64,000 nt of DNA from Gemmatimonadota bacterium (GTDB lineage: Bacteria > Gemmatimonadota > Gemmatimonadetes > Gemmatimonadales > Gemmatimonadaceae): the NCBI GenBank assembly GCA_016871915.1, contig VHBP01000004.1:1-64000 (forward strand), in the 5' to 3' direction. This document shows, piece after piece, positions 1-64,000 of this stretch. The position numbers were made by a program, and so were the translations under genes. Numbering within the stretch: position 1 is the first letter of the stretch; every line of letters starts with the position of its first letter. The notes under the pieces are model-generated. The model was not told the DNA's origin, searched no databases, and saw only the letters and a program-made list of their open reading frames with translations.

Positions 1-1041
1 CGCGAGATACGGGACGAAGGCGCTCTGGTACACCACCGACTGCACGGAGGCCATCTTCCCCGCAACCTCGATCTTCCAGAGCGAGCCCATGACCTTGGCC
101 ATGAGCCCTGAGCCGAGGAAGGCGAGCAGCGGATTCACACCGAAGGCGAGCGCCGGCGTGGTGAGGCGTGTCATCAATGGTCCTTCGCCGAGCCAGGTGA
201 TCGTCGCGATCGCCATCGCGGCGAGCCCAGCGGTGAGGAGCACGTAGCTCGAGGTCCAGAGTGACTTGTTGATCGGGAAGGACCACCCCCACATCGCCCC
301 CGCCATCGCACAGAGCGCGCCGACGGCGAAGAGTCCGTTCAGCCGTTCACGCAACGGGCGATCGCTCGCGATCCATCGCCCGGCGAAGGTGCCGAGGATC
401 GCGGTGCCGATCGCGGGGAGGGTGGAGAGGACCCCTTCGGGATCCCACGTCTTCGATTGGCGCCAGAGATGTCCATCCAGCAGCGCGCGATCGATCCAGG
501 CGGCGAGGGTGTGCGGCGCGGAATCGAGGAAGAGGATCCCTGGCCCGCCCTGCCCTGGCACGGGGAGCAGGGTCATCGCGAACCAGTATCCGTAGAGGAG
601 CACGACGAGGGTGATGACCTGCTGCTTGAGCGTCGTGCGCTGCGTGAGCAATGCGGCGCAGATGTAGACGAGGCCGATGCGCGGGAGGACGCCAGGGATG
701 CGGAGCCCGGTGATCCGCTCGAGCGGATAGAACGGAAAGGCGGCGAGCGCCCACCCACAGAGGATGATGATCGCGCCGCGCTTCACCGCCTGCCCGACGA
801 GGGCCGATTCCGCATCGCCACGCGCGCGCCGCGTCTCACGCGAGAGATGCGTGGTGACGCCGACGATGAAGAGGAAGAAGGGGAAGATCAGATCGGTGGG
901 GGTCCACCCATGCCAACTCGCATGCGCGAGCGGGGGGTAGATGTTCCCCCAGCTCCCGGGATTGTTGACCAGGAGCATCCCCGCGACGGTGAGGCCGCGG
1001 AAGACATCGAGGGAGCGGAGTCGGACGGTCGGCGTACTCAT
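1..1041 (-). CDS. Acyltransferase-family membrane protein, DUF5009 / heparan-alpha-glucosaminide N-acetyltransferase-like (3' end outside window)
   Basis: Minus-strand reading frame from ATG at 1041 (MSTPTVRLRSLDVFRGLTVAGMLLVNNPGSWGNIYPPLAHASWHGWTPTDLIFPFFLFIVG...), no stop before the window edge; typical HGSNAT-like N-terminus. Confidence 0.85.
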   Translation of the reverse strand, partial: MSTPTVRLRSLDVFRGLTVAGMLLVNNPGSWGNIYPPLAHASWHGWTPTDLIFPFFLFIVGVTTHLSRETRRARGDAESALVGQAVKRGAIIILCGWALAAFPFYPLERITGLRIPGVLPRIGLVYICAALLTQRTTLKQQVITLVVLLYGYWFAMTLLPVPGQGGPGILFLDSAPHTLAAWIDRALLDGHLWRQSKTWDPEGVLSTLPAIGTAILGTFAGRWIASDRPLRERLNGLFAVGALCAMAGAMWGWSFPINKSLWTSSYVLLTAGLAAMAIATITWLGEGPLMTRLTTPALAFGVNPLLAFLGSGLMAKVMGSLWKIEVAGKMASVQSVVYQSAFVPYLA

Positions 1042-2249
1042 GGGCGTCGCTCGGCGCGGGGAGCCGCCTCACGCGGCCCGTCGCGGACGATCATAACCGC
1101 ATTCCCGACGGTCCGCTCACCGGTGGGATCGCTCGGGCGATTGCGCACGGTGCCCGCGACCCAGAGCGCGGTGGAGCCGCCGCCATCGAGATTGAGCCCT
1201 TCGGTGATCCCGAGTTCCCGCATGAGATCGGCGAGCTCGACCAGCGTCATCCCTGCGCTCGCGGTCTGACGGCCATCGACGGCGATCAACCAGAGAATCC
1301 GTCCGCCCTCCGAGGTGCCGATCGCACTGCGCGGGTGGCGGGCGGCCGAGAACGAGGGCGCGGTACGCTCGAGCGAATCGGCCTGTGCGGCGAGACTCAC
1401 GCTGTCGCGCACGAGCACCGGCCATCCGCCGCCGACGGCGCGCGGAGTGAGCATACGCTCGGCGCGCGATGGGGCCGAGGCTGACGCGGGGATCGCCGGG
1501 GCGACGAAGTGCTGTTCGAATGAGAGGCGCGGCGCGCGCCCCCACCAGCGACGGCGACTCGCCATCGCGATCGAGTCGAGCCGTGCGCGCGCCGATGCAC
1601 CATAGGCCACGAGTCGGATCCCACGGATCGTGGTGTCACCGGTGACGCGCTTGGTGGAATCATCGACCGGGGTGGTCCCCCATCGGGCATCAAAACGGAC
1701 GAGGGCCGAGGCCTGGGTGGGACGCGCATTCACGGCGTCGAAGACGAAGGTTTGGCCTCCGACGCGCAGGCGGCCCGCGAACGCGAGACCCCCGATCACC
1801 GGGGTCCCATCGGTCTCGATGGCGAACTGCCCGCGCTGGAGACGGCGGCGTTCGCGGGGGACATCGAAGCCGAGGATCGCCTTCCAGACCTCGCCCTCGA
1901 TGACCTGGTTGTTGGTGACCTCACCGGTGCGGAGGTCGAAGAAGTCGGCGTTGAGGGCGACGGGGACCTCGCCTACGGCGGCGCCTGAGGTGGCAAGGCG
2001 GGTGGCCATCGACGAGGTGGTCTCGCGGCCCCAGAAGGAATCCCCGGCGTGGCGGACGGTGAGGGTCCAGGGCCCCTGGGTGCGGTCGACCCGGGCGAGG
2101 TGGATCTCCCAGGGGCCGGCGGGCCGGGTGAAGTGTAAGTACGTGATACCCGGCGCGACGGTATCGACCGTCATCGCCCCCTGCGCCCCGAGCGGAAGCC
2201 CGACAAGAATACTTAGGACACGACAGTAGTAATTGACACGGTTTACCAT
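1038..2249 (-). CDS. Phosphodiester glycosidase family protein (NAGPA domain)
   Basis: 403-aa ORF; C-terminal motif EGLNLDGGGSTALWV...RTVGNAVMIV typical of NAGPA/DUF2233 proteins; hydrophobic N-terminus like a signal peptide. Confidence 0.85.
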   Translation of the reverse strand: MVNRVNYYCRVLSILVGLPLGAQGAMTVDTVAPGITYLHFTRPAGPWEIHLARVDRTQGPWTLTVRHAGDSFWGRETTSSMATRLATSGAAVGEVPVALNADFFDLRTGEVTNNQVIEGEVWKAILGFDVPRERRRLQRGQFAIETDGTPVIGGLAFAGRLRVGGQTFVFDAVNARPTQASALVRFDARWGTTPVDDSTKRVTGDTTIRGIRLVAYGASARARLDSIAMASRRRWWGRAPRLSFEQHFVAPAIPASASAPSRAERMLTPRAVGGGWPVLVRDSVSLAAQADSLERTAPSFSAARHPRSAIGTSEGGRILWLIAVDGRQTASAGMTLVELADLMRELGITEGLNLDGGGSTALWVAGTVRNRPSDPTGERTVGNAVMIVRDGPREAAPRAERRP

Positions 2250-2261
2250 AGACCGTAACGT
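2233..2261 (+). promoter_or_regulatory. Candidate sigma70-type promoter for the SusC/SusD operon
   Basis: TTGACA (2233-2238), 17-nt spacer, TAACGT (2256-2261); about 58 nt upstream of ATG 2319. Confidence 0.4.
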
Positions 2262-2318
2262 ACCCCGGTGTTCTCACCTCCGTTAGAGTGCGGTCACCCC
2301 AACCCCGGAACAGCTCTC

Positions 2319-5300
2319 ATGCAGAGACGATTCCTCGCGGTGATGATAGGCTCACTGCTCCTGGCCTCGCCGATCCTGGCGCAGGAGCGATCGGTCACCG
2401 GCAAGGTAACTAGCGAGCAGGGAGCCCCCTTGCAGGCTGTGACCGTCGTCATCAAGGGCACCTCCACTGCCACGCAGACCACTCGCGACGGCGACTATTC
2501 TATCCGCGTTGCCGTCGGTCAGGTGCTCCAGTACCGTCTCATCGGCCATGCCCCGCAGGAGCGGATCGTGGGCTCCGAGGCACGCTTCGACGTCCAGCTC
2601 AAGCGCGTGGCGACGAACCTCGACGAGGTCGTCATCACAGCGCTGGGGCAGACGGCGCAACAGCGCAGCCTCGGCTATTCGCAGCAGGCAGTCGCGGGAC
2701 CAGAGATCGCGCAAACAACGCGTCAGAACTTCATCAACTCGCTGCAGGGACGCGTAGCGGGGGTGGAGGTGACGAGCTCGTCGGGGGTGCCGGGGGCCTC
2801 GTCCTCGATCACCATCCGTGGCGTGAGCTCGATCAGCTCGAGCAACCAGCCGCTGATCATCGTCGACGGGTTGCCGATCGACAACAAGACCCTGAACACG
2901 GGGGTGCTCGCCTCCGACGCCCCGGGGTCGACGACGGCGTTCAGCAACCGCCGTCTGGACTTCACGAACCGCGCCGCGGACATCAATCCCGAGGACATCG
3001 AGACCCTCGTGGTCCTCAAGGGCCCCGAGGCCTCCGCGCTGTACGGGATCGACGCAGCGAACGGTGCCATCGTGATCACCACCAAGCGTGGCACAGCGGG
3101 AACGGGCGGGCTCGAGTACAGCAACAACTTCCGTATAGAGAGCGTGCGGGCGCAGCCGAAGATCCAGCGGACCTTCGGGCCGACCTCGACCGACGGGACG
3201 GGGCTCCTCTCCTCGTTCTTCTACTTCGGCGCGCCGTACGCGGACACGACGACCTTCTACAACAACATCGACGGCTTCTTCCAGCCGGCGCTGACGCAGC
3301 GCCACGCCCTCGCGTTCAGCGGCGGGGCCCCCGACAACCGCGTGAACTATCGCGTGGCGGTGGCAGGGGACGATCAGCGCGGTGTGATCCCGAACTCGCT
3401 TTACCGGCGGATCAATCTCACCGGCGCCACGCAGGCGCAGGTGACGCGGTGGCTCAAGGCTGACCTCTCGATGCAATACACCTTCGCGAACAACGAGCAG
3501 TCGTACAAGGGCGACAATGGCCCGCTGATCGGCCTCCTTATCTGGCCGCAGACCGACGATGCGAAAGACTTCGTGACGCCCGCTGGGACGCGGCGTCGGA
3601 TCACGACCGCCTCGGCAGGGTCGGCGGAGACCGACAACCCCTACTTCAACGTCAACAAGAATCGGGTCCGATCCGACAACACTCGATTGATCGCGAACCT
3701 GGGGCTCGTCCTGACGCCGTTCTCGTGGGGGTCGCTCAAGACCAACATCGGCCTTGATACCTACAACAATGACAACCTGGTGCTCCGGCATCCGGAGAGT
3801 GTCTACGGCTTCAGCAACGCCGGAATCCTGGATGTCGCGGGGGACAACACCCGCAACCTGAACATCCAGACCCTGCTCAACGCCAACCGCCGTCAACTCA
3901 CGAAGGATTTCTCGCTGAGCGCCTTTGTCGGGAACCAGATCTCGCAGTTCCGATCGAACACCAGCGCCCTTCGCGGGGAAAGTTTCCTGGATCCGAACTT
4001 CGTCTCGGTGAACAACACCGCTACTCGCACCAGTCGGACGACGATCGCGGAGCGGCGGCTTCTGAGCGTCTTTGGGAGCGCGACGCTGAACTTTCGTGAC
4101 TATCTCTACGTCACGGCGACCGGCCGCAACGACTGGACCTCGACGATCCCGGTGGAGCGGAACTCATTCTTCTACCCCTCGATCTCGACGAGCTTCATCT
4201 TCTCGGACGCCTTCCCGGCGATCGGGAAGTTCATGACGGGGCGGCTTCGCGCCGGCTACGCCGAGGTCGGCAAGGACGCGCGGCCCTACGCCTACCGCCC
4301 CTCGCTCGAGTTCAAGACGACCTCTTACGGAGGCTACGGCTACGGCTTCACTGGCCCGAACCTCGACCTCCGCCCCGAATTTGCGCGGTCGTACGAGATC
4401 GGAACCGAGCTCGGCTTTTTCCAGAATCGGCTCGGCGTCGACATGGCGGTTTACCGAAAACAGACGAAGGACCAGATTGTGAACGACATCCGCGGGAGCT
4501 ACGGTACCGGCTTCATCTTATTCAATCTGAACGGGGCGGTAACCCGGAACGAGGGGGTCGAGGTCACCGTCCGCGGCACCGCGGTGCAGACGCGGAACTT
4601 CTCGTGGGACGTCCTGATGAACTTCGATCGGACGCGCGGTACGGTGCGCGAGCTTCCTAACGCCCTCCCCGAGTCCTACGTCTCCGACACCTGGCTCTAC
4701 GGGAACATTCGTAACGGGACTCAGCCAGGACTGTCCACTCGGTCACTCACAGGTCGGTACTACCTACGCAACACGAAAGGTGAGCTCCTGATCGATCCGA
4801 CCACCGGCTTACCACTGCGCCAGCCGTCAGCGTTCGTAGATGCGGGGTATGACCGCCAGCCTGACTTCATCATCGGTCTCACCAACACACTCCGCTACAA
4901 GAAAGCCTCCCTCAGCGTTCTCTTTGACATTCGGAAGGGAGGCGACGTCTTCAACGCCACGGAGCACTTCCTGACGACCCGCGGGCTCTCACCGCGGACG
5001 CTGGACCGTGAGACTCCGCGCGTGATCCCAGGCGTGCTGCGCGATGGGCGCGAGAACACCGCGACCCCAACCCGCAACACGATCGTCGTGATCCCGGCGG
5101 TGCAGACGGGCTTCTACACTGGGATGAGCGAGGAGCTCTTCATCGAGAAGGACATCAACTGGGTCCGACTCCGCGACGTGACTTTCCGCTACGAACTCCC
5201 GTCGGCGCTCTTCCGGTCGCGTGAGGCGAGCGTCTTCATCACCGGCAATGACCTCCTCCTCCTCACCAACTACTCGGGGATGGATCCCGTGGTGAACGGG

Positions 5301-5399
5301 AACACCGCTGCGGTGGGCGGCTCCGGCGCCGCCGGTGTCGACTACGGGAACTTCCCAATTCCGCGCGGGGTGAACTTCGGCCTCAAGGTGGCCTTCTGA
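2319..5399 (+). CDS. SusC/RagA-family TonB-linked outer membrane protein
   Basis: Signal peptide MQRRFLAVMIGSLLLASPILAQ, carboxypeptidase-regulatory-like N-domain (VTGKVTSEQGAPLQAVTVVIKGT), plug motif (ITIRGVSS...LIIVDGLPID), beta-barrel C-terminus. Confidence 0.95.
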   Translation: MQRRFLAVMIGSLLLASPILAQERSVTGKVTSEQGAPLQAVTVVIKGTSTATQTTRDGDYSIRVAVGQVLQYRLIGHAPQERIVGSEARFDVQLKRVATNLDEVVITALGQTAQQRSLGYSQQAVAGPEIAQTTRQNFINSLQGRVAGVEVTSSSGVPGASSSITIRGVSSISSSNQPLIIVDGLPIDNKTLNTGVLASDAPGSTTAFSNRRLDFTNRAADINPEDIETLVVLKGPEASALYGIDAANGAIVITTKRGTAGTGGLEYSNNFRIESVRAQPKIQRTFGPTSTDGTGLLSSFFYFGAPYADTTTFYNNIDGFFQPALTQRHALAFSGGAPDNRVNYRVAVAGDDQRGVIPNSLYRRINLTGATQAQVTRWLKADLSMQYTFANNEQSYKGDNGPLIGLLIWPQTDDAKDFVTPAGTRRRITTASAGSAETDNPYFNVNKNRVRSDNTRLIANLGLVLTPFSWGSLKTNIGLDTYNNDNLVLRHPESVYGFSNAGILDVAGDNTRNLNIQTLLNANRRQLTKDFSLSAFVGNQISQFRSNTSALRGESFLDPNFVSVNNTATRTSRTTIAERRLLSVFGSATLNFRDYLYVTATGRNDWTSTIPVERNSFFYPSISTSFIFSDAFPAIGKFMTGRLRAGYAEVGKDARPYAYRPSLEFKTTSYGGYGYGFTGPNLDLRPEFARSYEIGTELGFFQNRLGVDMAVYRKQTKDQIVNDIRGSYGTGFILFNLNGAVTRNEGVEVTVRGTAVQTRNFSWDVLMNFDRTRGTVRELPNALPESYVSDTWLYGNIRNGTQPGLSTRSLTGRYYLRNTKGELLIDPTTGLPLRQPSAFVDAGYDRQPDFIIGLTNTLRYKKASLSVLFDIRKGGDVFNATEHFLTTRGLSPRTLDRETPRVIPGVLRDGRENTATPTRNTIVVIPAVQTGFYTGMSEELFIEKDINWVRLRDVTFRYELPSALFRSREASVFITGNDLLLLTNYSGMDPVVNGNTAAVGGSGAAGVDYGNFPIPRGVNFGLKVAF

Positions 5400-7042
5400 T
5401 GCCGACCACTCCAATCACCCATCCGACGCGCCGCGCCGCGGCGCGCCCCTCCACGCTCACCGGACTTCGTATGCCTCGGATCCGTGCGCTCGTCGTCGCT
5501 GGCCTACTCGCCCTCACGGCATCGGCCTGCGACGACTTCCTTGATGTGAACGACAACCCGAACGCTCCACAAACGGTCTCGGCGAATCTCTATCTCTCGC
5601 CGATGCTGCACTGGCTCGTTAGCTCCCCCCAGTGGGACGGGCGGTTCGTTTCCCGCTACACCCAGATGTGGACCCTCCCCAGCGGGTCGACGACCCCGAG
5701 CACCTGGGACCGCATGGGGTACGACCCAGGCTCTGACAACGGCGGCCAGCAGTGGCGCGACGTGTATTGGAACCATGGTCAAAATCTCGTCGATATGATG
5801 AACAAGGCGCGGGCCGAAGAGCGCTGGGACCTTCTTGGCATCGGATACATCTTGAAGGCGTGGGGATGGCAGGTCCTCGCTGACCTGCATGGCGAGATCA
5901 TCGTGAAGGAGGCGATCAACTCTCGCACCTTCACCTTCAACTACGATTCGCAGGAGTACGCCTACAACGAGGCTCGGATTCTCCTTGACTCTGCCATTAC
6001 CCTGCTTCGTCGCACCGACGGTGCAGTCAACCAAGCGTACATTGCTCGAACTGACTTCATCTATGGCGGTGATCGGAATAAGTGGCGCAAGTTCGCCTTT
6101 GGACTCCGCGCGCTCCATCTAAACCATTACTCGAAGAAGGGGTCTTATAGCCCAGCGGCAGTGATCGCCGCGGTCGACTCCTCATTCTCGGGCAACGCGG
6201 ATGATGCGCTCCTCCTCTTCCCCAATACGGTCAACGAAGACCGAAACTTCTTTGGGCCGACGCGCAACAACATGGCGAGCTATCGGCAGACGCAGTTCGC
6301 GGTGGGCCTCGTGAACGGGACGGTCTTCTCGGGGGTGGTCGACCCCCGGCTGAACCGGATGTTCGTCCCATCGCCAGACTCGGTCTATCGGGGGCTCGAC
6401 ATCAACACCGGGGTCCTCCCGACAGCCACCCAGATCCCCCTGACGATCTGGCGAACGACCTCCCAATTGACGGCGGTCGGGCGGCCGGCGCTCTACCTCT
6501 TCGACGACAAGTCGAAGTTTCCGGCAATGACCTACGCCCAGCTCCAGTTTGTGAAAGCAGAAGCAGCGTTCAAGGCGGGAAACACGGCGATGGCCCGGGC
6601 GGCGTACCTGAATGGGATCGGCGCACACATTGACTTCGTCAATGCACGCAACGCCGAGATTGGGGCCTCGGTCCCGACGATCACGGCAGCGGAGCGGTCG
6701 GCCTTTCTTGCCAGCCCAGCGGTCGCGCCGGCAGCTGCGGACCTCAGGTTATGGCAGATCATGAGCCAAAAATATATCGCCCAGTGGGGGTGGGGGTTCA
6801 ACGAGGCTTGGATGGATCTACGCCGTTACAACTACACTGAGCTTGACCCGAGCGGTTCAAGACAGGTCTTCCCGGGCTTTGCGACCCCAACAAATCTCTA
6901 CGCCGACAATGGCGGAAAGCTTGTTCACCGCATTCGGCCGCGATTCAACTCCGAATATGTGTGGAACCAGGCTGGGCTCGACAAAATCGGCGGACTCGCG
7001 CTCGATTACCACACAAAGCCGCTCTGGATCACCCAACCATGA
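5399..7042 (+). CDS. SusD/RagB-family lipoprotein
   Basis: 547-aa ORF; lipobox-like LTASACDDFLDVNDNPNAP, directly downstream of SusC; SusD-like C-terminus. Confidence 0.92.
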   Translation: MPTTPITHPTRRAAARPSTLTGLRMPRIRALVVAGLLALTASACDDFLDVNDNPNAPQTVSANLYLSPMLHWLVSSPQWDGRFVSRYTQMWTLPSGSTTPSTWDRMGYDPGSDNGGQQWRDVYWNHGQNLVDMMNKARAEERWDLLGIGYILKAWGWQVLADLHGEIIVKEAINSRTFTFNYDSQEYAYNEARILLDSAITLLRRTDGAVNQAYIARTDFIYGGDRNKWRKFAFGLRALHLNHYSKKGSYSPAAVIAAVDSSFSGNADDALLLFPNTVNEDRNFFGPTRNNMASYRQTQFAVGLVNGTVFSGVVDPRLNRMFVPSPDSVYRGLDINTGVLPTATQIPLTIWRTTSQLTAVGRPALYLFDDKSKFPAMTYAQLQFVKAEAAFKAGNTAMARAAYLNGIGAHIDFVNARNAEIGASVPTITAAERSAFLASPAVAPAAADLRLWQIMSQKYIAQWGWGFNEAWMDLRRYNYTELDPSGSRQVFPGFATPTNLYADNGGKLVHRIRPRFNSEYVWNQAGLDKIGGLALDYHTKPLWITQP

Positions 7043-7863
7043 CCCTACCCATGACCACGCGGACCCTCACGGCATTTAGCGCCGCCCTCGTCCTCTCGGC
7101 CTGCGGGATCGACCTTGAGACCACGGCCGTGCAAGATATCACCGCCCCTGCTGACGGGGCGTTCGTGCGCTTCTTCAACTTTGGCGTGGGTGCCCCCAGC
7201 GTAAATTTTTACGCTGGGGACACGAAAGTGACTGCGATCTCCTCCGCGACAGGGGTCGAGGCCGCCTCCGGCGTCGCCTATGGCGGGGTGGGAAACGCCG
7301 GGCTCTACTCGAACCTCAAGCCAGGCCCTTACACCTTCGCGGGCCGGATCATCGGGGCAGCGGTCGACAATGGGCTTCCGATCTCGGCGATCACCGGATC
7401 ACTCACGGCCGGTAAGTACTACTCGGTCTATCAGAGCGGCCCGTACGACGCGGTCAACAAGACGGTCGGGGGATTCGTGGTCGAGGACCCGATCCCGGCA
7501 GCCTTCGATTACTCGCAGGCCTTCGTCCGATTCGTCCACGCGTCGGAGAACACGAACCCGATGACGCTGACGGTGACCAACACCGTCTCGACCGTGGCGT
7601 TCACCGTGGGCACGGCGATCGCCTACAAGGGGGCGAGCGGGTTCTCCACCGTGCCGGCGGGGACGTACAACATCGCCGGGGGCTGCGGGGCGACCTGCAA
7701 TTCGACGGGGGCCGGGAACGCCACGACCGCCGTCACCCGCACAGGGATCACCCTCTCTGCAGGGCGATACTACACGATCGCGCTCCGCGGCAACGTGACA
7801 CTCAACCCAGCGACCACCACGCTGGCGAACCGCCTCCAGTTCGATTTTTCGACGAATCGCTGA
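7039..7863 (+). CDS. DUF4397 domain-containing lipoprotein
   Basis: ATG overlaps the SusD stop (ATGA); lipobox-like VLSACG; FVRFFNFGVGAPSVNFYAGDTKV and FVRFVHAS motifs typical of DUF4397. Confidence 0.8.
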   Translation: MTLPMTTRTLTAFSAALVLSACGIDLETTAVQDITAPADGAFVRFFNFGVGAPSVNFYAGDTKVTAISSATGVEAASGVAYGGVGNAGLYSNLKPGPYTFAGRIIGAAVDNGLPISAITGSLTAGKYYSVYQSGPYDAVNKTVGGFVVEDPIPAAFDYSQAFVRFVHASENTNPMTLTVTNTVSTVAFTVGTAIAYKGASGFSTVPAGTYNIAGGCGATCNSTGAGNATTAVTRTGITLSAGRYYTIALRGNVTLNPATTTLANRLQFDFSTNR

Positions 7864-7885
7864 GCGGCAACATGGCTGGCACGGC

Positions 7886-7919
7886 GACGGGGGGCGGTCC
7901 AAATGGACCGCCCCCCGTC
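7886..7919. terminator. Perfect inverted repeat between convergent operons, probable bidirectional terminator
   Basis: GACGGGGGGCGGTCC-AAAT-GGACCGCCCCCCGTC, 15-bp perfect stem. Confidence 0.75.
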
Positions 7920-7924
7920 TCGCA

Positions 7925-9574
7925 TCAGCTCCTTGGGGGGGGCGTTTCTGTCTCGGGAGCGGAGTGCAACCTCCGCGACAGCGAGGCGTGCAGTGCATCA
8001 CTCGCTCCGGCGATCAGGGTCGCAGCCTCACGCCGGATCTGCACAAGCCGCGCGCTAGTCGTCGCGCGCACCGTCGCGGTCCGCCGGACCCGCTGGAAGA
8101 CCGCGACCTCGCCGAACTGCTGGCCCGGACCCAGCGTGGCAACTTGTGTTTCGGTTCCACCCTCCCCCCGCTTGATCACCTCCACCTCACCCTCCTGGAT
8201 CAGGAAGAGGCTCGTGCCGACATCTCCTTCGCGCACGATGTCCTGCCCGGCATCGAAGAAGACTCGGGTGACGTTCATCGGGGCATCGGCACGCAGATTC
8301 AGGAAGTCGCGTCCGACGATCGCGGTCATAAGCCAGGAGTAGAGGACTCTGCACTTCTTCTCCCAGAGCGGGAGGTAAAGGAGCATGAAGGCGCGCCAGA
8401 CGAGCCAGGCAGCCGTGCCCGTCAACCGGATCGGCACTCCGTTCAGCTTCGCGATCGCACGCCGATGACCGACAGCGCAAGCATCACCCAACCCGGTGAA
8501 GCGGTACGGCGCCAGCCTAGCTTGGTCGAGCGTCCGACCGATGTTCCGACCGATGAGCTGGCCCACCGTCATCGCCCAGATGGCCAGTCCCGGTGCGGTC
8601 CCACCACCGGCGAGTGGCACCGCGGCGCAGTCACCGCCCGCCCAGACGTTCGTCCGCCCGTCGACGCGAGCGAATTGATCGGTGATAATCCGCTGCTGTG
8701 CGTCCCGTGGTACCTCAAGCCCCGCGATCACCGGCACCGCAGACATGCCAGCGCAGGACACAACCGTACGCGTCGGGATGCGCGTCCCGTCCGAAAGAAT
8801 CGCCTCTTCTGACGACGCGGAGGCGAGCTTGGTATGGAGTCTCACCTCGATCAGGGGATCTCGCGCGAAGGCCGACTCGACATACTGCGAGGTCCAGGGT
8901 TCCCGACTGCCAAGTTCTGGGAGTAGCTTAGGCGTCGCCGCTACCAAGACGATCCGGATCTCCCGTATCTCAATATTGGGGAAGTGCGCTCGTGCGACGA
9001 GCGGGAGGAACTCGCTCAGCTCCCCTGCCACCTCGCACCCCGCGAAGCTCCCGCCGACCACCACGAAGGTGAGGAGGCGGCGACGCTCGACGGGATCGGG
9101 CTCCATGTCCGCGAGCTCGAGCATCTCGACGAATTGGTTCCGCGCCGCAAAGCAAGCGGCATAGGATTTGAGGCGCAGCGCGTGCTCCGCGAGGCCCGGG
9201 AAGCGCCCAAGGTGTTCCGTCATACCGAGGGACAAGACGAGGTGATCATATGTCAACTCGAGCGTGCGGCCATCCAGTTGCCGGGCCACCGTGACGCGAC
9301 GGCCATCGAGATCGATCGATTGCACCTCCGCATTGATGAAGTCTCCGGGGGCGAAGAGCCGGCGTGCCGGACTCAGCATATCGGTCGGCTGCAGGGTGCC
9401 CGTAAGCATCTCCGGCACGAGCCCGTGGAAGCACTGAAAGTTCTCATTACTCACTACGGTGAGCCGCACACGGCCAGCACGGAGGCGGGATCGCAGTACG
9501 CGCGCGAGGTTGATGGCGACATAGCCACCGCCGAGGCACAAGACATGCGGCACCGTAGGCGACACGGTTCGCAT
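7925..9574 (-). CDS. NDH-2-like FAD-dependent oxidoreductase fused to a C-terminal cyclic-nucleotide-binding-like domain
   Basis: VLCLGGGYVAINLARVL dinucleotide-binding motif, FVVVGGSFAGCEVAGEL second Rossmann motif, C-terminal cNMP domain (VFFDAGQDIVREGDVGTSLFLIQEGEVEVI...FGEVAVFQRVRRTATV). Start at 9574 overlaps the upstream stop as TGATG. Confidence 0.9.
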   Translation of the reverse strand: MRTVSPTVPHVLCLGGGYVAINLARVLRSRLRAGRVRLTVVSNENFQCFHGLVPEMLTGTLQPTDMLSPARRLFAPGDFINAEVQSIDLDGRRVTVARQLDGRTLELTYDHLVLSLGMTEHLGRFPGLAEHALRLKSYAACFAARNQFVEMLELADMEPDPVERRRLLTFVVVGGSFAGCEVAGELSEFLPLVARAHFPNIEIREIRIVLVAATPKLLPELGSREPWTSQYVESAFARDPLIEVRLHTKLASASSEEAILSDGTRIPTRTVVSCAGMSAVPVIAGLEVPRDAQQRIITDQFARVDGRTNVWAGGDCAAVPLAGGGTAPGLAIWAMTVGQLIGRNIGRTLDQARLAPYRFTGLGDACAVGHRRAIAKLNGVPIRLTGTAAWLVWRAFMLLYLPLWEKKCRVLYSWLMTAIVGRDFLNLRADAPMNVTRVFFDAGQDIVREGDVGTSLFLIQEGEVEVIKRGEGGTETQVATLGPGQQFGEVAVFQRVRRTATVRATTSARLVQIRREAATLIAGASDALHASLSRRLHSAPETETPPPRS

Positions 9575-10059
9575 CACCCGGCCGCGTAATGCCACGCCGC
9601 CACGTGATTCGCAACGTGCATGCTATGTGCCCGCTCGTAGGCCGCCTTGGAGAGTCGCCCGTAGGCAAAGTGCGGCTGCAATGGCCCAGTCCACCGGTCG
9701 AAGGCCTCGATACGATCCCGGATCAAAGCGAGCGCTTCATCCCAGGTGCGGGGGGGCGGCTCGGGGTCGCCGGGAATCTCTTGGCGCAGGTCATGGCGCA
9801 TCTGTCCCATGGCATCGAAAAGTCCGAAGACGAGCGGCCCGATCGTCATCCGGAAGAGCCGCGGCTTAAGCGCAGGGAAGCCCTGCAGGGAGTGCGCGAT
9901 GCTCCGCGCGCAATGGTCCAGTGTATGCGGCACATCCCACCCCGGCGTGAGGACCGCGTCGCGCGCGGCATCGAGGCGCTCAAGTTCTCGCCGCACCTCG
10001 TCAAATGAATGGAGGCGCAGCGGTCGAGGAGCCAAATGGTGATGATGCAGGTCGCCCAT
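9574..10059 (-). CDS. DUF1569 domain-containing protein (DinB-like fold expected)
   Basis: 161 aa; HTLDHCARSIAHSLQGFPALKPRLFRMTIGPLVFGLF matches the DUF1569 pattern; start overlaps the peroxidase stop as TGATG. Confidence 0.75.
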   Translation of the reverse strand: MGDLHHHHLAPRPLRLHSFDEVRRELERLDAARDAVLTPGWDVPHTLDHCARSIAHSLQGFPALKPRLFRMTIGPLVFGLFDAMGQMRHDLRQEIPGDPEPPPRTWDEALALIRDRIEAFDRWTGPLQPHFAYGRLSKAAYERAHSMHVANHVAAWHYAAG

Positions 10060-11822
10060 CAGCTCGCTCTCGCTGTGTTCCGCGACATCGCGCCTCGACC
10101 CTCTCCGACCTTCCCCCAGGGTGCGAAGGCGTTGGCGACGCCGCGCAACGACGCGCGGAGATCGGGGTAGTGTCGGATGAGGACGTCGGTCATCGTGTTG
10201 TTCTGGATCCAGTCGAGCCCGGCCTGCGTGTAGACCTCGCGGGTGAAGTCCCCTGACAGGAAACGGTCAGCGTTGAGCCGGCGCGAGGCCATCAGGACGA
10301 AGACTCGGAACGCCGTATCACTGAAGCCGAAGCCCTCAGGCAACAGTTCACAGAGATTACCGACGAGGAGATCGACCTCCTCGACGTCGCGGTAGATCAC
10401 CGCGAGCTCGGCCGCCAGCGTGGCGTCACCGCCAGTCAGATCGAGGAACGTCGTGACGGGGCGCATGTGAAACGCCCGACGAAAGGCGTTGTAGCGGGGG
10501 ATTCCGCGCTCCCGGTCCCGCAGGATGTCCACCGTCCCCATATCGAGGTGCTTGCCGTCTGGGAGCACGATATTGCGAAGGAAATCGGGATAGTTGTGGA
10601 TGGTGATGGCACCCGGGTGCGCGATGCCGAAGGAATAGAAGAGGTCTTGGAACGAGAGCCCATGGGCCATAGGCTGACGCGCCCGCTCGAAGACGATCTC
10701 GTCCATCGTGAGCGTGGTGGCAAGTCGTCCGGTGTCCAAGGACCGGAATTCCACCGTGTCAGGGAGCAGCGAGTGCAGGCGATAGACCGCGACGAACTCT
10801 TCCGTCAAGGAGTAGGGCGCCCCATGCATCTCCGTCGGCGACCCCGGGATCCCGGCGATCGCCTCATTCTCTGAGATGCGGCCCCAGTAGCGCCGAAGCG
10901 TTTCACCGGCGACCCCCCACCAATTCGTCTTCATTCCGAGCTGCACCGCCGGATGCGCCAGGATCCCGGGCGTCCACTCGAGGGTGTGGATCTTCGCGGT
11001 GAGCGCACAATTCACGAGACGCGCAGTGTCGAAGAGCTGGTCGCTGGTCCAGTCGGGATAATGCCGTCGGAGGTGATCGCAGATCGCGTTGTGTTCAAGG
11101 GCGAAGAGGGTATGCAGCAATTCCAGGCCGGTCCACCAATTATCGCTGAAGCCGGTGATTGGGATGCCACGATGGTCGCGCGGCAGGAAGTGATCGACGT
11201 ACCCGTCCTCGACAAAGAGCTTGCCGTCACGCGCCTTATTGCGAAGGGCCGCGGTCTCTACCTCAGAGGACCCGTAGATCTGCGATCCATCCCACCATGG
11301 GGTGCTTTTGTTCTGATAGGCCGGGTGGGTGCGATCGATCTCCCCGAGGGGGGCGTCGGGCAGGGTCCGGTGGACGTGCATCCGACCGTCCGACCAGCCA
11401 TCGCCCTCGCGCAGGGGGACCTCGATGTGCCGATCATCGTCATCATAGTGCCCGAACCAGTCGTGCACCATGAACTGGATCCAGGCGGCCGCAAGCAAGT
11501 TGAGCGAGGTCGCCGGCTTGAATTCCTGCCGCCGCAGCAGGCGCTCGCTGATCAGGCGCGGGTTCGGCGTGAGCAACGCCTCAGAGCTGGGGGCCTCGGT
11601 GAGATGCCGCGGGACATTGCGACCGAAGCGCATGCCGGCACACCCCATGAGCGGCCGCTCGAGATCATTGAACTTGCCGTCGGAGTGCCGCACGGCGAGG
11701 TACTTCGAGTGATCCATCGGACACCGGGCGGCGTCCCCGTATGGCTCGAGCGACGGATAGGTGTCGATCAGATTGTACGCCCGCAGCTGATCCCGGAGGG
11801 CCACCAGATTGAGGAGGCCCAT
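10059..11822 (-). CDS. Animal-type heme peroxidase / fatty-acid alpha-dioxygenase-like protein (longest uninterrupted part of the frame)
   Basis: 587 aa; AAWIQFMVHDWFGH (distal His), WWDGSQIYGS, LLHTLFALEHNAICDHLR and EWTPGILAHP motifs of the peroxidase/cyclooxygenase superfamily. Frame extends upstream to ATG 11915 but with an in-frame TGA at 11886-11888. Confidence 0.88.
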   Translation of the reverse strand: MGLLNLVALRDQLRAYNLIDTYPSLEPYGDAARCPMDHSKYLAVRHSDGKFNDLERPLMGCAGMRFGRNVPRHLTEAPSSEALLTPNPRLISERLLRRQEFKPATSLNLLAAAWIQFMVHDWFGHYDDDDRHIEVPLREGDGWSDGRMHVHRTLPDAPLGEIDRTHPAYQNKSTPWWDGSQIYGSSEVETAALRNKARDGKLFVEDGYVDHFLPRDHRGIPITGFSDNWWTGLELLHTLFALEHNAICDHLRRHYPDWTSDQLFDTARLVNCALTAKIHTLEWTPGILAHPAVQLGMKTNWWGVAGETLRRYWGRISENEAIAGIPGSPTEMHGAPYSLTEEFVAVYRLHSLLPDTVEFRSLDTGRLATTLTMDEIVFERARQPMAHGLSFQDLFYSFGIAHPGAITIHNYPDFLRNIVLPDGKHLDMGTVDILRDRERGIPRYNAFRRAFHMRPVTTFLDLTGGDATLAAELAVIYRDVEEVDLLVGNLCELLPEGFGFSDTAFRVFVLMASRRLNADRFLSGDFTREVYTQAGLDWIQNNTMTDVLIRHYPDLRASLRGVANAFAPWGKVGEGRGAMSRNTARAS

Positions 11823-11911
11823 CCACTTCGGGAGTCGGTGCCAGGGAACGACCCGATTGAGCGCTGAGAACCCACCGATGAGGAGTCACTTGCCGAGTGA
11901 GAGCCGATAGG

Positions 11912-13711
11912 TCATTGGACCCCTGAGTGAGTGGAGAGCCGCTGCGACCACCACGGACCGAGCGTCGCCATGGCATGCTCGAAACCGATCGCTTCGGCCT
12001 CTGACAGGCGCGCGAAGTCAAAGAGCCCAATCGCCCCGACGGGCGGTGCGAGTACGACGTCAGCCACGGCGTGCGCTCGCTCCGCCTGCTGTGCCCCGCC
12101 AAGCAGGACGGAGCCGAGGATGGTATCGACAAGTGTGGGAAAGTACGGTGCTGCGCGCCCAGGGCGCAAACGATCGCGGAGGACCTGCCATCCCGTCGGC
12201 GTCTCGGGATAGCCCGAGGAGCGCATCGCATGGGCAGAGACATCCGCCGCGATAACCACGCCCGAGCGGAGGCCGTCGGCGGGGAGATTGTTGACCACCG
12301 CCCCATCGACGTGGAGCGATCCATCAGGATGGGCGAAGGCCGGTTCGATGCCGGGGATCGCCATGCTCGCCATGCACCCGTGGCGCACCAGTCCCTGTCG
12401 ATGCAGATGCATCCGCGCCGCCGTGAGGTTTGCGCTGCAAGTGAAGGCGTCGATCCAACAGTCCTCGAATTCGAGATCCCCAAAATTAGCGCGGAGCATC
12501 TCATCGGCTTCCCTGGCACGCACCAACCCGATGGTCGGGATCGTGTACGCCCGATGCGGGGCGATGCGTTGCCAACCATCCCGGTGGCGCTCTGCCATCT
12601 CATCCAAGGTCATCCCGGCGGCCCACTGAGCGGCAATGAGGGAGCCCATGCTGGTGCCCCCGACCTCATCGATCGGGATGCCTAGAGTCTGCATCGCTCG
12701 CAACAAACCGAGGTGCGCGAGCCCCCGCGCGCCACCACCGCTGAAGGCCACACCTATGCTGATGCCGAGGAGCTGACGAGCGACTCGCGCCCAATCCGAA
12801 GCGCGCCCCCCCCGGATATGGTGGCGTCGGTCGTAGGGTCGTCGCGCCATCCAGCGTGCCGTCCCCCGGACCGGGGACCGCACCTCTTCATGGAGCATGA
12901 GGAGCTCCTGACGGCAGCCGCCGAAGGACGTCGTCACGCGATCCGGAATCTCAGCGAGCCGTGCCGAAGGGAGTACTTCCAATATGAGATCGGCTTGCCG
13001 GAGGCAGGCGGCGTCCCAGCTCGGATGGATGGAAGACGCGAGGCAGAGCACGACCGTATGTCGCTCTTCGACCTCATGGAGCCATCGGGCGAGGGCGAGC
13101 GCCTGGCCGGTGTCCGCTTGACCCTCACCCAACAAATCGCCGAGTGCCGCCACGGCCCGCGCGTGATCGACCACAGCGACATCGCCAGTGGCGCGGAGCG
13201 CATTCGTGAGCCCCGTCGCCGCCGGCATCAGGTCGACCCCCGGCACCGCCCCACGGAGCACGACGACCGAAGGCCGACGCATCCCGGTCCGAGGTGGGGG
13301 CGGCGAGGCCGAGAGCAGAGTGGCGAGATGTCGGCTAATCCCGATGGCGAGGGCCGGTTGCCCCAGCAGGAGCGCATCAAAGCGCGCGCGCCGGATTCGC
13401 CCCAACTCCGAGTCGCGGATCGCGGTCACAGTTGCCGCGCGGCGCTGCCCGGTGAGGAGCGCGAATTCACCAACCAGATCCCCACGGGCGAGTTCGCGCA
13501 CGAGGACGGGACCGTCCGGACCCTCACGCTCGACGCGGAGTCGACCACTCAAGACGACGAAGCAATCGTCGCCCTCGGTACCCTGTCCAAAGAGCACGTG
13601 GCCGCCCTTGAGCAATTCAGGTTCGACGCTCTCCGCCACGCGATCGATTACGTCGGCGGTCAATCCGGCGAAGACACGACTGCGGCTTAGGGCGTCTGCT
13701 ATGTCGCGCAT
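11912..13711 (-). CDS. Patatin-like phospholipase with N-terminal cyclic-nucleotide-binding-like domain (NTE-like architecture)
   Basis: N-terminal cNMP fold (LLKGGHVLFGQGTEGDDCFVVLSGRLRV...VGEFALLTGQRRAATV) and patatin motifs SGGGARG and GTSMGS, DGAVVNNLP. Confidence 0.92.
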   Translation of the reverse strand: MRDIADALSRSRVFAGLTADVIDRVAESVEPELLKGGHVLFGQGTEGDDCFVVLSGRLRVEREGPDGPVLVRELARGDLVGEFALLTGQRRAATVTAIRDSELGRIRRARFDALLLGQPALAIGISRHLATLLSASPPPPRTGMRRPSVVVLRGAVPGVDLMPAATGLTNALRATGDVAVVDHARAVAALGDLLGEGQADTGQALALARWLHEVEERHTVVLCLASSIHPSWDAACLRQADLILEVLPSARLAEIPDRVTTSFGGCRQELLMLHEEVRSPVRGTARWMARRPYDRRHHIRGGRASDWARVARQLLGISIGVAFSGGGARGLAHLGLLRAMQTLGIPIDEVGGTSMGSLIAAQWAAGMTLDEMAERHRDGWQRIAPHRAYTIPTIGLVRAREADEMLRANFGDLEFEDCWIDAFTCSANLTAARMHLHRQGLVRHGCMASMAIPGIEPAFAHPDGSLHVDGAVVNNLPADGLRSGVVIAADVSAHAMRSSGYPETPTGWQVLRDRLRPGRAAPYFPTLVDTILGSVLLGGAQQAERAHAVADVVLAPPVGAIGLFDFARLSEAEAIGFEHAMATLGPWWSQRLSTHSGVQ

Positions 13712-13811
13712 AATATCTCTTGGAGAGACAGATTCTTACGATGCACCCCTTGAAACAGCAAGGGAGCCCCGCCCCGGGTAAGACCGGCGCGCGATAGAAG
13801 GGGCGGGACGA

Positions 13812-16088
13812 TCAGCGTGCCGCGACCCGCAGGGGCAACGCGCGGAGGCGCTGGCCCGTGAGGACAAAGAGCGCATTCGCCACCGCTGGAGCCACCGGAG
13901 GCAACGCGGTCTCTCCCATCCCCGTCGGGACCTCGGTGCTGGGCACAATGTGCACGTCAACCACAGGCGCCTCCGTGATCCGCAGCAACGGGTAGGTATC
14001 GAAGTCCGAGGTGGTCACGCGCCCGTCGGCGATCCGAATCTCGCCATGGAGCGCGGCGGAGAGCCCATCGAGCACCGCCCCCTCCACCTGCTGCCGGATC
14101 CCGCGGGGGTGCACCGCGAGGCCGCAGTCCACCGCACAGGTCACGCGATGCACACGGATCCCCTGCCGCGCGTCGAGGGAGACCTCGGCGACCTGCGCCA
14201 CGAGGGAGCCGAAGCTCCAGTGCAGCGCAACCCCACGCGCCCGCGGCCGACCGTCAGGGCCTGCCGCTAGTGCGGTGCCCCACCCCGCGCGTTCCGCCGC
14301 CAGTGAGAGCACCCGCGCCGCGCGGGGATGTTCGCGCAGATGCGACAAACGGAAGGCCAGGGGATCCTGCTGCGCGGCATGCGCTAACTCATCGATGAAC
14401 GACTCGAAGAAGAAGGCCTGATGCGAATGCCCCACCGAACGCCATGACCCCACGGGGACGGGGAGCTCGACGTCGGCATGAGCCGAGCGGAGCGCGGGGA
14501 TCTCGTAGGGCTGATCCCAGATCCCCTCGGCGGTGGTGCGATCCGGGCCGAAGGAGGTGATCCCGATCCCTACACGCTTGCTGAGTGCACGGAAGGCGGA
14601 CTGGCTGGCCGAATGCGCGGTGAGGGCGACGATACGCCCCTTCGCGTCGAGGCCCCCCTCGAGGCGGGAGGCGGCGGCAGGGCGATACATGTCGAAGCGG
14701 AGATCGTCCTCACGCGACCAGATCACCTGTACCGGGGTGCCGGGGAGCGCCTTCGCGACCGCCGCGGCCTGCGCCACATAATCGACCTCGAGACGGCGCC
14801 CGAAGCCGCCGCCCAGGAGCGATTGATGCAGCGTCACCTGATGGGGATCGAGATCGAGGACGCGCGCCACGGCGTCGCGGGCAAAGCGGGGGACCTGCGA
14901 GCCGCACCAGAGCTCGGCCGAGTCGCCCTCGGTGCGCACGGTGGCGTTCATCGGTTCCATCGTGGCGTGCGCGAGGTAGGGGGCCTCGTAGCGCGCCTCG
15001 ATCACCTTCGCGGCGGTCTGGAGCACCTCGACCGGGTTCCCGACCTTCCGGAAGGGGAGCCCGTCATTCGTCTCGGCGACTTCACGCAGCGTGCGCTGAA
15101 TCGCCGCGGAGTCGAGCGCGGCGTGCGGCGAGGGGGACCACTCGATCTTCAGCGCGGCGAGCGCCTGCTTCGCCTGCCACCAGGTCGCCGCGACGACCGC
15201 GACCCCTGGGGGATCGCCATGCGTGCTCCCCTCGAGCGGGACGACCGCCTTCACCCCGGGGAGGGCGAGCGCCGCATTCTTCTCGAACTTCACCGGCCGA
15301 CTCCCGAGCGCCGGCGGCATCGCGACCGCGGCCTGCAGCATCCCCGGCAGGGCGAGATCGATCCCGAAGAGCGGCGCGCCGACCGACTTGGCGCGCGAAT
15401 CGAGACGGGGCACGTCGCGACCGATGATCGTGAAGCCCGCGGGATCCTTGAGCGCGACCTTGGCCGGCTGCTGCGCCGCCGCCTCCTCGATGATCTCGCC
15501 ATAGCCGATGCTGCGATCGCCGAAGATCACACGCCCCCGTTCGGCGCGGCACTGATCAGGAGGCACCCCGAAGCGCGCCGCCGCGGCCGCGATGAGCGCC
15601 ATGCGCGCCGTCGCCCCCGCCTCGCGCGCGATCGCCCAGACATCGCGCACGCTCGAGGAGCCCCCCGTCATCAGGACGCCGATCTCGCGCGCCGTCTTCG
15701 CGGTGAACCAGTGCAGCGTGCGACCGAGCGCCGAGGTCGCCTGATCGGGGTGGAGCGGAAGCCCGTCGGCAAGCGCGGCGATGTTCCCGTAGATCGTGTC
15801 GATCGGGGCGTGCACCACCTGCACCGACGCGAAGGGGACCTCGAGCTCCTCGGCCACCAACATCGCGAGCGCGGTGTGGATCCCCTGCCCCATCTCCGCC
15901 TTGGGGGAGATCACCGTCACCGTGCCATCGGGGGCGATCGCGAGCCACCCGTTCAGCTGGACGGTGCCGTCAGGGAGATCGGCGGCGTGCTTGGCGCGCA
16001 GGCGCTGCCGCGGCGGGACGAGGGACCATCCGACGACGAGGGCGCCAGTGGCCCCGAGGCCCAAGAGGAGGAAGGTGCGGCGCCGCAT
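13812..16088 (-). CDS. Xanthine dehydrogenase-family molybdopterin-binding subunit (isoquinoline 1-oxidoreductase beta-like, IorB type)
   Basis: 758 aa; Tat-like leader MRRRTFLLLGLG; AIAPDGTVTVISPKAEMGQGIHTALAMLVAEELEVPF; LGGGFGRRLEVDYVAQAA. Confidence 0.9.
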   Translation of the reverse strand: MRRRTFLLLGLGATGALVVGWSLVPPRQRLRAKHAADLPDGTVQLNGWLAIAPDGTVTVISPKAEMGQGIHTALAMLVAEELEVPFASVQVVHAPIDTIYGNIAALADGLPLHPDQATSALGRTLHWFTAKTAREIGVLMTGGSSSVRDVWAIAREAGATARMALIAAAAARFGVPPDQCRAERGRVIFGDRSIGYGEIIEEAAAQQPAKVALKDPAGFTIIGRDVPRLDSRAKSVGAPLFGIDLALPGMLQAAVAMPPALGSRPVKFEKNAALALPGVKAVVPLEGSTHGDPPGVAVVAATWWQAKQALAALKIEWSPSPHAALDSAAIQRTLREVAETNDGLPFRKVGNPVEVLQTAAKVIEARYEAPYLAHATMEPMNATVRTEGDSAELWCGSQVPRFARDAVARVLDLDPHQVTLHQSLLGGGFGRRLEVDYVAQAAAVAKALPGTPVQVIWSREDDLRFDMYRPAAASRLEGGLDAKGRIVALTAHSASQSAFRALSKRVGIGITSFGPDRTTAEGIWDQPYEIPALRSAHADVELPVPVGSWRSVGHSHQAFFFESFIDELAHAAQQDPLAFRLSHLREHPRAARVLSLAAERAGWGTALAAGPDGRPRARGVALHWSFGSLVAQVAEVSLDARQGIRVHRVTCAVDCGLAVHPRGIRQQVEGAVLDGLSAALHGEIRIADGRVTTSDFDTYPLLRITEAPVVDVHIVPSTEVPTGMGETALPPVAPAVANALFVLTGQRLRALPLRVAAR

Positions 16089-16115
16089 CAGGTAGAAGAT
16101 GCCACGCCGACGCCG

Positions 16116-17996
16116 TCAGCGCACGCCCGTCGCGATCCCGTCCTCCAACCGCCGCGTCGTCGCGATCAACCGATCGCTCAGCGTCCGCAGCAACCCGATC
16201 GCGAGGCGCGGGTGCTGCGTCAGCAGCTCGAGGAGCACCTCGCCGGGGAGGAGGAGGGTTCGCACCGGGGTGACCGCGACCACATCGGCGGTCGCGGCGG
16301 TGGCATTGAGGGTGGAGAGCTCGCCGATCGCAGCGGGGCGCGTGAGGCGCGCGACCACCGCCTGCCCTGCCGCACGATCCTGACGGACCTCGACCTCTCC
16401 CTCCATCAGGAAACGGATCCCATCGGCCGGCGCGCCCTGCGCGACGAGCCGCGTCCCGGCCGGAAGGGACTCCTCGCGCACGCGCTCGGCGACATGCACC
16501 AGCACGGCGGGATCGACTTCGAGGAAGGCCTGCGTCTCCTTGAGGAAGAGGACGCGATCGATGAGTGAGGTCATGTGCGAGTCGAGAGGGGGAAGATGGC
16601 CGGCGTCGGCGCCGAGCTGATGGGCGGTGAGGCGGACCCAGCGATCGTCGTGGCGTGTGAGGCGATCGACGAGGGCGCGACCCGCGCCGACCGTGGCGGG
16701 ACGCATCGGCCGGTCGTCACCAAGGGCGCGACGCCACGCCTGCACGGTGTGCAGGTCGTGTTCGAGCGCGGCGCGCAGGTGCGCCGCGGCGGGTAGCGAA
16801 GCCGATGCGAGCGCGGCGCGGTCCAGTGCCTCACGACGCCGCCAGCGGCGGCGGACGCGTGACACGGGCCACCGGCGATCGAGGGTGAGGGTGGGGCCGC
16901 GCCGGTGCACGAGCTGCTCGAGCACCTGCTCGCGGCGTGCATCACGCCCGCGGAGCCATCGCGCGAGCGTGGTCGTTTCGCGGGCCGGTGCCTGCGTGGC
17001 CACCTGCGCGGCGAGCGCCGCCGCCTCGGCGATCTGCCTCGCCTCGGTCCAGGCGCGCACCGTCGGTACCAGCGAGGCGCCCCCTTCGGCAAGTTGGCGC
17101 ATCGCGAGCTCCGCGATCGCGGGATCGCGGGCGGCCATCGCGAGGATGATCTCCGTCGTCGCTCCGTCGATGTTCCCGCCGCGAGTGCGCCACCCCTGCA
17201 TGGCGTGCCACATGCGCAGCGGGCGCAGACTCAACACCTCGACGAGCCCGGCGATCGAGGTGGCCGTGGCATCGATGAGGCGCTCGACTGCGGCGCGCTC
17301 GCGATCGTCCTGCGCATGCAACAGGAGCGCGGTCTGGAACCAGGAGGCCTCGCGCGCGTGGAGGAGGATCCGCTGCCCCATCGCCATCGTGAGACGCCGC
17401 GCGAGCTTGTTCCCCAGATAGAAGACGGGGTGGAATGCCGCGAGCACGGTGTCCTGGATGTGCGGGAGACTCTCCCAGGCGATCGCGTTGATGCGCAGGA
17501 AGTCGCGATAGCGCACCACGGGCACCCCCGCCTGGCTCCCGCGCAGGACGCTCGTGCGCTCGAGATGCGCAAGGTCGCCGGCGTAGCGAGAGGCGCCCAA
17601 GGTGACGAAGGCGAGGTCGTAGTTGATGTGCGCATTCATCCCGAGGAGCATCGCCTCGAGCACCGAGGCGCGCCCCGACTCGCTCGCCGCGAAGGCGTGA
17701 CGCCAGGCGCCGCACTGCGCGGGATCGCGACGCTCCCACCGTGCCTTCTGCTCGAGATAGACCTCGACGAAGCGACAGCACATGTCGATCGCCCAGGCGG
17801 GATCCTCGAAGCGATCGGCGCGCACGCCGGCGAGGACCTCACGCGAGAAGGTGAGGTAGGTGAGCTGGAAGACGGCGCGGCGATCGCCGCTGGCCTGCAT
17901 CGCGGCCAGGTCGCGCGCCATCGTCACGATGTGGCCTTCGAAGATCCCGATGTCGTAGCCCCCCGCCGGTGGGGCCTGTTGCCCGATGAGCGTCAT
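16116..17996 (-). CDS. DUF5995-family protein with C-terminal cyclic-nucleotide-binding-like domain
   Basis: N-terminal LTYLTFSREVL...GMNAHINYDLAFVTL typical of DUF5995; C-terminal RLVAQGAPADGIRFLMEGEVEVRQ...IGELSTLNATAATADV cNMP-like fold. Confidence 0.75.
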   Translation of the reverse strand: MTLIGQQAPPAGGYDIGIFEGHIVTMARDLAAMQASGDRRAVFQLTYLTFSREVLAGVRADRFEDPAWAIDMCCRFVEVYLEQKARWERRDPAQCGAWRHAFAASESGRASVLEAMLLGMNAHINYDLAFVTLGASRYAGDLAHLERTSVLRGSQAGVPVVRYRDFLRINAIAWESLPHIQDTVLAAFHPVFYLGNKLARRLTMAMGQRILLHAREASWFQTALLLHAQDDRERAAVERLIDATATSIAGLVEVLSLRPLRMWHAMQGWRTRGGNIDGATTEIILAMAARDPAIAELAMRQLAEGGASLVPTVRAWTEARQIAEAAALAAQVATQAPARETTTLARWLRGRDARREQVLEQLVHRRGPTLTLDRRWPVSRVRRRWRRREALDRAALASASLPAAAHLRAALEHDLHTVQAWRRALGDDRPMRPATVGAGRALVDRLTRHDDRWVRLTAHQLGADAGHLPPLDSHMTSLIDRVLFLKETQAFLEVDPAVLVHVAERVREESLPAGTRLVAQGAPADGIRFLMEGEVEVRQDRAAGQAVVARLTRPAAIGELSTLNATAATADVVAVTPVRTLLLPGEVLLELLTQHPRLAIGLLRTLSDRLIATTRRLEDGIATGVR

Positions 17997-18006
17997 GCGC
18001 GCGGGA

Positions 18007-19086
18007 TCAGGTGGTGAGGGCGCGCGCGGCGTCGGCGATCACCTGTAGCGCGTGCTCGACCCCTTGGACGGTGTGCTCCCCCATGTGACCGACGCGAAGC
18101 GTGGTCGGCGCGAGCGGTCCATACCCCGTGCCGAGCGTCACGCCGCGCTCGCGCACCGCGGCCCAGAGTCGCTCGACGCCGATCCCGGTGGGGATGGTGA
18201 GCACACTCACGGTGGGGGCGCGGATCCCCTTGGGGGCGAGGATCCCGATGCCGAGTGCGCCGCCCTCGCCTGACTCGACCCAACGCTCGACAGCGTGCTG
18301 CATCGCGTGATGGCGAGCCCAGCGGACATCCATCGTCTCGTCGACGATCCGATCGAGGGCGACGTCGAGGGCGTAGAAGAGGGAGACCGCGGGAGTGGCG
18401 GGCGTATTGTGCTGCGCCGCGAAGGTGTCGAGCTCGATGAGATCGAGGTAGCGACCGCGCGCGGGTTGTGCGGCGGCCTGCGCGAGGAAGGACTCACTCG
18501 CGACGGCGAAGCTCAGCCCTGGGGGGGCGGCGATCGCCTTCTGCGAGCCACTCAGGACATAGTCGAGCGCCCAGGCATCGGTCTCGAGCGCGGCGCCACC
18601 CAGTCCGGTGACCGAATCGATGAGTGCGACGGCGCCAAAGCGGTGCGCGAGGGCGGTGATCGCCTGCGGGTCCTGCAGCACACCGGTGGTGGTCTCAGAG
18701 TGCGCACCGGTGACGACGGCGAAGCGGCCGGTGCGGAGCGCGTCCTCCACCTGCTCGAGGGGGACGGCCTCACCCCAAGGGACGCTGATCTCCTCGACCT
18801 CACGGCCACAACCCCGCGCGATGGCGGAGTAGCGCCCGGAGAAGGCGCCGTTCACGAGCGAGAGGACGCGGCCCGCCGGCGCGGCGCGCATCCCGGCTTC
18901 CATCATCCCTGTCGCACTCGCGGTGTGGATGTAGACGGGGCGCGTGGTGCGGAAGACCGTCTGCAGCCGCGCCGCGCACCGCGCATAGAGCGCCTCGAAG
19001 GCCGCGCTCCGATGCGGGATCATCGGCTGGGTCATCGCCGCGAGGACCTCGGGGCGGACTTCGGTGGGGCCGGGGACAAGGAACAT
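18007..19086 (-). CDS. Class V aminotransferase (alanine-glyoxylate / serine-pyruvate aminotransferase family)
   Basis: MFLVPGPTEVRPEVLAAMTQPMIPHRSAAF...; PLP lysine region DYVLSGSQKAIAAPPGLSF. Confidence 0.9.
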   Translation of the reverse strand: MFLVPGPTEVRPEVLAAMTQPMIPHRSAAFEALYARCAARLQTVFRTTRPVYIHTASATGMMEAGMRAAPAGRVLSLVNGAFSGRYSAIARGCGREVEEISVPWGEAVPLEQVEDALRTGRFAVVTGAHSETTTGVLQDPQAITALAHRFGAVALIDSVTGLGGAALETDAWALDYVLSGSQKAIAAPPGLSFAVASESFLAQAAAQPARGRYLDLIELDTFAAQHNTPATPAVSLFYALDVALDRIVDETMDVRWARHHAMQHAVERWVESGEGGALGIGILAPKGIRAPTVSVLTIPTGIGVERLWAAVRERGVTLGTGYGPLAPTTLRVGHMGEHTVQGVEHALQVIADAARALTT

Positions 19087-19090
19087 ATCG

Positions 19091-19195
19091 AAAGCTTAAG
19101 GCTGAAGGCTGAAAGCTGAAAGCCAACGGCCCGGTTTCTAGCCTTCAGCTTCTAGCCTCCAGCTTCTAGCCTCCAGCTTCTAGCCTCCAGCTTCC
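19091..19195. repeat. Heptamer tandem repeats in inverted arrangement (site A)
   Basis: Left arm AAAGCTTAAGGCTGAAGGCTGAAAGCTGAAAGCC, right arm TTTCTAGCCTTCAGCTTCTAGCCTCCAGCTTCTAGCCTCCAGCTTC; copies at 26505-26599 and 28594-28675. Confidence 0.85.
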
Positions 19196-19206
19196 CGAGC
19201 GCGCCG

Positions 19207-19248
19207 CCTGTCACCTGCCCCCTGTCACCTGCCCCCTGTCACCTGCCC
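19207..19248. repeat. Three exact tandem copies of a 14-bp unit CCTGTCACCTGCCC
   Basis: Direct reading; two 7-nt half-units per repeat. Confidence 0.9.
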
Positions 19249-19252
19249 CCTG

Positions 19253-19891
19253 CTACTGTGGTATCGGCTCGAGGAACTCGCCACTGACCCATCCCTCTTG
19301 GTCACCCACCGTCACCCGGATCCACCCAAATCGCCGGCTGGTGGATCGCACGATCTGGTTGGGCTTCACCACCAAGAGGCGTTCGGACCGATTGTTCGGA
19401 CCCGCACGCAACCAGACCCAGTCGACCGCCCGATAGCGCGTGCCAGCCGGCTGCGCCGGAGTCGGCCGTCCCTCGGGCGCCCCCTCGCGCGATTCCGCAC
19501 CCTTGGGCCGTTGATCTTGCGCTGGTTCCACCGGCGGCGGCGCTCGATCAGGGTCAGAGGTGGGTGCAACCTTCGTCGCCGCCCCAAGGGGAGACTTACC
19601 GTCCCCGTCCGGCACCATAGGCGCCGGCACCTCGGGCGCCGGCACCTCGGACATCGGCCGCTCGAACGGTGACCGGAAGACCGCCCACATCGTGATCGCG
19701 ACGGTCACCAGCAGACCGCCCGCTGCTGGACCGACCCAGCGGCGCGATGTCGTCGAGACGGGGGTCTCCTCTTCCGCAAGGATCATCCCACTCATCGGCC
19801 CCTCCGCGGCGAAGGGCGCCAGGCACTTGGGACAGCGCGAGGCGCCGAGCACCGAGGGGGCGCCGCAGGAGGCGCAGTGCACGCGAGGCAT
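19253..19891 (-). CDS. Zinc-ribbon and SH3b domain-containing membrane protein
   Basis: N-terminal CASCGAPSVLGASRCPKCLAPF zinc ribbon, TM segment, C-terminal SH3-like YRAVDWVWLRAGPNNRSERLLVVKPNQIV...GWVSGEFLEPI. Confidence 0.75.
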   Translation of the reverse strand: MPRVHCASCGAPSVLGASRCPKCLAPFAAEGPMSGMILAEEETPVSTTSRRWVGPAAGGLLVTVAITMWAVFRSPFERPMSEVPAPEVPAPMVPDGDGKSPLGAATKVAPTSDPDRAPPPVEPAQDQRPKGAESREGAPEGRPTPAQPAGTRYRAVDWVWLRAGPNNRSERLLVVKPNQIVRSTSRRFGWIRVTVGDQEGWVSGEFLEPIPQ

Positions 19892-19987
19892 CGTAATTTG
19901 ACGGATGGAGTCTCTCGGGCGTCACAGCGCGGATCCCAAGACGCCCCTACCCTACCTTACCATGTCCCCTGTCTCTCTCTCGGAGCG

Positions 19988-21118
19988 ATGCCGATAACGA
20001 CCGAGGTCCTCGTGGTCGGTTTGGGCGCGATGGGGAGCTGCACCCTGGCGGCCCTCGCGCGCCGCGGCATCAAGGCCATAGGGATCGACCGCTTCACACC
20101 GCCGCACACCGAGGGATCGAGCCATGGGGCGTCGCGGATCATCCGTGAGGCGTATTACGAGGACCCGATCTATGTACCACTGGTGCGCGACGCCTACGCC
20201 GAATGGGCGCGACTCGCCGCGGAGAGTGGCCGCACGCTCTTCCACCAGACGGGAGGGCTCTGCTACGGCTCGCCGGAGGGCGCCCTCGTGCACGGGGCCC
20301 TCGCGAGCGCCCGCGTTCACGACGTGGCGCATGAGCTCTTGGACGCGCGCGAGATCCAGCGGCGATTCCCAGCGCATCGACTCCCTGATGGGTTCGTCGG
20401 GGTGCTCGAGACGCGTGCGGGGTGGCTTGACCCCGAGCAGTGCCTCACGGCGGCATTGGAGGTCGCGACCCGACACGGTGCGACGGTGCGCACTCGCGAG
20501 ACCATGCTCGCGTGGGAGCCGAACGCCAACGGCGTGCGCGTGACCACCGACGGGGCGACGTACGAGGCGGCGCATGTGATCATCAGCGCCGGGATGTGGA
20601 TGGGCGATCTGGTACCCTCCCTCGCGGCCCATCTCACGGTGCACCGCAACGTGCTCTACTGGTTGGCAGGAGTCCGGCCCCTGTTCGATGCCGCGCGGTT
20701 CCCCGTCTTCTTGGGTGAACTCGCGCCCGATCTGCTCTGGTACGGCTTCCCCGATGTCGGCGCAGGGGTGAAGGTCGCGATGCACCACCATGGGCCCACC
20801 TGCACACCGGCGACGGTCGATCGCACCGTGCACGAGGCGGAGCTCGCCGCGATGCGCGCGCGACTCATGCAGTGGCTCCCGACGGCGAATGGCCCGTTGC
20901 AGCGCACGGTGGTGTGCACGTACACCAACACGCCGGACGGCCACTTCGTGATCGACACCCACCCGGCGAGCGATCGCTGTTGGATCGTCTCGCCCTGCTC
21001 GGGCCATGGCTTCAAGTTCGCGAGTGCGATCGGGGCGCGGATCGCCGCGCGGGTGTCGGGGGACGCCTCGGCGTCGCTGCCCGGTCGCTTTCGCCTGAGC
21101 CGGCTAGAGCGTATCTGA
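19988..21118 (+). CDS. FAD-dependent amine oxidase, N-methyl-L-tryptophan oxidase / monomeric sarcosine oxidase type
   Basis: MPITTEVLVVGLGAMGSCTLAALARRGIKAIGIDRFTPPHTEGSSHGASRIIREAYYEDP; SPCSGHGFKFASAIG. Confidence 0.92.
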   Translation: MPITTEVLVVGLGAMGSCTLAALARRGIKAIGIDRFTPPHTEGSSHGASRIIREAYYEDPIYVPLVRDAYAEWARLAAESGRTLFHQTGGLCYGSPEGALVHGALASARVHDVAHELLDAREIQRRFPAHRLPDGFVGVLETRAGWLDPEQCLTAALEVATRHGATVRTRETMLAWEPNANGVRVTTDGATYEAAHVIISAGMWMGDLVPSLAAHLTVHRNVLYWLAGVRPLFDAARFPVFLGELAPDLLWYGFPDVGAGVKVAMHHHGPTCTPATVDRTVHEAELAAMRARLMQWLPTANGPLQRTVVCTYTNTPDGHFVIDTHPASDRCWIVSPCSGHGFKFASAIGARIAARVSGDASASLPGRFRLSRLERI

Positions 21119-22099
21119 GGGGGCCGTGTGCGTCCCCGTGAACTCAGGGGGCGTCGCCTCGCGCACCCGGTTCCGGCCCGCGCGCTTCGCATCGTAGAGC
21201 GCGGTATCGGCACGAGCGATGAGTTCGACCAAGGCATCTCCCGGACGTGATTCGGCGACACCGAAACTTGCCGTGCAGGCCCCGATTCCCTCGAAGAGTT
21301 GGCGCGCGATACGCCCGCGGAGCGCCTCGGCGAGCTCAAGGGCGCCCGTCGCCGGCGTATCGGGGAGCACCATCGGGAACTCCTCTCCACCCCAACGGCC
21401 GACGGTGTCGTTGAGGCGGCTGCGCTGCTGCAGGAGACGCGCTACCCCGCGTAGCACCTCGTCGCCGGCGTTGTGGCCGTGCGTGTCGTTCACGCGCTTG
21501 AAGTCGTCGAGATCGAGCAAGATGATCGAGAGGGGCCGATCGGGAGCCGATATCGCGAGCTCCCCTTCCGCGACCTCCTCCACCCGACGACGGCTCGCGA
21601 CGCCGGTGAGTCCATCGACCAGGGCGAGCGAAGAGAGGCGCTGCTCGACGATGATCGAGCGAATCCGCTGTCGCCGTACGAGATTCCCCGCGAGCACGGA
21701 GAGGACGAGGGCCACGGCGACCTCGGTGAAGCGGAGCATCGTGACGGCCGCCACGCCGGTGTCCCCCGCCCGCACCGCGTAGACCGCGATCAGGGCAGCG
21801 AGCGAATTGAAGACGACGCGGGTGGGGCGCGGCAGATGATAGAGGAGGTTCCCGATGGTCACCGCGACGGCGAAGCCGAAGGTCGATGCATGCACCCTCA
21901 GCGCGAGGGGCGCCATGAGGAGCAGCCCGACCACGAACATGGTCATGTGCCACGTGACCCCGAAGCGCACCTGCGCGGAGGGGTCGTGCCGCCGATGCTC
22001 GGCGATCCAGAAGGAGCAGAGGGTTCCCGCCCCGATGCAGAGGTGGCTGATGACGAGCCAGGTATAGAGCCGAGCCTCGGTCCCACTCCCATCCATCAC
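21104..22099 (-). CDS. GGDEF domain diguanylate cyclase with N-terminal TM region
   Basis: GRWGGEEFPMVLPDT signature (GGEEF), DGLTGVASRRR, LLDLDDFKRVNDTHGHNAGDEVLR. Confidence 0.92.
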   Translation of the reverse strand: MMDGSGTEARLYTWLVISHLCIGAGTLCSFWIAEHRRHDPSAQVRFGVTWHMTMFVVGLLLMAPLALRVHASTFGFAVAVTIGNLLYHLPRPTRVVFNSLAALIAVYAVRAGDTGVAAVTMLRFTEVAVALVLSVLAGNLVRRQRIRSIIVEQRLSSLALVDGLTGVASRRRVEEVAEGELAISAPDRPLSIILLDLDDFKRVNDTHGHNAGDEVLRGVARLLQQRSRLNDTVGRWGGEEFPMVLPDTPATGALELAEALRGRIARQLFEGIGACTASFGVAESRPGDALVELIARADTALYDAKRAGRNRVREATPPEFTGTHTAPSDTL

Positions 22100-22102
22100 C
22101 CC

Positions 22103-22399
22103 CTAACGCCAACGGAGCCAGTCGAGGGACAAGAGGACGAGGAAGATCGGGAAGGCGACCCAGCGCAGGGTCACGATCCCCGCGATCATCTCATCCCGGA
22201 GGCGGCGTTCGACGAGGTTGCGATCGCCAGGTTCGAGTTCGTCCAGCAGCCCACGCTCATCGAATTCCGATGAGACGGCGAGGAAGCGGGACCACAGGCT
22301 CTGCTCGTCGTCCATCCGCCGGGTCGGCGTCGGGAAGATGGGAGCTGGCCGATAGACTCGGCTCGCCCGAACCGACTCGGAGTGCCTAGGATCGCTCAC
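22103..22399 (-). CDS. Small hypothetical membrane-associated protein (GTG start assumed)
   Basis: Frame VSDPRHSESVRASRVYRP...VTLRWVAFPIFLVLLSLDWLRWR; C-terminal hydrophobic helix; adjacent to the GGDEF gene. Confidence 0.45.
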   Translation of the reverse strand: MSDPRHSESVRASRVYRPAPIFPTPTRRMDDEQSLWSRFLAVSSEFDERGLLDELEPGDRNLVERRLRDEMIAGIVTLRWVAFPIFLVLLSLDWLRWR

Positions 22400-22478
22400 G
22401 CGGGAAATGTACGGGGCTGGGACACGGGATGAGACGTCTCCGACCCGCCCCACGCAACGTCGGCCGATGGACCGTGGC

Positions 22479-23180
22479 CTACACGTTGTATCGGAGGATG
22501 CACCAGATCGCTCGCATCCCATCGCGCCAGCCGATCTTCTTCCCTTCGGCGTACGTACGCCCGAAATAGGAGATCGAGACCTCATAGATGGGGACGCCCA
22601 TCTTCGCGACCCGCGCCGTGACCTCGGGCTCGACGCCGAACCGATTCTCGCGGATCTCGAGCCGCTCTACCACGTCCTTTCGGAACGCCTTGAAGCAGGT
22701 CTCCATGTCCGTGAGGTTCAGGTCCGTCATCATGTTTGAAAGCAGGGTGAGGAACCGATTCCCCTGCGAGTGCCAGAAGTAGAGGACGCGGTGGGGTCCC
22801 GCCCCCGTGAAGCGCGAGCCGAAGACGACGGCGGCATGGCCGTCCAGGATCGGCTGGATCATCTGCGGGTAATCCGAGGGGTCGTACTCGAGATCGGCGT
22901 CCTGGACGATCGCGATCGGCGCGGTGATCTGAGCAAAGCCGGTGCGGAGTGCGGCCCCCTTGCCCTGATTCCGTTCGTGTGTGAATGGGCGGATCCGGGA
23001 ATCCCGAGTGGCCATGGCCTGCACGGCTTCGCCGGTCCCATCGGAGGAGCCGTCGTCGACAACGATGACCTCCAGGACTTCAGGGCGGTCGAGGACGCGT
23101 TGGAGGACCCGGCCGACGGTCGCCGCTTCATTGAAGACTGGCATCACGACGGCCAGATAGGGGGTCGGGGGGTTCGCCAT
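22479..23180 (-). CDS. Family 2 glycosyltransferase (dolichyl-phosphate mannose synthase-like)
   Basis: YLAVVMPVFNEAATVGRVLQRVLDRPEVLEVIVVDDGSSDGT...IVQDADLEYDPSDYPQMI. Confidence 0.95.
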   Translation of the reverse strand: MANPPTPYLAVVMPVFNEAATVGRVLQRVLDRPEVLEVIVVDDGSSDGTGEAVQAMATRDSRIRPFTHERNQGKGAALRTGFAQITAPIAIVQDADLEYDPSDYPQMIQPILDGHAAVVFGSRFTGAGPHRVLYFWHSQGNRFLTLLSNMMTDLNLTDMETCFKAFRKDVVERLEIRENRFGVEPEVTARVAKMGVPIYEVSISYFGRTYAEGKKIGWRDGMRAIWCILRYNV

Positions 23181-23211
23181 CCCGGGAAATATCCGCTAGC
23201 TTTCGGGGTTC

Positions 23212-23285
23212 GCGCGAGTAGCTCAGCTGGATAGAGCGTCGGCCTCCGGAGCCGAAGGTCGTGGGTTCGAATCCCGCCTCGCGCA
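23212..23285 (+). tRNA. tRNA-Arg (anticodon CCG)
   Basis: Acceptor GCGCGAG/CTCGCGC, D arm TAGCTCAGCTGGATAGAGC, anticodon arm TCGGC-CTCCGGA-GCCGA, T arm GTGGGTTCGAATCCCGC; CCA not encoded. Confidence 0.97.
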
Positions 23286-24583
23286 TGTTCCCTCCTCCCC
23301 CGGGCCCGCTCCCTCATCGCCCCGCCGTGGACACCGTCGCCCTTCGACGCCTCCCACTCCCCGACCTCGAACACCTCGCCGCCACCCACGGGGTCTTCCT
23401 CCCGCCGACCGCCACGCACGCCGAGGTGGTCAGCCGGGTCCAGCGAGCGCTGCTCGCCAAGGGAGAGCCGCTGGTGGCGGAAGGGACCCTCGAGTTGGAG
23501 AAGGCCGGCCACGGCTTCCTCCGGAACCGGGCGAGCTCCTACCTCCCCCACCCCGCCGATCTCTATGTCCCGGTGGGGATGATCGCGCGGTTCGGGCTCC
23601 GCACCGGGGATGAGATCCATGGCACGGTGCGGCCGCCGCGTGGATGGCAGAAGTTCCTCGCGCTCGCGCAGATCGACGCGGTGAATGGGCTCCCCCCCGA
23701 GCAGATGATCGGGCGCGCGAACTTCGACACCCTCCGCCCGAAGTATCCCGATCAGCGGATCCGTCTGGAGTCGACGGCGGGCGGGATGTCGATGCGCCTC
23801 GCCGACCTCATCGCGCCGCTCGGGAAGGGGCAGCGCGGGTTGATCGTCGCGCCGCCGCGCGCGGGGAAGACGATGCTCCTCCACCGGATGGCGAATGCCA
23901 TCGCGGAGAACCACCCCGAGGTGGTGCTCTTCGTGCTCTTGATCGACGAGCGACCCGAGGAGGTCACCGACTTCATCGCGAACTGTCCGACCGCCGAGGT
24001 GGTGGCGTCGACCTTCGATGAGAAGCCGACGCGCCATGTGCAGGTGGCGGACATGGTGATCGAGAAGGCGAAGCGGTTGGTGGAGTCGGGGCGGGATGTG
24101 GTGATCCTGTTGGATTCGATCACGCGCTTGGCGCGCGCACACAACGCGGTGACGCCGATGTCGGGGAAGATCCTCTCGGGTGGTGTGGATGCGAAGGCGC
24201 TCGAGAAGCCGAAGCGCTTCTTCGGCGCGGCACGGCGGATCGACGGCGGGGGGTCGCTGACGATCGTCGCGACGGCGCTCGTCAGCACCGGATCGCGGAT
24301 GGACGAGGTGATCTTCGAGGAGTTCAAGGGGACGGGGAACATGGAGATCGTCCTCGATCGTGACATCGCGAACCGTCGCGTCTATCCCGCGTTCGAGGTC
24401 AACAAGAGCGGGACGCGCAAAGAGGAGCTCTTGCTCACCGACACGGAGCGGAACCGGATCTTCCTCCTCCGGCACTTCGTGGGGAGCATGATGCCTGAGG
24501 ATGCGACGCAGTTCATCCTCCGGCGGCTCGCACAGACCGATACGAACGAGGAGTTCTTCCAGCGGATGGCGGAGGGTCAGTGA
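23285..24583 (+). CDS. rho: Transcription termination factor Rho
   Basis: [54 protein letters not shown]; start uncertain (ATG 23285 overlaps the tRNA; GTG 23327 is an alternative). Confidence 0.95.
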
Positions 24584-25080
24584 GCGCGGCGGACGCGACG
24601 GTCCCGCCGCCGAACGCCGCCTACGACTGGCGACGGCGCTGGCTCGCGATCGATCTCGGCGACAAGCGCATCGGGCTCGCGACGACCGATGCGGCGGGGA
24701 TGATCGCCTCGCCGGCGGGGTACATCGCGCGGCGGGAGGGGAAGCGGCCGCCGTTGATGGCGATGCTCGCGCGCGCGGAGGAGCTGGGCGCCGAGGGGTT
24801 CGTGGTGGGATTGCCACTTGATCAACAGGGGGAGGATCTCCCGCGGGCGGCGGAGGCGCGGCGACTCGCGCATGAGTTAGCGACGCGCACGGGGAAGCCG
24901 ACCGAGTTGGTGGACGAGCGCTTCACGACGGCGGCGGCGCATCGCGCGATCCAGGCGATGGAGGGGACGACGCGGGGACGCAAAGGGGATGTCGATGCGC
25001 TCGCGGCGACGATCCTCCTGCAGCATGCGCTCCGACTCTTCGAGCAGCGGACGACGCACCCGGAGCGCCTCGATGCGTGA
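24580..25080 (+). CDS. ruvX: Holliday junction resolvase RuvX/YqgF
   Basis: WLAIDLGDKRIGLATTDAAGMIASP...VDERFTTAAAHRAI; GTG start overlaps the rho stop. Confidence 0.9.
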   Translation: MSAADATVPPPNAAYDWRRRWLAIDLGDKRIGLATTDAAGMIASPAGYIARREGKRPPLMAMLARAEELGAEGFVVGLPLDQQGEDLPRAAEARRLAHELATRTGKPTELVDERFTTAAAHRAIQAMEGTTRGRKGDVDALAATILLQHALRLFEQRTTHPERLDA

Positions 25081-26110
25081 GCGTCGGCGCGGGATGCGCC
25101 GGTGGCTCGTGCTCAGCGCCCTGCTGATCGGCGCGGCGGGGTGCGCGACGATGGACGACACGACGGTGGAGCTCACCATTCGTCCGGGGTCGCCCTTCCG
25201 TGAGATCGCCGACTCGCTGCACGCCCATGGAGTGGTGACCTTCCCGCGGCTCTTCGGCGCGTTCGCTGCGCGGCGTGGCCGGGATCGCAGCACGCGCTAC
25301 GGGACCTACGTGATCCGCCGCGGCGCGAGCTGGGAAGGGATCCTCCATGCGTTGCAGACGGGCGAAGGGATCATCAATCGCGTGACGATCCCGGAGGGGC
25401 TTCCGCTCTGGGAGTCGTTGCCGATCATCAGCGAGAAGCTCGCGATCCCCCTCGACTCGCTCGAGGTCGCGGTGCGGGACCCGGGGCTGCTCACGCGGCT
25501 GGGGGTCCCGAAGGGGACGTCGACGGTGGAAGGGTATCTCTTTCCCGCGACCTACGACTTCCCCTCCCAGGTGACGGCGCGCTATGTGGTGGAGCAGATG
25601 GTCACGCGCTTCGAGCAGCGGTGGGATCCGGCGTGGGATGCGCGACTCACCGAGGTGAAGATGACGCGGCATCAGGTGGTGACGCTGGCGTCGATCGTGG
25701 AGAAGGAGGTGCGCAAGGGCTCCGAGCGCCCGACGGTCGCGGCGGTCTATCTTAATCGACTCAAGGTGCGGATGGCGTTGCAGGCCGATCCGACGGTACA
25801 GTATGCGATGAAGGTGCGACCGGGGCGGGTGTTGTATCGGCATCTGACGATCGACTCGCCGTACAACACGTACAAGTATCCGGGGCTCCCGCCGGGCCCG
25901 ATCGCGGCGCCGGGGAAGGCGAGTCTCGAGGCGACGCTCTTTCCGGCGAAGGTGCCGTATCGGTTCTTCGTCGCGCACCCGGACGGGCATCACGAGTTCC
26001 GCACGACCTACGAGGAGCACCTCGAGGCGATCACGTTTGTGCGGGAGGTGGCGCGGCTGGATTCACTGGCGCGGCTCGATTCGATCGCGCGCGCGGACTC
26101 GCTCCCTTAG
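25073..26110 (+). CDS. mltG: Endolytic transglycosylase MltG (YceG-like)
   Basis: EGYLFPATYDFP, LASIVEKEV, YNTYKYPGLPPGPIAAPGKASLEA motifs. Confidence 0.95.
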   Translation: MRERRRGMRRWLVLSALLIGAAGCATMDDTTVELTIRPGSPFREIADSLHAHGVVTFPRLFGAFAARRGRDRSTRYGTYVIRRGASWEGILHALQTGEGIINRVTIPEGLPLWESLPIISEKLAIPLDSLEVAVRDPGLLTRLGVPKGTSTVEGYLFPATYDFPSQVTARYVVEQMVTRFEQRWDPAWDARLTEVKMTRHQVVTLASIVEKEVRKGSERPTVAAVYLNRLKVRMALQADPTVQYAMKVRPGRVLYRHLTIDSPYNTYKYPGLPPGPIAAPGKASLEATLFPAKVPYRFFVAHPDGHHEFRTTYEEHLEAITFVREVARLDSLARLDSIARADSLP

Positions 26111-26487
26111 TCGGCGAGGAGATCGGCGCGGAGCAGGACGGAGTCGCGCAGGTACTGATGCTTGATCTCGCCGCGCTGTCGCGCGGTCTCCACATGGAGC
26201 ATCACCCGCAAGCAGCGCGGGAGGGCCCCCGGCACCGCGAGCTCCTGCGCACAGATCAACGGGATATCGGTCCACCCGAACATCCGCGCGGCGTGCGCGG
26301 GGAACTCGCTCGTCAGATCCGGGGTGGAGGTGAAGAGCGCCGAGATGACATCGGCCGGCGCGACGTCGTTCTCATCCATGATCGCCGTGAGGAGCTCGAA
26401 GACCGCGGTGCGGATCTGGCCCGGCTCGTCGGCGGGGACGGTGATGGCGCCACGGATGGCGCGGACGGGGCGCGGATGGTTGGGCAC
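26107..26487 (-). CDS. aroH: Chorismate mutase, AroH class
   Basis: RAIRGAITVPADEPGQIRTAVFELLTAIMDENDVAPADVISALFTSTPDL...LICAQELAVPGALPRCLRVMLH. Confidence 0.93.
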   Translation of the reverse strand: MPNHPRPVRAIRGAITVPADEPGQIRTAVFELLTAIMDENDVAPADVISALFTSTPDLTSEFPAHAARMFGWTDIPLICAQELAVPGALPRCLRVMLHVETARQRGEIKHQYLRDSVLLRADLLAD

Positions 26488-26504
26488 TGGGGGAAAGATA
26501 GTTG

Positions 26505-26599
26505 TGAAAGCTGAAGGCTGGAGGCTGAAGGCTGGAGGCTGAAAGCTGAAAGCAACGACTCGTAGTTCTCTTTCAGCTTTTAGCCTCCAGCTTTCAGCC
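26505..26599. repeat. Heptamer tandem repeats in inverted arrangement (site B)
   Basis: TGAAAGCTGAAGGCTGGAGGCTGAAGGCTGGAGGCTGAAAGCTGAAAGC ... CTTTCAGCTTTTAGCCTCCAGCTTTCAGCC, between divergent aroH and rlmI-like genes. Confidence 0.85.
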
Positions 26600-26614
26600 C
26601 TCTACATTTCCCCC

Positions 26615-27796
26615 ATGACCCGCACACATGCCGTGATATCCGCCCGCGGTGCCCGCCGCTGGCATCAAGGCCATCCCTGGATCTTCGCCTCCGATCTGAT
26701 CACGCGCCCCGATGGTGGTGAGGCGCCAGCGGGTGCGGTGGACGTGCGCGATCCACAGGGGCGCGCGCTCGGGACGGCGCTCTGGAGTCCGCAGTCGGAG
26801 ATCGCGCTGCGCTTCGTGGAGCGCCGCGCAGGCGTGGTGCTCGATACGGCGTGGTGGCGTGCGCGCATCGAGACCGCGGTCGCGCGGCGTGCGGGGATCT
26901 TGGGTGCGGAGACCACCGCCTGCCGGCTCGTGCATGGCGAAGGGGACGGGCTACCGTCGCTCGTGGTCGATCGGTTCGATCGCTGGCTCGTGGTGCAGCT
27001 CCTCTCGGCTGGCGTCGAAGCGTATCGCGCAGCGGTCGTCGAGGCCCTGCGTGGGATCACGGGCATCGAAGGGATCCTCGCGCGGAACGATGCGAGTGTG
27101 CGGGCCCGTGAGGGGCTCGCGCGGGTGGTGGAGCCGCTCTGGGGCACCGTGCCGGAGACGATCGAGGTGCGGGAGCATGGGGTGCGCTACCTCGCGGCAC
27201 CGCACACGGGGCAGAAGACGGGGGCCTTCCTCGATCAGCGCGAGGCGCGACGGCTCGTGGCCGGCGTGGCGCGTGGGCGGGCGCTCGATCTCTTCAGCTA
27301 CCACGGGAGCTTCGCGCTCCATCTCGCGGCGCAGGCGACCTCAGTGATCGCTGTGGATAGCTCGGCCCCAGCGCTCGAGCGGGCGGCGGAGAACGCCGCA
27401 TTGAATGGGCGGACGAACATCCGCCGAGAGGTGGCGGATGTCTTCGACTTCGTGCGCGAGGCGGAGCAGCGCGGGGATCGCTTCGAGACGATCGTCTTGG
27501 ATCCGCCGGCCTTCGCGAAGAATCGGGCGTCGATCGCGGGGGCGTTGCGTGGCTACAAGGATCTCAACCTGCGGTGCATGCGGTTGCTGGCGCCCGGGGG
27601 GCAGCTCTATACGGCGAGCTGCAGCTACCATGTGCGAAAGCCGGAGTTCCTCGGAATGCTCGAGGAGGCGGCGAAGGACGCCGGGCGGCGGATGATCCTC
27701 CGGGCGATCACAGGGCAGCCGGGGGATCATCCTGAGGTGCTGACGATCCCTGAGACGGGGTATCTCAAGGGCGCGTTGGTCGAAGCCGGGGATTAG
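26615..27796 (+). CDS. Class I SAM-dependent rRNA methyltransferase, RlmI-like with N-terminal PUA domain
   Basis: ISARGARRWHQGHPWIFASDL; GQKTGAFLDQREARRLV; LDPPAFAKNR. Confidence 0.92.
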   Translation: MTRTHAVISARGARRWHQGHPWIFASDLITRPDGGEAPAGAVDVRDPQGRALGTALWSPQSEIALRFVERRAGVVLDTAWWRARIETAVARRAGILGAETTACRLVHGEGDGLPSLVVDRFDRWLVVQLLSAGVEAYRAAVVEALRGITGIEGILARNDASVRAREGLARVVEPLWGTVPETIEVREHGVRYLAAPHTGQKTGAFLDQREARRLVAGVARGRALDLFSYHGSFALHLAAQATSVIAVDSSAPALERAAENAALNGRTNIRREVADVFDFVREAEQRGDRFETIVLDPPAFAKNRASIAGALRGYKDLNLRCMRLLAPGGQLYTASCSYHVRKPEFLGMLEEAAKDAGRRMILRAITGQPGDHPEVLTIPETGYLKGALVEAGD

Positions 27797-28593
27797 CGCC
27801 GCTGGCACCCCGGGCACCAATACGTGGTGCGACCGCCCTGTGTGAGCGCAGCGATGGCGGTGCCGCAGCGGGTGCAGGTCGCCCCGGCGCGGTCGTAGAC
27901 CTTGAAGGGGGCGGTGCGGGTGCCGGTGCGATAGCGACCCGCCCGGCGCTCGCCGTCGCGGAGGGCGGCGCGGATGCCGCGCAGGAGATGGGTGGCCTGC
28001 GGACGCGTGAGATCCTTGGCTGGGGTGCGCGGATCGATCCCGGCGCGCCAGAGCGCCTCGGCGGCGTAGATGTTGCCCAGGCCGGCGAGGCGGCGCTGAT
28101 CGAGTAGGGCGAGCTTGATCGCAGTGCGGGTGCTGGCGAGACGCGCGAGGAGGGCGTCGGGGGTGAGATTGGCGGCATCGGCTTCAGGGCCGATGTCAGG
28201 GATCAGGTCCCAGGTGACAGTGGCGAGGGCGCGAGGATCGGTGAGGATCAACGAATTCGAGCCGCGCGAGGTACGGCCAGCGGCAGCGCGCGGCGCCAGC
28301 TCGATCACGAGCCGCGCATGCGTGGGGAGCGGCGCCCCACTCCCCTGCACCACCCAGTCGCCATCCAGCCGGAAATGGGCGACGAGTTGGGTGCCGTCAT
28401 CCAAGACGAGGAGCTGATATTTGCCGCGCCGAGTGACGTCGGTGATGGTGCGGCCGACGAGGCGGCGGCGCGCAGCGAGCGAGAGCGCACGACGGGTCGC
28501 GGCGTGGAGGGGCTCGACGGCGACGATCCGGCGGCCGCGTACGCGGGGGCGGATGCGGCGGACGGCGTCAGCGACCTCGGGGAGCTCAGGCAT
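27793..28593 (-). CDS. mutM: Formamidopyrimidine-DNA glycosylase
   Basis: MPELPEVADAVRRI N-terminus (catalytic Pro2), GLGNIYAAEALWRAGIDPRTPA, C-terminal zinc finger CTRCGTAIAALTQGGRTTYWCPGCQ. Confidence 0.96.
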   Translation of the reverse strand: MPELPEVADAVRRIRPRVRGRRIVAVEPLHAATRRALSLAARRRLVGRTITDVTRRGKYQLLVLDDGTQLVAHFRLDGDWVVQGSGAPLPTHARLVIELAPRAAAGRTSRGSNSLILTDPRALATVTWDLIPDIGPEADAANLTPDALLARLASTRTAIKLALLDQRRLAGLGNIYAAEALWRAGIDPRTPAKDLTRPQATHLLRGIRAALRDGERRAGRYRTGTRTAPFKVYDRAGATCTRCGTAIAALTQGGRTTYWCPGCQRR

Positions 28594-28675
28594 GAGCTGA
28601 AGGCTTAAGGCTGGAAGCTGAAAGCTCAAGCGGCGCACGATCCGCTTTCAGCCTTCAGCCTCCAGCATTCAGCCT
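28594..28675. repeat. Heptamer tandem repeats in inverted arrangement (site C)
   Basis: GAGCTGAAGGCTTAAGGCTGGAAGCTGAAAGCTCAAGCGG ... CCGCTTTCAGCCTTCAGCCTCCAGCATTCAGCCTC; directly upstream of the mutM start codon. Confidence 0.85.
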
Positions 28676-28744
28676 CTTCGGAAGGGCTTGTCGCTCTGCT
28701 TAAACCCCATAGCTTGGAGGGCAACCATCCTTCCCCCGCCCCGA

Positions 28745-29524
28745 ATGCCTCGCCTTTCACCGCGCTCGCTGCGACAAGAGTATCAGCAGTACGTCGAGCG
28801 CGAGGTGGAGGATTACAAGAATTCGGTGTCGACGACCTTCATGTACGGGATCGCCCAGGAGGCGGCGAAGGCGCTCGAAGAGGCCCCCCAGCTCGGCATT
28901 CGCGAGGTCATGCTCGCGGATGAGGTCGACCGGATCATCGCGAAGCGGCTACGCCTCCCGCGCTACGAGACGTGGCGGCGGCGGCGCGAGAAGAACGCGA
29001 ACGAACTCAAGAAGCCAGAGCGGTGGGGACTACGGTCGAACACGCCGCTGCGCGCTGCGATCCCTGTGGGGTCGGCGATGTCGTCGTCGGTGGTGGTCGC
29101 AGGCGCGCGGGTCACCGAATCGGCGCTCTACCTCGCGGCCAACGGGTGCGAGGTGACGGCGATCGAGCCCGAGGTGGCGATTGTGAACCAGGTGCTGCGC
29201 GCGGCGTCGGAGGCGGGGCTCACCGAGCGCCTGCGCGGTTTCGCGGCGGACCTGATCTCCTACACACCCGACGGCCCACTCGGCGCGGTCATCTGTACGC
29301 CGGCGGCGTTCGCGGGCCTCTCGCCGGTGGAGCGGGAGCGGGTCTTCCGACTGCTACAGGAGGCGACGACCGATGGCGGGGTACACCTGATCGAGACGCT
29401 CGTTGCGGGGCAAGCCGTCTTGAGTGAGGCGGAGCTTCGATCGCGCTACTCGGGGTGGACCATCACGGTCGTGCCGGAACCAGGGGCGTCGAGCACCTTC
29501 ATGGCGAAGAAGCTGGTCGCCTGA
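28745..29524 (+). CDS. Conserved-looking hypothetical protein, C-terminal half resembling a SAM-methyltransferase fold
   Basis: MPRLSPRSLRQEYQQYVEREVEDYKNS...; SSVVVAGARVTESALYLAANGCEVTAIEPE resembles motifs I/II. Confidence 0.6.
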   Translation: MPRLSPRSLRQEYQQYVEREVEDYKNSVSTTFMYGIAQEAAKALEEAPQLGIREVMLADEVDRIIAKRLRLPRYETWRRRREKNANELKKPERWGLRSNTPLRAAIPVGSAMSSSVVVAGARVTESALYLAANGCEVTAIEPEVAIVNQVLRAASEAGLTERLRGFAADLISYTPDGPLGAVICTPAAFAGLSPVERERVFRLLQEATTDGGVHLIETLVAGQAVLSEAELRSRYSGWTITVVPEPGASSTFMAKKLVA

Positions 29525-29586
29525 AGGCGACGGCATAGGTCTCGCCTGACTCCCCGTCTCACTTCGCGACGCCAGTCGCGGTTCTA

Positions 29587-29617
29587 GGGTGTGTCGCTTT
29601 GCGACACACCCTTTTTT
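29587..29617 (+). terminator. Rho-independent terminator
   Basis: GGGTGTGTCGC-TTT-GCGACACACCC followed by TTTTTT; 11-bp perfect stem. Confidence 0.93.
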
Positions 29618-29757
29618 CTGGGCCTCAAGATTGGCCATAAACCGCTGTTGCACAATGACTTAAGCAGACCAGGTGACTGGCATGCGCCCTGCGTAGTTCT
29701 TTCTATATACATCTGGGGCACGAACGCCCCGCCCAGCCAGTCCCTGAGGAGCCAGCC

Positions 29758-29928
29758 ATGATCCAGACCGCTATCCCCGCCCTCCATGACGAGTCGCTCG
29801 ACGCGCTCGTGGCGGAATACTTTGACGAGCCGATCGGGATCGTCATCTCGAGCGGATCGCGGACGGAGCCGACACCGCGGGTCGCGGAGTATGTCTGGGG
29901 GCCAGTGCCGGATGAGACGAGGGGATAA
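29758..29928 (+). CDS. Small protein, 56 aa, unknown function
   Basis: ATG preceded by GAGGAG; MIQTAIPALHDESLDALVAEYFDEPIGIVISSGSRTEPTPRVAEYVWGPVPDETRG; not in the supplied ORF track (short). Confidence 0.5.
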   Translation: MIQTAIPALHDESLDALVAEYFDEPIGIVISSGSRTEPTPRVAEYVWGPVPDETRG

Positions 29929-29983
29929 CCAGCGTCATCGATTCGATCCGACGACCGCTTCGCGCCGCACTTCACAGAAAACA

Positions 29984-30015
29984 CAAAGGGATCGGCTTTC
30001 GCCGATCCCTTTGTC
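29984..30015. terminator. Perfect inverted repeat, probable terminator downstream of the Lys-rich micro-ORF
   Basis: ACAAAGGGATCGGC-TTTC-GCCGATCCCTTTGT. Confidence 0.8.
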
Positions 30016-30030
30016 TATGCAGCAGACCGC

Positions 30031-30096
30031 TTACTTCTTCTTCGCGGCCTTCTTCTTGGTCGCCTTCTTGGCGGCCTTCTTCTTCTTCGCAGCCAT
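30031..30096 (-). CDS. 21-aa Lys/Ala-rich peptide (histone-H1-tail-like)
   Basis: ATG GCT GCG AAG AAG AAG AAG GCC GCC ... TAA = MAAKKKKAAKKATKKKAAKKK; AAGGAG Shine-Dalgarno about 7 nt upstream. Confidence 0.65.
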   Translation of the reverse strand: MAAKKKKAAKKATKKKAAKKK

Positions 30097-30186
30097 TGCT
30101 AGCTCCTTGAAGGAGTGATCATCTCCCGGCCGATTCCCCGGTGAATCGGTGGGTTCCACGAAACGCGAACGTCCCGCGGCACCTCT

Positions 30187-30215
30187 TGAATACGACATTC
30201 TTCGGAATCTGTCAA
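30187..30215 (-). promoter_or_regulatory. sigma70-type promoter for the 21-aa ORF
   Basis: On the minus strand: TTGACA (30215-30210), 17-nt spacer, TATTCA (30192-30187). Confidence 0.55.
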
Positions 30216-30387
30216 GAGATTCCGAACAAGTGACGACCGGCCCGTCACGCCGTCACAGGGAACGCGCCCCAAAAATCGGATCACGCGACCTCCCCGATCA
30301 GCGCGCGCGAGGCGCACCACATACAGTTGCGCACCCCACGCGCGCACGCGATCATTGCTTCACCCCGGACATGCCACCGCTTCCGCG

Positions 30388-33312
30388 ATGACCCAGCTCA
30401 CGATCGATGGCCGGTCGTGCACCGCGCCCGACGGCGCGACGATCCTCGACGCCGCACGCACACTCGGCGTCGATATCCCGACCCTCTGCTGGTATCCGAA
30501 ACTCCCGACCGCCGGCAACTGCCGCATCTGCCTGGTCTCGGTCGAGGGCACGAACAAACTCCTCCCGGCCTGCGCGACGCCGGTCACCGACGGGATGGTC
30601 GTCACCACGGAGTCGCAGGCAGCGGTGAAGAACCGCCAGGCGGTCCTGGCGATGCTGCTGGAGCGCTACCCGGTGGAGGAGATCCCGGCGGACCAGGCGC
30701 GGAATGAGTTCGAGGCGCTGGTGCACCGCTACGAGGTGCCGCTGACGCGATCCGGGGAGCTCCCGCTCCGCACAGGGGACGAGCGCCCCACAGACCCGAT
30801 CATCACTCACGACATGTCGACCTGCATCCTCTGCACCCGCTGCGTGCGGGCGTGCGAGGAGATCCAGGTGGTCGGGGTGCTGGAGGTGGCGGCGCGCGGG
30901 GAGCATGCGGAGATCATCGTCGGGGCCGATGGGAACCCGGAACACGCGGGGTGCACCTGGTGCGGGGAGTGCGTGCGGGTCTGCCCCACGGGGGCGATCC
31001 ACGACATCCTCCCGCTCGCGAAGCTCCGCGCGGGGACGCTGGAGGCGCCGGCCACGAAGGTGCGCTCGGTCTGCCCCTACTGCGCGGTGGGATGCCAGCT
31101 CGATCTCGAGGTCCGCGACAATCAGGTGACGCGGGTGACCTCGCCGTGGATCGAAGAGGCGACGCCGAACCAGGGCTCCACCTGCGTGAAAGGGCGATTC
31201 GGGACGGACTTCGTCCTGCACCGCGATCGGCTGACGCGCCCGCTCATCCGCCGCGGGTGGATGCGCGACGCGAACGGCACCTGGCATTTTGAGGCGGATC
31301 CAAATTGGGGACGCCGCGGCGGACCGTGGACTTCGGTAGAAGCTGAGGGGCGCTCCCCAAAGGACCACCGGCCTCGGACGAATCGGACTGACGGCGGCGC
31401 CGACGCCGCCCTCGGCGACCCGCGCGACCGGATCGCCACACCCCCCTCCTGGTTCGCCCCCTTCCGCGAAGCCACCTGGGAGGAAGCCCTCGACCTCACC
31501 GCGCAACAACTCCTCCGGCTCCGCGACACCCACGGCGGCGGCTCGCTCGCGGTCTTCCAGAGTGCCAAGTGCGCCAACGAGGAGAACTACGTCCTCCAGA
31601 AGCTCTTCCGCGCAGGACTCGGCACCAACAACGTCGACCACTGCACCCGGCTCTGCCACGCCTCCTCGGTGAGCGCGATGCAGCGCGCCCTCGCCACCAG
31701 CGCGGCCTCGGGGTCGATGCGCGAGGTGGAGGAGGAGTCCGAGGTGATCTTCCTCCTCGGGGCGAACACCACGGAGAGCCACCCGGTCTTCGGGGCGGCG
31801 ATCAAGCGGGCCCTGAAGCGCGGCGCAAAGCTCATCGTCGCCGACCCGCGGCGGATCGAGCTCGCGGCCCGCGCCGACATCCTCCTGCAGATGGTCCCGG
31901 GGACCGATGTCGCCCTCCTCAACGCGATGCTGCACCATGTGCTCGCTGAGGGGCTCGAGAACCGTGAGTTCATCGCGGCGCGGACCCACGACTTCGACGC
32001 CGTCCGCGAGGCGGTGCGCCCCTACACCCCGGAGCTCGCGGCGCAGATCACGGGGATCCCGGCCGACCTGATCCGCCGCGCCGCCGTCTGCTATGCGCGC
32101 GGGCCGCGCTCGGCGACGCTCTGGGCGATGGGGCTCACGCAGCACCATACGGGGACGGACATCGTCACCTCTCTCCTCAACCTGATGCTCGCCTGCGGGA
32201 TGATCGGGCGGTGGGGAGCGCCGATGATCCCGATCCGCGGGCAGAACAATGTGCAGGGGTCGAGCGACATGGGGGCGATCCCCTTCGCCTTCACCGATTA
32301 CCGGCGGGTGGACGATCCGGCGGTGCGCGCGGAGATGGCGGCGGCGTGGGGGGTGCCGGTGGAGCGGCTCGACCCCAAGGTCGGGCGGAAGGTGACGGAG
32401 ATCGTGGGGCAGGACTCCCCCGTGCGCGGGCTCTACATCATGGGGGAGAACCCGATCATCTCCGATCCCGATGTCGCGCATGCGGAGGCATGGTTCTTGG
32501 GGCTCGAGTTCATGGCGGTGCAGGATCTCTTCCTCACCGAGTCCGCGCGGTCAGCCGACGTGGTGCTTCCGGGGTCGAGCTTCGCCGAGAAGGATGGGAC
32601 CTTCGTGAACACCGAGCGCCGGATCCAGCTCTCACGGAAGGCGGTGGAGCCGCCGGGGGAGGCGCGGGCCGATCTGGAGATCGTGCTCGATCTCTCGCGG
32701 CAGATCGGGGTGCCGACGCCCTATGCGACGGCGGCGGAGGTGTTCGAGGAGATCGCGCGGGTGACGCCGAGTTGGCGTGGGGTGAGCCATGCGCGGTTAG
32801 CCGAGCGGGTGGGAGGGCTGCAGTACCCGGTGCCCGACGCGGCGCATGAGGGGACGGCGTTCCTCTTTGATGACCATTTCCCGACGGCGGATGGGCGGGC
32901 GCGGTTCCATCCAGTGACGTATCTCCCGCCGGCGGAGCTCCCGGACGCCGCGTATCCATTCTTCCTGAACACCGGCCGGCAGATGTATCACTGGCATACT
33001 GGGACCATGACGCGGCGGAGCACGGCGTTGGATGCGCGGGAGAGCACGCCGACATTAGAGCTCAACCCCGCCGATGCGGCGGCGTTGGGCGTGGCGGATG
33101 GGGATGAGGTGGAGGTGACCTCGCGCCGCAACAGTGTGCGGGTGCATGTGCGCTGCTCGGGGCGCGTGGCGCGCGGGCAGGTGTTCCTGCCGATGCACTA
33201 CCGGGAGGCGGCGGCGAACCTGCTCACGAATCCGGCGTTGGACGGGCCGTCGGGGATCCCAGAGTTCAAGGTGTGTGCGGTGCGGATCACGTCACTCGCT
33301 CCGACCAAGTGA
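30388..33312 (+). CDS. Formate dehydrogenase alpha subunit, NuoG-like N-terminal 2Fe-2S/4Fe-4S domains, Cys (not Sec) active-site form
   Basis: LCWYPKLPTAGNCRICLVSVEG; CILCTRCVRACEEIQ; CPYCAVGCQLDLEV; NNVDHCTRLCHASSVSAM. Confidence 0.93.
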   Translation: MTQLTIDGRSCTAPDGATILDAARTLGVDIPTLCWYPKLPTAGNCRICLVSVEGTNKLLPACATPVTDGMVVTTESQAAVKNRQAVLAMLLERYPVEEIPADQARNEFEALVHRYEVPLTRSGELPLRTGDERPTDPIITHDMSTCILCTRCVRACEEIQVVGVLEVAARGEHAEIIVGADGNPEHAGCTWCGECVRVCPTGAIHDILPLAKLRAGTLEAPATKVRSVCPYCAVGCQLDLEVRDNQVTRVTSPWIEEATPNQGSTCVKGRFGTDFVLHRDRLTRPLIRRGWMRDANGTWHFEADPNWGRRGGPWTSVEAEGRSPKDHRPRTNRTDGGADAALGDPRDRIATPPSWFAPFREATWEEALDLTAQQLLRLRDTHGGGSLAVFQSAKCANEENYVLQKLFRAGLGTNNVDHCTRLCHASSVSAMQRALATSAASGSMREVEEESEVIFLLGANTTESHPVFGAAIKRALKRGAKLIVADPRRIELAARADILLQMVPGTDVALLNAMLHHVLAEGLENREFIAARTHDFDAVREAVRPYTPELAAQITGIPADLIRRAAVCYARGPRSATLWAMGLTQHHTGTDIVTSLLNLMLACGMIGRWGAPMIPIRGQNNVQGSSDMGAIPFAFTDYRRVDDPAVRAEMAAAWGVPVERLDPKVGRKVTEIVGQDSPVRGLYIMGENPIISDPDVAHAEAWFLGLEFMAVQDLFLTESARSADVVLPGSSFAEKDGTFVNTERRIQLSRKAVEPPGEARADLEIVLDLSRQIGVPTPYATAAEVFEEIARVTPSWRGVSHARLAERVGGLQYPVPDAAHEGTAFLFDDHFPTADGRARFHPVTYLPPAELPDAAYPFFLNTGRQMYHWHTGTMTRRSTALDARESTPTLELNPADAAALGVADGDEVEVTSRRNSVRVHVRCSGRVARGQVFLPMHYREAAANLLTNPALDGPSGIPEFKVCAVRITSLAPTK

Positions 33313-33316
33313 CGCG

Positions 33317-34519
33317 CTAGCGAATCACCCCGGTCTTCACCCCGATACGCCTAATCGCCTCCACCGCGAACGCGAGATCCTCGCGGGTGTGTGCCGCGGA
33401 GATCTGACAGCGGAGCCGCGCGGTGCCCTGCGGGACCACCGGGAAGCCGAATCCGGTGACGAAGATCCCCTCGGCCAGGAGCAACTCGCTCATCCGGATC
33501 GCATCGGCGGTCTCGCCGATGATGATCGGGACGATCGGGGTCTCGCCGGGGAGCGGATTGAACCCCGCCTCCGTGATCGCCTGCCGGAACCACTGGGCGT
33601 TCTCTCGGAGGGTGCGGACCCGCTCGGGGTGCTGCTCGATGTACTCGATGCTGGCGAGCGCGCTCGCCGCGACGGTGGGCGGGAGGGCGTTGGAGAAAAG
33701 CTGCGGGCGGGAGCGCTGCGTGAGCGTGTCGCAGAGCGCCGCGGGGCCGGCGACGAAGCCACCGGCGGCGCCGCCGAGTGCCTTGCCGAGGGTGGAGGTG
33801 ATGATGTCGACCTCACCCAAGACGCCGAAGTGTTCGGCGGTGCCGCGACCGGTCTCGCCGAGGACGCCGGTGGCGTGCGAGTCATCCATCACGAGGATGG
33901 CGTCGTGGTCCTTGGCGATCTGCAGGAGCTGCGGGAGCTTGGCGACGCTCCCTTCCATGGAGAAGACGCCATCGGTCCAGATGATGCGGCGGCGCGCGCT
34001 GGCGTTGGCCTTGAGCTTGGCGACGAGGTCATCGAGATCGCTGTGCGCGTAGACGGCGGTGGTGCATTTGGTGATCGCCTTCGCCAAGCGGATCGAGTCG
34101 ATGATCGAGGCGTGGTTGAGCGCATCGGAGATGACGAAGTCGCCGGCCTCGACGATGGAGGCGGTGAGCCCTTCGTTGGCGTTCCAGGCGGAGACGAAGC
34201 TCATCGACGCTGCCGTGCCGACGAAGCGGGCGATGGCGGTCTCGAGTTCGCGGTGCACGGTGAAGGTGCCGCAGATGAAGCGGACGCTCCCGGTGCCGGC
34301 GCCGAACTTCTTGAGGCCATCGATCCCCGCCTGCACGACGGCGGGTTCATCGCAGAGGCCGAGGTAGTTGTTGGAGGAGAGGATGAGGACCTCGCCCCGT
34401 CCTTCCATCTGGACGCGCGCCGCCTGGGGCGAGTCGAGATGATTGAGCTTCTTGTAGGTGCCGGCGGCCTTGAGGGCGTCGATGCCGGTCTGGAGGTCGT
34501 GCACGAAGGTGGTGTTCAT
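33317..34519 (-). CDS. kbl: Glycine C-acetyltransferase (2-amino-3-ketobutyrate CoA ligase)
   Basis: SNNYLGLCDEPAVVQAGIDGLKKFGAGTGSVRFICGT; STLGKALGGAAGGFVAG; next to tdh. Confidence 0.96.
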   Translation of the reverse strand: MNTTFVHDLQTGIDALKAAGTYKKLNHLDSPQAARVQMEGRGEVLILSSNNYLGLCDEPAVVQAGIDGLKKFGAGTGSVRFICGTFTVHRELETAIARFVGTAASMSFVSAWNANEGLTASIVEAGDFVISDALNHASIIDSIRLAKAITKCTTAVYAHSDLDDLVAKLKANASARRRIIWTDGVFSMEGSVAKLPQLLQIAKDHDAILVMDDSHATGVLGETGRGTAEHFGVLGEVDIITSTLGKALGGAAGGFVAGPAALCDTLTQRSRPQLFSNALPPTVAASALASIEYIEQHPERVRTLRENAQWFRQAITEAGFNPLPGETPIVPIIIGETADAIRMSELLLAEGIFVTGFGFPVVPQGTARLRCQISAAHTREDLAFAVEAIRRIGVKTGVIR

Positions 34520-34552
34520 GAGATCGTCGTGTTTCGTAATTCCTGTGCCGTG

Positions 34553-35590
34553 CTACCTCTCACCTGACACCTCAAAGACGACCTTTCCGGCCTCGCCCGA
34601 CTGAATGGCCGCGATCGCCTCCGCGTGCGCTTCCAAAGGGAATCGATGCGTGATCACCGGGCGCGGATCGAACTGCCCCGCGCGCAGGAACTGCTGCATC
34701 GCGATCCAGGTGTTGTACATGCGGCGACCGACTACCCCGTACACCGTGATCCCCTTGAAGATCACCTCGGTGGCGAAGTCGACTTCCATGGGCTTGGCGG
34801 GGATCCCGAGCATCTGCACGCGGCCGCCGACGCGGACCAAGGCGAAGGCCTGATGGATTGCGGCGGGGACGCCGCTCATCTCGAGGACGACATCGACGCC
34901 GAGTCCGTTGGTGGCGGCGCGGACCGCCTCGGCGGCTTGGTCGGGGGTGACGGCGCTGTGCGCCCCCAACTGCTTGGCCAGCGCGAGGCGCTTCGGGTTC
35001 ACATCGCTCGCGACGATATGCGAGGCGCCGGCCGCCTTGGCGATCCCGACGGCGAAGATGCCGATGGGGCCGCAGCCGGTGACGAGGACGGTGGCTCCGG
35101 GGAGTTCGGTGCCGTGGAGTGCGGTGTGGAAAGCGTTCCCCATCGGGTCGTGGATCCCGCCGACATCGAAGCCGATGTCATCATCCAGATGCCAGACGTT
35201 GCTGGCGGGCATCGCGATGTAGTCGGCGAAGCAACCGTCGCGGTCGACGCCGATGATCTTGGTGTTGGGGCAGACGTGGGCGTTGCCGGTGCGGCAGAGG
35301 TGGCAGGTGCCGCAGACGATGTGGCCTTCGGCGGTGACGCGGTCGCCGACCTTCACGTTGGTGACGAGGGAGCCGACTTTCTCGACGACGCCGGCGAATT
35401 CGTGGCCGACGGTGAACGGGGGCTTGCAGCGCCCTTGGGCCCAGGCGTCCCAGGTGTGGATATGGACGTCGGTGCCGCAGACGCCGGCGGCGCGGACGCG
35501 GATCAGGACCTCGTCCTCTCTATAGGAAGGGACGGGGACGTCTTGGAGAACGAAACCGGGGGCGGCAGAGGCTTTGACGAGAGCGCGCAC
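34553..35590 (-). CDS. tdh: L-threonine 3-dehydrogenase
   Basis: GVCGTDVHIHTWDAWAQGRCKPPFTVGHEFAGVVEKVG; ATVLVTGCGPIGIFAVGIAKAAGA; in tandem with kbl. Confidence 0.96.
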   Translation of the reverse strand: MRALVKASAAPGFVLQDVPVPSYREDEVLIRVRAAGVCGTDVHIHTWDAWAQGRCKPPFTVGHEFAGVVEKVGSLVTNVKVGDRVTAEGHIVCGTCHLCRTGNAHVCPNTKIIGVDRDGCFADYIAMPASNVWHLDDDIGFDVGGIHDPMGNAFHTALHGTELPGATVLVTGCGPIGIFAVGIAKAAGASHIVASDVNPKRLALAKQLGAHSAVTPDQAAEAVRAATNGLGVDVVLEMSGVPAAIHQAFALVRVGGRVQMLGIPAKPMEVDFATEVIFKGITVYGVVGRRMYNTWIAMQQFLRAGQFDPRPVITHRFPLEAHAEAIAAIQSGEAGKVVFEVSGER

Positions 35591-35622
35591 GCGGGTGGGG
35601 GCGAGGGGTACGCCCGAAAGAT

Positions 35623-35660
35623 AAACGGGGCGCCGCGGAGTGATCCGCGGCGCCCCGTTT
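35623..35660. terminator. 17-bp perfect inverted repeat, probable terminator of the NYN gene
   Basis: AAACGGGGCGCCGCGGA-GTGA-TCCGCGGCGCCCCGTTT. Confidence 0.8.
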
Positions 35661-35679
35661 TCCCTCGAACTGGTCTGAC

Positions 35680-37317
35680 TTACGGCTTCTTGGCCGCCTT
35701 CTTGGCCGGCGCCTTCTTGGCGGCGGCCTTCTTCGCGGGGGGCTTCTTGGCCGCGGACTTCTTGGCGGCGGCCTTGGCAGGCACCTTCTCGGTTGCGGCC
35801 CTCGGGGCCTCGATCACCGGCTCCTCGACGAGACCGACAAGGAGGTTGGCCGGCATCGCGGGCTTGGCGCCGGGACGACCACCGCGGCCCGGGGCGGAAC
35901 GGACCCCCATCCCACGCGGCACCGGCGCAGAGGCGACGGGCTTCGGTGTCGCGGCGGCCTCGGCCACGGCGAGCTGATCGGCGATGCTCGGCGCGCCACT
36001 GCCGATCATGACCTCGAAGGAATCGCCGCGCTTACGGAGATCGACGATGCCGGCGTCGTGCGCGTCCTTAAGAATGCGCTCGAAGAAGCGCGGGGCGAGG
36101 GACTCGGAGTCGCGGCCCAGGAGCTCACGCGCCTTGGCGCGGACGCGCTCGGCGCCGACGGGTGAATCCTCGGAGCCCACGGCGTTGATCGCCTGGCGAA
36201 CGATATCGAAGGCCTCGTCACGCGTGAGACGGATCCCTTCCGAGCCGATAGAGGCATCGACCTTGGGGGCGCCGCCACGCGGGGGACGCGACGAGCCGCG
36301 CGCGGCGGGCTCGGCCATCGTCGCGACGCTTGTGGCGGTCGACGACTCGGCGCCTTCCCCACCCGTACGCTCCTCACGATCGCCACCACGGCCGCGACCA
36401 CCACGGCCACGACGACCACGACGACCACGCCCGTCACGCTCACCCTCGGCGCGCGGCGGACGCTCGCCGGTGGAGTTGGTCGCGGCAGGCGCCGGTGCCC
36501 CGCCCTGCACCGGCCCGACCTCGAGCTGGCCGTTCTCGAGCTTGGTGACCTGGAGACGCCCCTTGCTCGCAGCCTCGAGACAGAAGCGCGAGAACTTGGA
36601 CATGCCAAGATCCTTCTCGTCGAACGAGGGATCGATCTCGACCATGACCTGCTTGAGGCGATCGGAGCGCATCACATCGCCATTGCGCTGCATGCGGCCG
36701 ATGGCCTCGGTCACGAGCTCCCATGGATCCCACTTCTTGGCCGGCTGCTCGTCGCCCGCCTTCATGAGGCCGGCGAGGGCGTTGTACGAGTAGTACTCGT
36801 CACAGTTCTGGACGAGGAGATCGCTCGAGCTCTCGCGGATCCCCACGCCGATCACGTACTTGCCGTACTCTTTGAGCTTAAGGACGAGCGAGGAGAAGTC
36901 GGAGTCGCCGGAGAGGAGGATAAAGGTCCCGATCTCGGGGCGGGTGAAGACGAGCTCGATCGCATCGACGGCGAGTCGGATATCCGTCGCATTCTTTTTG
37001 GCTGACCCGTAGGCGGGGGCGAAGATGAGATCGATCGACGACTCGCTGAGGGGGACGATGTACTGCGGATAGCGGCGCCAATCGGCGTAGGCGCGCTGGA
37101 CGGCGACCTTCCCGGAGATGATGGCGCTACTGAGGAGATTCCGGAGCTCCGTCTGCAGATCGGAGCGGATCCCCATCGTGACGTTGTCGAAGTCGATGAG
37201 GAGGGCGGCGTTGGGCGCGTGGGGGTGACCCGCGGTCTCGGCCTGGGGGCCCCGATGGATAGGGGCGACCGCCGGGCGCGTGGCACGCGCCGGCGAGTGG
37301 GACGAACGTGGTGACAT
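35680..37317 (-). CDS. NYN-domain (putative RNase) protein with OST-HTH/LOTUS-like region, RG-rich linker and histone-H1-like C-terminal tail
   Basis: AALLIDFDNVTMGIRSDL...FILLSGDSDFSSLVLKLKEYGKYVIGVGIRESSSDLLVQNCDEYYSY (NYN); DGRGRRGRRGRGGRGRGGDREER; tail AAAKKSAAKKPPAKKAAAKKAPAKKAAKKP. Confidence 0.9.
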   Translation of the reverse strand: MSPRSSHSPARATRPAVAPIHRGPQAETAGHPHAPNAALLIDFDNVTMGIRSDLQTELRNLLSSAIISGKVAVQRAYADWRRYPQYIVPLSESSIDLIFAPAYGSAKKNATDIRLAVDAIELVFTRPEIGTFILLSGDSDFSSLVLKLKEYGKYVIGVGIRESSSDLLVQNCDEYYSYNALAGLMKAGDEQPAKKWDPWELVTEAIGRMQRNGDVMRSDRLKQVMVEIDPSFDEKDLGMSKFSRFCLEAASKGRLQVTKLENGQLEVGPVQGGAPAPAATNSTGERPPRAEGERDGRGRRGRRGRGGRGRGGDREERTGGEGAESSTATSVATMAEPAARGSSRPPRGGAPKVDASIGSEGIRLTRDEAFDIVRQAINAVGSEDSPVGAERVRAKARELLGRDSESLAPRFFERILKDAHDAGIVDLRKRGDSFEVMIGSGAPSIADQLAVAEAAATPKPVASAPVPRGMGVRSAPGRGGRPGAKPAMPANLLVGLVEEPVIEAPRAATEKVPAKAAAKKSAAKKPPAKKAAAKKAPAKKAAKKP

Positions 37318-37552
37318 GCTCTTCCTGGCGCGGTGCGCCGATGAAGTCGCACCCCACGCCGCACCCATCTGGGCGCTGCACGCATGGGGGCTCTCGCGGG
37401 GCGACACCGTGATCTCGTCAGCGACTCGTCCGGACCCGTGGGTACCGGAAGACGCCGCTGGCCTAGACCCACCGCGCGTCCTGCGCCCGGAAAGATAACC
37501 TGCTAGAGGGCGCAAATGGCAGTGGGAGAGGGACTTCCGTAGACTTGGAGGG

Positions 37553-38800
37553 GTGAGACACCCCCCCTTTCGCACCCGCCTCTTCGTCCTCCTCGCGCTC
37601 TTGGCCCTGGTACCGTCGATCGTGCTGACGGCGGCCTGGAGCGGGATGGCGGCGCGCTTGCTCCCGCTCGTCGGGGGCGTGGGGGCGTGGGAGCAGGTGG
37701 TGGTGAGCGGGGATTCGGCGATCACGCTCGCGCGCGCACAGCCGGGCTCAGCGGCGGCGGACTCGGCGCTCGCGGCGCATGCAGAGTTACTCGCGGAGTC
37801 ACGGGTGCAGGCGCGCCGTGTGGGGTTCCTGGCGCAGCGATCGGTGCAGGCGGTGGTGATCGTCGGGCTCGTGTTGCTCCTGATGCTGACGGGGATCGCG
37901 TCACGGATCGCAGGCCATCTGAGTCGCCAGCTCTCGCGCCCGGTGGATGAGTTGGTGCGCTGGACGACGCGGATCGCGCAGGGGGAGCCGCTGCCTGCCC
38001 CTGGTGAGGAAGAGGGGCGTGGCGCACCGGAGTTCGGGGTGCTGCGCGACGAGATGCGGCGGATGGCACAGGAGATCGAGGCGGGGCGTCACGCGGCGAT
38101 CGAGGCGGAGCGCCTCGCGGCGTTCCGCGAGTCGGCGCGGCAGGTGGCGCATGAGATCAAGAACCCGCTCACGCCGATCCGCTTCGCGATCGCGAGTCTC
38201 CGGCAGTCGACGACGCTGACGGCGAAGGAGCGCGACGCGCTCGAGGTGCTCGATGTGGAGTCGGCGCGACTCGATGCGATGGCGAAGAGCTTCGCGCAGT
38301 TCGGGCGGCTTCCCGAGGGACCGATCGCCCCGGTGGATCTCACGGCCTTGGTGCGGACGACGGCGCCGATGACGGTCCCGAGTGAGATCACGCTCGAGCT
38401 CGAGACCGATGCGGAGCTCGTGGTGCATGGGCGGCACGATGCGCTGCACCGAGCGCTCACCAACCTGCTGCTCAATGCGATCGATGCGGTGCGGGCGCGT
38501 GAGGGGGCGGGGGAACGGCGGATCACGGTGCGCGCGGCGCGCGCGGATGGGATGCCACTCCTCGCGGTGCGCGACACCGGGTGCGGGGTGAGTCCGGAGG
38601 CGTTGCCGAGGATCTTCGAGCCCTATGTGACGGCCAAGACCGGGGGCACCGGATTGGGCTTGGCGATCGTGAAACAGACGATGCTCGCGCACGGGGGACG
38701 GGTGGAGGCGAGCAGTGTGCTGGGTACTGGCACCGAGATCCGGCTCTGGTTCCCGAGTGCTGCCCGTGAGATCGAGTCCCCTGCCCCGCGAGCGAGTTAA
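37553..38800 (+). CDS. Sensor histidine kinase, NtrY-like
   Basis: TM/HAMP region then VAHEIKNPLTPIRFAIASLRQ; DTGCGVSPEALPRIFEPYVTAKTGGTGLGLAIVKQTMLAHGG. Confidence 0.93.
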   Translation: MRHPPFRTRLFVLLALLALVPSIVLTAAWSGMAARLLPLVGGVGAWEQVVVSGDSAITLARAQPGSAAADSALAAHAELLAESRVQARRVGFLAQRSVQAVVIVGLVLLLMLTGIASRIAGHLSRQLSRPVDELVRWTTRIAQGEPLPAPGEEEGRGAPEFGVLRDEMRRMAQEIEAGRHAAIEAERLAAFRESARQVAHEIKNPLTPIRFAIASLRQSTTLTAKERDALEVLDVESARLDAMAKSFAQFGRLPEGPIAPVDLTALVRTTAPMTVPSEITLELETDAELVVHGRHDALHRALTNLLLNAIDAVRAREGAGERRITVRAARADGMPLLAVRDTGCGVSPEALPRIFEPYVTAKTGGTGLGLAIVKQTMLAHGGRVEASSVLGTGTEIRLWFPSAAREIESPAPRAS

Positions 38801-38803
38801 ACG

Positions 38804-40192
38804 ATGCCGTCGATCCTGATCGTCGATGACGAGCCGAACCTCCGCCGGATGGTGGGGGCGCTCCTCGATGCGGAGTCGTTCGAGGTGCATGAGGCGAAGG
38901 ATGTGGCGAGCGGGCTGAAGCTCGCGCTCGAAGTGGAGCCCGACCTCGCGCTCCTCGACCTCATGATGCCCGGCGCGACCGATGGGCTCGAGCTCCTGGA
39001 ACGGTTGCGCTCGTACTTCCCCGATCTCCCGGTGATCATGATGTCGGGGCGTGCCGGGCTCACCGATGCGGTGCAGGCGGCGAAGCTCGGCGCGGTGAAC
39101 TTCCTCGAGAAGCCGCTCAGCCCCGAGGGGCTCCTCCTCGCGCTCACGAACGCCCTCGAACTGCGCCAGGCGCGTCGTGAGCGGTCGGCGCTGCGCTTGG
39201 AAGCGGGGCTGGGGGGTGATCTCGTCGGCGAGAGCTCGGCGATGCAGCGCGTACGCGAACAGATCGCGCGGGTGGCGCCGACCGATGCGCGGGTACTGGT
39301 CACCGGGGAATCGGGTACAGGGAAGGAGCTCGTCGCGGCGGCGATCCATGCCCAGAGCTCGCGACGCGACAAGCCGTTCGTGCGGGTGAACTGCGCGGCG
39401 ATACCGCGCGATCTCGTCGAAAGCGAGATGTTCGGGCATGAGCGCGGGGCCTTCACTGGCGCGACGGAGCGCCGGATCGGCCGGTTCGAGCTCGCGCACA
39501 CTGGGACGTTGCTGCTCGACGAAGTCGGCGAGCTCTCCCTCGAGGCGCAGGCCAAGCTCCTCCGCGCGATCGAGGCGCGGGAGATCGAGCGCGTGGGCGG
39601 GGGACGCACGATTCGCGTGGATGTGCGGGTGATCGCGGCGACGAATCGCGACCTCGTGCGCGAGGTGCGCGAGGGACGGTTCCGCGAGGATCTCTACTTC
39701 CGGCTGAATGTCATCCCGATCCATGTGCCGCCGCTCCGCGAGCATCCGGGGGACATCCCCGCCCTCGCGGCGCACTTCGCGACGCAGCTCCGGCGGCGCT
39801 CGGGGCAACCGGCGCCGCAGTGGCAGGCCGATGGGATCGCGGCGCTCGCACGCCATGGATGGCCGGGCAACGTGCGCGAGCTCGTGAACATCATCGAGCG
39901 ATTGAACATCCTGCACGCGGGGCAGCCGGTGGGGGAGGCCGAGGTGCGCGGGGTGCTCCCGAACACGGCCGGGGCGACGCGGGGGGAGGGGCTGGTGCTC
40001 CCGCCGGAGCTCCCCGACCGCGAGGGGCTCGATGTGAAACTCAGCGAGGCACTCGACGCGTATGAGCGGGTACTGATCGTACGGGCCCTCTCCGCCGCCA
40101 ATGGGGTGGTGGCGGAGGCGGCGCGCCGATTGCAGACCGATCGTCCGAACCTCTACCGCCGCATGAAGCGGCTGGGCATCGCGGAGCCGTAA
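38804..40192 (+). CDS. Sigma54-dependent Fis-family response regulator, NtrX/NtrC-like
   Basis: Receiver domain ILIVDDEPNLRRMV; VTGESGTGKELVA; ERGAFTGATERRIGRFE; C-terminal Fis-type HTH. Confidence 0.95.
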   Translation: MPSILIVDDEPNLRRMVGALLDAESFEVHEAKDVASGLKLALEVEPDLALLDLMMPGATDGLELLERLRSYFPDLPVIMMSGRAGLTDAVQAAKLGAVNFLEKPLSPEGLLLALTNALELRQARRERSALRLEAGLGGDLVGESSAMQRVREQIARVAPTDARVLVTGESGTGKELVAAAIHAQSSRRDKPFVRVNCAAIPRDLVESEMFGHERGAFTGATERRIGRFELAHTGTLLLDEVGELSLEAQAKLLRAIEAREIERVGGGRTIRVDVRVIAATNRDLVREVREGRFREDLYFRLNVIPIHVPPLREHPGDIPALAAHFATQLRRRSGQPAPQWQADGIAALARHGWPGNVRELVNIIERLNILHAGQPVGEAEVRGVLPNTAGATRGEGLVLPPELPDREGLDVKLSEALDAYERVLIVRALSAANGVVAEAARRLQTDRPNLYRRMKRLGIAEP

Positions 40193-41943
40193 TGCACGTG
40201 GGTCGTTTGCTGCTCTCCCTTCTCCTCTGTGTGGCGCCCCTCGCGGCGCAGGACCGGCCCGCCAGCACGATCTGGACCGCGGTCAACCTCTACAACGCCA
40301 GCTCGACCACGCGCGCGACGGGGGCGTACCGCCTCGAGTCGGGCGCGCGCGTAAGCGGTGACGTGGCGGTGTTGATCGGCCCGGTGGAGATCGCCGGCGA
40401 GATCGCCGGCACCCTCGTCGCGATAAACGCGAATGTGCAGCTCGCCCCCACGGCTGTGATCCGCGGGGACCTCCTGATCCTCGGCGGGACGCTGACGCGC
40501 GCCGAGGGCGCTGCGGTGGGCGGGGAGATCCGCGCGCAGTCGGAGGTGGTGCGCTATGAGATCGACGATGGCCGACTCGTCCCTGATGAGGGGCGCTGGA
40601 GCGATTGGGGCCCGAAGCGTATGCGGGAGCGGAGCGAGCGGCTCTCGCGCGCGACGACCTCGTACACCGATCTCGTCCACTTCTCGGCTGGGAGCTATAA
40701 CCGCGTGGAGGGGCTCCCCATCACGGTGGGGCCGCGCCTGCGACGTACGACGAACTGGGGGCGCGTCGACCTCGACGCCTTCGGCGTGGTGCGTACCGCG
40801 GGGCCGGTGGAGTGGGATCGCGGGACGCTCGGGCATGATGCGCACCTCGCGGTGCGACTCGGCCGCGAGGCGGGCCTCACCCTCGGCCTCCGCGCCTTCG
40901 ATCTGATCGCGCCGGTGGAAGTGTGGCAGGTGAGCGATCAGGAGAATGGGCTCGGGACGTTCGTGGCGCACCGCGACCTGCGCGACTACTACGGGCGGCA
41001 CGGCATGGCGGGGTCGATCGGGGGACGGATCGGCGAAGAGGTCTCGCTCGACCTGCTCGTGGGGAGCGAGCGGTGGGGACGCGTCGAGGCGCGTGACCCG
41101 ATCACGCTCAATCGGGCGCGCGAGCCGTGGCGGCCGAACCCGTTCATGCATACGGGGATCGTGGACCTCACGACGCTCCGGCTTCGGATCGACACGCGTG
41201 AGCGCATGAAGGCGCCCTGGCTCGGTGGGTGGTATGTGCAGGGGGAGATCGAGTCGGGACGTGGGGATCTGATCGGGCCGCCCCCGCCCTGGCCGACGAT
41301 CGCGGAGCAGGATGGCGCGAGACTTTCACCGTTGATCGCCCCACAACCGATCCCGACGCGCTATCAACGCGCCTTCATCGATGCGCGGCGTCGCACGCGA
41401 CTCTCGCCAGAGACGGAGCTCTCGGTGCGACTCGTCGCGGGGGGATGGATCGGCGGCGACCCCCTGCCGATGCAGCGGCGCCTCTCGATCGGTGGGCCGG
41501 GGGCGGTCGAGGGATATGACTTCCGTCGCGTGCCGACGGGGGAAGCCGATGTCTTCACCTGCGGTGGCGTGACCGATGAGTGGTTCGGCGGGCCCGCGAT
41601 GTGCGAGCGGATGGCGTTGGCGCAGGTGGAGCTGCGACAGCCGATCGGGTTCGATTGGAAGTTCGCGGGGGACGATTGGCGGATCGGGGTGAATGACCGC
41701 CCGAGCTGGGTGCTCTTCGCCGACGCGGGGCGCGGGTGGAACCGCTCGGTGGAGGTCCCTTTTCTCTCGCCCGCCACGAACGCCGCCACCTACGCGGGAT
41801 CGTGGCTCCCACCGATCTCCTCGTTCCGCACCACGCTCGGGGCGGGGATCGACTTCGGGTCGTTCGGGCTCTACGCCGCGAAGGCGGTCTCGTCGGGTGA
41901 CGAGCCGATGAACCTCCTGCTCCGCGCGGGACGTCGCTTCTGA
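40192..41943 (+). CDS. Outer-membrane protein: N-terminal bactofilin-like repeat region and C-terminal Omp85/TamA-like barrel
   Basis: YRLESGARVSGDVAVLIGPVEIAGEIAGTLVAINANVQLAPTAVIRGDLLILGGTL; RRLSIGGPGAVEGYDFRR; barrel-like C-terminus ending in F. Confidence 0.65.
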   Translation: MHVGRLLLSLLLCVAPLAAQDRPASTIWTAVNLYNASSTTRATGAYRLESGARVSGDVAVLIGPVEIAGEIAGTLVAINANVQLAPTAVIRGDLLILGGTLTRAEGAAVGGEIRAQSEVVRYEIDDGRLVPDEGRWSDWGPKRMRERSERLSRATTSYTDLVHFSAGSYNRVEGLPITVGPRLRRTTNWGRVDLDAFGVVRTAGPVEWDRGTLGHDAHLAVRLGREAGLTLGLRAFDLIAPVEVWQVSDQENGLGTFVAHRDLRDYYGRHGMAGSIGGRIGEEVSLDLLVGSERWGRVEARDPITLNRAREPWRPNPFMHTGIVDLTTLRLRIDTRERMKAPWLGGWYVQGEIESGRGDLIGPPPPWPTIAEQDGARLSPLIAPQPIPTRYQRAFIDARRRTRLSPETELSVRLVAGGWIGGDPLPMQRRLSIGGPGAVEGYDFRRVPTGEADVFTCGGVTDEWFGGPAMCERMALAQVELRQPIGFDWKFAGDDWRIGVNDRPSWVLFADAGRGWNRSVEVPFLSPATNAATYAGSWLPPISSFRTTLGAGIDFGSFGLYAAKAVSSGDEPMNLLLRAGRRF

Positions 41944-41945
41944 GC

Positions 41946-42620
41946 GTGCGCCGGGTCGGCTGGGTATCGCGCGTCGCTTTGGTCGCGCTCCTCCTCGTAG
42001 GGGGCGCTCGCGCGGGGCGTGCGCAGTCGATCGAGATCCAGCTCCCAGCGGCCGCGCGGCTAAGCGAGGAGGGGCCGCTCGTCTCCGCGCGTGGGATCCT
42101 CGGCGATCGGTACCTGAGCGAGCTCGTGCGGAGTGGCTTCCCTGCCCGCCTCCGCTTCCGTGTGGAGCTCTGGGCGGAAGGACGGATCGTCGATGCGTTG
42201 CAGCGCGCGGTGGAGTGGGAGGTGTTGGTGCGGCCGCGCGGGTCGGACGATCGCTACGAGGTGCTGCAGATCGTGGGCGGGCGTCCCCTCTCGCTGGGCG
42301 CCTTCGCGCGGCTCGAGGAGGCCGATGCGACGGTGGCGCGTCCGGTGCGCGCACCGATCCCGCCGGGGCTCGACGGTCGTCGGCTCTACTACCTCGCGCG
42401 CGTCGACGTCGCCGCGCTCTCGGTGACCGACCTCGATGAGGTGAACCGGTGGCTCCGCGGCGAACTCCAACCCGCGGTGCGTGGCGAACGGAATCCGGGG
42501 ACCGCGCTCACGCGCGGGATCCGCACGGTGGCGACGCGCCTCCTCGGCGGCGAGCGCCGGAGCTACGAAGCACGCAGCGCGGGGTTCCGCGCCAACTCGC
42601 GCACGACCCCTTCGCCGTAG
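41946..42620 (+). CDS. DUF4390 domain-containing protein
   Basis: Signal peptide, LRFRVELWAEGRIVDALQRAVEWEVLV...RLYYLARVDVAALSVTDLDEVNRWLRGEL; beside NtrYX, as commonly seen. Confidence 0.75.
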   Translation: MRRVGWVSRVALVALLLVGGARAGRAQSIEIQLPAAARLSEEGPLVSARGILGDRYLSELVRSGFPARLRFRVELWAEGRIVDALQRAVEWEVLVRPRGSDDRYEVLQIVGGRPLSLGAFARLEEADATVARPVRAPIPPGLDGRRLYYLARVDVAALSVTDLDEVNRWLRGELQPAVRGERNPGTALTRGIRTVATRLLGGERRSYEARSAGFRANSRTTPSP

Positions 42621-43138
42621 AAGAGCTTGATGTAGCGGGCCTGTGTCGGCGTGAGGCGCCGCACCGCCCAGGCGAGATGCACGAAGTGCGGCTCGGTCGG
42701 CTCCTGCAAGAGATGCATCCCACACTCCGCGAGGAGGTGGTTCGACTTGCGCGTGTTGCAGGGGGAGCAGGCGGTGACGACGTTGGTCCAGACGTTGAGG
42801 CCGCCGCGCGAGATGGGGATCACATGGTCGCGCGTCAGGGCCTCGCGCGGGCGCAGCTCATACTGCGTGCGGCCGCAGTACATGCACTTGTAGCCGTCGC
42901 GCGCGAAGAGGAAGGTGTTGGTCACCTGCCGACGGAAGCGGCGCGGCACATGGATGAACTTGCGGAGCCGGATGACGAGGGGACGCGGGACGGCGAGGCG
43001 TTCGGCGCGGACCGCGCGGTCGGCATCGGCCTCGACGATCTCGGCTTTGCCGTCGATGACGAGGCGGAGGGCCCGCTTGAGCGGGACCATCGTGAGGGGT
43101 TCGTACGACGCATTCAGGGCGAGACACCCTACCGTCAC
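42563..43138 (-). CDS. HNH endonuclease family protein
   Basis: YKCMYCGRTQYELRPREALTRDHVIPISRGGLNVWTNVVTACSPCNTRKSNHL. Confidence 0.93.
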   Translation of the reverse strand: MTVGCLALNASYEPLTMVPLKRALRLVIDGKAEIVEADADRAVRAERLAVPRPLVIRLRKFIHVPRRFRRQVTNTFLFARDGYKCMYCGRTQYELRPREALTRDHVIPISRGGLNVWTNVVTACSPCNTRKSNHLLAECGMHLLQEPTEPHFVHLAWAVRRLTPTQARYIKLFYGEGVVRELARNPALRAS

Positions 43139-43205
43139 TCGAGCCTCCGGGGTTCCCGGAAGTCTAGTGGTCGGGTGTGGGGAGACGCTAGCACCCGTTC
43201 GCGGG

Positions 43206-45164
43206 TCAGCTGGGTGGGACCGAGTCGGCGAGCGCGCGTGGGCCGGGCCAATCGCGGGGGGCGGGCTTCCGCGCGTAGACCTCGCGCATAAAGGCGGTCC
43301 AGGCGGGCGCGGCGAGGGTCCCGCCCTGCGCGTTGTCCTTGATCCGCTTCGGTTGATCGAACCCCATCCAGACGCCGGCGACGAGATCGGTGGTGAAGCC
43401 GATGAACCAGACGTCGGAGTACTCGTTGGTGGTCCCCGTCTTCCCCGCCGTGGGCGAGGTGAAGCCCCCGCGGCGCACCGCGGTGCCGGAGCCGTAGTTC
43501 ACGACCCCCTTGAGGAGATCGACCATCACCCCCGCCTCCTCACGCGAGAGGACCTGCACCCGCGCGGGGTCGCCCTCATAGAGGCGGCGGCCATCGAGGG
43601 TCTCGACGCGGAGGATCGGCGTCGGGGGGACGCGCCACCCGAGGTTCGCGAAGACGCTGTACGACGCGATCATCTCGAGGGGGTAAACGTCGGCGGAGCC
43701 GAGGGCGATGGAGGGATAGGGGGGGACCGGGGTGGTGATCCCGAACCGCTTCGCCATCTCGACGACCGATCCTTCGCCGAGCTCCATCGCGAGCCGGACG
43801 GCGGGGACGTTACGCGAGACGGCGAGGGCCTGCCGCATCGACATCGGCCCTTCGTAGGTGTTGTCGAAGTTCTTGGGCGACCACATCGAGCCATCGAGCT
43901 GTGGGACCTCGATGGGGGCATCGTCGAGCATGTAATCCGCCCCGCGACCGGCCTGCACCGCGGTGGCGTAGACGATCGGCTTGAAGGTCGAGCCGGGCTG
44001 GCGGAGCGCGCTCGTGGCGCGATCGAACTTGGAGTCGTCGAAGTCGCGGCCCCCGACGAGGGCGCGCACACCCCCCGTGCGGGGATCGAGGGCGACGAAG
44101 GCCCCTTGGAGATAGGGCGAATCGGCGCGATCGGTCTCCGCCTCGCCGATGGCGGCGCGCGCGAGGTACTGCTCGTAGGTCGGGTGTGGGAAGGTGCCGA
44201 AGGTCCCGGCCTCGATCGCGCGGAGCTGCTTCTCGAGGGCGCGTTCGGCGGCGCCCTGCAGATCGAGATCGAGCGTCGTGATCACCCGCAGCCCCTGCTC
44301 ATAGGTGCGACGCCCGAAGCGCTGCGTCAGCTCACGACGCACCCACTCGACGAAGTAGGGGGCCACATCGCCTGAGGTACGTGAGGCGCGGGCGAGCCGG
44401 AGGGGGAAGGCCTTGGCGACGGAGGCATCGGCGTCGGAGAGGAGGTCCTGCCGGCGCATCAGCTCGAGCACCGCGTTGCGGCGCTGGATGGCCCGATCGG
44501 GGAAGCGACGTGGGTTGTAGCGCGAGGGGGCCTTCGGCAGCGCGGCCAGCATCGCCGCCTCGGCCACATTGAGCTCCTTCACCGAGCGTCCGAAGTAGCG
44601 CTGCGCCGCCGCCTCGACGCCGTAGGCACCGGAGCCGAAGGCGATCTGATTGAGATAGAGCTCGAGGATGCGCTTCTTGGGGAAGCGCTGCTCGATCTCG
44701 CGTGCGACCTTCGCCTCGCGGAGCTTGCGGAGGACGGTCTTCTCTCGGGAGAGCCGCTCGGGGAAGATGTTCCGCGCGAGCTGCATGGTGATGGTCGAGA
44801 ACCCTTCGGCGAAGCCGCGCGCCTTGACGTTGGCCCAGACGGCGCCGACGATGCGGGGGTAGTCGATCCCCCTATGGCGGTAGAAACGCTTATCCTCGGT
44901 GGCAATGAAGGCTTGCACCACATGCGCCGGGATGGCCGTGAGGGGGACGACGGAGCGGCGCTCGAGCCCGACCTCGGTCAGGAAGCGACCATCGGCGGTG
45001 TAGAGACGCGCGGGCTGGGCGGGGCGGAACTCGTCGAACTGTGCGACAGAGGGACAGGCATCGTCCGCGCAGAGGAACCAGGTCCAGTAGACCCCACCGA
45101 CGATCACGCCGAGGAGGCCGAGCCCGGCGGACCCCAGGGCGAGGATGAGGAGAAAGCGGCGCAT
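43206..45164 (-). CDS. Penicillin-binding protein 1A (GT51 transglycosylase and transpeptidase)
   Basis: FIATEDKRFYRHRGIDYPRI; GFSTITMQLARNIF; QPGSTFKPIVYATAV; TAGKTGTTNEYSDVWFIGFT. Confidence 0.95.
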   Translation of the reverse strand: MRRFLLILALGSAGLGLLGVIVGGVYWTWFLCADDACPSVAQFDEFRPAQPARLYTADGRFLTEVGLERRSVVPLTAIPAHVVQAFIATEDKRFYRHRGIDYPRIVGAVWANVKARGFAEGFSTITMQLARNIFPERLSREKTVLRKLREAKVAREIEQRFPKKRILELYLNQIAFGSGAYGVEAAAQRYFGRSVKELNVAEAAMLAALPKAPSRYNPRRFPDRAIQRRNAVLELMRRQDLLSDADASVAKAFPLRLARASRTSGDVAPYFVEWVRRELTQRFGRRTYEQGLRVITTLDLDLQGAAERALEKQLRAIEAGTFGTFPHPTYEQYLARAAIGEAETDRADSPYLQGAFVALDPRTGGVRALVGGRDFDDSKFDRATSALRQPGSTFKPIVYATAVQAGRGADYMLDDAPIEVPQLDGSMWSPKNFDNTYEGPMSMRQALAVSRNVPAVRLAMELGEGSVVEMAKRFGITTPVPPYPSIALGSADVYPLEMIASYSVFANLGWRVPPTPILRVETLDGRRLYEGDPARVQVLSREEAGVMVDLLKGVVNYGSGTAVRRGGFTSPTAGKTGTTNEYSDVWFIGFTTDLVAGVWMGFDQPKRIKDNAQGGTLAAPAWTAFMREVYARKPAPRDWPGPRALADSVPPS

Positions 45165-45223
45165 CGCGATGGAGGGAAGGTAGGGCGCTCCCGAGAGGGG
45201 GGCAACGCACGTAGCTTCCCCGC

Positions 45224-46525
45224 ATGGCCGTGACCCCGATGCCCGGATCGCTGGCGCTGCTCGAGGAGCTCGAGTGGCGCGGATTGCTCTTCCAACAGAC
45301 GGAGGGATGCGCGGCGGCGCTCGCCAAGGAGCGGGTGCATGGCTACTGCGGGTTCGATCCGACCGCCGACTCACTCCATGTGGGGAACCTCGTCTCGATC
45401 CTCGGGCTCGTGCGGCTGGTGCGCGCGGGGCATGAGGGGGTGGCGCTGATAGGCGGAGGGACGGCGATGATCGGCGACCCGAGCGGGAAGAGCGAGGAGC
45501 GCCCGCTCCGCGACGCAGAGGAGATCGCCGCGAACGCGCGGGCGATCGAGGGGCAGATCCGCCGCGTGGTGACGCAGGCGCTGGGGGAGAGTGCGGGGGC
45601 GCGGATCCACTTCCGCGACAACGCGAGTTGGTTGGGCTCGCAGGGGTTGATCCCCTTCCTGCGCGACACGGGGAAGCACTTCACCGTGAACCTGATGCTG
45701 CAGAAGGACTCGGTGCAGTCGCGGATGGCGACGGGGATCTCCTTCACCGAGTTCACCTACATGCTCCTGCAGGCGCACGACTTCCTGCATCTCTACCAGC
45801 ACGATGGGGTGACGCTGCAGGTGGGCGGGAGCGATCAGTGGGGGAACATCACCGCCGGCACGGAGCTGATCCGCAAGGCGGCGCGGGGCGAGGCGCATGG
45901 GCTGACCTTCCCGCTGCTGACCGATGCCGCGGGGAAGAAGTTCGGGAAGACGGAAGCGGGCGCGGTCTGGCTCGATGCCGCGCGCACGAGCCAGTACCAG
46001 TTCTACCAGTTCTGGATCAACACCGAAGATGCTGATGTCGGGCGGCTCCTACGGACCTTCACGCTCTTGGACCGTGCGACGATCGAGGGGATCGAGGCGG
46101 AGCATGCCGCGGCGCCGCATCTGCGTATGGCCCAGCGTCGGCTCGCCGCCGAGGTGACGACGTTGATTCATGGGGCCGCGGCCACAGCGACAGCGGCGCA
46201 GGTCTCGCAGACGGTGTTCGACAAGAAGGCCGACGCACACGCGCTGTCCGATGACGTCTTCGCAATGCTCGCGGCGGAGATGCCCTCGGTACAGGTGTCG
46301 GCCCTTGATGGGACGATCGACCTCGTGGCGCTCCTCGAGCAGGGATTCGGGTTGAGCAAGACCGCGGCGCGGAAGCTGATCCAGCAGGGCGCGGTGTCGG
46401 TGAATGGCGCGAAGGTCGGCGCCGAGGCGCAGGAGGTGCCGGCGAGCGAGGCGGTGCGTGGACGGTGGGTGTTGGTGCGGAAGGGGGCGCGGGAGATCGC
46501 GATCGCGGAGCTCGTCGCGGGGTGA
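45224..46525 (+). CDS. tyrS: Tyrosyl-tRNA synthetase
   Basis: YCGFDPTADSLHVGNLVSI (HIGH-like), QVGGSDQWGNITAGTELIR, KKFGKTEAG (KFGKS-like), C-terminal S4 domain. Confidence 0.97.
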   Translation: MAVTPMPGSLALLEELEWRGLLFQQTEGCAAALAKERVHGYCGFDPTADSLHVGNLVSILGLVRLVRAGHEGVALIGGGTAMIGDPSGKSEERPLRDAEEIAANARAIEGQIRRVVTQALGESAGARIHFRDNASWLGSQGLIPFLRDTGKHFTVNLMLQKDSVQSRMATGISFTEFTYMLLQAHDFLHLYQHDGVTLQVGGSDQWGNITAGTELIRKAARGEAHGLTFPLLTDAAGKKFGKTEAGAVWLDAARTSQYQFYQFWINTEDADVGRLLRTFTLLDRATIEGIEAEHAAAPHLRMAQRRLAAEVTTLIHGAAATATAAQVSQTVFDKKADAHALSDDVFAMLAAEMPSVQVSALDGTIDLVALLEQGFGLSKTAARKLIQQGAVSVNGAKVGAEAQEVPASEAVRGRWVLVRKGAREIAIAELVAG

Positions 46526-46555
46526 TGCCGGGGCGGCCTCAGGGCCGTGCGTACG

Positions 46556-46696
46556 TCAGCCGTGTCCGCAGTTGTCGCACCCCGGTCCACCGGCGCGCTT
46601 GGTGCGCGCGGCCCGCATCTGCGTCATCAGCCGACGGATCACCGCGGCCAAGGCGACGGCGACGATCGCCAGCGTGATCACCGTATCGAGGCGCAT
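46556..46696 (-). CDS. FeoB-associated Cys-rich small membrane protein (46 aa)
   Basis: MRLDTVITLAIVAVALAAVIRRLMTQMRAARTKRAGGPGCDNCGHG; start overlaps the feoB stop. Confidence 0.7.
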   Translation of the reverse strand: MRLDTVITLAIVAVALAAVIRRLMTQMRAARTKRAGGPGCDNCGHG

Positions 46697-48642
46697 CAGC
46701 TGAACCCCAGCGCGCGGCCGATCACCAACACCAGCCACGCCGCAGCATACGCCAGCGCAAGCATGTAGACGAACTGGATCGTCGCCCAGCGCCACCCGAT
46801 GCGCCCGCCCCCCGCCTCGCGCACGGTGACGGCGATCGTGCTCATGCACATCAGGGCGTATACGTAGAAGACCATCAGCCCCACCGCGATGAGCGGGGTG
46901 TAGACCGGAGCACCAGAGCTATCCGTCTCGGTGCGCAGACGATCAGCGAGCGCGGCGTCATCCTCCCCGCCCACCCCGTAGATGGTCCCCATCGTGGAGA
47001 CGAAGACCTCGCGCGCGGCGAAGCTCGCGACGATCGAGACGCCGATCTTCCAGTCGTAGCCGAGTGGCGCGACGGCCGGTTCGATCGCCTTACCGAAGCG
47101 CCCGAGGGCGGAGTGCACGAGCTGCGCCTCCTGCTGTTGCTCCGCGGTGCGCGTGGCGTCTGCTGGGGCGCGCGGATAGGTGGCGAGGGCCCAGAGGACG
47201 ATGCTGAGCGAGAGGATCACCGTGCCGGCACGGCGGAGGAAGACCTGACAGCGCTGCCAGACGGAGACCAGGAGCGACTGGGGCGCAGGCCAGCGATAGG
47301 GCGGGAGCTCCAAGATCATCGGGCGCACCGGGCCGCGCAGCAGCGTCTTGCGGAAGAGCGCGGCGATCGCGAGCGCGGTGACGGTCCCCAAGAGATACAT
47401 CAGGAGCATCGTCGCGCCTTGGAGATCGAGCCCGGGGATGAGCGGGAGCGCGGGAATGAAGGTCCCGATGAGGAGCGTATAGACCGGGAGTCGCGCCGAA
47501 CAGCTCATGAGGGGGACGACCAGGATCGTCGCGAGGCGATCCTTGGGATCCTCGATGGTACGCGTCGCCATGATCCCCGGCACGGCGCAGGCGTAGCCCG
47601 AGAGCATCGGGATGAAACTCTTGCCGTGCAGCCCGACGCGGCGCATGAGGCCGTCCATCAGGAAGGCGGCGCGCGCCATATAGCCCGATTGCTCTAATAG
47701 CCCGATGAAGCCGAAGAGGATGGCGATCTGCGGGAGGAAGACGAGTACCGAGCCGACGCCGGCGAAGACGCCGTCGACGACGAGGGAGCGAAGGTCCCCT
47801 TCGGGGAGGACCTCACCCACACGATGTCCGATGGCGAGCACCAGTGATTCGATCGCATCCTGCAGCGGGGCCGCCCAGCTGAATACCGCCTGGAAGACGA
47901 GCGCCATGATCACCAAGAAGAGGAGCGGCCCCCCGACGCGATGCAACGCGATGGCATCGACCCGATCGCTCGGCGTGTCGAGGGAGCGGGCGCGCCGCGT
48001 GACGGTGCGCTCGACGACCTCACCGATCCACTTATGCCGTGCGAGTGAGGTCTCCGCACTCGCGTCGATCGCGAAGCGCGACGTGGGGGCCGGCAGCGCT
48101 GCCGCGGTGAAGAGGGCATTGCGGAGGGGGGCGAGTCCCTCGCCGCGCGAGGCGACGGTGGGGATCACCGGGACGCCGAGCTCGTGGATCAGCTCGGGGA
48201 TGTCGATGGTGATCCCCTGCGACTTGGCGACGTCGATCTGATTGAGCGCGATGACGACGGGGAGGCCGAGCTCACAGACCTGACTCGCGAAGAAGAGGTT
48301 GCGATCGAGGTGGACCGCATCGACGACGACGAGGACGACGTCGGGATCCCAGTGGGAGGCGTCGCGCTTGAGCAGGACTTCGAGGGCGATCTGTTCGTCG
48401 GGGGAGCCGACGGTGAGGGAATACGAGCCGGGGAGATCGAGGATCGTGACACGGCGGCCGTCGCCGAGGGTGAAAGCGCCCTCGACACGCTCGACGGTGA
48501 CGCCGGCGAAGTTCCCGACGCGCTGCCGAAGTCCGGTGAGCGCGTTGAAGAGGGTGGTCTTGCCGGTGTTCGGATTGCCGATGATGGCGACGCGCAGGGG
48601 CCGATCGTGGCCGAGGCGCGCCGGCGCTGCCGGTGCGTTCAC
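46696..48642 (-). CDS. feoB: Ferrous iron transporter B
   Basis: VAIIGNPNTGKTTLFNALTGLRQRVGNFAGVTVE; LDLPGSYSL; GYACAVPGIMATRTI. Confidence 0.97.
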   Translation of the reverse strand: MNAPAAPARLGHDRPLRVAIIGNPNTGKTTLFNALTGLRQRVGNFAGVTVERVEGAFTLGDGRRVTILDLPGSYSLTVGSPDEQIALEVLLKRDASHWDPDVVLVVVDAVHLDRNLFFASQVCELGLPVVIALNQIDVAKSQGITIDIPELIHELGVPVIPTVASRGEGLAPLRNALFTAAALPAPTSRFAIDASAETSLARHKWIGEVVERTVTRRARSLDTPSDRVDAIALHRVGGPLLFLVIMALVFQAVFSWAAPLQDAIESLVLAIGHRVGEVLPEGDLRSLVVDGVFAGVGSVLVFLPQIAILFGFIGLLEQSGYMARAAFLMDGLMRRVGLHGKSFIPMLSGYACAVPGIMATRTIEDPKDRLATILVVPLMSCSARLPVYTLLIGTFIPALPLIPGLDLQGATMLLMYLLGTVTALAIAALFRKTLLRGPVRPMILELPPYRWPAPQSLLVSVWQRCQVFLRRAGTVILSLSIVLWALATYPRAPADATRTAEQQQEAQLVHSALGRFGKAIEPAVAPLGYDWKIGVSIVASFAAREVFVSTMGTIYGVGGEDDAALADRLRTETDSSGAPVYTPLIAVGLMVFYVYALMCMSTIAVTVREAGGGRIGWRWATIQFVYMLALAYAAAWLVLVIGRALGFS

Positions 48643-48643
48643 G

Positions 48644-48913
48644 TCAGGGGGCGGTGGCGGCCCGCGGCTGGACGGTGATGCCGGTGGCGAGATCGCTGCC
48701 CAAGGCGAGGCGGGTACCGCTCACGTCGACCAAAAGACAATGGCGCTTGCCGATGACGGAGATGGTGGCGCCCTCGTAGAGGCCGAGCGCGCGGAGGCGG
48801 CACGCCTCAGAATCGCCGCAGGCGATCGCGACGACGGTCGACTCGCTGCCCTGCTTGGTGTCGAGCAGGGGGCAGTGGCAGCTGGGGTCGTTCGAGGCGA
48901 CGGGGAGGGTCAT
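48644..48913 (-). CDS. feoA: FeoA family protein
   Basis: 89 aa with SH3-like FeoA pattern (RALGLYEGATISVIGKRHCLLVDVSGTRLALGSDLATGITV), directly upstream of feoB. Confidence 0.88.
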   Translation of the reverse strand: MTLPVASNDPSCHCPLLDTKQGSESTVVAIACGDSEACRLRALGLYEGATISVIGKRHCLLVDVSGTRLALGSDLATGITVQPRAATAP

Positions 48914-48935
48914 CCGGGTGGGCGAAACGGCGAGT

Positions 48936-48950
48936 TGAGAATGATTCTCA
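48936..48950. promoter_or_regulatory. Fur-box-like palindrome upstream of feoAB
   Basis: TGAGAAT-G-ATTCTCA, perfect 7-1-7 palindrome close to the Fur consensus TGATAATNATTATCA, 23 bp upstream of the feoA start. Confidence 0.75.
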
Positions 48951-49027
48951 GGGGATACCTACGGATGGTACGGTGGCGCTTCAGGGGATGCAAGGGATTG
49001 GGACAGATTTGGTCGGAAAAGGGAGAA

Positions 49028-49090
49028 GGGACCAGATATCAGGTGTCAGAAGCGGGGCGGCCGGCAACGCCGGCGCCCCGCTCTGGTCCC
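49028..49090. terminator. Large hairpin downstream of the propeller-like gene
   Basis: GGGACCAG...AGCGGGGC-G-GCCGGC-AAC-GCCGGC-GCCCCGCT-CTGGTCCC. Confidence 0.65.
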
Positions 49091-49108
49091 TGAAACCTGA
49101 CCCCTGCC

Positions 49109-50566
49109 TTACTTCAGACTGACCCTCTCCAAGAAGGTCTTCCCCGCCGTATCGCGCACGGCCAGGTAGAGCGTCCCGCCCGGCCCGAAGCCCGAGAGGA
49201 TCCGCCCCGGGGGGAGCTGGACGCGGTCGATGATCTGGTCCTTGGCGTCGATCACGTAATAGATGGGGCCGAGGTCACCGGCGACGGCGGTCGTGCGGAC
49301 CCAGAGGTTGCCATCGAGGTCACCGATCGCGGCGCTCGGGGTGAACGGGGGGCGATAGTCGGGGATGTCGGCGGGATCGACGAGCTGGACGGCGGGGAGC
49401 TGGAAGCCACCGGCACCGCCGGGCCCTCCACCCTGACCACCACCCTGACCACCACGGCCTCGCTCACCCCCGCCCTGCCCACCTCCACCGCCCTGGCCGC
49501 CGCGCTGCGGCGGACCGCCGCCGCCACCGTCGGGGCCTCCGCCCATCACGATCCTCACACCGCCGCCCATCCCACCCCCCATACCGCCCCCCATCCCGCC
49601 ACCCATGATCATCTCAGCGCCACCGCTGGAGAAGAAGGCGCCAGCGCCGTTGGTAGCGATGAGTCGCTGGGCCTCCTCGCGCTGCTTCTCGAGTGCGGTG
49701 CGCGCACTATCGAGGATGAAGGCCTTGGTGTCCTCATCGAGCCGCTGCCACTCGAAGGGGAGCTTGCCCGACGAGGTCACGCGGCCATCGGGGTGGATGC
49801 GCTCGATATGGAAGTCGTACCCACGGATGACGGCGATGGTCCCATCGCTGAGCAGCGCCCACTCATCGATCATCGGGAAGGGATTCGTGCGCGTCTGGAC
49901 GCTGATGCGCCCATCGTTGCCCTGGGAGACCTTCACATCGGGGCGATTGAATTTGACGGCCGAGGCGGTGTCGATAGTGCGCGCGCTCATGTTGAGTCGG
50001 ACGATTGGCGCCGAATCGGGGATCTCGGGCATGACGAAATTGCCGACGGCGGGGCGCGCATTGGCACCGCCGAAGCGCGGACGCGGGACGCCGCGATAGA
50101 CGAGTCGACCCTTGTCGTCGAAGCCCGGGCGCCCCTGGGCGCCGGTGAAGGCATTGACCTCCTGCGCGCGCGGCACCGCGCGGACGGTGGTGAGCTCGCC
50201 CTTGCCGTTGACCGTCATCATCGAGAGGGAGACGGGATCGATGAAGAGGGCGGAGTCGCCGCGGAAGCCGATGAGGCCACCGCCGCGTGCGCCATACGCA
50301 TTCCCCGTCGCCATGGTGGTGTCGGCGACGACGGTGACCTGCGTGAGCGAGGAGTCGAACATCACGACGCGCCGCTGCAGGATGTCGTTCACGAGGACGC
50401 GGCCGCCAGGAAGCGGGACCGCGGCGGCGATGGAGCCGAGGTCCTCCGTCGAGCGAGAGAGGACCTTGGTGAGGGGACGGAGCTCGGGGAGCTTGGCACT
50501 TTGCGCTCCCACGGCGAAGGAGCTGGCCGAGAGGGCAAGGGCGATCAACAGAGTCGGGCGGATCAT
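49109..50566 (-). CDS. Secreted protein, 6-bladed beta-propeller-like with Gly-rich low-complexity insert
   Basis: Signal peptide MIRPTLLIALALSASSFAVGAQS; propeller-like repeats (LPGGRVLVNDILQRRVVMFD); MGGGMGGGMGGGMGGG...GGGQGGGPGGAGG insert. Confidence 0.6.
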   Translation of the reverse strand: MIRPTLLIALALSASSFAVGAQSAKLPELRPLTKVLSRSTEDLGSIAAAVPLPGGRVLVNDILQRRVVMFDSSLTQVTVVADTTMATGNAYGARGGGLIGFRGDSALFIDPVSLSMMTVNGKGELTTVRAVPRAQEVNAFTGAQGRPGFDDKGRLVYRGVPRPRFGGANARPAVGNFVMPEIPDSAPIVRLNMSARTIDTASAVKFNRPDVKVSQGNDGRISVQTRTNPFPMIDEWALLSDGTIAVIRGYDFHIERIHPDGRVTSSGKLPFEWQRLDEDTKAFILDSARTALEKQREEAQRLIATNGAGAFFSSGGAEMIMGGGMGGGMGGGMGGGVRIVMGGGPDGGGGGPPQRGGQGGGGGQGGGERGRGGQGGGQGGGPGGAGGFQLPAVQLVDPADIPDYRPPFTPSAAIGDLDGNLWVRTTAVAGDLGPIYYVIDAKDQIIDRVQLPPGRILSGFGPGGTLYLAVRDTAGKTFLERVSLK

Positions 50567-50585
50567 AAGGATGGCTGAAGAATGA

Positions 50586-53500
50586 TTATCGGCGAATCTC
50601 GATCCCGCGCATCCCCCCCCCGCCCATCGCCCCGACATCGAAGCCACCCGGGAGACCGAACCCGGTCCCCGCGGTCCCGTTGCGGATTGAGTTCAGGTAG
50701 CGCTTATCGAGGTATACCGCGATGAACGGCGGAAGTTTCCGCTTCTGTTCCTTGGTGAGGAGGGCGTTCATCCGCGGCTCAAGTCGGAGGAGGAGATCGA
50801 CCGAGCCCTGCCGCGCCTTGGTGTACTGCTCGAAGGCGGTCTGGCGGTCATAGGTCTCTGGGAGCGCGGCGAAGCGCTTGATCACCGGCGACCAGATGGA
50901 ATCCAACCGGATGAGATACCAACGGTTCATCGACGCGAGACTGTCGGCCTGCGGCCCGGTGAGCTTGAGCGTATCGGCCTGTCGGATGATGGTCGCCATC
51001 GGATTCGGCAACCCAGCATTCGCGTACTGCGCGCGGAGCGAGGCCTCGGTGGCCTTGTTCCCATCGAGCGAGCGGCCGCGATCCAAGGTCTGCGTGAGGA
51101 CCTGCTTCTCACGCGTCGGCCCCAAGTCGAAGCGGAGCTGCACGGTGAGGGCGACCGGCGCACGGATGGCGGAGAGCTGCGGGCTCACGTTCCCGAAGCG
51201 CTGGTTCACATCGTACTTGAAGCGCTGATTGACCGGATCGAAGCCGCGCACATAGAGCAGCGTGGGATCGGGGATCCGCGCCTGGCCCCACCCCTTGATC
51301 CCATCCTCACCGTGGAGCAGGAGATCAGCGGCGCCGAGTGGGTTGCTCACGTTGAACGAGAGCGTGGCACGCTGCGAGAGCCCGATCTTGAGCGGATTGA
51401 TCGAGAGGCTCAGGTTGGCGGTCTGGATCCAGGGGCCGCGACAGCTATTGCGCCCCGCGATCCGGCCGGCCTGCGCCTCGAGACAGCGGCGTGCCTCGGG
51501 GCTCGTGCTCGCCAACAGCGCCTGCATCGCGCTCCCGACCGCGGGGTCATAGGCCGTGGCCTCATCGAAGATGAAGGCGCGATCGTTGGAGTAGCCGTCG
51601 CCGTTCACGTCACCCGAGACGAGCGGGGTGAAGGGATTCCCCGCACGGAAGCTCCCGAACCAGTTGACGCGTACGGCATCAGAGAAGTTGTAGCCGAGGT
51701 TATAGCTGAACTGATGCGGCGTGTTGAACTGCGCCTGGGCCCACTCGACGATGCGCGGGTCGCCGGCGGTGTTCTGGAAGCCGCGCACCTGGTCTCGCAC
51801 ATCCGAGAAGACATAGGCGACGCTCCAGGTGAGCCCGGTGCTGAAGCGCGTTGGCTGGAGGCGGAGCGTGAACTGCTTGCTCTCCCCCTCGAGGTCCGAG
51901 AGCTGCTGCGAGACGCGATTGAACTGCGAGGAGATGCGGTTCGCCCCCGGGGCGATCGCGCCGTTGAGCGGGACGATGCTCGTGGGCTCGACGAAGACGG
52001 GACGGCTCCCTTCGGCGCCGTTGGCGAAGCGCTCGGTCGCGTTGAAGTTGAGGTCGACGAAGCTCTGCTGGAAGCGATTCCGCGAGTAGGTGACCTCGGC
52101 GGTCGCCGTGAAGCGGTTGTCGAGGACGGGACCGTTCCACTGGATGTTGCCGCGGATGGACTGCTGCGGGCGGAAGTCGTCGGCGAAGAGGGTGACGTTG
52201 GGGCGCGCGTTGGAGAAGACGCTCCCGAGCGAGCCATCGGCGCAGGTGGTGGGGATGTTCGCGGGATCGAGCCCGAAGGTGGCCCAATCGGGGATCGGGG
52301 CGGCACCGCCGGCGCACGAGAGATTCTGGATCCCGGTGGCGAGCCCGGTGTTGTTGAGCGCGCCCTGCGTGAGGCGCACCTGCGGGGTGTTCTGGAAGAC
52401 GCCGACGCCACCGCGGACCACCGCGCGCGGGCCGCGGAACGCCCCCTCGAAGCCCGGGATCTGAGGGGCCTGGCCGTAGCTCCAAGAGAAGCCGATGCGT
52501 GGGGAGACGCCGACGAAGCTCGGGGCGCGATCGTTGCGCACACCGAAGGTCTCTTCGACGACAACGTTGCGGTTCGGGAGATCGCTGAAGCGGTTGGCGT
52601 CGACGCGCACGCCGTACTGGAGCTGGACGTCGCGATTGATGCGGAAGGCATCGCCGAGGGAGGCACCAGCGACCCACTGCCCCGTGCTCAGGGTCTGCGG
52701 CTCGAGGAGGCGCGTGAATGACGCGGGCCGCCCCGTCTCGAACTCCGTGAGGGAGTTGTAGCGGAAGGTGCCGAACATGTTCTGCGTCTGTTCAGCCGTG
52801 TAGTCGTCGCGCCGCAGCTCGGTGGTCATCTTGAGCCGGTGCTTGTTGTCGAGACTGAACCAGGAGAGCTGGTTGTTGAAGGCGAAGCCCGTCGACGACT
52901 GCGTGTTGTTGAGCGAGGGACTGCCACCGAAATTGATGACGTTTACCCCGTTCGTACCGTCGGCGAAGGTGGAGTTGATGAGGACCGAGCCGTTGGGGAG
53001 GACGAGATAGGGCTCGGCCACGTTGCGCGACCCATTGAGTCCGAGGTTCGTCTCGGAGAGGAAGATCCCGTAGAAGTTCGTGTGGCGGAGCTGGACGCCC
53101 CCACTGGCGTTGGTGCGATCGCCGGAGTTCGCCGGTGTGGCGGTGGTGAGCCCGCTCGCCGGTGACTGCTGGGAGACGCTGCCATTGAAGGAGATGTTCA
53201 GCGCCTGCCCGGTGAGAGAGCCCGGTGGGGCCCAGTCGAGCGCGCCGAAGACGGAGAGCTGATCGTTGGCGCGCTGATTGGGGATCCCGGCGACGGTGGC
53301 GGGGATGCCGTTCGTGGAGAGGATCGAGAGGAGACGCGCGACCGAGTCCGGCGCGACGCCGGCGGCCTGCAATCCGACGGGGCTCGTGTTGAGCAGCGTC
53401 TGCAGATCGTTGGCGCGACGCCCGACCTGGTAGGCGAGGTTGTAGAAGGCCTTGTCGAAGGTGATCGGGCCGCTGACCGCGCCGCCGAAGGAGGCGTTGG

Positions 53501-54359
53501 AGAATTCCTGATTCAGCGCACGACCGGCGGGGTCGGTCCACTGGAGGGCGGGCGCATCGAGGTTGAGGCTCGTGGAGCGCACCTTGAAGTTGGAGCCGGG
53601 GCGGCTCCGCACGTTGAACTGTCCCCCCGAGAAGCCGCCGCGCGAGACATCGTAGGGCGAGGTGACGAGGGAGCTCGAGATCCCGGCATCGCGGGGGAGA
53701 TTCGAAGCCCCGGTGTTGAGCCCGTTCAGCGTGGTCGAATTCTGATCGGAGGTAAGGCCGAGGACGGAGAAACCGGAGGGATCGCCATCAGCGCCGGGGA
53801 GGAACTGCACGCCGGGGATTGAGGCGGCCATCGCGGCGAGGTCGCCCTGCTGATCGGCCGAGAGATTGGAGGCGGAGACGCCCCGCTCGGTACCGGAGAG
53901 ATCCTCGGTGCCGGAGTTGCGGTTCACGCGATTGCGCTCGCCCGCGATCTGCACGGTGTCGAGGTTCTGCGCGGCGTAGGAGAGTTTGGCATCGGCGATG
54001 AGGATCTCCTCATCGGCCACGCGCTTCACCTGGAAGCGGCGCGGGGTGTAGCCGATCGACTGGACGAGAACGAAGTAGTCACCATCCCCTCCCTGGAAGA
54101 TCACGGTGTAGGAGCCGTTGCGCGCGGTGCGCGCCTGCCGGCTGACGTTGCCGCTCACCGAGGTGACCGTGATGATGGCACCGGAGATGGCCTCGCCCCC
54201 CTGGTTGGTGACGCGCCCACGGATAACATCGGCGCCCCCCTGGGCGCGGAGGTCACCGGCGGCGACGAGGATCAGGGCGAGGGACCAGCGAAGCAACGAT
54301 CGGAACAAACGCACAAGCGAGCTCGGATGTCGGAAAGTGAAAGAAGCGAGGTCCTGCAC
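50586..54359 (-). CDS. TonB-dependent receptor with N-terminal carboxypeptidase-regulatory-like domain (1257 aa; start may be internal)
   Basis: VIRGRVTNQGGEAISGAIITVTSVSG; plug FSVLGLTSDQNSTTLNGL; long beta-barrel. Confidence 0.9.
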   Translation of the reverse strand: MQDLASFTFRHPSSLVRLFRSLLRWSLALILVAAGDLRAQGGADVIRGRVTNQGGEAISGAIITVTSVSGNVSRQARTARNGSYTVIFQGGDGDYFVLVQSIGYTPRRFQVKRVADEEILIADAKLSYAAQNLDTVQIAGERNRVNRNSGTEDLSGTERGVSASNLSADQQGDLAAMAASIPGVQFLPGADGDPSGFSVLGLTSDQNSTTLNGLNTGASNLPRDAGISSSLVTSPYDVSRGGFSGGQFNVRSRPGSNFKVRSTSLNLDAPALQWTDPAGRALNQEFSNASFGGAVSGPITFDKAFYNLAYQVGRRANDLQTLLNTSPVGLQAAGVAPDSVARLLSILSTNGIPATVAGIPNQRANDQLSVFGALDWAPPGSLTGQALNISFNGSVSQQSPASGLTTATPANSGDRTNASGGVQLRHTNFYGIFLSETNLGLNGSRNVAEPYLVLPNGSVLINSTFADGTNGVNVINFGGSPSLNNTQSSTGFAFNNQLSWFSLDNKHRLKMTTELRRDDYTAEQTQNMFGTFRYNSLTEFETGRPASFTRLLEPQTLSTGQWVAGASLGDAFRINRDVQLQYGVRVDANRFSDLPNRNVVVEETFGVRNDRAPSFVGVSPRIGFSWSYGQAPQIPGFEGAFRGPRAVVRGGVGVFQNTPQVRLTQGALNNTGLATGIQNLSCAGGAAPIPDWATFGLDPANIPTTCADGSLGSVFSNARPNVTLFADDFRPQQSIRGNIQWNGPVLDNRFTATAEVTYSRNRFQQSFVDLNFNATERFANGAEGSRPVFVEPTSIVPLNGAIAPGANRISSQFNRVSQQLSDLEGESKQFTLRLQPTRFSTGLTWSVAYVFSDVRDQVRGFQNTAGDPRIVEWAQAQFNTPHQFSYNLGYNFSDAVRVNWFGSFRAGNPFTPLVSGDVNGDGYSNDRAFIFDEATAYDPAVGSAMQALLASTSPEARRCLEAQAGRIAGRNSCRGPWIQTANLSLSINPLKIGLSQRATLSFNVSNPLGAADLLLHGEDGIKGWGQARIPDPTLLYVRGFDPVNQRFKYDVNQRFGNVSPQLSAIRAPVALTVQLRFDLGPTREKQVLTQTLDRGRSLDGNKATEASLRAQYANAGLPNPMATIIRQADTLKLTGPQADSLASMNRWYLIRLDSIWSPVIKRFAALPETYDRQTAFEQYTKARQGSVDLLLRLEPRMNALLTKEQKRKLPPFIAVYLDKRYLNSIRNGTAGTGFGLPGGFDVGAMGGGGMRGIEIRR

Positions 54360-54466
54360 CCATACCTACGCAGGACGTCGCTCCTTCGTTAACTACGGAA
54401 TCGCGAGGGGGATTGTTCCCTTGCACCCACCCGTCTGGGTGGGGTCGAATCCGAGCCCTTACTGCC

Positions 54467-56125
54467 TCAGGGCGCCGCCTCGTGGAAGGTCAGCCCGGTC
54501 GTCTCCGTACGCTCCAGCGCCCAGCGGAGCCGCCACTCATCGCGGAAGAGGATCACGGGATGCTGCTTGGCATCATACAGCAGCTGGAGATCCTGTGCCT
54601 CGGCGAGCCGCTCGATCGCGGCGTTGGGACCGGTCACCCACCGCGGATACCGGAAGGGGAGCTTCTCCAGCGTGCAGGGGGCGCCGTATTCGTGCTCCAA
54701 GCGATGCACCATCACGTCGAACTGGAGCAAGCCGACCGCACCGACGATCGGGATGGGACCCATCATCGACTCGGCGAAGAAGACCTGCGCCGCGCCCTCC
54801 TCGGTGAGCTCGCGCAGCCCCTGATCGAGCGCTTTGCGACGTAGCGGATCCTTGGAGATGATGCGCGCGAAGTGTTCTGGCGCAAAGCGCGGGATCCCCA
54901 CGTACTCGGGGAGCTTGCCCTCGGGGGTCCGTGGGGCCTCCTCTGCCGCGAGGGTGTCCCCGATACGAAGTGACCCACGATCATGCACGCCGACCACATC
55001 GCCGGGGAGCGCCTCCTCGGCGAAGGCCCGCTCGCGACCGAGGAACTGTTGCGGCGGGGCCAGTTTGAAGCGCTTCCCCGTGCGGACATGGGTGACCTCG
55101 AGTCCGGCGACGTAGCGCCCCGAGCAGACGCGCACGAAGGCGATGCGATCGCGATGTCGCGGGTCCATGTTCGCCTGCACCTTGAAGACGAAGCCGGTGA
55201 AGGCGGGGTGGTCGGGGGCGACGGGGCCCGCCGAGCTCTCGCGCGCGACGGGGGCGGGCGCGAGCGGGAGGAAGTCCTGCAGGAACGGCTCGACGCCGAA
55301 GTTGGTGATCGCGGAGGCGAAGTAGACGGGGGTCTGCTCGCCGGCGAGGATCGCGTCGGCGTCGAACTCGTGGCCAGCGAGTTCCAAGAGCTCGATCGCC
55401 TGCGCGAGGTTGTGCGCGGCGCGCTCGGCGTATTCATCGCCGCCCAGCGCGGAGATGAGTGCGGGATCGTCGGGGCCAGCGAGCTCGACGACATCGGTCT
55501 CAACGCGCTGCGCACCGTGGTGCGTACCGCGCTCGAAGAGATGCGCGCGGCGATGACGGCGATCGTAGACCCCGACGAAGATCGTCCCTTGGTCGTCGGT
55601 ATTCATATGGATGGGCCAGTGCGCGGCGACGGCGGTGATCCCGAGCTCCGCCTCGAGGTCGCTCACGAGCTTCAACGGATCCTCGCCGACGCGATCGCAC
55701 TTGTTGACGACGGTGAGGATCGGCATGCGACGTCGGCGGCAGACGTCGAAGAGCTGGCGCGTGCGTTCCTCCACGCCCTTGCGATTGTCGAGGAGCATCA
55801 CCGCGCTGTCGGCGGCGACGAGGGTGCGATAGGTGTCCTCACCGAAGTCTTGGTGACCCGGGGTGTCGAGGAGGTTCACCTGATAGCCCAGGTACTCGAA
55901 CTGCAGTACGGACGAGGTGACGGAGATCCCACGCTCCTGTTCGAGGGCCATCCAGTCGGAGGTGGCGTGGCGCTGCGACTTGCGTGCCTTCACCGCGCCG
56001 GCCTGATGGATGGCGCCCCCGTAAAGGAGGAGCTTCTCGGTGAGGGTGGTCTTGCCGGCGTCGGGGTGCGAGATGATCGCGAAGGTGCGACGGCGCGCGA
56101 TGAGCGCGTCGAGGGAAGCGGTCAT
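54467..56125 (-). CDS. prfC: Peptide chain release factor 3
   Basis: RRTFAIISHPDAGKTTLTEKLLLYGGAIHQAGAVKARKSQRHATSDWMALEQERGISVTSSV; LDTPGHQDFGEDTYRTL. Confidence 0.97.
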   Translation of the reverse strand: MTASLDALIARRRTFAIISHPDAGKTTLTEKLLLYGGAIHQAGAVKARKSQRHATSDWMALEQERGISVTSSVLQFEYLGYQVNLLDTPGHQDFGEDTYRTLVAADSAVMLLDNRKGVEERTRQLFDVCRRRRMPILTVVNKCDRVGEDPLKLVSDLEAELGITAVAAHWPIHMNTDDQGTIFVGVYDRRHRRAHLFERGTHHGAQRVETDVVELAGPDDPALISALGGDEYAERAAHNLAQAIELLELAGHEFDADAILAGEQTPVYFASAITNFGVEPFLQDFLPLAPAPVARESSAGPVAPDHPAFTGFVFKVQANMDPRHRDRIAFVRVCSGRYVAGLEVTHVRTGKRFKLAPPQQFLGRERAFAEEALPGDVVGVHDRGSLRIGDTLAAEEAPRTPEGKLPEYVGIPRFAPEHFARIISKDPLRRKALDQGLRELTEEGAAQVFFAESMMGPIPIVGAVGLLQFDVMVHRLEHEYGAPCTLEKLPFRYPRWVTGPNAAIERLAEAQDLQLLYDAKQHPVILFRDEWRLRWALERTETTGLTFHEAAP

Positions 56126-57279
56126 ACGAGGAGTGCGAGGGCGCGGTCGATGTCATCCGCGGTGTTGTGGAAGTGCGGAGCGAGGCGAATGGCGCCCTCG
56201 CGCACGGCGTGTACGATGTTCGCTGCACGAAGGCGCTGCGAGTCGGCGGCCACGCCCGGCGTACGCACGGCGACGATCCCGGCACGACGCGCGGGATCAC
56301 GGGGGGTGTAGAGGTCGAGGTCGGGACGCGCGCTGAGCCCGCTGATGAGCCGCTCGACGAGCGCGGCGACGTGGCGCTCGATGTTCGAGGGCCCGAGCTC
56401 GAGGAAGAGCTCGAGGGTGGCGTTCATCCCGACGAAGTCCTGGATGGGAAGCGAGCCGACCTCGAAGCGCTGCGCATCCGCGCGCCAGGTGGGGTCGTAG
56501 TCGAGCAGATGCCCGAAGTCCGCCGTGCTCGGCTGCGCGAGCCACCCAGCCGCAGGAGGCTCGAGCTGCGTGATCAAGCCACGACGCACGTAGGCGAAGG
56601 CCGCACCCCAAGGGGAGCAGAGCCACTTCTGGGCTCCGAACGACACGATGTCGGCCGGGATGCGCGCGCAATCGAGGGTGAGGGGGCCGAGCCCCTGGAT
56701 GGCATCGACGGCGAACCAGATCCCTCGCGCGCGGCAGGCCGTGCCGATGGCGTCGATATCGATCCGCTCCCCAGACCAGAAGGCCACCCAGCTCAACGCG
56801 ACCCCCTTGACGCGGGGATCGGTGGCGATGCGGTGGAGGATCGTGGCCTGATCCACCGTGCGGCCGATCAGCGGGACGCGCTCATAGGTGAAGCCGCGTG
56901 CCTTGGCGGCCGCCATCCAGGGAAAGACGTTCCCCGGGAACTCCCCGTCGCTCCCCAAGACGACGTCACCTGGACCGACGGGCAGCGCGTAGGCGGCGAG
57001 GTTGATCCCCCAGCTCGTGCTGGTGGTGAGGGCGATCTCCTCGGCGGAGGCACCGATCAGCTGCGCGATAAGCGCCCGCGCATGATCGAGTCGCGCGAAG
57101 AAGTCCTCGGCACGCATCGCGTGCATCTCGGCGCGCTTGTCGTTGTACGCGGCGAGGGCGTCGCGGGAACGCTGCGGGATCACCCCGATGCTCGCGTGAT
57201 CGAGATGGATGGCATCGCCCCGCGCCTCCCAGGGATATTCGCGCGCACGAAGCGCCTGCACGTCGTAGCCCGTGGTCAT
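56122..57279 (-). CDS. Class V aminotransferase, cysteine desulfurase-like family
   Basis: IHLDHASIGVIPQRSRDAL; TTSTSWGINLAAYALPVGPGDVVL; PLP-Lys region DIVSFGAQKWLCSPWGAAF. Confidence 0.85.
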   Translation of the reverse strand: MTTGYDVQALRAREYPWEARGDAIHLDHASIGVIPQRSRDALAAYNDKRAEMHAMRAEDFFARLDHARALIAQLIGASAEEIALTTSTSWGINLAAYALPVGPGDVVLGSDGEFPGNVFPWMAAAKARGFTYERVPLIGRTVDQATILHRIATDPRVKGVALSWVAFWSGERIDIDAIGTACRARGIWFAVDAIQGLGPLTLDCARIPADIVSFGAQKWLCSPWGAAFAYVRRGLITQLEPPAAGWLAQPSTADFGHLLDYDPTWRADAQRFEVGSLPIQDFVGMNATLELFLELGPSNIERHVAALVERLISGLSARPDLDLYTPRDPARRAGIVAVRTPGVAADSQRLRAANIVHAVREGAIRLAPHFHNTADDIDRALALLV

Positions 57280-57280
57280 C

Positions 57281-58228
57281 TCAGGGCTCCCGGAGATGGG
57301 CCGGGGTATCGGCCGGTTGTCCCTTCCATCGACGATGCTGCCAGAAGTACTGCTCGGGGTGCGCACGGACGAGGCGCTCCAAGACCTGCGTATAGGCGAC
57401 CACGGTGGCCTCCACATCGGCATCGCGATCGCCGGTGCGTACCACCGGGACCGACTCGAAGTGCGCCAGGTAGCGCCCGTCGGGCTGGCGGAGCGCGGCG
57501 ACGAAGATCATCGGAAGATCATCTCGGAGCGCGAAGACGGCGGCGCCACGCGGCGTACGCGCGGGGCGACCGAAGAAGGGGATGATCGTGCTCGCGAGCC
57601 CCTTCGCGCTCTGATCGGAGAGGAAACCGACGCCGCGACCGGCCCGCAGGGCGCGCGGCACGGCGCGCACCGCCTGATCGTCGAAGATCACCCCAACACC
57701 CAACCGTTCGCGCGTGCGCTGAAAGAAGCGGTCGGAGAGAGGGTTCGCCATATGCATCGCGATCCCATCGACCGGGTGCCCGCGCGCGGCGATGTAGGCC
57801 GCACTCAGCTCCCAGTTCCCGAGATGCCCACCGACGAGGATCACCCCGCGCCCCTGCGCATAGGCGGCGGCGAGCGCGTCGTCCCCGTGCACCCCAGCGA
57901 AGGCGGTGAGGACCTCCTCACGTCCGGCGCGGGAGAGGTAGATCGACTCGAATGAGGTGCGCCCCAACCCACGATAGCTCGCGCGCGCGGTGGCGCGGAC
58001 CTGCGCTTCACTCATCTGGGGAAAGCAGGCGTGCAGGGTGCGCATCACGCGCGCGGCGCGCATCCGCAGCGGCCACCAGGCGAGTCCACCGACCGCGGCA
58101 CCGACGCGCGAGGCCATCCGCCACCCGAAGGGTCGGAGGAGCGCCGCCACACCGCGCAGCGCGCCGAACTCGATCCGTTGCGCGAAGGTGGGCGGCGCGC
58201 GACGGGCCGCCGGCTCAGCCGACGACAT
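57281..58228 (-). CDS. Lysophospholipid / lipid A acyltransferase (LpxL/HtrB family)
   Basis: GVILVGGHLGNWELSAAYIAARGHPVDGIAMHMANPLSDRFFQRTRERLGVGVI; VGFLSDQSAKG. Confidence 0.88.
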   Translation of the reverse strand: MSSAEPAARRAPPTFAQRIEFGALRGVAALLRPFGWRMASRVGAAVGGLAWWPLRMRAARVMRTLHACFPQMSEAQVRATARASYRGLGRTSFESIYLSRAGREEVLTAFAGVHGDDALAAAYAQGRGVILVGGHLGNWELSAAYIAARGHPVDGIAMHMANPLSDRFFQRTRERLGVGVIFDDQAVRAVPRALRAGRGVGFLSDQSAKGLASTIIPFFGRPARTPRGAAVFALRDDLPMIFVAALRQPDGRYLAHFESVPVVRTGDRDADVEATVVAYTQVLERLVRAHPEQYFWQHRRWKGQPADTPAHLREP

Positions 58229-60053
58229 CGTCCGCTGCGTCGAGGCGCCCCGTGGGGCGCTGCTGCATCGCGTGGAGCCGCGCATAGGCGCCGCCGCGCG
58301 CCAAGAGCTCCGCGTGCGTCCCGCGCTCGACGATCCGTCCCTGCTCCATCACGAGGATCTGCGCCGCATGCACCACGGTGGAGAGGCGATGCGCGATCAC
58401 GAAGACGGTGCGTCCCGCTAGGAGTCGATCGATCGCCTCCTGTACAAGCCGCTCGCTCTCGGTATCGAGCGCCGAGGTAGCCTCGTCGAGGATGAGGATC
58501 GGGGGATCGGTGAGCAACGCGCGCGCGATCGCGAGACGCTGGCGCTGGCCACCGGAGAGGCGCGTGCCCCGCTCGCCCAAGACCGTGTCGTACCCCTGCG
58601 GGAGGGCGACGATGAAGTCATGCGCATTCGCCGCGCGCGCCGCCGCCTCGACCTGCGCCTGCGTGTACCGCGACTCGGCGCCATACGCGATGTTCGCGCG
58701 CACCGTGTCGTGAAAGAGCACCATGTCCTGACTCACGATCCCAGTGAGGGCACGGAGCGATTCCAACCGGAGCTCGCGCGTGTCGACGCCATCGATGGTG
58801 ATCCGCCCCGCGGTGGGCTCGATGAAACGGGGGATGAGATCGACGAGGGTGCTCTTCCCCGCCCCGCTCGCGCCCACCAGCGCGACGACCGAGCCACGCG
58901 GCGCGGTGAAGGAGATGTCGTGCAACACCGGCTCGGCGCCATAGGAAAAATCGACCGACTCGAACGCGACGCCGTCGCGCACGCCGTCGAGCGCGCGAGT
59001 CCCACGATCGGTGGCGGTCTCCGTGCGTTGATCGAGCACCTCGAACAACCGCTCCGCCGCGGCGAGTGACTGCTGTGCGGTGGTCGGTGCCTGCGAGAGC
59101 TGTTTGATCGGCTGCAGGAGGCGCATCACCAGCACCATGAAGGTGATGAGGATCCCGCCATCCATGGTCTGCGTCTGCAAGACCTCGCGCGCACCGATCC
59201 AGAGGACGCCGAGCGCGATGATCGTCCCGAGCACCTCGGTGAGCGGACCCGCCAGCAGGGCCAGGCGCTGCATGCGGGTCATCCCGCGCGAGTAGTGCGC
59301 GGAGGCGCCGAGGAAGCGCGCATCCTCGTAGGGCTCGCCGCGGAACGACTTCACGAGACGGATGCCGCTCACGACCTCTTGGAGCACGCTCGTCATCTCG
59401 CCGTACTCCTGGCGGAGGCGACGATGCCCCTTCCGCAGCTTCCGCAGCACCGGCTGGAGCACCGCCATCACCGCCGGGGCGATGACGAGTGCGACGAGGG
59501 TGAGGCGCGGCGACATCCGGAAGAGGATCACGACGGTGACGAGGATCGTCGCGAGGTTCTGGATCGACCGGGTGGCGACCTCGGCGAGGACCGCCTTCGT
59601 CTGCTCGGTGTCGGTGAGGACGCGCGCGATCACCTGCCCCGTGCGGGTGCGGCTGAACCAGGTGAGGGGGAGGCGCTGCAGATGGGAGAAGACCGCGTGC
59701 CGTAGGTCGCGGGTGATGTATTCCTGCAGGGAGGCGCCGAACTGGCCCCCACCCCAGAGGGCGAGGTTCTTGAGGGCCACCATCCCGAGGATCACGAGGA
59801 TCACGGCCCGGAGCGATCCCATGGGATCGGCCGGGTCGAGGAAGGGGCCGATGAGGGCCTGTTGGAGTGCGGTGAGCCACCCCATCCCCGAGGCGATCCG
59901 TGCCTCGAGCCCGAAGAGGGTGTTGAGGAAGGGGATCAGCAAGGTGAAGGCGACGCCGTCGAGGGCGGCCGCCAGGACGTTGAGGACGACGTTGCCGCCG
60001 AGCCGCCACGCATGCGGTCGCAGGAACCGCAGGAGCCGCCGGTACACGCGCAT
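58215..60053 (-). CDS. ABC transporter, fused permease and ATP-binding protein (MsbA-like lipid exporter)
   Basis: VALVGASGAGKSTLVDLIPRF, LSGGQRQRLAIARALLTDPPILILDEATSALD; overlaps an LpxL-like gene downstream. Confidence 0.9.
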   Translation of the reverse strand: MRVYRRLLRFLRPHAWRLGGNVVLNVLAAALDGVAFTLLIPFLNTLFGLEARIASGMGWLTALQQALIGPFLDPADPMGSLRAVILVILGMVALKNLALWGGGQFGASLQEYITRDLRHAVFSHLQRLPLTWFSRTRTGQVIARVLTDTEQTKAVLAEVATRSIQNLATILVTVVILFRMSPRLTLVALVIAPAVMAVLQPVLRKLRKGHRRLRQEYGEMTSVLQEVVSGIRLVKSFRGEPYEDARFLGASAHYSRGMTRMQRLALLAGPLTEVLGTIIALGVLWIGAREVLQTQTMDGGILITFMVLVMRLLQPIKQLSQAPTTAQQSLAAAERLFEVLDQRTETATDRGTRALDGVRDGVAFESVDFSYGAEPVLHDISFTAPRGSVVALVGASGAGKSTLVDLIPRFIEPTAGRITIDGVDTRELRLESLRALTGIVSQDMVLFHDTVRANIAYGAESRYTQAQVEAAARAANAHDFIVALPQGYDTVLGERGTRLSGGQRQRLAIARALLTDPPILILDEATSALDTESERLVQEAIDRLLAGRTVFVIAHRLSTVVHAAQILVMEQGRIVERGTHAELLARGGAYARLHAMQQRPTGRLDAADDVVG

Positions 60054-60109
60054 CCGCCAAAGATACGCGCCCCTTCCGCCGTGCCCCACTCCTGCAGCAC
60101 TTTGGCGAG

Positions 60110-60541
60110 GTGGTGCCCGCCCTTCCCTCCTTCTCCCCGGTGCGATCCGGGTTCGCCTGTCCGGCGCTGCTGCTTGCGGCGGCGCGCGCCCCAATCGGGG
60201 GAGAGCGCGAGACCCTGCTCGGGGTGTTGATGGCCGCACGGCTCGCGTCGGGGCTCTCGCCGGACCAGCCCCTTCCCTCGGTCGCCCGGGTGGTCCGAGC
60301 GGAGGCGGCGCGGAGTTGGCTCGCCTCGGTGACCTTGGCGGCGAAGACGCGCACGGCGGTGCTTCGGTGTATCGCGAGCTCCGAGGCACCAAGCCCGCAG
60401 GGAGCCGCCGAGTCACTGCTGGCGCTCCTGGAGCTGGTACCGACCCCACTCGACCGGGGGGCGCGCCGCGAGGTGAGCCGATTGATCGAGGCACTCCAAT
60501 CAGCCCCGAGCGCCTTGCTGGCGCCCCCGCGCGACCGGTAA
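60110..60541 (+). CDS. Hypothetical protein (143 aa; start uncertain)
   Basis: Open frame divergent from the ABC transporter; RGERETLLGVLMAARLASGLSPDQPLPSVARVVRAEAARSWLASVTL-like helical composition. Confidence 0.45.
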   Translation: MVPALPSFSPVRSGFACPALLLAAARAPIGGERETLLGVLMAARLASGLSPDQPLPSVARVVRAEAARSWLASVTLAAKTRTAVLRCIASSEAPSPQGAAESLLALLELVPTPLDRGARREVSRLIEALQSAPSALLAPPRDR

Positions 60542-60590
60542 GATTGGGCAGCCGTCCCTCCCCTTTATAGTTGGTCGGTGCCGAGACTCT

Positions 60591-61124
60591 GTGCGCCCCA
60601 TCGACATCTCCCCGATATCGCAGGTCATGCGGCGTATCGATCTCGCCGCGGAGGGAACGGCGCCTCAGCCAACGCCTCGCGATGCATTCGTGACCGGATT
60701 CCCCAGCTTGGATCGCTGGCTCGGGGGCGGGGTGCGCGCCGGGGATCTGGTGGTGCTCGCCGGTGCGATCGGGAGTGGGAAGTCGGCACTGACGCTAGCG
60801 ATGGCGCTTCGGATGGCCGACGCGGGGACCACGGTCGCGGTGGTGAGCGGGGAGATGACGGTGGAGCGCCAGATGGAGCGGGCGCTCGCGATCGAGGTGC
60901 GGGAGATCCTTCTGCAACCCACCGCGGAGCTCCGTCTCTGGCAGGTGGATGGGATCAAGGCGGGGAATCTGGTGAACCTCGGGGTGCGGGCCCGGCTCGG
61001 ACTCGGGGCCTTCTCGGTGTATCCTTCGGTCGGGCTCAGCACCGGTTCCCTCTTCTCCACCACCGATGGCACCGAGCTGAGCCTCTCCGGATTCCGCGGC
61101 AGCCTGACCGTTCGGTTGCGCTGA
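60591..61124 (+). CDS. Short RecA/DnaB-like P-loop ATPase (177 aa)
   Basis: FVTGFPSLDRWLGGGVRAGDLVVLAGAIGSGKSALTLAMALRMADAGTTVAVVSGEMTVERQMERALAI; GTG start. Confidence 0.7.
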   Translation: MRPIDISPISQVMRRIDLAAEGTAPQPTPRDAFVTGFPSLDRWLGGGVRAGDLVVLAGAIGSGKSALTLAMALRMADAGTTVAVVSGEMTVERQMERALAIEVREILLQPTAELRLWQVDGIKAGNLVNLGVRARLGLGAFSVYPSVGLSTGSLFSTTDGTELSLSGFRGSLTVRLR

Positions 61125-61160
61125 CGACCGGACGACCCACCTCCTCTCCTCGGGCGTTCG

Positions 61161-61904
61161 ATGGCCGGTCATAGCAAATGGAAGCAGATCAAGCACTACA
61201 AGGCGGCGGCTGACGCCAAGCGTGGGGCGATCTTCACGAAACTGCTGCGCGAGATCACCGTCGCCGCCAAGGCGGGGGGCGGCGATCCTGATGGCAATCC
61301 GCGCCTCCGCACCGCGATCGAGAACGCCAAGGCGCAGTCATGCCCCAAGGAGAACATCGAGCGCGCCATCAAGAAGGGGACGGGCGAGCTCGAGGGCGTC
61401 GACTACGTCGAGGTGCTGTACGAGGCGTACGGTCCAGGGGGCGTCGCGCTGATGATCCAGGCGCTCACCGACAACCCGACGCGCACGGTGGCGGAGATCC
61501 GCGCCAAGCTCTCGCGCGGCGGGGGGAACCTCGGGACGAGCAACTCGGTTGCGTTCATGTTCGATCGCAAGGGACTCATCATGATCGCCGCGAACGGGCG
61601 TGACGAGGACGCGATCATGGAGCCGGTGCTCGAGGCGGGGGCCGAGGATCTCACGCGCGAGGATGACCACTTCGTGGTGACGACGGCCCCCGCCGACCTG
61701 CATGCGGTGAAGCAGGGACTCGAGGCCTTGGGACTGATCGCGACCGACGCGACGCTCTCGTGGATCCCGAGGAACACGGTGCGCGTGGAAGGGGCGACAG
61801 CGGAGCAGCTGATCAAGCTTCTCGAGGCGATCGAGGATCTGGACGACGTGCAGAAGGTCGATGCGAACTTCGACATGGACGTGTCGGAGCTATCGGCGGG
61901 GTGA
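61161..61904 (+). CDS. yebC: YebC/PmpR family regulator
   Basis: MAGHSKWKQIKHYKAAADAKRGAIFTKLLREITVAAK; GPGGVALMIQALTDNPTRTVAEIR. Confidence 0.97.
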   Translation: MAGHSKWKQIKHYKAAADAKRGAIFTKLLREITVAAKAGGGDPDGNPRLRTAIENAKAQSCPKENIERAIKKGTGELEGVDYVEVLYEAYGPGGVALMIQALTDNPTRTVAEIRAKLSRGGGNLGTSNSVAFMFDRKGLIMIAANGRDEDAIMEPVLEAGAEDLTREDDHFVVTTAPADLHAVKQGLEALGLIATDATLSWIPRNTVRVEGATAEQLIKLLEAIEDLDDVQKVDANFDMDVSELSAG

Positions 61905-61926
61905 GCCCTCTCCTACGGCGGCGCCC

Positions 61927-62454
61927 GTGCTGATCCTCGGCATCGATCCGGGCACCGCCGTCACCGGGTATGGTGTGGTGCGCGCCGATCCGCGTCCGAC
62001 CCTCGTGGAGTGCGGGGTGATCCGCACGAAGGCGGAGACGCCGCTCCCCGAGCGGTTGCGTGAGATCAGCGAGGGGGTGCGCGAGTTGCTCACGCGGCAC
62101 CGTCCTGATGTGATGGCGGTGGAGGCGGTGTTCTATGCGCGGAACGTGCGGACCACGATCGTGCTCGGCCATACGCGCGGCGTGATCCTCTTGGCGGGCG
62201 CAGAGGCGGGCATCCCGATTCACGAGTATCCTCCAGCGGATATCAAGAAGGCGGTGGCCGGCACCGGCGCCGCGACCAAGACCCAGGTCCAGTTCATGCT
62301 CACCAAGTTGCTCCGTCTCACCCGCGCACCCGAACCAAACGACGCCGCTGACGGCGTGGCGGCGGCGCTCACCTGCGCGCTCCGTGCGCCATTGGCGCGT
62401 GCGTTGGCCGCGCGTCCCGTGGCGAGTGGGATCGGCGCGAGGAAGGGGCGATGA
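61927..62454 (+). CDS. ruvC: Crossover junction endodeoxyribonuclease RuvC
   Basis: ILGIDPGTAVTGYGVV; VMAVEAVFYARNVRTTIVLGHTRGVILLA; GTG start. Confidence 0.96.
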   Translation: MLILGIDPGTAVTGYGVVRADPRPTLVECGVIRTKAETPLPERLREISEGVRELLTRHRPDVMAVEAVFYARNVRTTIVLGHTRGVILLAGAEAGIPIHEYPPADIKKAVAGTGAATKTQVQFMLTKLLRLTRAPEPNDAADGVAAALTCALRAPLARALAARPVASGIGARKGR

Positions 62455-63056
62455 TCTCGCGCCTCCAGGGGACGTTGGTCGCGCAGGGACTCGACCGGAT
62501 CGAGGTGATGACCTCAGGCGGTGTGGGCTACGAGGTGCTGGTGCCGCTCTCCGTGGTGGAGACGCTCCCGCGTGCCGGTGGCGAGGTGGCGCTGCATATC
62601 GCGCAGGTGATCCGCGAGGATGCCTGGTCGCTCTACGGCTTCGCGACGGCGGAGGAGCGTCGGCTCTTCCAGCGGTTGATGGGGACGACCGGCGTGGGGC
62701 CGGCGCTCGCGATGAATCTCCTCTCGACGTTGACCGGGGCGCGGCTGATCCGCGCGGTGCGCGAGGGGGATCTTGCGACGCTCACACAGGTCCCACGCGT
62801 GGGGAAGAAGCTCGCCGAGCGATTGGTGCTCGAGCTGCGGGACAAGCTCGAGGGGGGCGAGGTCGCCGGTGGGGGCAGCGCGGAGCGCGGTGGGCCGGTG
62901 GGGGGCCCGGGCTCCGATGCGGTGCGTGCGCTCCTCGCGCTCGGGTACCAGCAGGGGGATGCGGAGCGCGCGGTGCGCCGGGTGCTGGAGGAGGGGCCGA
63001 AGGACGAGTCGATGGCGGAGCTGATCCGGCGGTCGCTGGCGGCCCTCGGGCGGTAA
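62451..63056 (+). CDS. ruvA: Holliday junction branch migration protein RuvA
   Basis: MISRLQGTLVAQGLDRIEVMTSGGVGYEV; LTQVPRVGKKLAERLVLELRDKL. Confidence 0.96.
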   Translation: MISRLQGTLVAQGLDRIEVMTSGGVGYEVLVPLSVVETLPRAGGEVALHIAQVIREDAWSLYGFATAEERRLFQRLMGTTGVGPALAMNLLSTLTGARLIRAVREGDLATLTQVPRVGKKLAERLVLELRDKLEGGEVAGGGSAERGGPVGGPGSDAVRALLALGYQQGDAERAVRRVLEEGPKDESMAELIRRSLAALGR

Positions 63057-63083
63057 CCCCCCGCTCCCTCGTAGATTCCTCGC

Positions 63084-64000
63084 ATGTCCCGCCCCGAGAT
63101 CACCACCCCGGAATCGCTCGCCGACGAGTCGGTCGTCGAGCTCTCACTCCGTCCGCAGCGGCTGGCGGAGTTCATCGGGCAGGCGAAGGTGAAGGACGCG
63201 CTGCGTATCTATCTCGATGCGGCGCTCGCGCGGCGTGAACCGCTCGATCACACCCTGCTCTTCGGCCCGCCAGGGCTCGGGAAGACGACGCTCGCCGAAT
63301 TGATCGCGCGTGAGCTCGGGGTGAACCTGCACACCACCTCCGGGCCCGCGCTCGAGAAGCCGGGTGATCTGGTCGGCACACTCACGAATCTCCGCACCGG
63401 CGACATCCTCTTCATCGATGAGATCCATCGGCTCCGGCCGGTGATCGACGAGTTCCTCTACCCCGCGATGGAGGATGCAAAGATCGATATCCGCCTCTCC
63501 GAGGGGCCGAAGGCGCAGACGATCACGATGCCGATCGAGCGCTTCACGCTCATCGGGGCGACGACGCGACTCGGGATGCTCACCGCGCCGCTGCGCGCGC
63601 GCTTCGGGATCGAGCTGCGCCTCAACTACTACGAGGCCGCCGAGGTGGAGGAGATCATCCATCGCACCTCTACGGTGCTGGGATCGTCGATCGACGCCGA
63701 GGGGGCGCAGGAGTTAGCGCGACGGGCACGCGGGACCCCGCGCGTGGCGAACCGGTTGCTCCGGCGCGTGCGCGACTTCGCCGAGGTGAAGGCGGGGGGA
63801 CATATCACCAAGGCGGTGGCGCGCGAGGCGCTCGCGATGCTCGACGTGGACGAGTTCGGGCTCGACGAGATGGATACGCGGTTGCTGCGCGCGATCATCG
63901 AGAAGTTCGAGGGGGGCCCCGTCGGCGTGGGGACGATCGCCGCCGCGGTGGGCGAGGAGGCCGACACGCTCGAGGAGGTGTACGAGCCCTTCCTCGTACA
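63084..64000 (+). CDS. ruvB: Holliday junction branch migration helicase RuvB (3' end outside window)
   Basis: [82 protein letters not shown]; frame open to the window end. Confidence 0.97.

Follow-up and report, generated by a model that had tools for sequence, protein, structure and literature searches.

A four-gene cassette of a Gemmatimonadota bacterium combining a sensor-fused lipase, a fatty-acid alpha-dioxygenase and a sensor-fused flavoprotein: a candidate module for responsive lipid alpha-oxidation

Can a bacterium place the release of fatty acids from its lipids, and their subsequent oxygenation, under the control of a nucleotide signal? The question is raised by seven minus-strand genes at 7925-19086 of the window, by which we mean the whole stretch of 64,000 nucleotides analyzed from contig VHBP01000004.1 of a Gemmatimonadota bacterium. 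An earlier sequence-only reading took these genes as a single operon in which three cNMP-domain proteins accompany a phospholipase and a fatty-acid-oxygenating peroxidase. A check of the open reading frames together with Pfam shows all seven genes to be where that reading placed them, with the domains that it assigned. The 2.07-Mb genome encodes only five cNMP-domain proteins, and since three of them lie within these 11 kb the local clustering is beyond chance.

The seven genes do not form one unit. The locus splits in the interval between the three upstream genes and the patatin gene, because GC3 drops from 0.87 in the three upstream genes to 0.75-0.82 in the four that follow, and because at the nucleotide level the congener G028 aligns up to exactly 13711 and no further. 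The segment 7925-13711 is a conserved four-gene cassette, encoding a cNMP-patatin of the neuropathy target esterase (NTE) type, a heme dioxygenase, a DUF1569 protein and an NDH-2-like protein with a cNMP domain. A possible weak terminator hairpin within the gap is not significant (z -1.05), while the hairpin directly after the last stop is probably a transcription terminator that closes the cassette. The coordinates of all these features are collected in Table 1.

A common strand and short gaps speak for the single operon, with the DUF5995-cNMP protein, the molybdenum hydroxylase and the aminotransferase as functional members; moreover the hydroxylase could oxidize aldehydes, and a molybdenum hydroxylase lies 3.2 kb from a cNMP-patatin in the congener G292. 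Yet in G028 the DUF5995-cNMP and aminotransferase genes are on a different contig from the cassette and other genes fill the 3.9 kb preceding the patatin gene, while at the L032 locus none of the three upstream genes is beside the cassette. Together with the difference in codon composition this synteny leads us to reject the seven-gene operon, which we judge very unlikely. Membership of the molybdenum hydroxylase, which is beside the cassette in neither G028 nor L032, is uncertain. As for the three cNMP fusions, all are present, but just two belong to the conserved unit, and in the sensor of the third, the DUF5995 protein, the phosphate-binding Arg is replaced by Ala (PBC region GELSTLNATAATADV).

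Table 1. Features of the locus and its surroundings, in order of transcription.
Feature	Position	Strand	Basis
Class V aminotransferase (Aminotran_5); cassette neighbour, not a member	18007..19086	-	Pfam
DUF5995-CNB protein; cassette neighbour, not a member	16116..17996	-	Pfam
Molybdenum hydroxylase large subunit (IorB-like, MoCoBD)	13812..16088	-	Pfam
Intergenic break, upstream three genes / cassette	13712..13811	-	G028 alignment end
cNMP-NTE_Ploop-Patatin phospholipase, 599 aa; first cassette gene	11912..13711	-	Pfam, alignment with relatives, dN/dS
Patatin CNB domain; PBC motif VGEFALLTGQRRAATV, Glu and Arg kept, PKA-like	13367..13612	-	
Original alpha-dioxygenase start (ATG overlapping patatin stop) and TGA at codon 10	11886..11915	-	Relatives read through
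Fatty-acid alpha-dioxygenase (An_peroxidase), 587 aa as readable here	10059..11822	-	Pfam, PDB match, active site
DUF1569 protein, 161 aa, DinB/YfiT clan	9574..10059	-	Pfam; clan from PMC4520260
NDH-2-like flavoprotein, C-terminal CNB (Pyr_redox_2+NDH2_C+cNMP)	7925..9595	-	Pfam, PDB matches, tree
NDH-2-like CNB domain; PBC motif FGEVAVFQRVRRTATV, Glu and Arg kept, Thr as in PKG	8024..8263	-	
Hairpin, 15-bp stem, directly after last stop	7886..7919	-	-47 kcal/mol, z -5.9

The cassette is under purifying selection (dN/dS 0.05-0.28). Its first protein (dN/dS 0.19-0.28) has the domain order and catalytic elements of the NTE family (PNPLA6/7 and the bacterial cNMP-patatins), with CNB, NTE P-loop and patatin domains. 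The GxSxG nucleophile motif is present as GGTSMG and the DG[AG] dyad as DGA, and S354 and D469 are invariant in the alignment with relatives. The catalytic Ser and Asp of a lipid-cleaving enzyme, as originally proposed, are thus in place. The cassette patatin differs from the family in its single CNB domain and its linkage to genes of fatty acid oxygenation; most of the other cNMP-patatins found in the phylum have two CNB domains and lack neighbours of the cassette type.

The peroxidase is, by sequence, a fatty-acid alpha-dioxygenase. This follows from structures of alpha-dioxygenases (4hhr/4kvj, 4e-108) matching far better than cyclooxygenases (COX-1, ~1e-15), and from the retention of the catalytic residues; matches to MPO are at 1e-5 to 1e-8. 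The protein groups with fatty-acid dioxygenases, as had been anticipated, and specifically with the alpha-dioxygenases; clustering with non-lipid peroxidases, which the sequence-only reading had named as fatal to its proposal, was looked for and is not the case. The roles of the residues are those of the rice enzyme (PMC8720084). Numbered from the ATG at 11822, the distal His is H120, the catalytic Tyr Y347 and the proximal His H350. The flanking Phe residues F343 and F508 are kept, with one gap at F508 among 84 homologues, and the carboxylate-binding H279 and R515 are present, as is T284, which positions the alpha carbon. The equivalents of rice H157, H311, T316, F375, Y379, H382, F552 and R559 are identical in 81-84 of the 84 homologues, with the T316 equivalent being Ser in three. 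In its sequence and its catalytic and carboxylate-binding residues the protein belongs to the same family as plant alpha-DOX and the cyanobacterial CalDOX and LepDOX (PMC8720084). Gemmatimonadota are not among the five bacterial phyla for which that study lists alpha-dioxygenases, and the enzyme described here differs from those in being, by its gene context, part of a cassette, between a sensor-fused lipase and an NDH-2-like protein.

Is the dioxygenase gene intact? From its ATG at 11915 only nine codons can be read before an in-frame stop, the TGA at 11888-11886, and the frame is not open again until ATG 11822. Thus the ATGA junction first described between the patatin and peroxidase genes does not hold, and the usable junction here is ~90 bp; the two TGATG junctions had been read correctly, and the NDH-2-like gene likely starts at ATG 9574 within a TGATG overlap. 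G028 has CGA in place of the TGA, and the N-terminal membrane-binding part, not intact in this assembly, is intact in G028 and L032. It might be supposed that a foreign cassette is decaying in this strain and that the TGA at codon 10, where relatives read through, has already inactivated the enzyme. The low GC3 and the patchy occurrence within the genus do point to recent acquisition. Against decay, the remainder of the frame is intact and has been strongly constrained since the split from G028 (dN/dS 0.05; 0.05-0.08 for the gene overall). Restart at ATG 11822 is possible because the channel-lining residues (equivalents of L53 and R57) follow it, and the TGA could also be a consensus error of the MAG. 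We therefore consider decay improbable.

In the DUF1569 protein, of the DinB/YfiT clan (PMC4520260), His49, His148 and His152 do not vary across seven sequences and may correspond to the three-His metal site of that superfamily. A fold search with its model gave no significant match; the top matches, OvsA and YfiT-like proteins, were insignificant. In the NDH-2-like protein the FAD and NADH Rossmann motifs and the NDH2_C membrane region are present, and the best PDB matches are NDH-2s (9mqy, YjlD and yeast Ndi1). It differs from type II NADH dehydrogenases in its C-terminal CNB domain and perhaps at the quinone site. The usual NDH-2 motif there is A-Q-x-x-x-Q; in that form it was not seen in this protein, where the region reads APGLAIWAMTVG. 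The AlphaFold model (pLDDT 60) was too poor for use.

The CNB domains of the patatin and the NDH-2-like protein look ligand-competent from their PBC motifs, and the Glu and Arg are also kept in the sister loci checked. We regard it as marginally probable that the cassette is a horizontally mobile four-gene module for cyclic-nucleotide-responsive alpha-oxidation of membrane-derived fatty acids on demand. We infer its ligand, gating, order of reactions and products as follows. Binding of a cyclic nucleotide, or of some other ligand that the CNB fold accepts, to the patatin sensor would release the lipase, and the lipase would free fatty acids from (lyso)phospholipids. The alpha-dioxygenase, whose substrates must be free fatty acids, would then add O2 at C2, and the resulting 2(R)-hydroperoxy acids would decay to Cn-1 aldehydes and CO2. 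The DUF1569 protein, of a metalloenzyme clan, may handle a reactive product, and, in response to the same signal, the flavoprotein may pass electrons from NAD(P)H to the membrane. The downstream place would be filled in sister loci by a CNB-fused CoA-acylating aldehyde dehydrogenase (ALDH) or a P450. The chemistry of lipid release and dioxygenation originally proposed is largely supported by the gene families and active-site residues.

The cassette might instead serve lipid alpha-oxidation or lipid repair without joint gating, its CNB domains being structural, with a part in membrane placement or dimerization, or responding to a signal that is not a cyclic nucleotide. In favour of this alternative, cNMP binding is absent from many bacterial CNB folds, the neighbouring DUF5995 domain has lost the Arg, and the cassette has no cyclase. 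The genes at 7.9-19 kb include no cyclase; the sole PF00211 cyclase of the genome, a class III enzyme whose presence counts for the responsive module, is on another contig. The catalytic domain of human NTE is active without the CNB region, and its CNB regions affect localization (PMC9319352), so that such domains need not gate a patatin. That both cassette proteins, and the sister loci checked, have kept the PBC Glu and Arg argues the other way, as does the independent presence of CNB domains on three unrelated enzymes of one module family (patatin, ALDH and NDH-2), and we consider ungated alpha-oxidation rather unlikely.

The pairing of CNB and patatin also resembles the logic of CNB effectors, and there are weak PADLOC matches to PycTIR CNB and phospholipase effectors. 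We nevertheless consider anti-phage abortive infection along Pycsar/CBASS lines, where a phage would induce a cyclic nucleotide that sets a phospholipase to destroy the membrane, highly improbable: the matches span just the CNB and a generic stretch of patatin, no cyclase adjoins the cassette, the other three cassette genes are metabolic, and the patatin, with its NTE P-loop domain, is of the NTE type.

How general is the responsive alpha-oxidation cassette? It is intact in the congener (G028/L031, 91% nucleotide identity) and near-intact at two loci (L032 and L033) within the sample of one second phylum, distinct from that of the window. Loss of the neighbourhood in relatives, which the sequence-only reading said would count against it, was looked for; the lipase, dioxygenase and NDH-2 genes stay together and pieces recur across phyla, whereas the congener has its DUF5995 and aminotransferase genes away from the cassette. 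Beside distant alpha-dioxygenases we find a cNMP-patatin (L102), DUF1569 (L095, L096 and L098), an NDH-2-cNMP with a P450 (L129), and a P450 with an OYE (L034). A gene of ~450 aa that recurs beside the dioxygenases of Acidobacteria and Halomonas, considered as a P450, proved to be Oxidored_FMN (OYE). The NDH-2-cNMP of the cassette belongs to a clade of seven (SH-aLRT 100), every one with an alpha-dioxygenase, cNMP-patatin or cNMP-aldehyde dehydrogenase as a neighbour; outside this clade are eleven other NDH-2-CNB fusions. It weighs against the module that, in the other phylum, fusions of this kind are also found on their own. G088 has a triple-CNB operon (ALDH, patatin and NDH-2), and G362 and G183 have CNB pairs. 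The dioxygenase version lacks the aldehyde dehydrogenase and the ALDH version lacks the dioxygenase, so the full pathway is never seen in one locus, which also weighs against the module. Elsewhere in the genome of the window a double-cNMP lipoxygenase adjoins a P450.

Plant alpha-oxidation and the fungal dioxygenase-P450 fusions (PMC13049297) similarly follow a dioxygenase with an enzyme that handles aldehyde or hydroperoxide, the P450 partner having its counterpart in L129 and L034. Here, in contrast, the system is bacterial, the genes are separate, and CNB domains are found on the lipase, dehydrogenase and flavoprotein. The oleate diol synthase and oxylipin signalling of Pseudomonas aeruginosa (PMC5155153) are also bacterial and make oxygenated fatty acids, but use periplasmic di-heme enzymes of the cytochrome-c-peroxidase type, with neither sensor-fused lipase nor alpha-dioxygenase. 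Our literature search found no papers describing bacterial NDH-2-CNB, CNB-patatin or CNB-lipoxygenase fusion systems.

Bacterial alpha-dioxygenases are known as biocatalysts. The locus offers a source of substrate for one, in the form of the sensor-fused lipase, and adds partners found again in other phyla, along with a specific candidate control signal. It is possible, and we suggest it tentatively, that these fusions belong to a modular cyclic-nucleotide-controlled oxylipin metabolism of bacteria, in which CNB domains were joined separately to lipase, NDH-2-like flavoprotein, CoA-acylating ALDH and lipoxygenase, so that one second messenger might switch release, oxygenation and product handling at the enzymes and not through transcription. 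If the gating is true, phospholipase-oxygenase cascades would have a bacterial parallel here, with second-messenger control exerted post-translationally.

The peroxidase of the window is, as judged by its sequence, a fatty-acid alpha-dioxygenase. In a search of solved structures the Arabidopsis and rice alpha-dioxygenases match it at ~4e-108, with the cyclooxygenases (1e-15) and myeloperoxidase far behind. The residues named for the rice enzyme (PMC8720084) are present, namely the distal H120, catalytic Y347 and proximal H350, together with F343, F508, H279, T284 and R515. In an alignment 84 homologues keep these eight residues, the sole substitutions being three T284S. Thus the enzyme clusters with lipid peroxidases, as the sequence-only reading had anticipated. 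Known alpha-dioxygenases act on free fatty acids to give 2(R)-hydroperoxides, which decay to Cn-1 aldehydes and CO2 (PMC9305512).

ORF calling and Pfam confirm the places and domains of all seven minus-strand genes in that reading; the single seven-gene operon that it proposed is not supported. GC3 is ~0.87 for the aminotransferase, DUF5995-cNMP and molybdenum hydroxylase genes, and 0.75–0.82 for patatin, peroxidase, DUF1569 and NDH-2-cNMP. On nucleotide alignment 7954-13711 matches contig C6 of a congener (G028) as a single 91% block that ends exactly at the patatin start. The three upstream genes map to another contig of G028, C63, which terminates within the hydroxylase, while other genes occupy the 3.9 kb upstream of patatin. 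The GC3 split, the alignment break and a strong terminal hairpin therefore make a transcription unit of four genes the most likely. The hydroxylase is absent beside the cassette in G028 and at locus L032; in a further congener (G292), 3.2 kb separate a homologue from a cNMP-patatin downstream of it, and this interval contains a dicarboxylate symporter. The TonB-dependent receptor, SusD-like and DUF4397 genes that adjoin the cassette have a GC of ~0.63, below the rest of the window. The genome is 2.07 Mb; of the named genomes compared, the closest to it is the Gemmatimonadetes MAG that carries locus L031.

Features of the window and of related loci
Feature	Position	Strand	Remark
Strong hairpin	7886-7919		closes the four-gene unit
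TonB-dependent receptor, SusD-like and DUF4397 genes	2268-7863		adjoin the cassette
Short direct tandem repeats	19089-19250		upstream of aminotransferase; units like GGGGGCAGGTGACAG and AGCTGGAGGCTAGA
G088 operon	L176:3986-9225		three genes, every enzyme CNB-bearing
Double-CNB lipoxygenase	L258:8623-11748 (G000:C8:11622-14747)	+	
P450	L258:7207-8595	-	divergent from lipoxygenase, gap ~27 bp
Alpha/beta hydrolase	L258:6115-7173	-	comes after P450
Sulfate permease with STAS and CNB domains	L259:8976-11075 (G028:C24)		another direct CNB fusion in the congener

The start of the dioxygenase requires comment. ATG 11915 overlaps the patatin stop and is the start in G028, but in the window this frame meets an in-frame TGA at codon 10 (11888-11886), which is CGA in G028; the L032 frame likewise reads through. 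The TGA is either a nonsense change in the strain or an erroneous MAG consensus. The frame reopens at ATG 11822, at the cost of an N-terminal part that includes a WHRLP stretch found in several relatives; the equivalents of L53 and R57 of the rice substrate channel are retained. In plant alpha-dioxygenases, amphipathic helices at the N-terminus mediate membrane binding (PMC9305512). Purifying selection on the remainder of the gene is strong (dN/dS 0.05 in comparison with G028), and dN/dS across the four cassette genes is 0.05–0.28.

The conserved neighbourhood expected earlier is found for the four genes and not for the seven. The four-gene order recurs in G028/L031 and L032, and at L033 up to a contig end inside the dioxygenase. 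L032 and L033 fall together in one phylum sample, distinct from the phylum of the window, and their dioxygenases are nonetheless 87% identical to the window's. Among sampled members of the genus only the window's genome and G028 have an An_peroxidase gene. The comparison of loci thus indicates that the cassette is conserved and mobile. Distant alpha-dioxygenases have related neighbours: cNMP-patatin in a Geminicoccaceae MAG (L102), DUF1569 in gammaproteobacterial MAGs (L095, L096, L098), NDH-2-cNMP and P450 in G289 (L129), P450 and OYE in a Verrucomicrobiota MAG (L034), and OYE with a RoxA-like cytochrome c in Halomonas and Acidobacteria. These loci fall apart on the dioxygenase tree; separate origins are therefore probable for several of the associations.

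In Halomonas and relatives (L045-L062, L074, L086) the alpha-dioxygenase is followed by a ~302-aa gene, an Oxidored_FMN gene and the RoxA-like cytochrome c, and preceded by another cytochrome c; both cytochromes might be related to the di-heme oleate dioxygenases of Pseudomonas. In Alcanivorax, Pseudomonas and Marinobacter (L064-L110) the dioxygenase frame is ~915–950 aa, adjoined in 25 loci by an 876-aa STAND-type LuxR regulator.

Searching with NDH-2-cNMP revealed sister loci. The G088 operon encodes, in this order, a CoA-acylating aldehyde dehydrogenase bearing a CNB at its N-terminus, an NTE-type cNMP-patatin (49%) and NDH-2-cNMP (48%), in a genome with no An_peroxidase match. The cNMP-aldehyde dehydrogenase adjoins cNMP-patatin in G362 and follows NDH-2-cNMP in G183. 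The seven proteins of cassette and sister loci group as one clade of the NDH-2 tree (SH-aLRT 100), all seven adjoining alpha-dioxygenase, cNMP-patatin or cNMP-aldehyde dehydrogenase; eleven other NDH-2-CNB fusions fall outside. The linkage is specific to this clade, because ten other NDH-2-CNB loci fetched from a second phylum (L238-L247), and the patatins with two CNB domains in the phylum of the window, all stand in different contexts. With the L238-L247 fusions, the family of NDH-2 proteins fused to a sensor extends beyond the cassette and its sister loci.

In an alignment to PKA and PKG regulatory domains, the CNB domains of patatin (GEFALLTGQRRAATV) and NDH-2 (GEVAVFQRVRRTATV) both retain the two residues, Glu and Arg, by which the cyclic phosphate is held; Arg is lost from the CNB of DUF5995. 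Arg is followed by Ala in the former, as in PKA, and by Thr in the latter, as in PKG, although this residue is only a hint of ligand preference. A single class III cyclase is encoded in the genome; inspected by eye, it contains FHA and GAF-like parts. In human NTE the catalytic domain is active without the CNB region (PMC9319352).

Five CNB proteins are encoded in the genome. One, outside the window, is a lipoxygenase-domain protein of 1041 aa that carries two CNB domains at its N-terminus (structure match PDB 5ek8, 5e-136); the 16 other genomes of the genus gave no match to it. Inspection by eye shows that this protein keeps the metal ligands typical of lipoxygenases: H-x4-H, H-x3-N and a C-terminal Ile. 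This locus supports an oxylipin theme in the strain, not a linkage to the cassette.

Each gene family of the cassette is already known. A literature search, mostly outside subscription journals, found no paper on CNB fusion to NDH-2 or lipoxygenase, nor on the four-gene cassette. The usual quinone motif was not recognised in the NDH-2-like protein. The DUF1569 family is placed in the DinB clan (PMC4520260), and His49/148/152 are conserved. We suggest that ligand binding to the sensor would open the patatin, and that the fatty acids set free would be the substrate of the alpha-dioxygenase. DUF1569 would handle the resulting aldehydes or hydroperoxides, a role that acylating aldehyde dehydrogenase or P450 may take instead in the sister loci, while the NDH-2-like protein would dispose of electrons.

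What the first reader, a model, noticed from the sequence alone, without database searches (positions are those of the whole stretch)
30031..30215. Self-contained transcription unit for a 21-aa Lys/Ala peptide (MAAKKKKAAKKATKKKAAKKK)
Within about 230 bp on the minus strand: TTGACA-N17-TATTCA promoter (30215-30187), a 5'UTR hairpin (CCGATTC-CCCGGT-GAATCGG, 30130-30149), a strong AAGGAG Shine-Dalgarno, a 21-codon ORF made only of Met, Ala, Lys and Thr, and a perfect terminator-like repeat at 29984-30015. The peptide resembles a bare histone-H1-type tail and is too short for standard gene callers. Possible nucleoid, RNA or membrane-acting micro-protein.
Basis: partly seen in the sequence, partly recalled or inferred. 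Interest (0 to 1): 0.75.

Follow-up and report, generated by a model that had tools for sequence, protein, structure and literature searches.

The report
Tiny histone-H1-like gene, structured RNA leader
A freshwater bacterium of the Gemmatimonadaceae carries a 21-residue, almost pure lysine/alanine peptide gene whose folded RNA leader is conserved across most of its family, which makes it look like a real, regulated, miniature histone-H1-like protein that ordinary gene finders are likely to miss.

Summary
The unit is real. A covariance model of the leader matches 119 of 179 Gemmatimonadaceae genomes (28 of 35 genera), usually one copy each, and almost none outside the family. The hairpin keeps its fold by compensatory change (all 10 pairs co-vary over 56 sequences), with a near-invariant ACCGGG hexaloop. 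The SD lies in a second stem-loop. The ORF is always K/A-rich but ranges from 14 to 137 aa; in some genera it is a ~100-aa H1-like protein, so the 21-aa form is the short end of that family. A second gene, an H1-tailed SWIB protein, carries a related ACCGGG leader in the window's genus and a few others.

Most likely: a short polycationic, disordered H1-like protein that coats or condenses nucleic acid, with translation controlled through the structured leader. The gene and RNA structure are well supported; DNA binding and regulation are inferred. No Pfam, NCBIfam or Rfam family covers it. Membrane-toxin, leader-peptide and non-coding readings are disfavoured.

The parts
30187..30215 (-). sigma-70-like promoter TTGACA-N17-TATTCA
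   Evidence: Sequence; conserved in L010/L011, analogous TTGACA-N17-TATGAA/TATCAA in L020/L022. Weak -10, not listed by the consensus scan.
30156..30179 (-). 5' hairpin H0, CCGCGGGACG(UUCG)CGUUUCGUGG
   Evidence: Predicted fold; stem-loops of different sequence seen by eye at the same place in relatives, not tested for covariation.
30125..30153 (-). Conserved leader hairpin H1: P1 CCC/GGG, internal loop A/CC, P2 7 bp, hexaloop ACCGGG
   Evidence: 8/10 pairs with double-sided changes, 99.7% of cells paired in 29 sequences; 10/10 pairs in 56 sequences; 119/179 family genomes.
30103..30115 (-). Stem-loop H2 holding the Shine-Dalgarno, CTCCT(TCA)AGGAG
   Evidence: SD paired in 68/74 units against 20% after shuffling.
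30031..30096 (-). 21-codon ORF MAAKKKKAAKKATKKKAAKKK plus stop
   Evidence: Orthologs of 14-137 aa, K 45% A 32%; 5 of 6 variable codons in ten genus orthologs are synonymous.
29983..30014 (-). Intrinsic terminator, 14-bp stem, GAAA loop, then GTTTTCTG
   Evidence: a stem of at least 8 bp within 80 nt of the stop in 69/72 units.

Best explanation
A protein-coding gene for a miniature H1-like protein. Shown by sequence: a conserved leader-ORF-terminator unit of Gemmatimonadaceae with a structured 5' leader (hairpin with ACCGGG loop plus an SD-pairing stem-loop) and a K/A-rich ORF of elastic length. Inferred: the peptide (12 lysines in 21 residues, no acidic and no large hydrophobic residues) is disordered and binds polyanions without sequence specificity, chiefly chromosomal DNA (possibly RNA or polyphosphate), helping to compact or coat the nucleoid. 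Inferred: the leader sets translation, with H2 limiting ribosome access to the SD and H1 serving as the recognition site of a trans-acting factor (an RNA-binding protein or an sRNA), so that a potentially growth-inhibitory polycation is made only when wanted. How sure: real translated gene about 0.93; structured RNA leader about 0.97; leader regulates translation about 0.65; nucleoid or nucleic-acid-binding role about 0.6. The confidence given is for the combination.
For: Leader covariance model in 119/179 family genomes, 28/35 genera, mostly single copy. Compensatory changes at 8/10 then 10/10 pairs. SD in a stem in 68/74 units against 20% in shuffles, with U-A/A-U exchanges. Mostly synonymous variation in the genus. 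K/A-only composition with 3 acidic residues in 2429 and no F/I/L/W/Y/C. Same leader before ~100-aa H1-like proteins in genera g39 and g4. A related ACCGGG leader before an H1-tailed SWIB protein. Parallel: translation of Chlamydia H1-like HctA is repressed by the sRNA IhtA, and HctA expression is lethal in E. coli (PMC3469542).
Against: No expression, ribosome-profiling or binding data exist here. 14-21 residues may be too short to condense DNA well. Some species have lost the anti-SD arm (L018, L021), so H2 is not essential everywhere. About a third of family genomes give no match, partly from incompleteness and strict filters. Low-complexity K/A runs evolve by triplet slippage, so in-frame length change alone is weak evidence of coding.
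Confidence: 0.55

Rival explanations
1. Primarily a regulatory RNA (sRNA or dual-function RNA): the structured transcript with its loop and terminator is the active product and the ORF is secondary.
For: Short, highly structured transcript with a strong terminator; H1 is better conserved than the peptide's length; anti-SD-like CUCCU segment.
Against: The K/A ORF with start, SD and stop is kept in every inspected unit and grows to over 100 aa in some genera; variation in the genus is mostly synonymous; the anti-SD segment pairs with its own SD in cis; no Rfam family at threshold.
Confidence: 0.12
2. The peptide acts on polyphosphate granules rather than on the chromosome, as the H1-like AlgP does in Pseudomonas.
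For: AlgP, with a K/P/A H1-like tail, localises to and spaces polyP granules (PMC9239181); Gemmatimonas aurantiaca is known as a polyphosphate accumulator (own knowledge; the terms occur together in papers, not read).
Against: AlgP also has an N-terminal domain and binds DNA; the second gene with a related leader encodes a SWIB domain, pointing to DNA; no polyP gene lies beside the unit.
Confidence: 0.15
3. A ribosome-associated basic peptide (like the very short basic ribosomal proteins bTHX or bL37).
For: Size and charge are similar to those peptides (own knowledge); single copy.
Against: Length runs from 14 to 137 aa with changing sequence, unlike a peptide in a fixed rRNA site; patchy presence; the leader hairpin does not mimic rRNA.
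Confidence: 0.05
4. A leader peptide/attenuator or a small membrane toxin.
For: Tiny ORF next to a terminator; Lys runs could slow ribosomes.
Against: The next ORF beyond the terminator is convergent (29758-29928 +), so there is no obvious same-strand gene to control; no hydrophobic residues for a membrane-spanning or amphipathic helix.
Confidence: 0.03

Closest known systems
Bacterial H1-like proteins: chlamydial HctA (Hc1) and HctB (Hc2), Pseudomonas AlgP and PhaF tails
   Same: Lys/Ala-rich, very basic, low-complexity; AlgP-tail peptides bind DNA (PMC9239181). HctA mRNA is controlled at translation by the sRNA IhtA (PMC3469542).
   Different: No Pfam or NCBIfam match; as short as 14-21 aa; control would be through a conserved cis hairpin with a fixed hexaloop, not a known sRNA.
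Coxiella ScvA and Hq1, small basic DNA-binding proteins of the small cell variant
   Same: Very small basic proteins tied to a condensed nucleoid (PMC4766238).
   Different: No sequence comparison was made here; no comparable leader known to me; different phylum and life style.
SWIB/MDM2 chromatin proteins (Waddlia Wcw_0377)
   Same: The second gene with the ACCGGG leader is a K/A-tailed SWIB protein; Wcw_0377 binds along the whole Waddlia genome (PMC6426960).
   Different: The 21-aa peptide has no SWIB domain.
sX6 of Xanthomonas (Rfam RF02225), first called an sRNA, later shown to encode a protein (PMC5559785)
   Same: Short mRNA mistaken for an sRNA; weak model match (21.7 bits) over AAG runs and terminator.
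   Different: Below the gathering score of 40; aligned only through large deletions; not homologous on this evidence.

Membership tests
Bacterial H1-like (HctA/HctB/AlgP-tail type) proteins | Lys/Ala-rich, strongly basic, low-complexity composition | tested here: met
   K 45%, A 32%, 3 acidic residues in 2429 over 62 orthologs
Bacterial H1-like (HctA/HctB/AlgP-tail type) proteins | Match to a curated family model | tested here: not met
   0 Pfam and 0 NCBIfam families for the 21-mer; none above cut-off for the ~100-aa orthologs
Bacterial H1-like (HctA/HctB/AlgP-tail type) proteins | Binds or condenses DNA | not testable with these tools
   Needs a binding assay
SD-occluding regulatory leader (RNA thermometer, riboswitch or protein-controlled) | SD base-paired in a conserved leader structure | tested here: met
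   68/74 units against 20% after shuffling, with pair exchanges
SD-occluding regulatory leader (RNA thermometer, riboswitch or protein-controlled) | Expression changes with temperature, ligand or a trans factor | not testable with these tools
   Needs reporter assays
Any Rfam 15 family (sX6, PrrB/RsmZ, BSnc120 listed weakly) | Score at or above the gathering threshold | tested here: not met
   sX6 21.7 against 40; PrrB/RsmZ 16.4 against 44; BSnc120 22.1 against 114
Leader peptide/attenuator | Same-strand gene downstream of the terminator | tested here: not met
   Next ORF is convergent, 29758-29928 +
Type I toxin or membrane-active peptide | Hydrophobic or amphipathic membrane segment | tested here: not met
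   No F, I, L, W, Y or C in 62 orthologs
SWIB/MDM2 domain protein | PF02201 domain | tested here: not met
   The 21-mer has none; the separate K/A-tailed gene at G000:C40 does (E 1.6e-26)

The most novel reading that the evidence does not exclude
The ACCGGG-hexaloop hairpin is a new class of cis-regulatory RNA of Gemmatimonadaceae that a single trans-acting factor (perhaps the H1-like protein itself) reads to control a small chromatin regulon, the H1-like miniprotein and the H1-tailed SWIB protein.
Probability: 0.33. Interest if true: 0.78.

Novelty: new variant of a known kind. Interest (0 to 1): 0.62.

Why it matters
It would be among the shortest H1-like proteins known, with orthologs stretching from 14 to 137 aa, a natural series for asking how much polycation a bacterium needs to organise its chromosome. 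Its leader is an RNA element supported by strong covariation and absent from Rfam 15, and it offers a testable case of post-transcriptional control of chromatin proteins in Gemmatimonadaceae, parallel to Chlamydia hctA/IhtA. The short forms are below the size that gene callers usually report, so they are likely to be missing from many annotations (not checked here).

Tried and rejected
Non-coding RNA: no Rfam family at threshold. rRNA mimicry by the leader hairpin: no ACCGGG loop closed by more than one pair at the 16S/23S loci of two relatives. Leader peptide/attenuator: no same-strand downstream gene. Further regulon members: model R2 over 15 genomes at E up to 10 gave only the K/A genes and the SWIB genes as convincing hits among those inspected; a GroEL start (L138, from the phylum search with R1) and scattered coding hits were judged chance. 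The bare motif CCACCGGGG is too common to be informative (96 hits in the genome). My first codon-difference count compared unaligned ORFs and included mis-framed ones, so it was discarded in favour. Structure prediction was not run: a 21-residue K/A peptide would give nothing useful.

Full report
Observation. On the minus strand: TTGACA 30215-30210, 17 nt, TATTCA 30192-30187; hairpin 30149-30130; AAGGAG 30108-30103; ATG at 30096; a 21-codon ORF ending at 30031; a perfect 14-bp terminator stem 30014-29983. Two features were missed: a further 10-bp hairpin near the predicted RNA 5' end (30179-30156) and a small stem-loop, CTCCT(TCA)AGGAG (30115-30103), that pairs with the SD. The predicted transcript folds far better than shuffles (z -5.3); the 88-nt leader on its own is only modestly better (z -1.8), so the case for structure rests on covariation, not energy. 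The -10 box is poor; its support is conservation in L010 and L011 and an analogous promoter in L020/L022.

Where it is. The window is contig C4 of a 2.07-Mb, 98.75%-complete assembly. Pattern matches to the hairpin in named genomes are all Gemmatimonadota assemblies, several from lakes and groundwater.

Conservation. The 251-nt unit matches at DNA level in 54 of 61 relatives, although many weaker matches are only other K/A-rich tails. A covariance model (R1) of hairpin, SD and start codon matches 119 of 179 Gemmatimonadaceae genomes, 28 of 35 genera, nearly always once, and 15 of 17 genomes of the same genus, the two without being 71-77% complete. In a phylum-wide sample only two matches lie outside the family: G044, a true K/A peptide (L027), and G322, a chance hit at a groEL start (L138). 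The sister family f3 has the K/A peptide with related loops ACUAGG and ACUGGG.

RNA structure. In 29 family sequences 99.7% of cells pair and 8 of 10 pairs show changes on both sides. Over 56 more diverse sequences all 10 pairs do, with 128 double-change cells against 36 expected and no support for slid registers (that alignment was fitted to the model, so one search is the more independent test). The hexaloop is ACCGGG in 70 of 74 units, and two of the four exceptions are spurious units. The SD pairs with an upstream arm in 68 of 74 units against 20% after shuffling, with U-A/A-U exchanges at the variable pair. A few species (L018, L021) have lost the anti-SD arm.

Coding. Among ten 21-aa orthologs of the genus, five of six variable codons differ synonymously (one of them the stop); one changes Ala to Val. 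Across 62 orthologs the composition is K 45%, A 32%, with G, R, T, M, V, P and S making up nearly all the rest, 3 acidic residues in 2429 and none of F, I, L, W, Y, C. Lengths run from 14 to 137 aa. In genera g39 and g4 the same leader precedes ~100-aa proteins such as MAPAKKAAKKAAKKGGRKVAKKAARK..., plainly H1-like. A terminator-like stem of at least 8 bp follows the stop in 69 of 72 units, with largely different sequences.

A second gene. R1 and R2 find a second copy in some genomes, including this one (G000:C40), in front of an H1-tailed SWIB/MDM2 protein (Pfam PF02201, E 1.6e-26). Chosen by SWIB domain rather than by leader, 12 of 14 same-genus SWIB leaders carry ACCGGG at the hairpin apex and 0 of 8 leaders from other genera do; the predicted fold puts it in an exact hexaloop in only 5 of the 12. 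Leaders found by the model in other genera (L120, L121-L127, L172) have unrelated stems with the same loop. This is suggestive of a shared trans factor but could reflect common descent of leader and K/A tail.

Interpretation. Best reading: a short, disordered, polycationic H1-like protein that binds nucleic acid non-specifically, with translation governed by the leader. Shown: gene, leader structure, SD pairing, family spread. Inferred: binding, nucleoid role, regulation. The nearest working parallel is Chlamydia, where the sRNA IhtA represses translation of H1-like HctA, whose expression is lethal in E. coli, and also controls a second basic DNA-binding protein, DdbA (PMC3469542, PMC8343073), and where a SWIB protein binds along the whole genome in the related Waddlia (PMC6426960). 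AlgP shows that an H1-like K/P/A tail can also act on polyphosphate granules (PMC9239181), a serious rival here. Leader-peptide, membrane-toxin and pure-sRNA readings are disfavoured for the reasons given.

Membership and novelty. No Pfam, NCBIfam or Rfam family reaches threshold, so it is placed with H1-like proteins by kind, not by family membership. Literature searches found no description of this gene or RNA element, within an open-access library only. I rate it a new variant of a known kind: the protein kind is known, but the extreme brevity, the elastic length and the covarying leader with a fixed hexaloop are new.

Noticed in passing
29758-29928 (+): A 56-aa ORF (MIQTAIPALHDESLDALVAEYFDEPIGIVISSG...VAEYVWGPVPDETRG) converges on the unit; relatives of it lie beside the K/A gene in several genera (L010, L011, L024, L026). 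No Pfam or NCBIfam match.
   Followed up: partly
28688-29524 (+): A 278-aa methyltransferase-like protein (weak NCBIfam matches to daptide methyltransferase and TehB) that stays near the K/A unit across the family; no Pfam match.
   Followed up: partly
L170 (G000:C40, about 5370-5500, minus) and L118-L127: K/A-tailed SWIB genes share an upstream block TATTGCGCTC...TTTACTTTCGAG, resembling a conserved promoter or operator, besides the ACCGGG leader.
   Followed up: no
35680-37725 (-): A long ORF whose product ends in a K/A/P-rich H1-like tail (PAKAAAKKSAAKKPPAKKAAAKKAPAKKAAKKP); another K/A-tailed protein of the same genome.
   Followed up: no
30355-33312 (+): Formate-dehydrogenase-like molybdopterin oxidoreductase with ferredoxin domains, divergent from the unit; in several other members of the genus a tldD/pmbA-like gene lies upstream instead.
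   Followed up: partly
29586-29612 (+): Strong terminator-like stem AGGGTGTGTCGCTTTGCGACACACCCT followed by TTTTTT after the methyltransferase-like gene.
   Followed up: no
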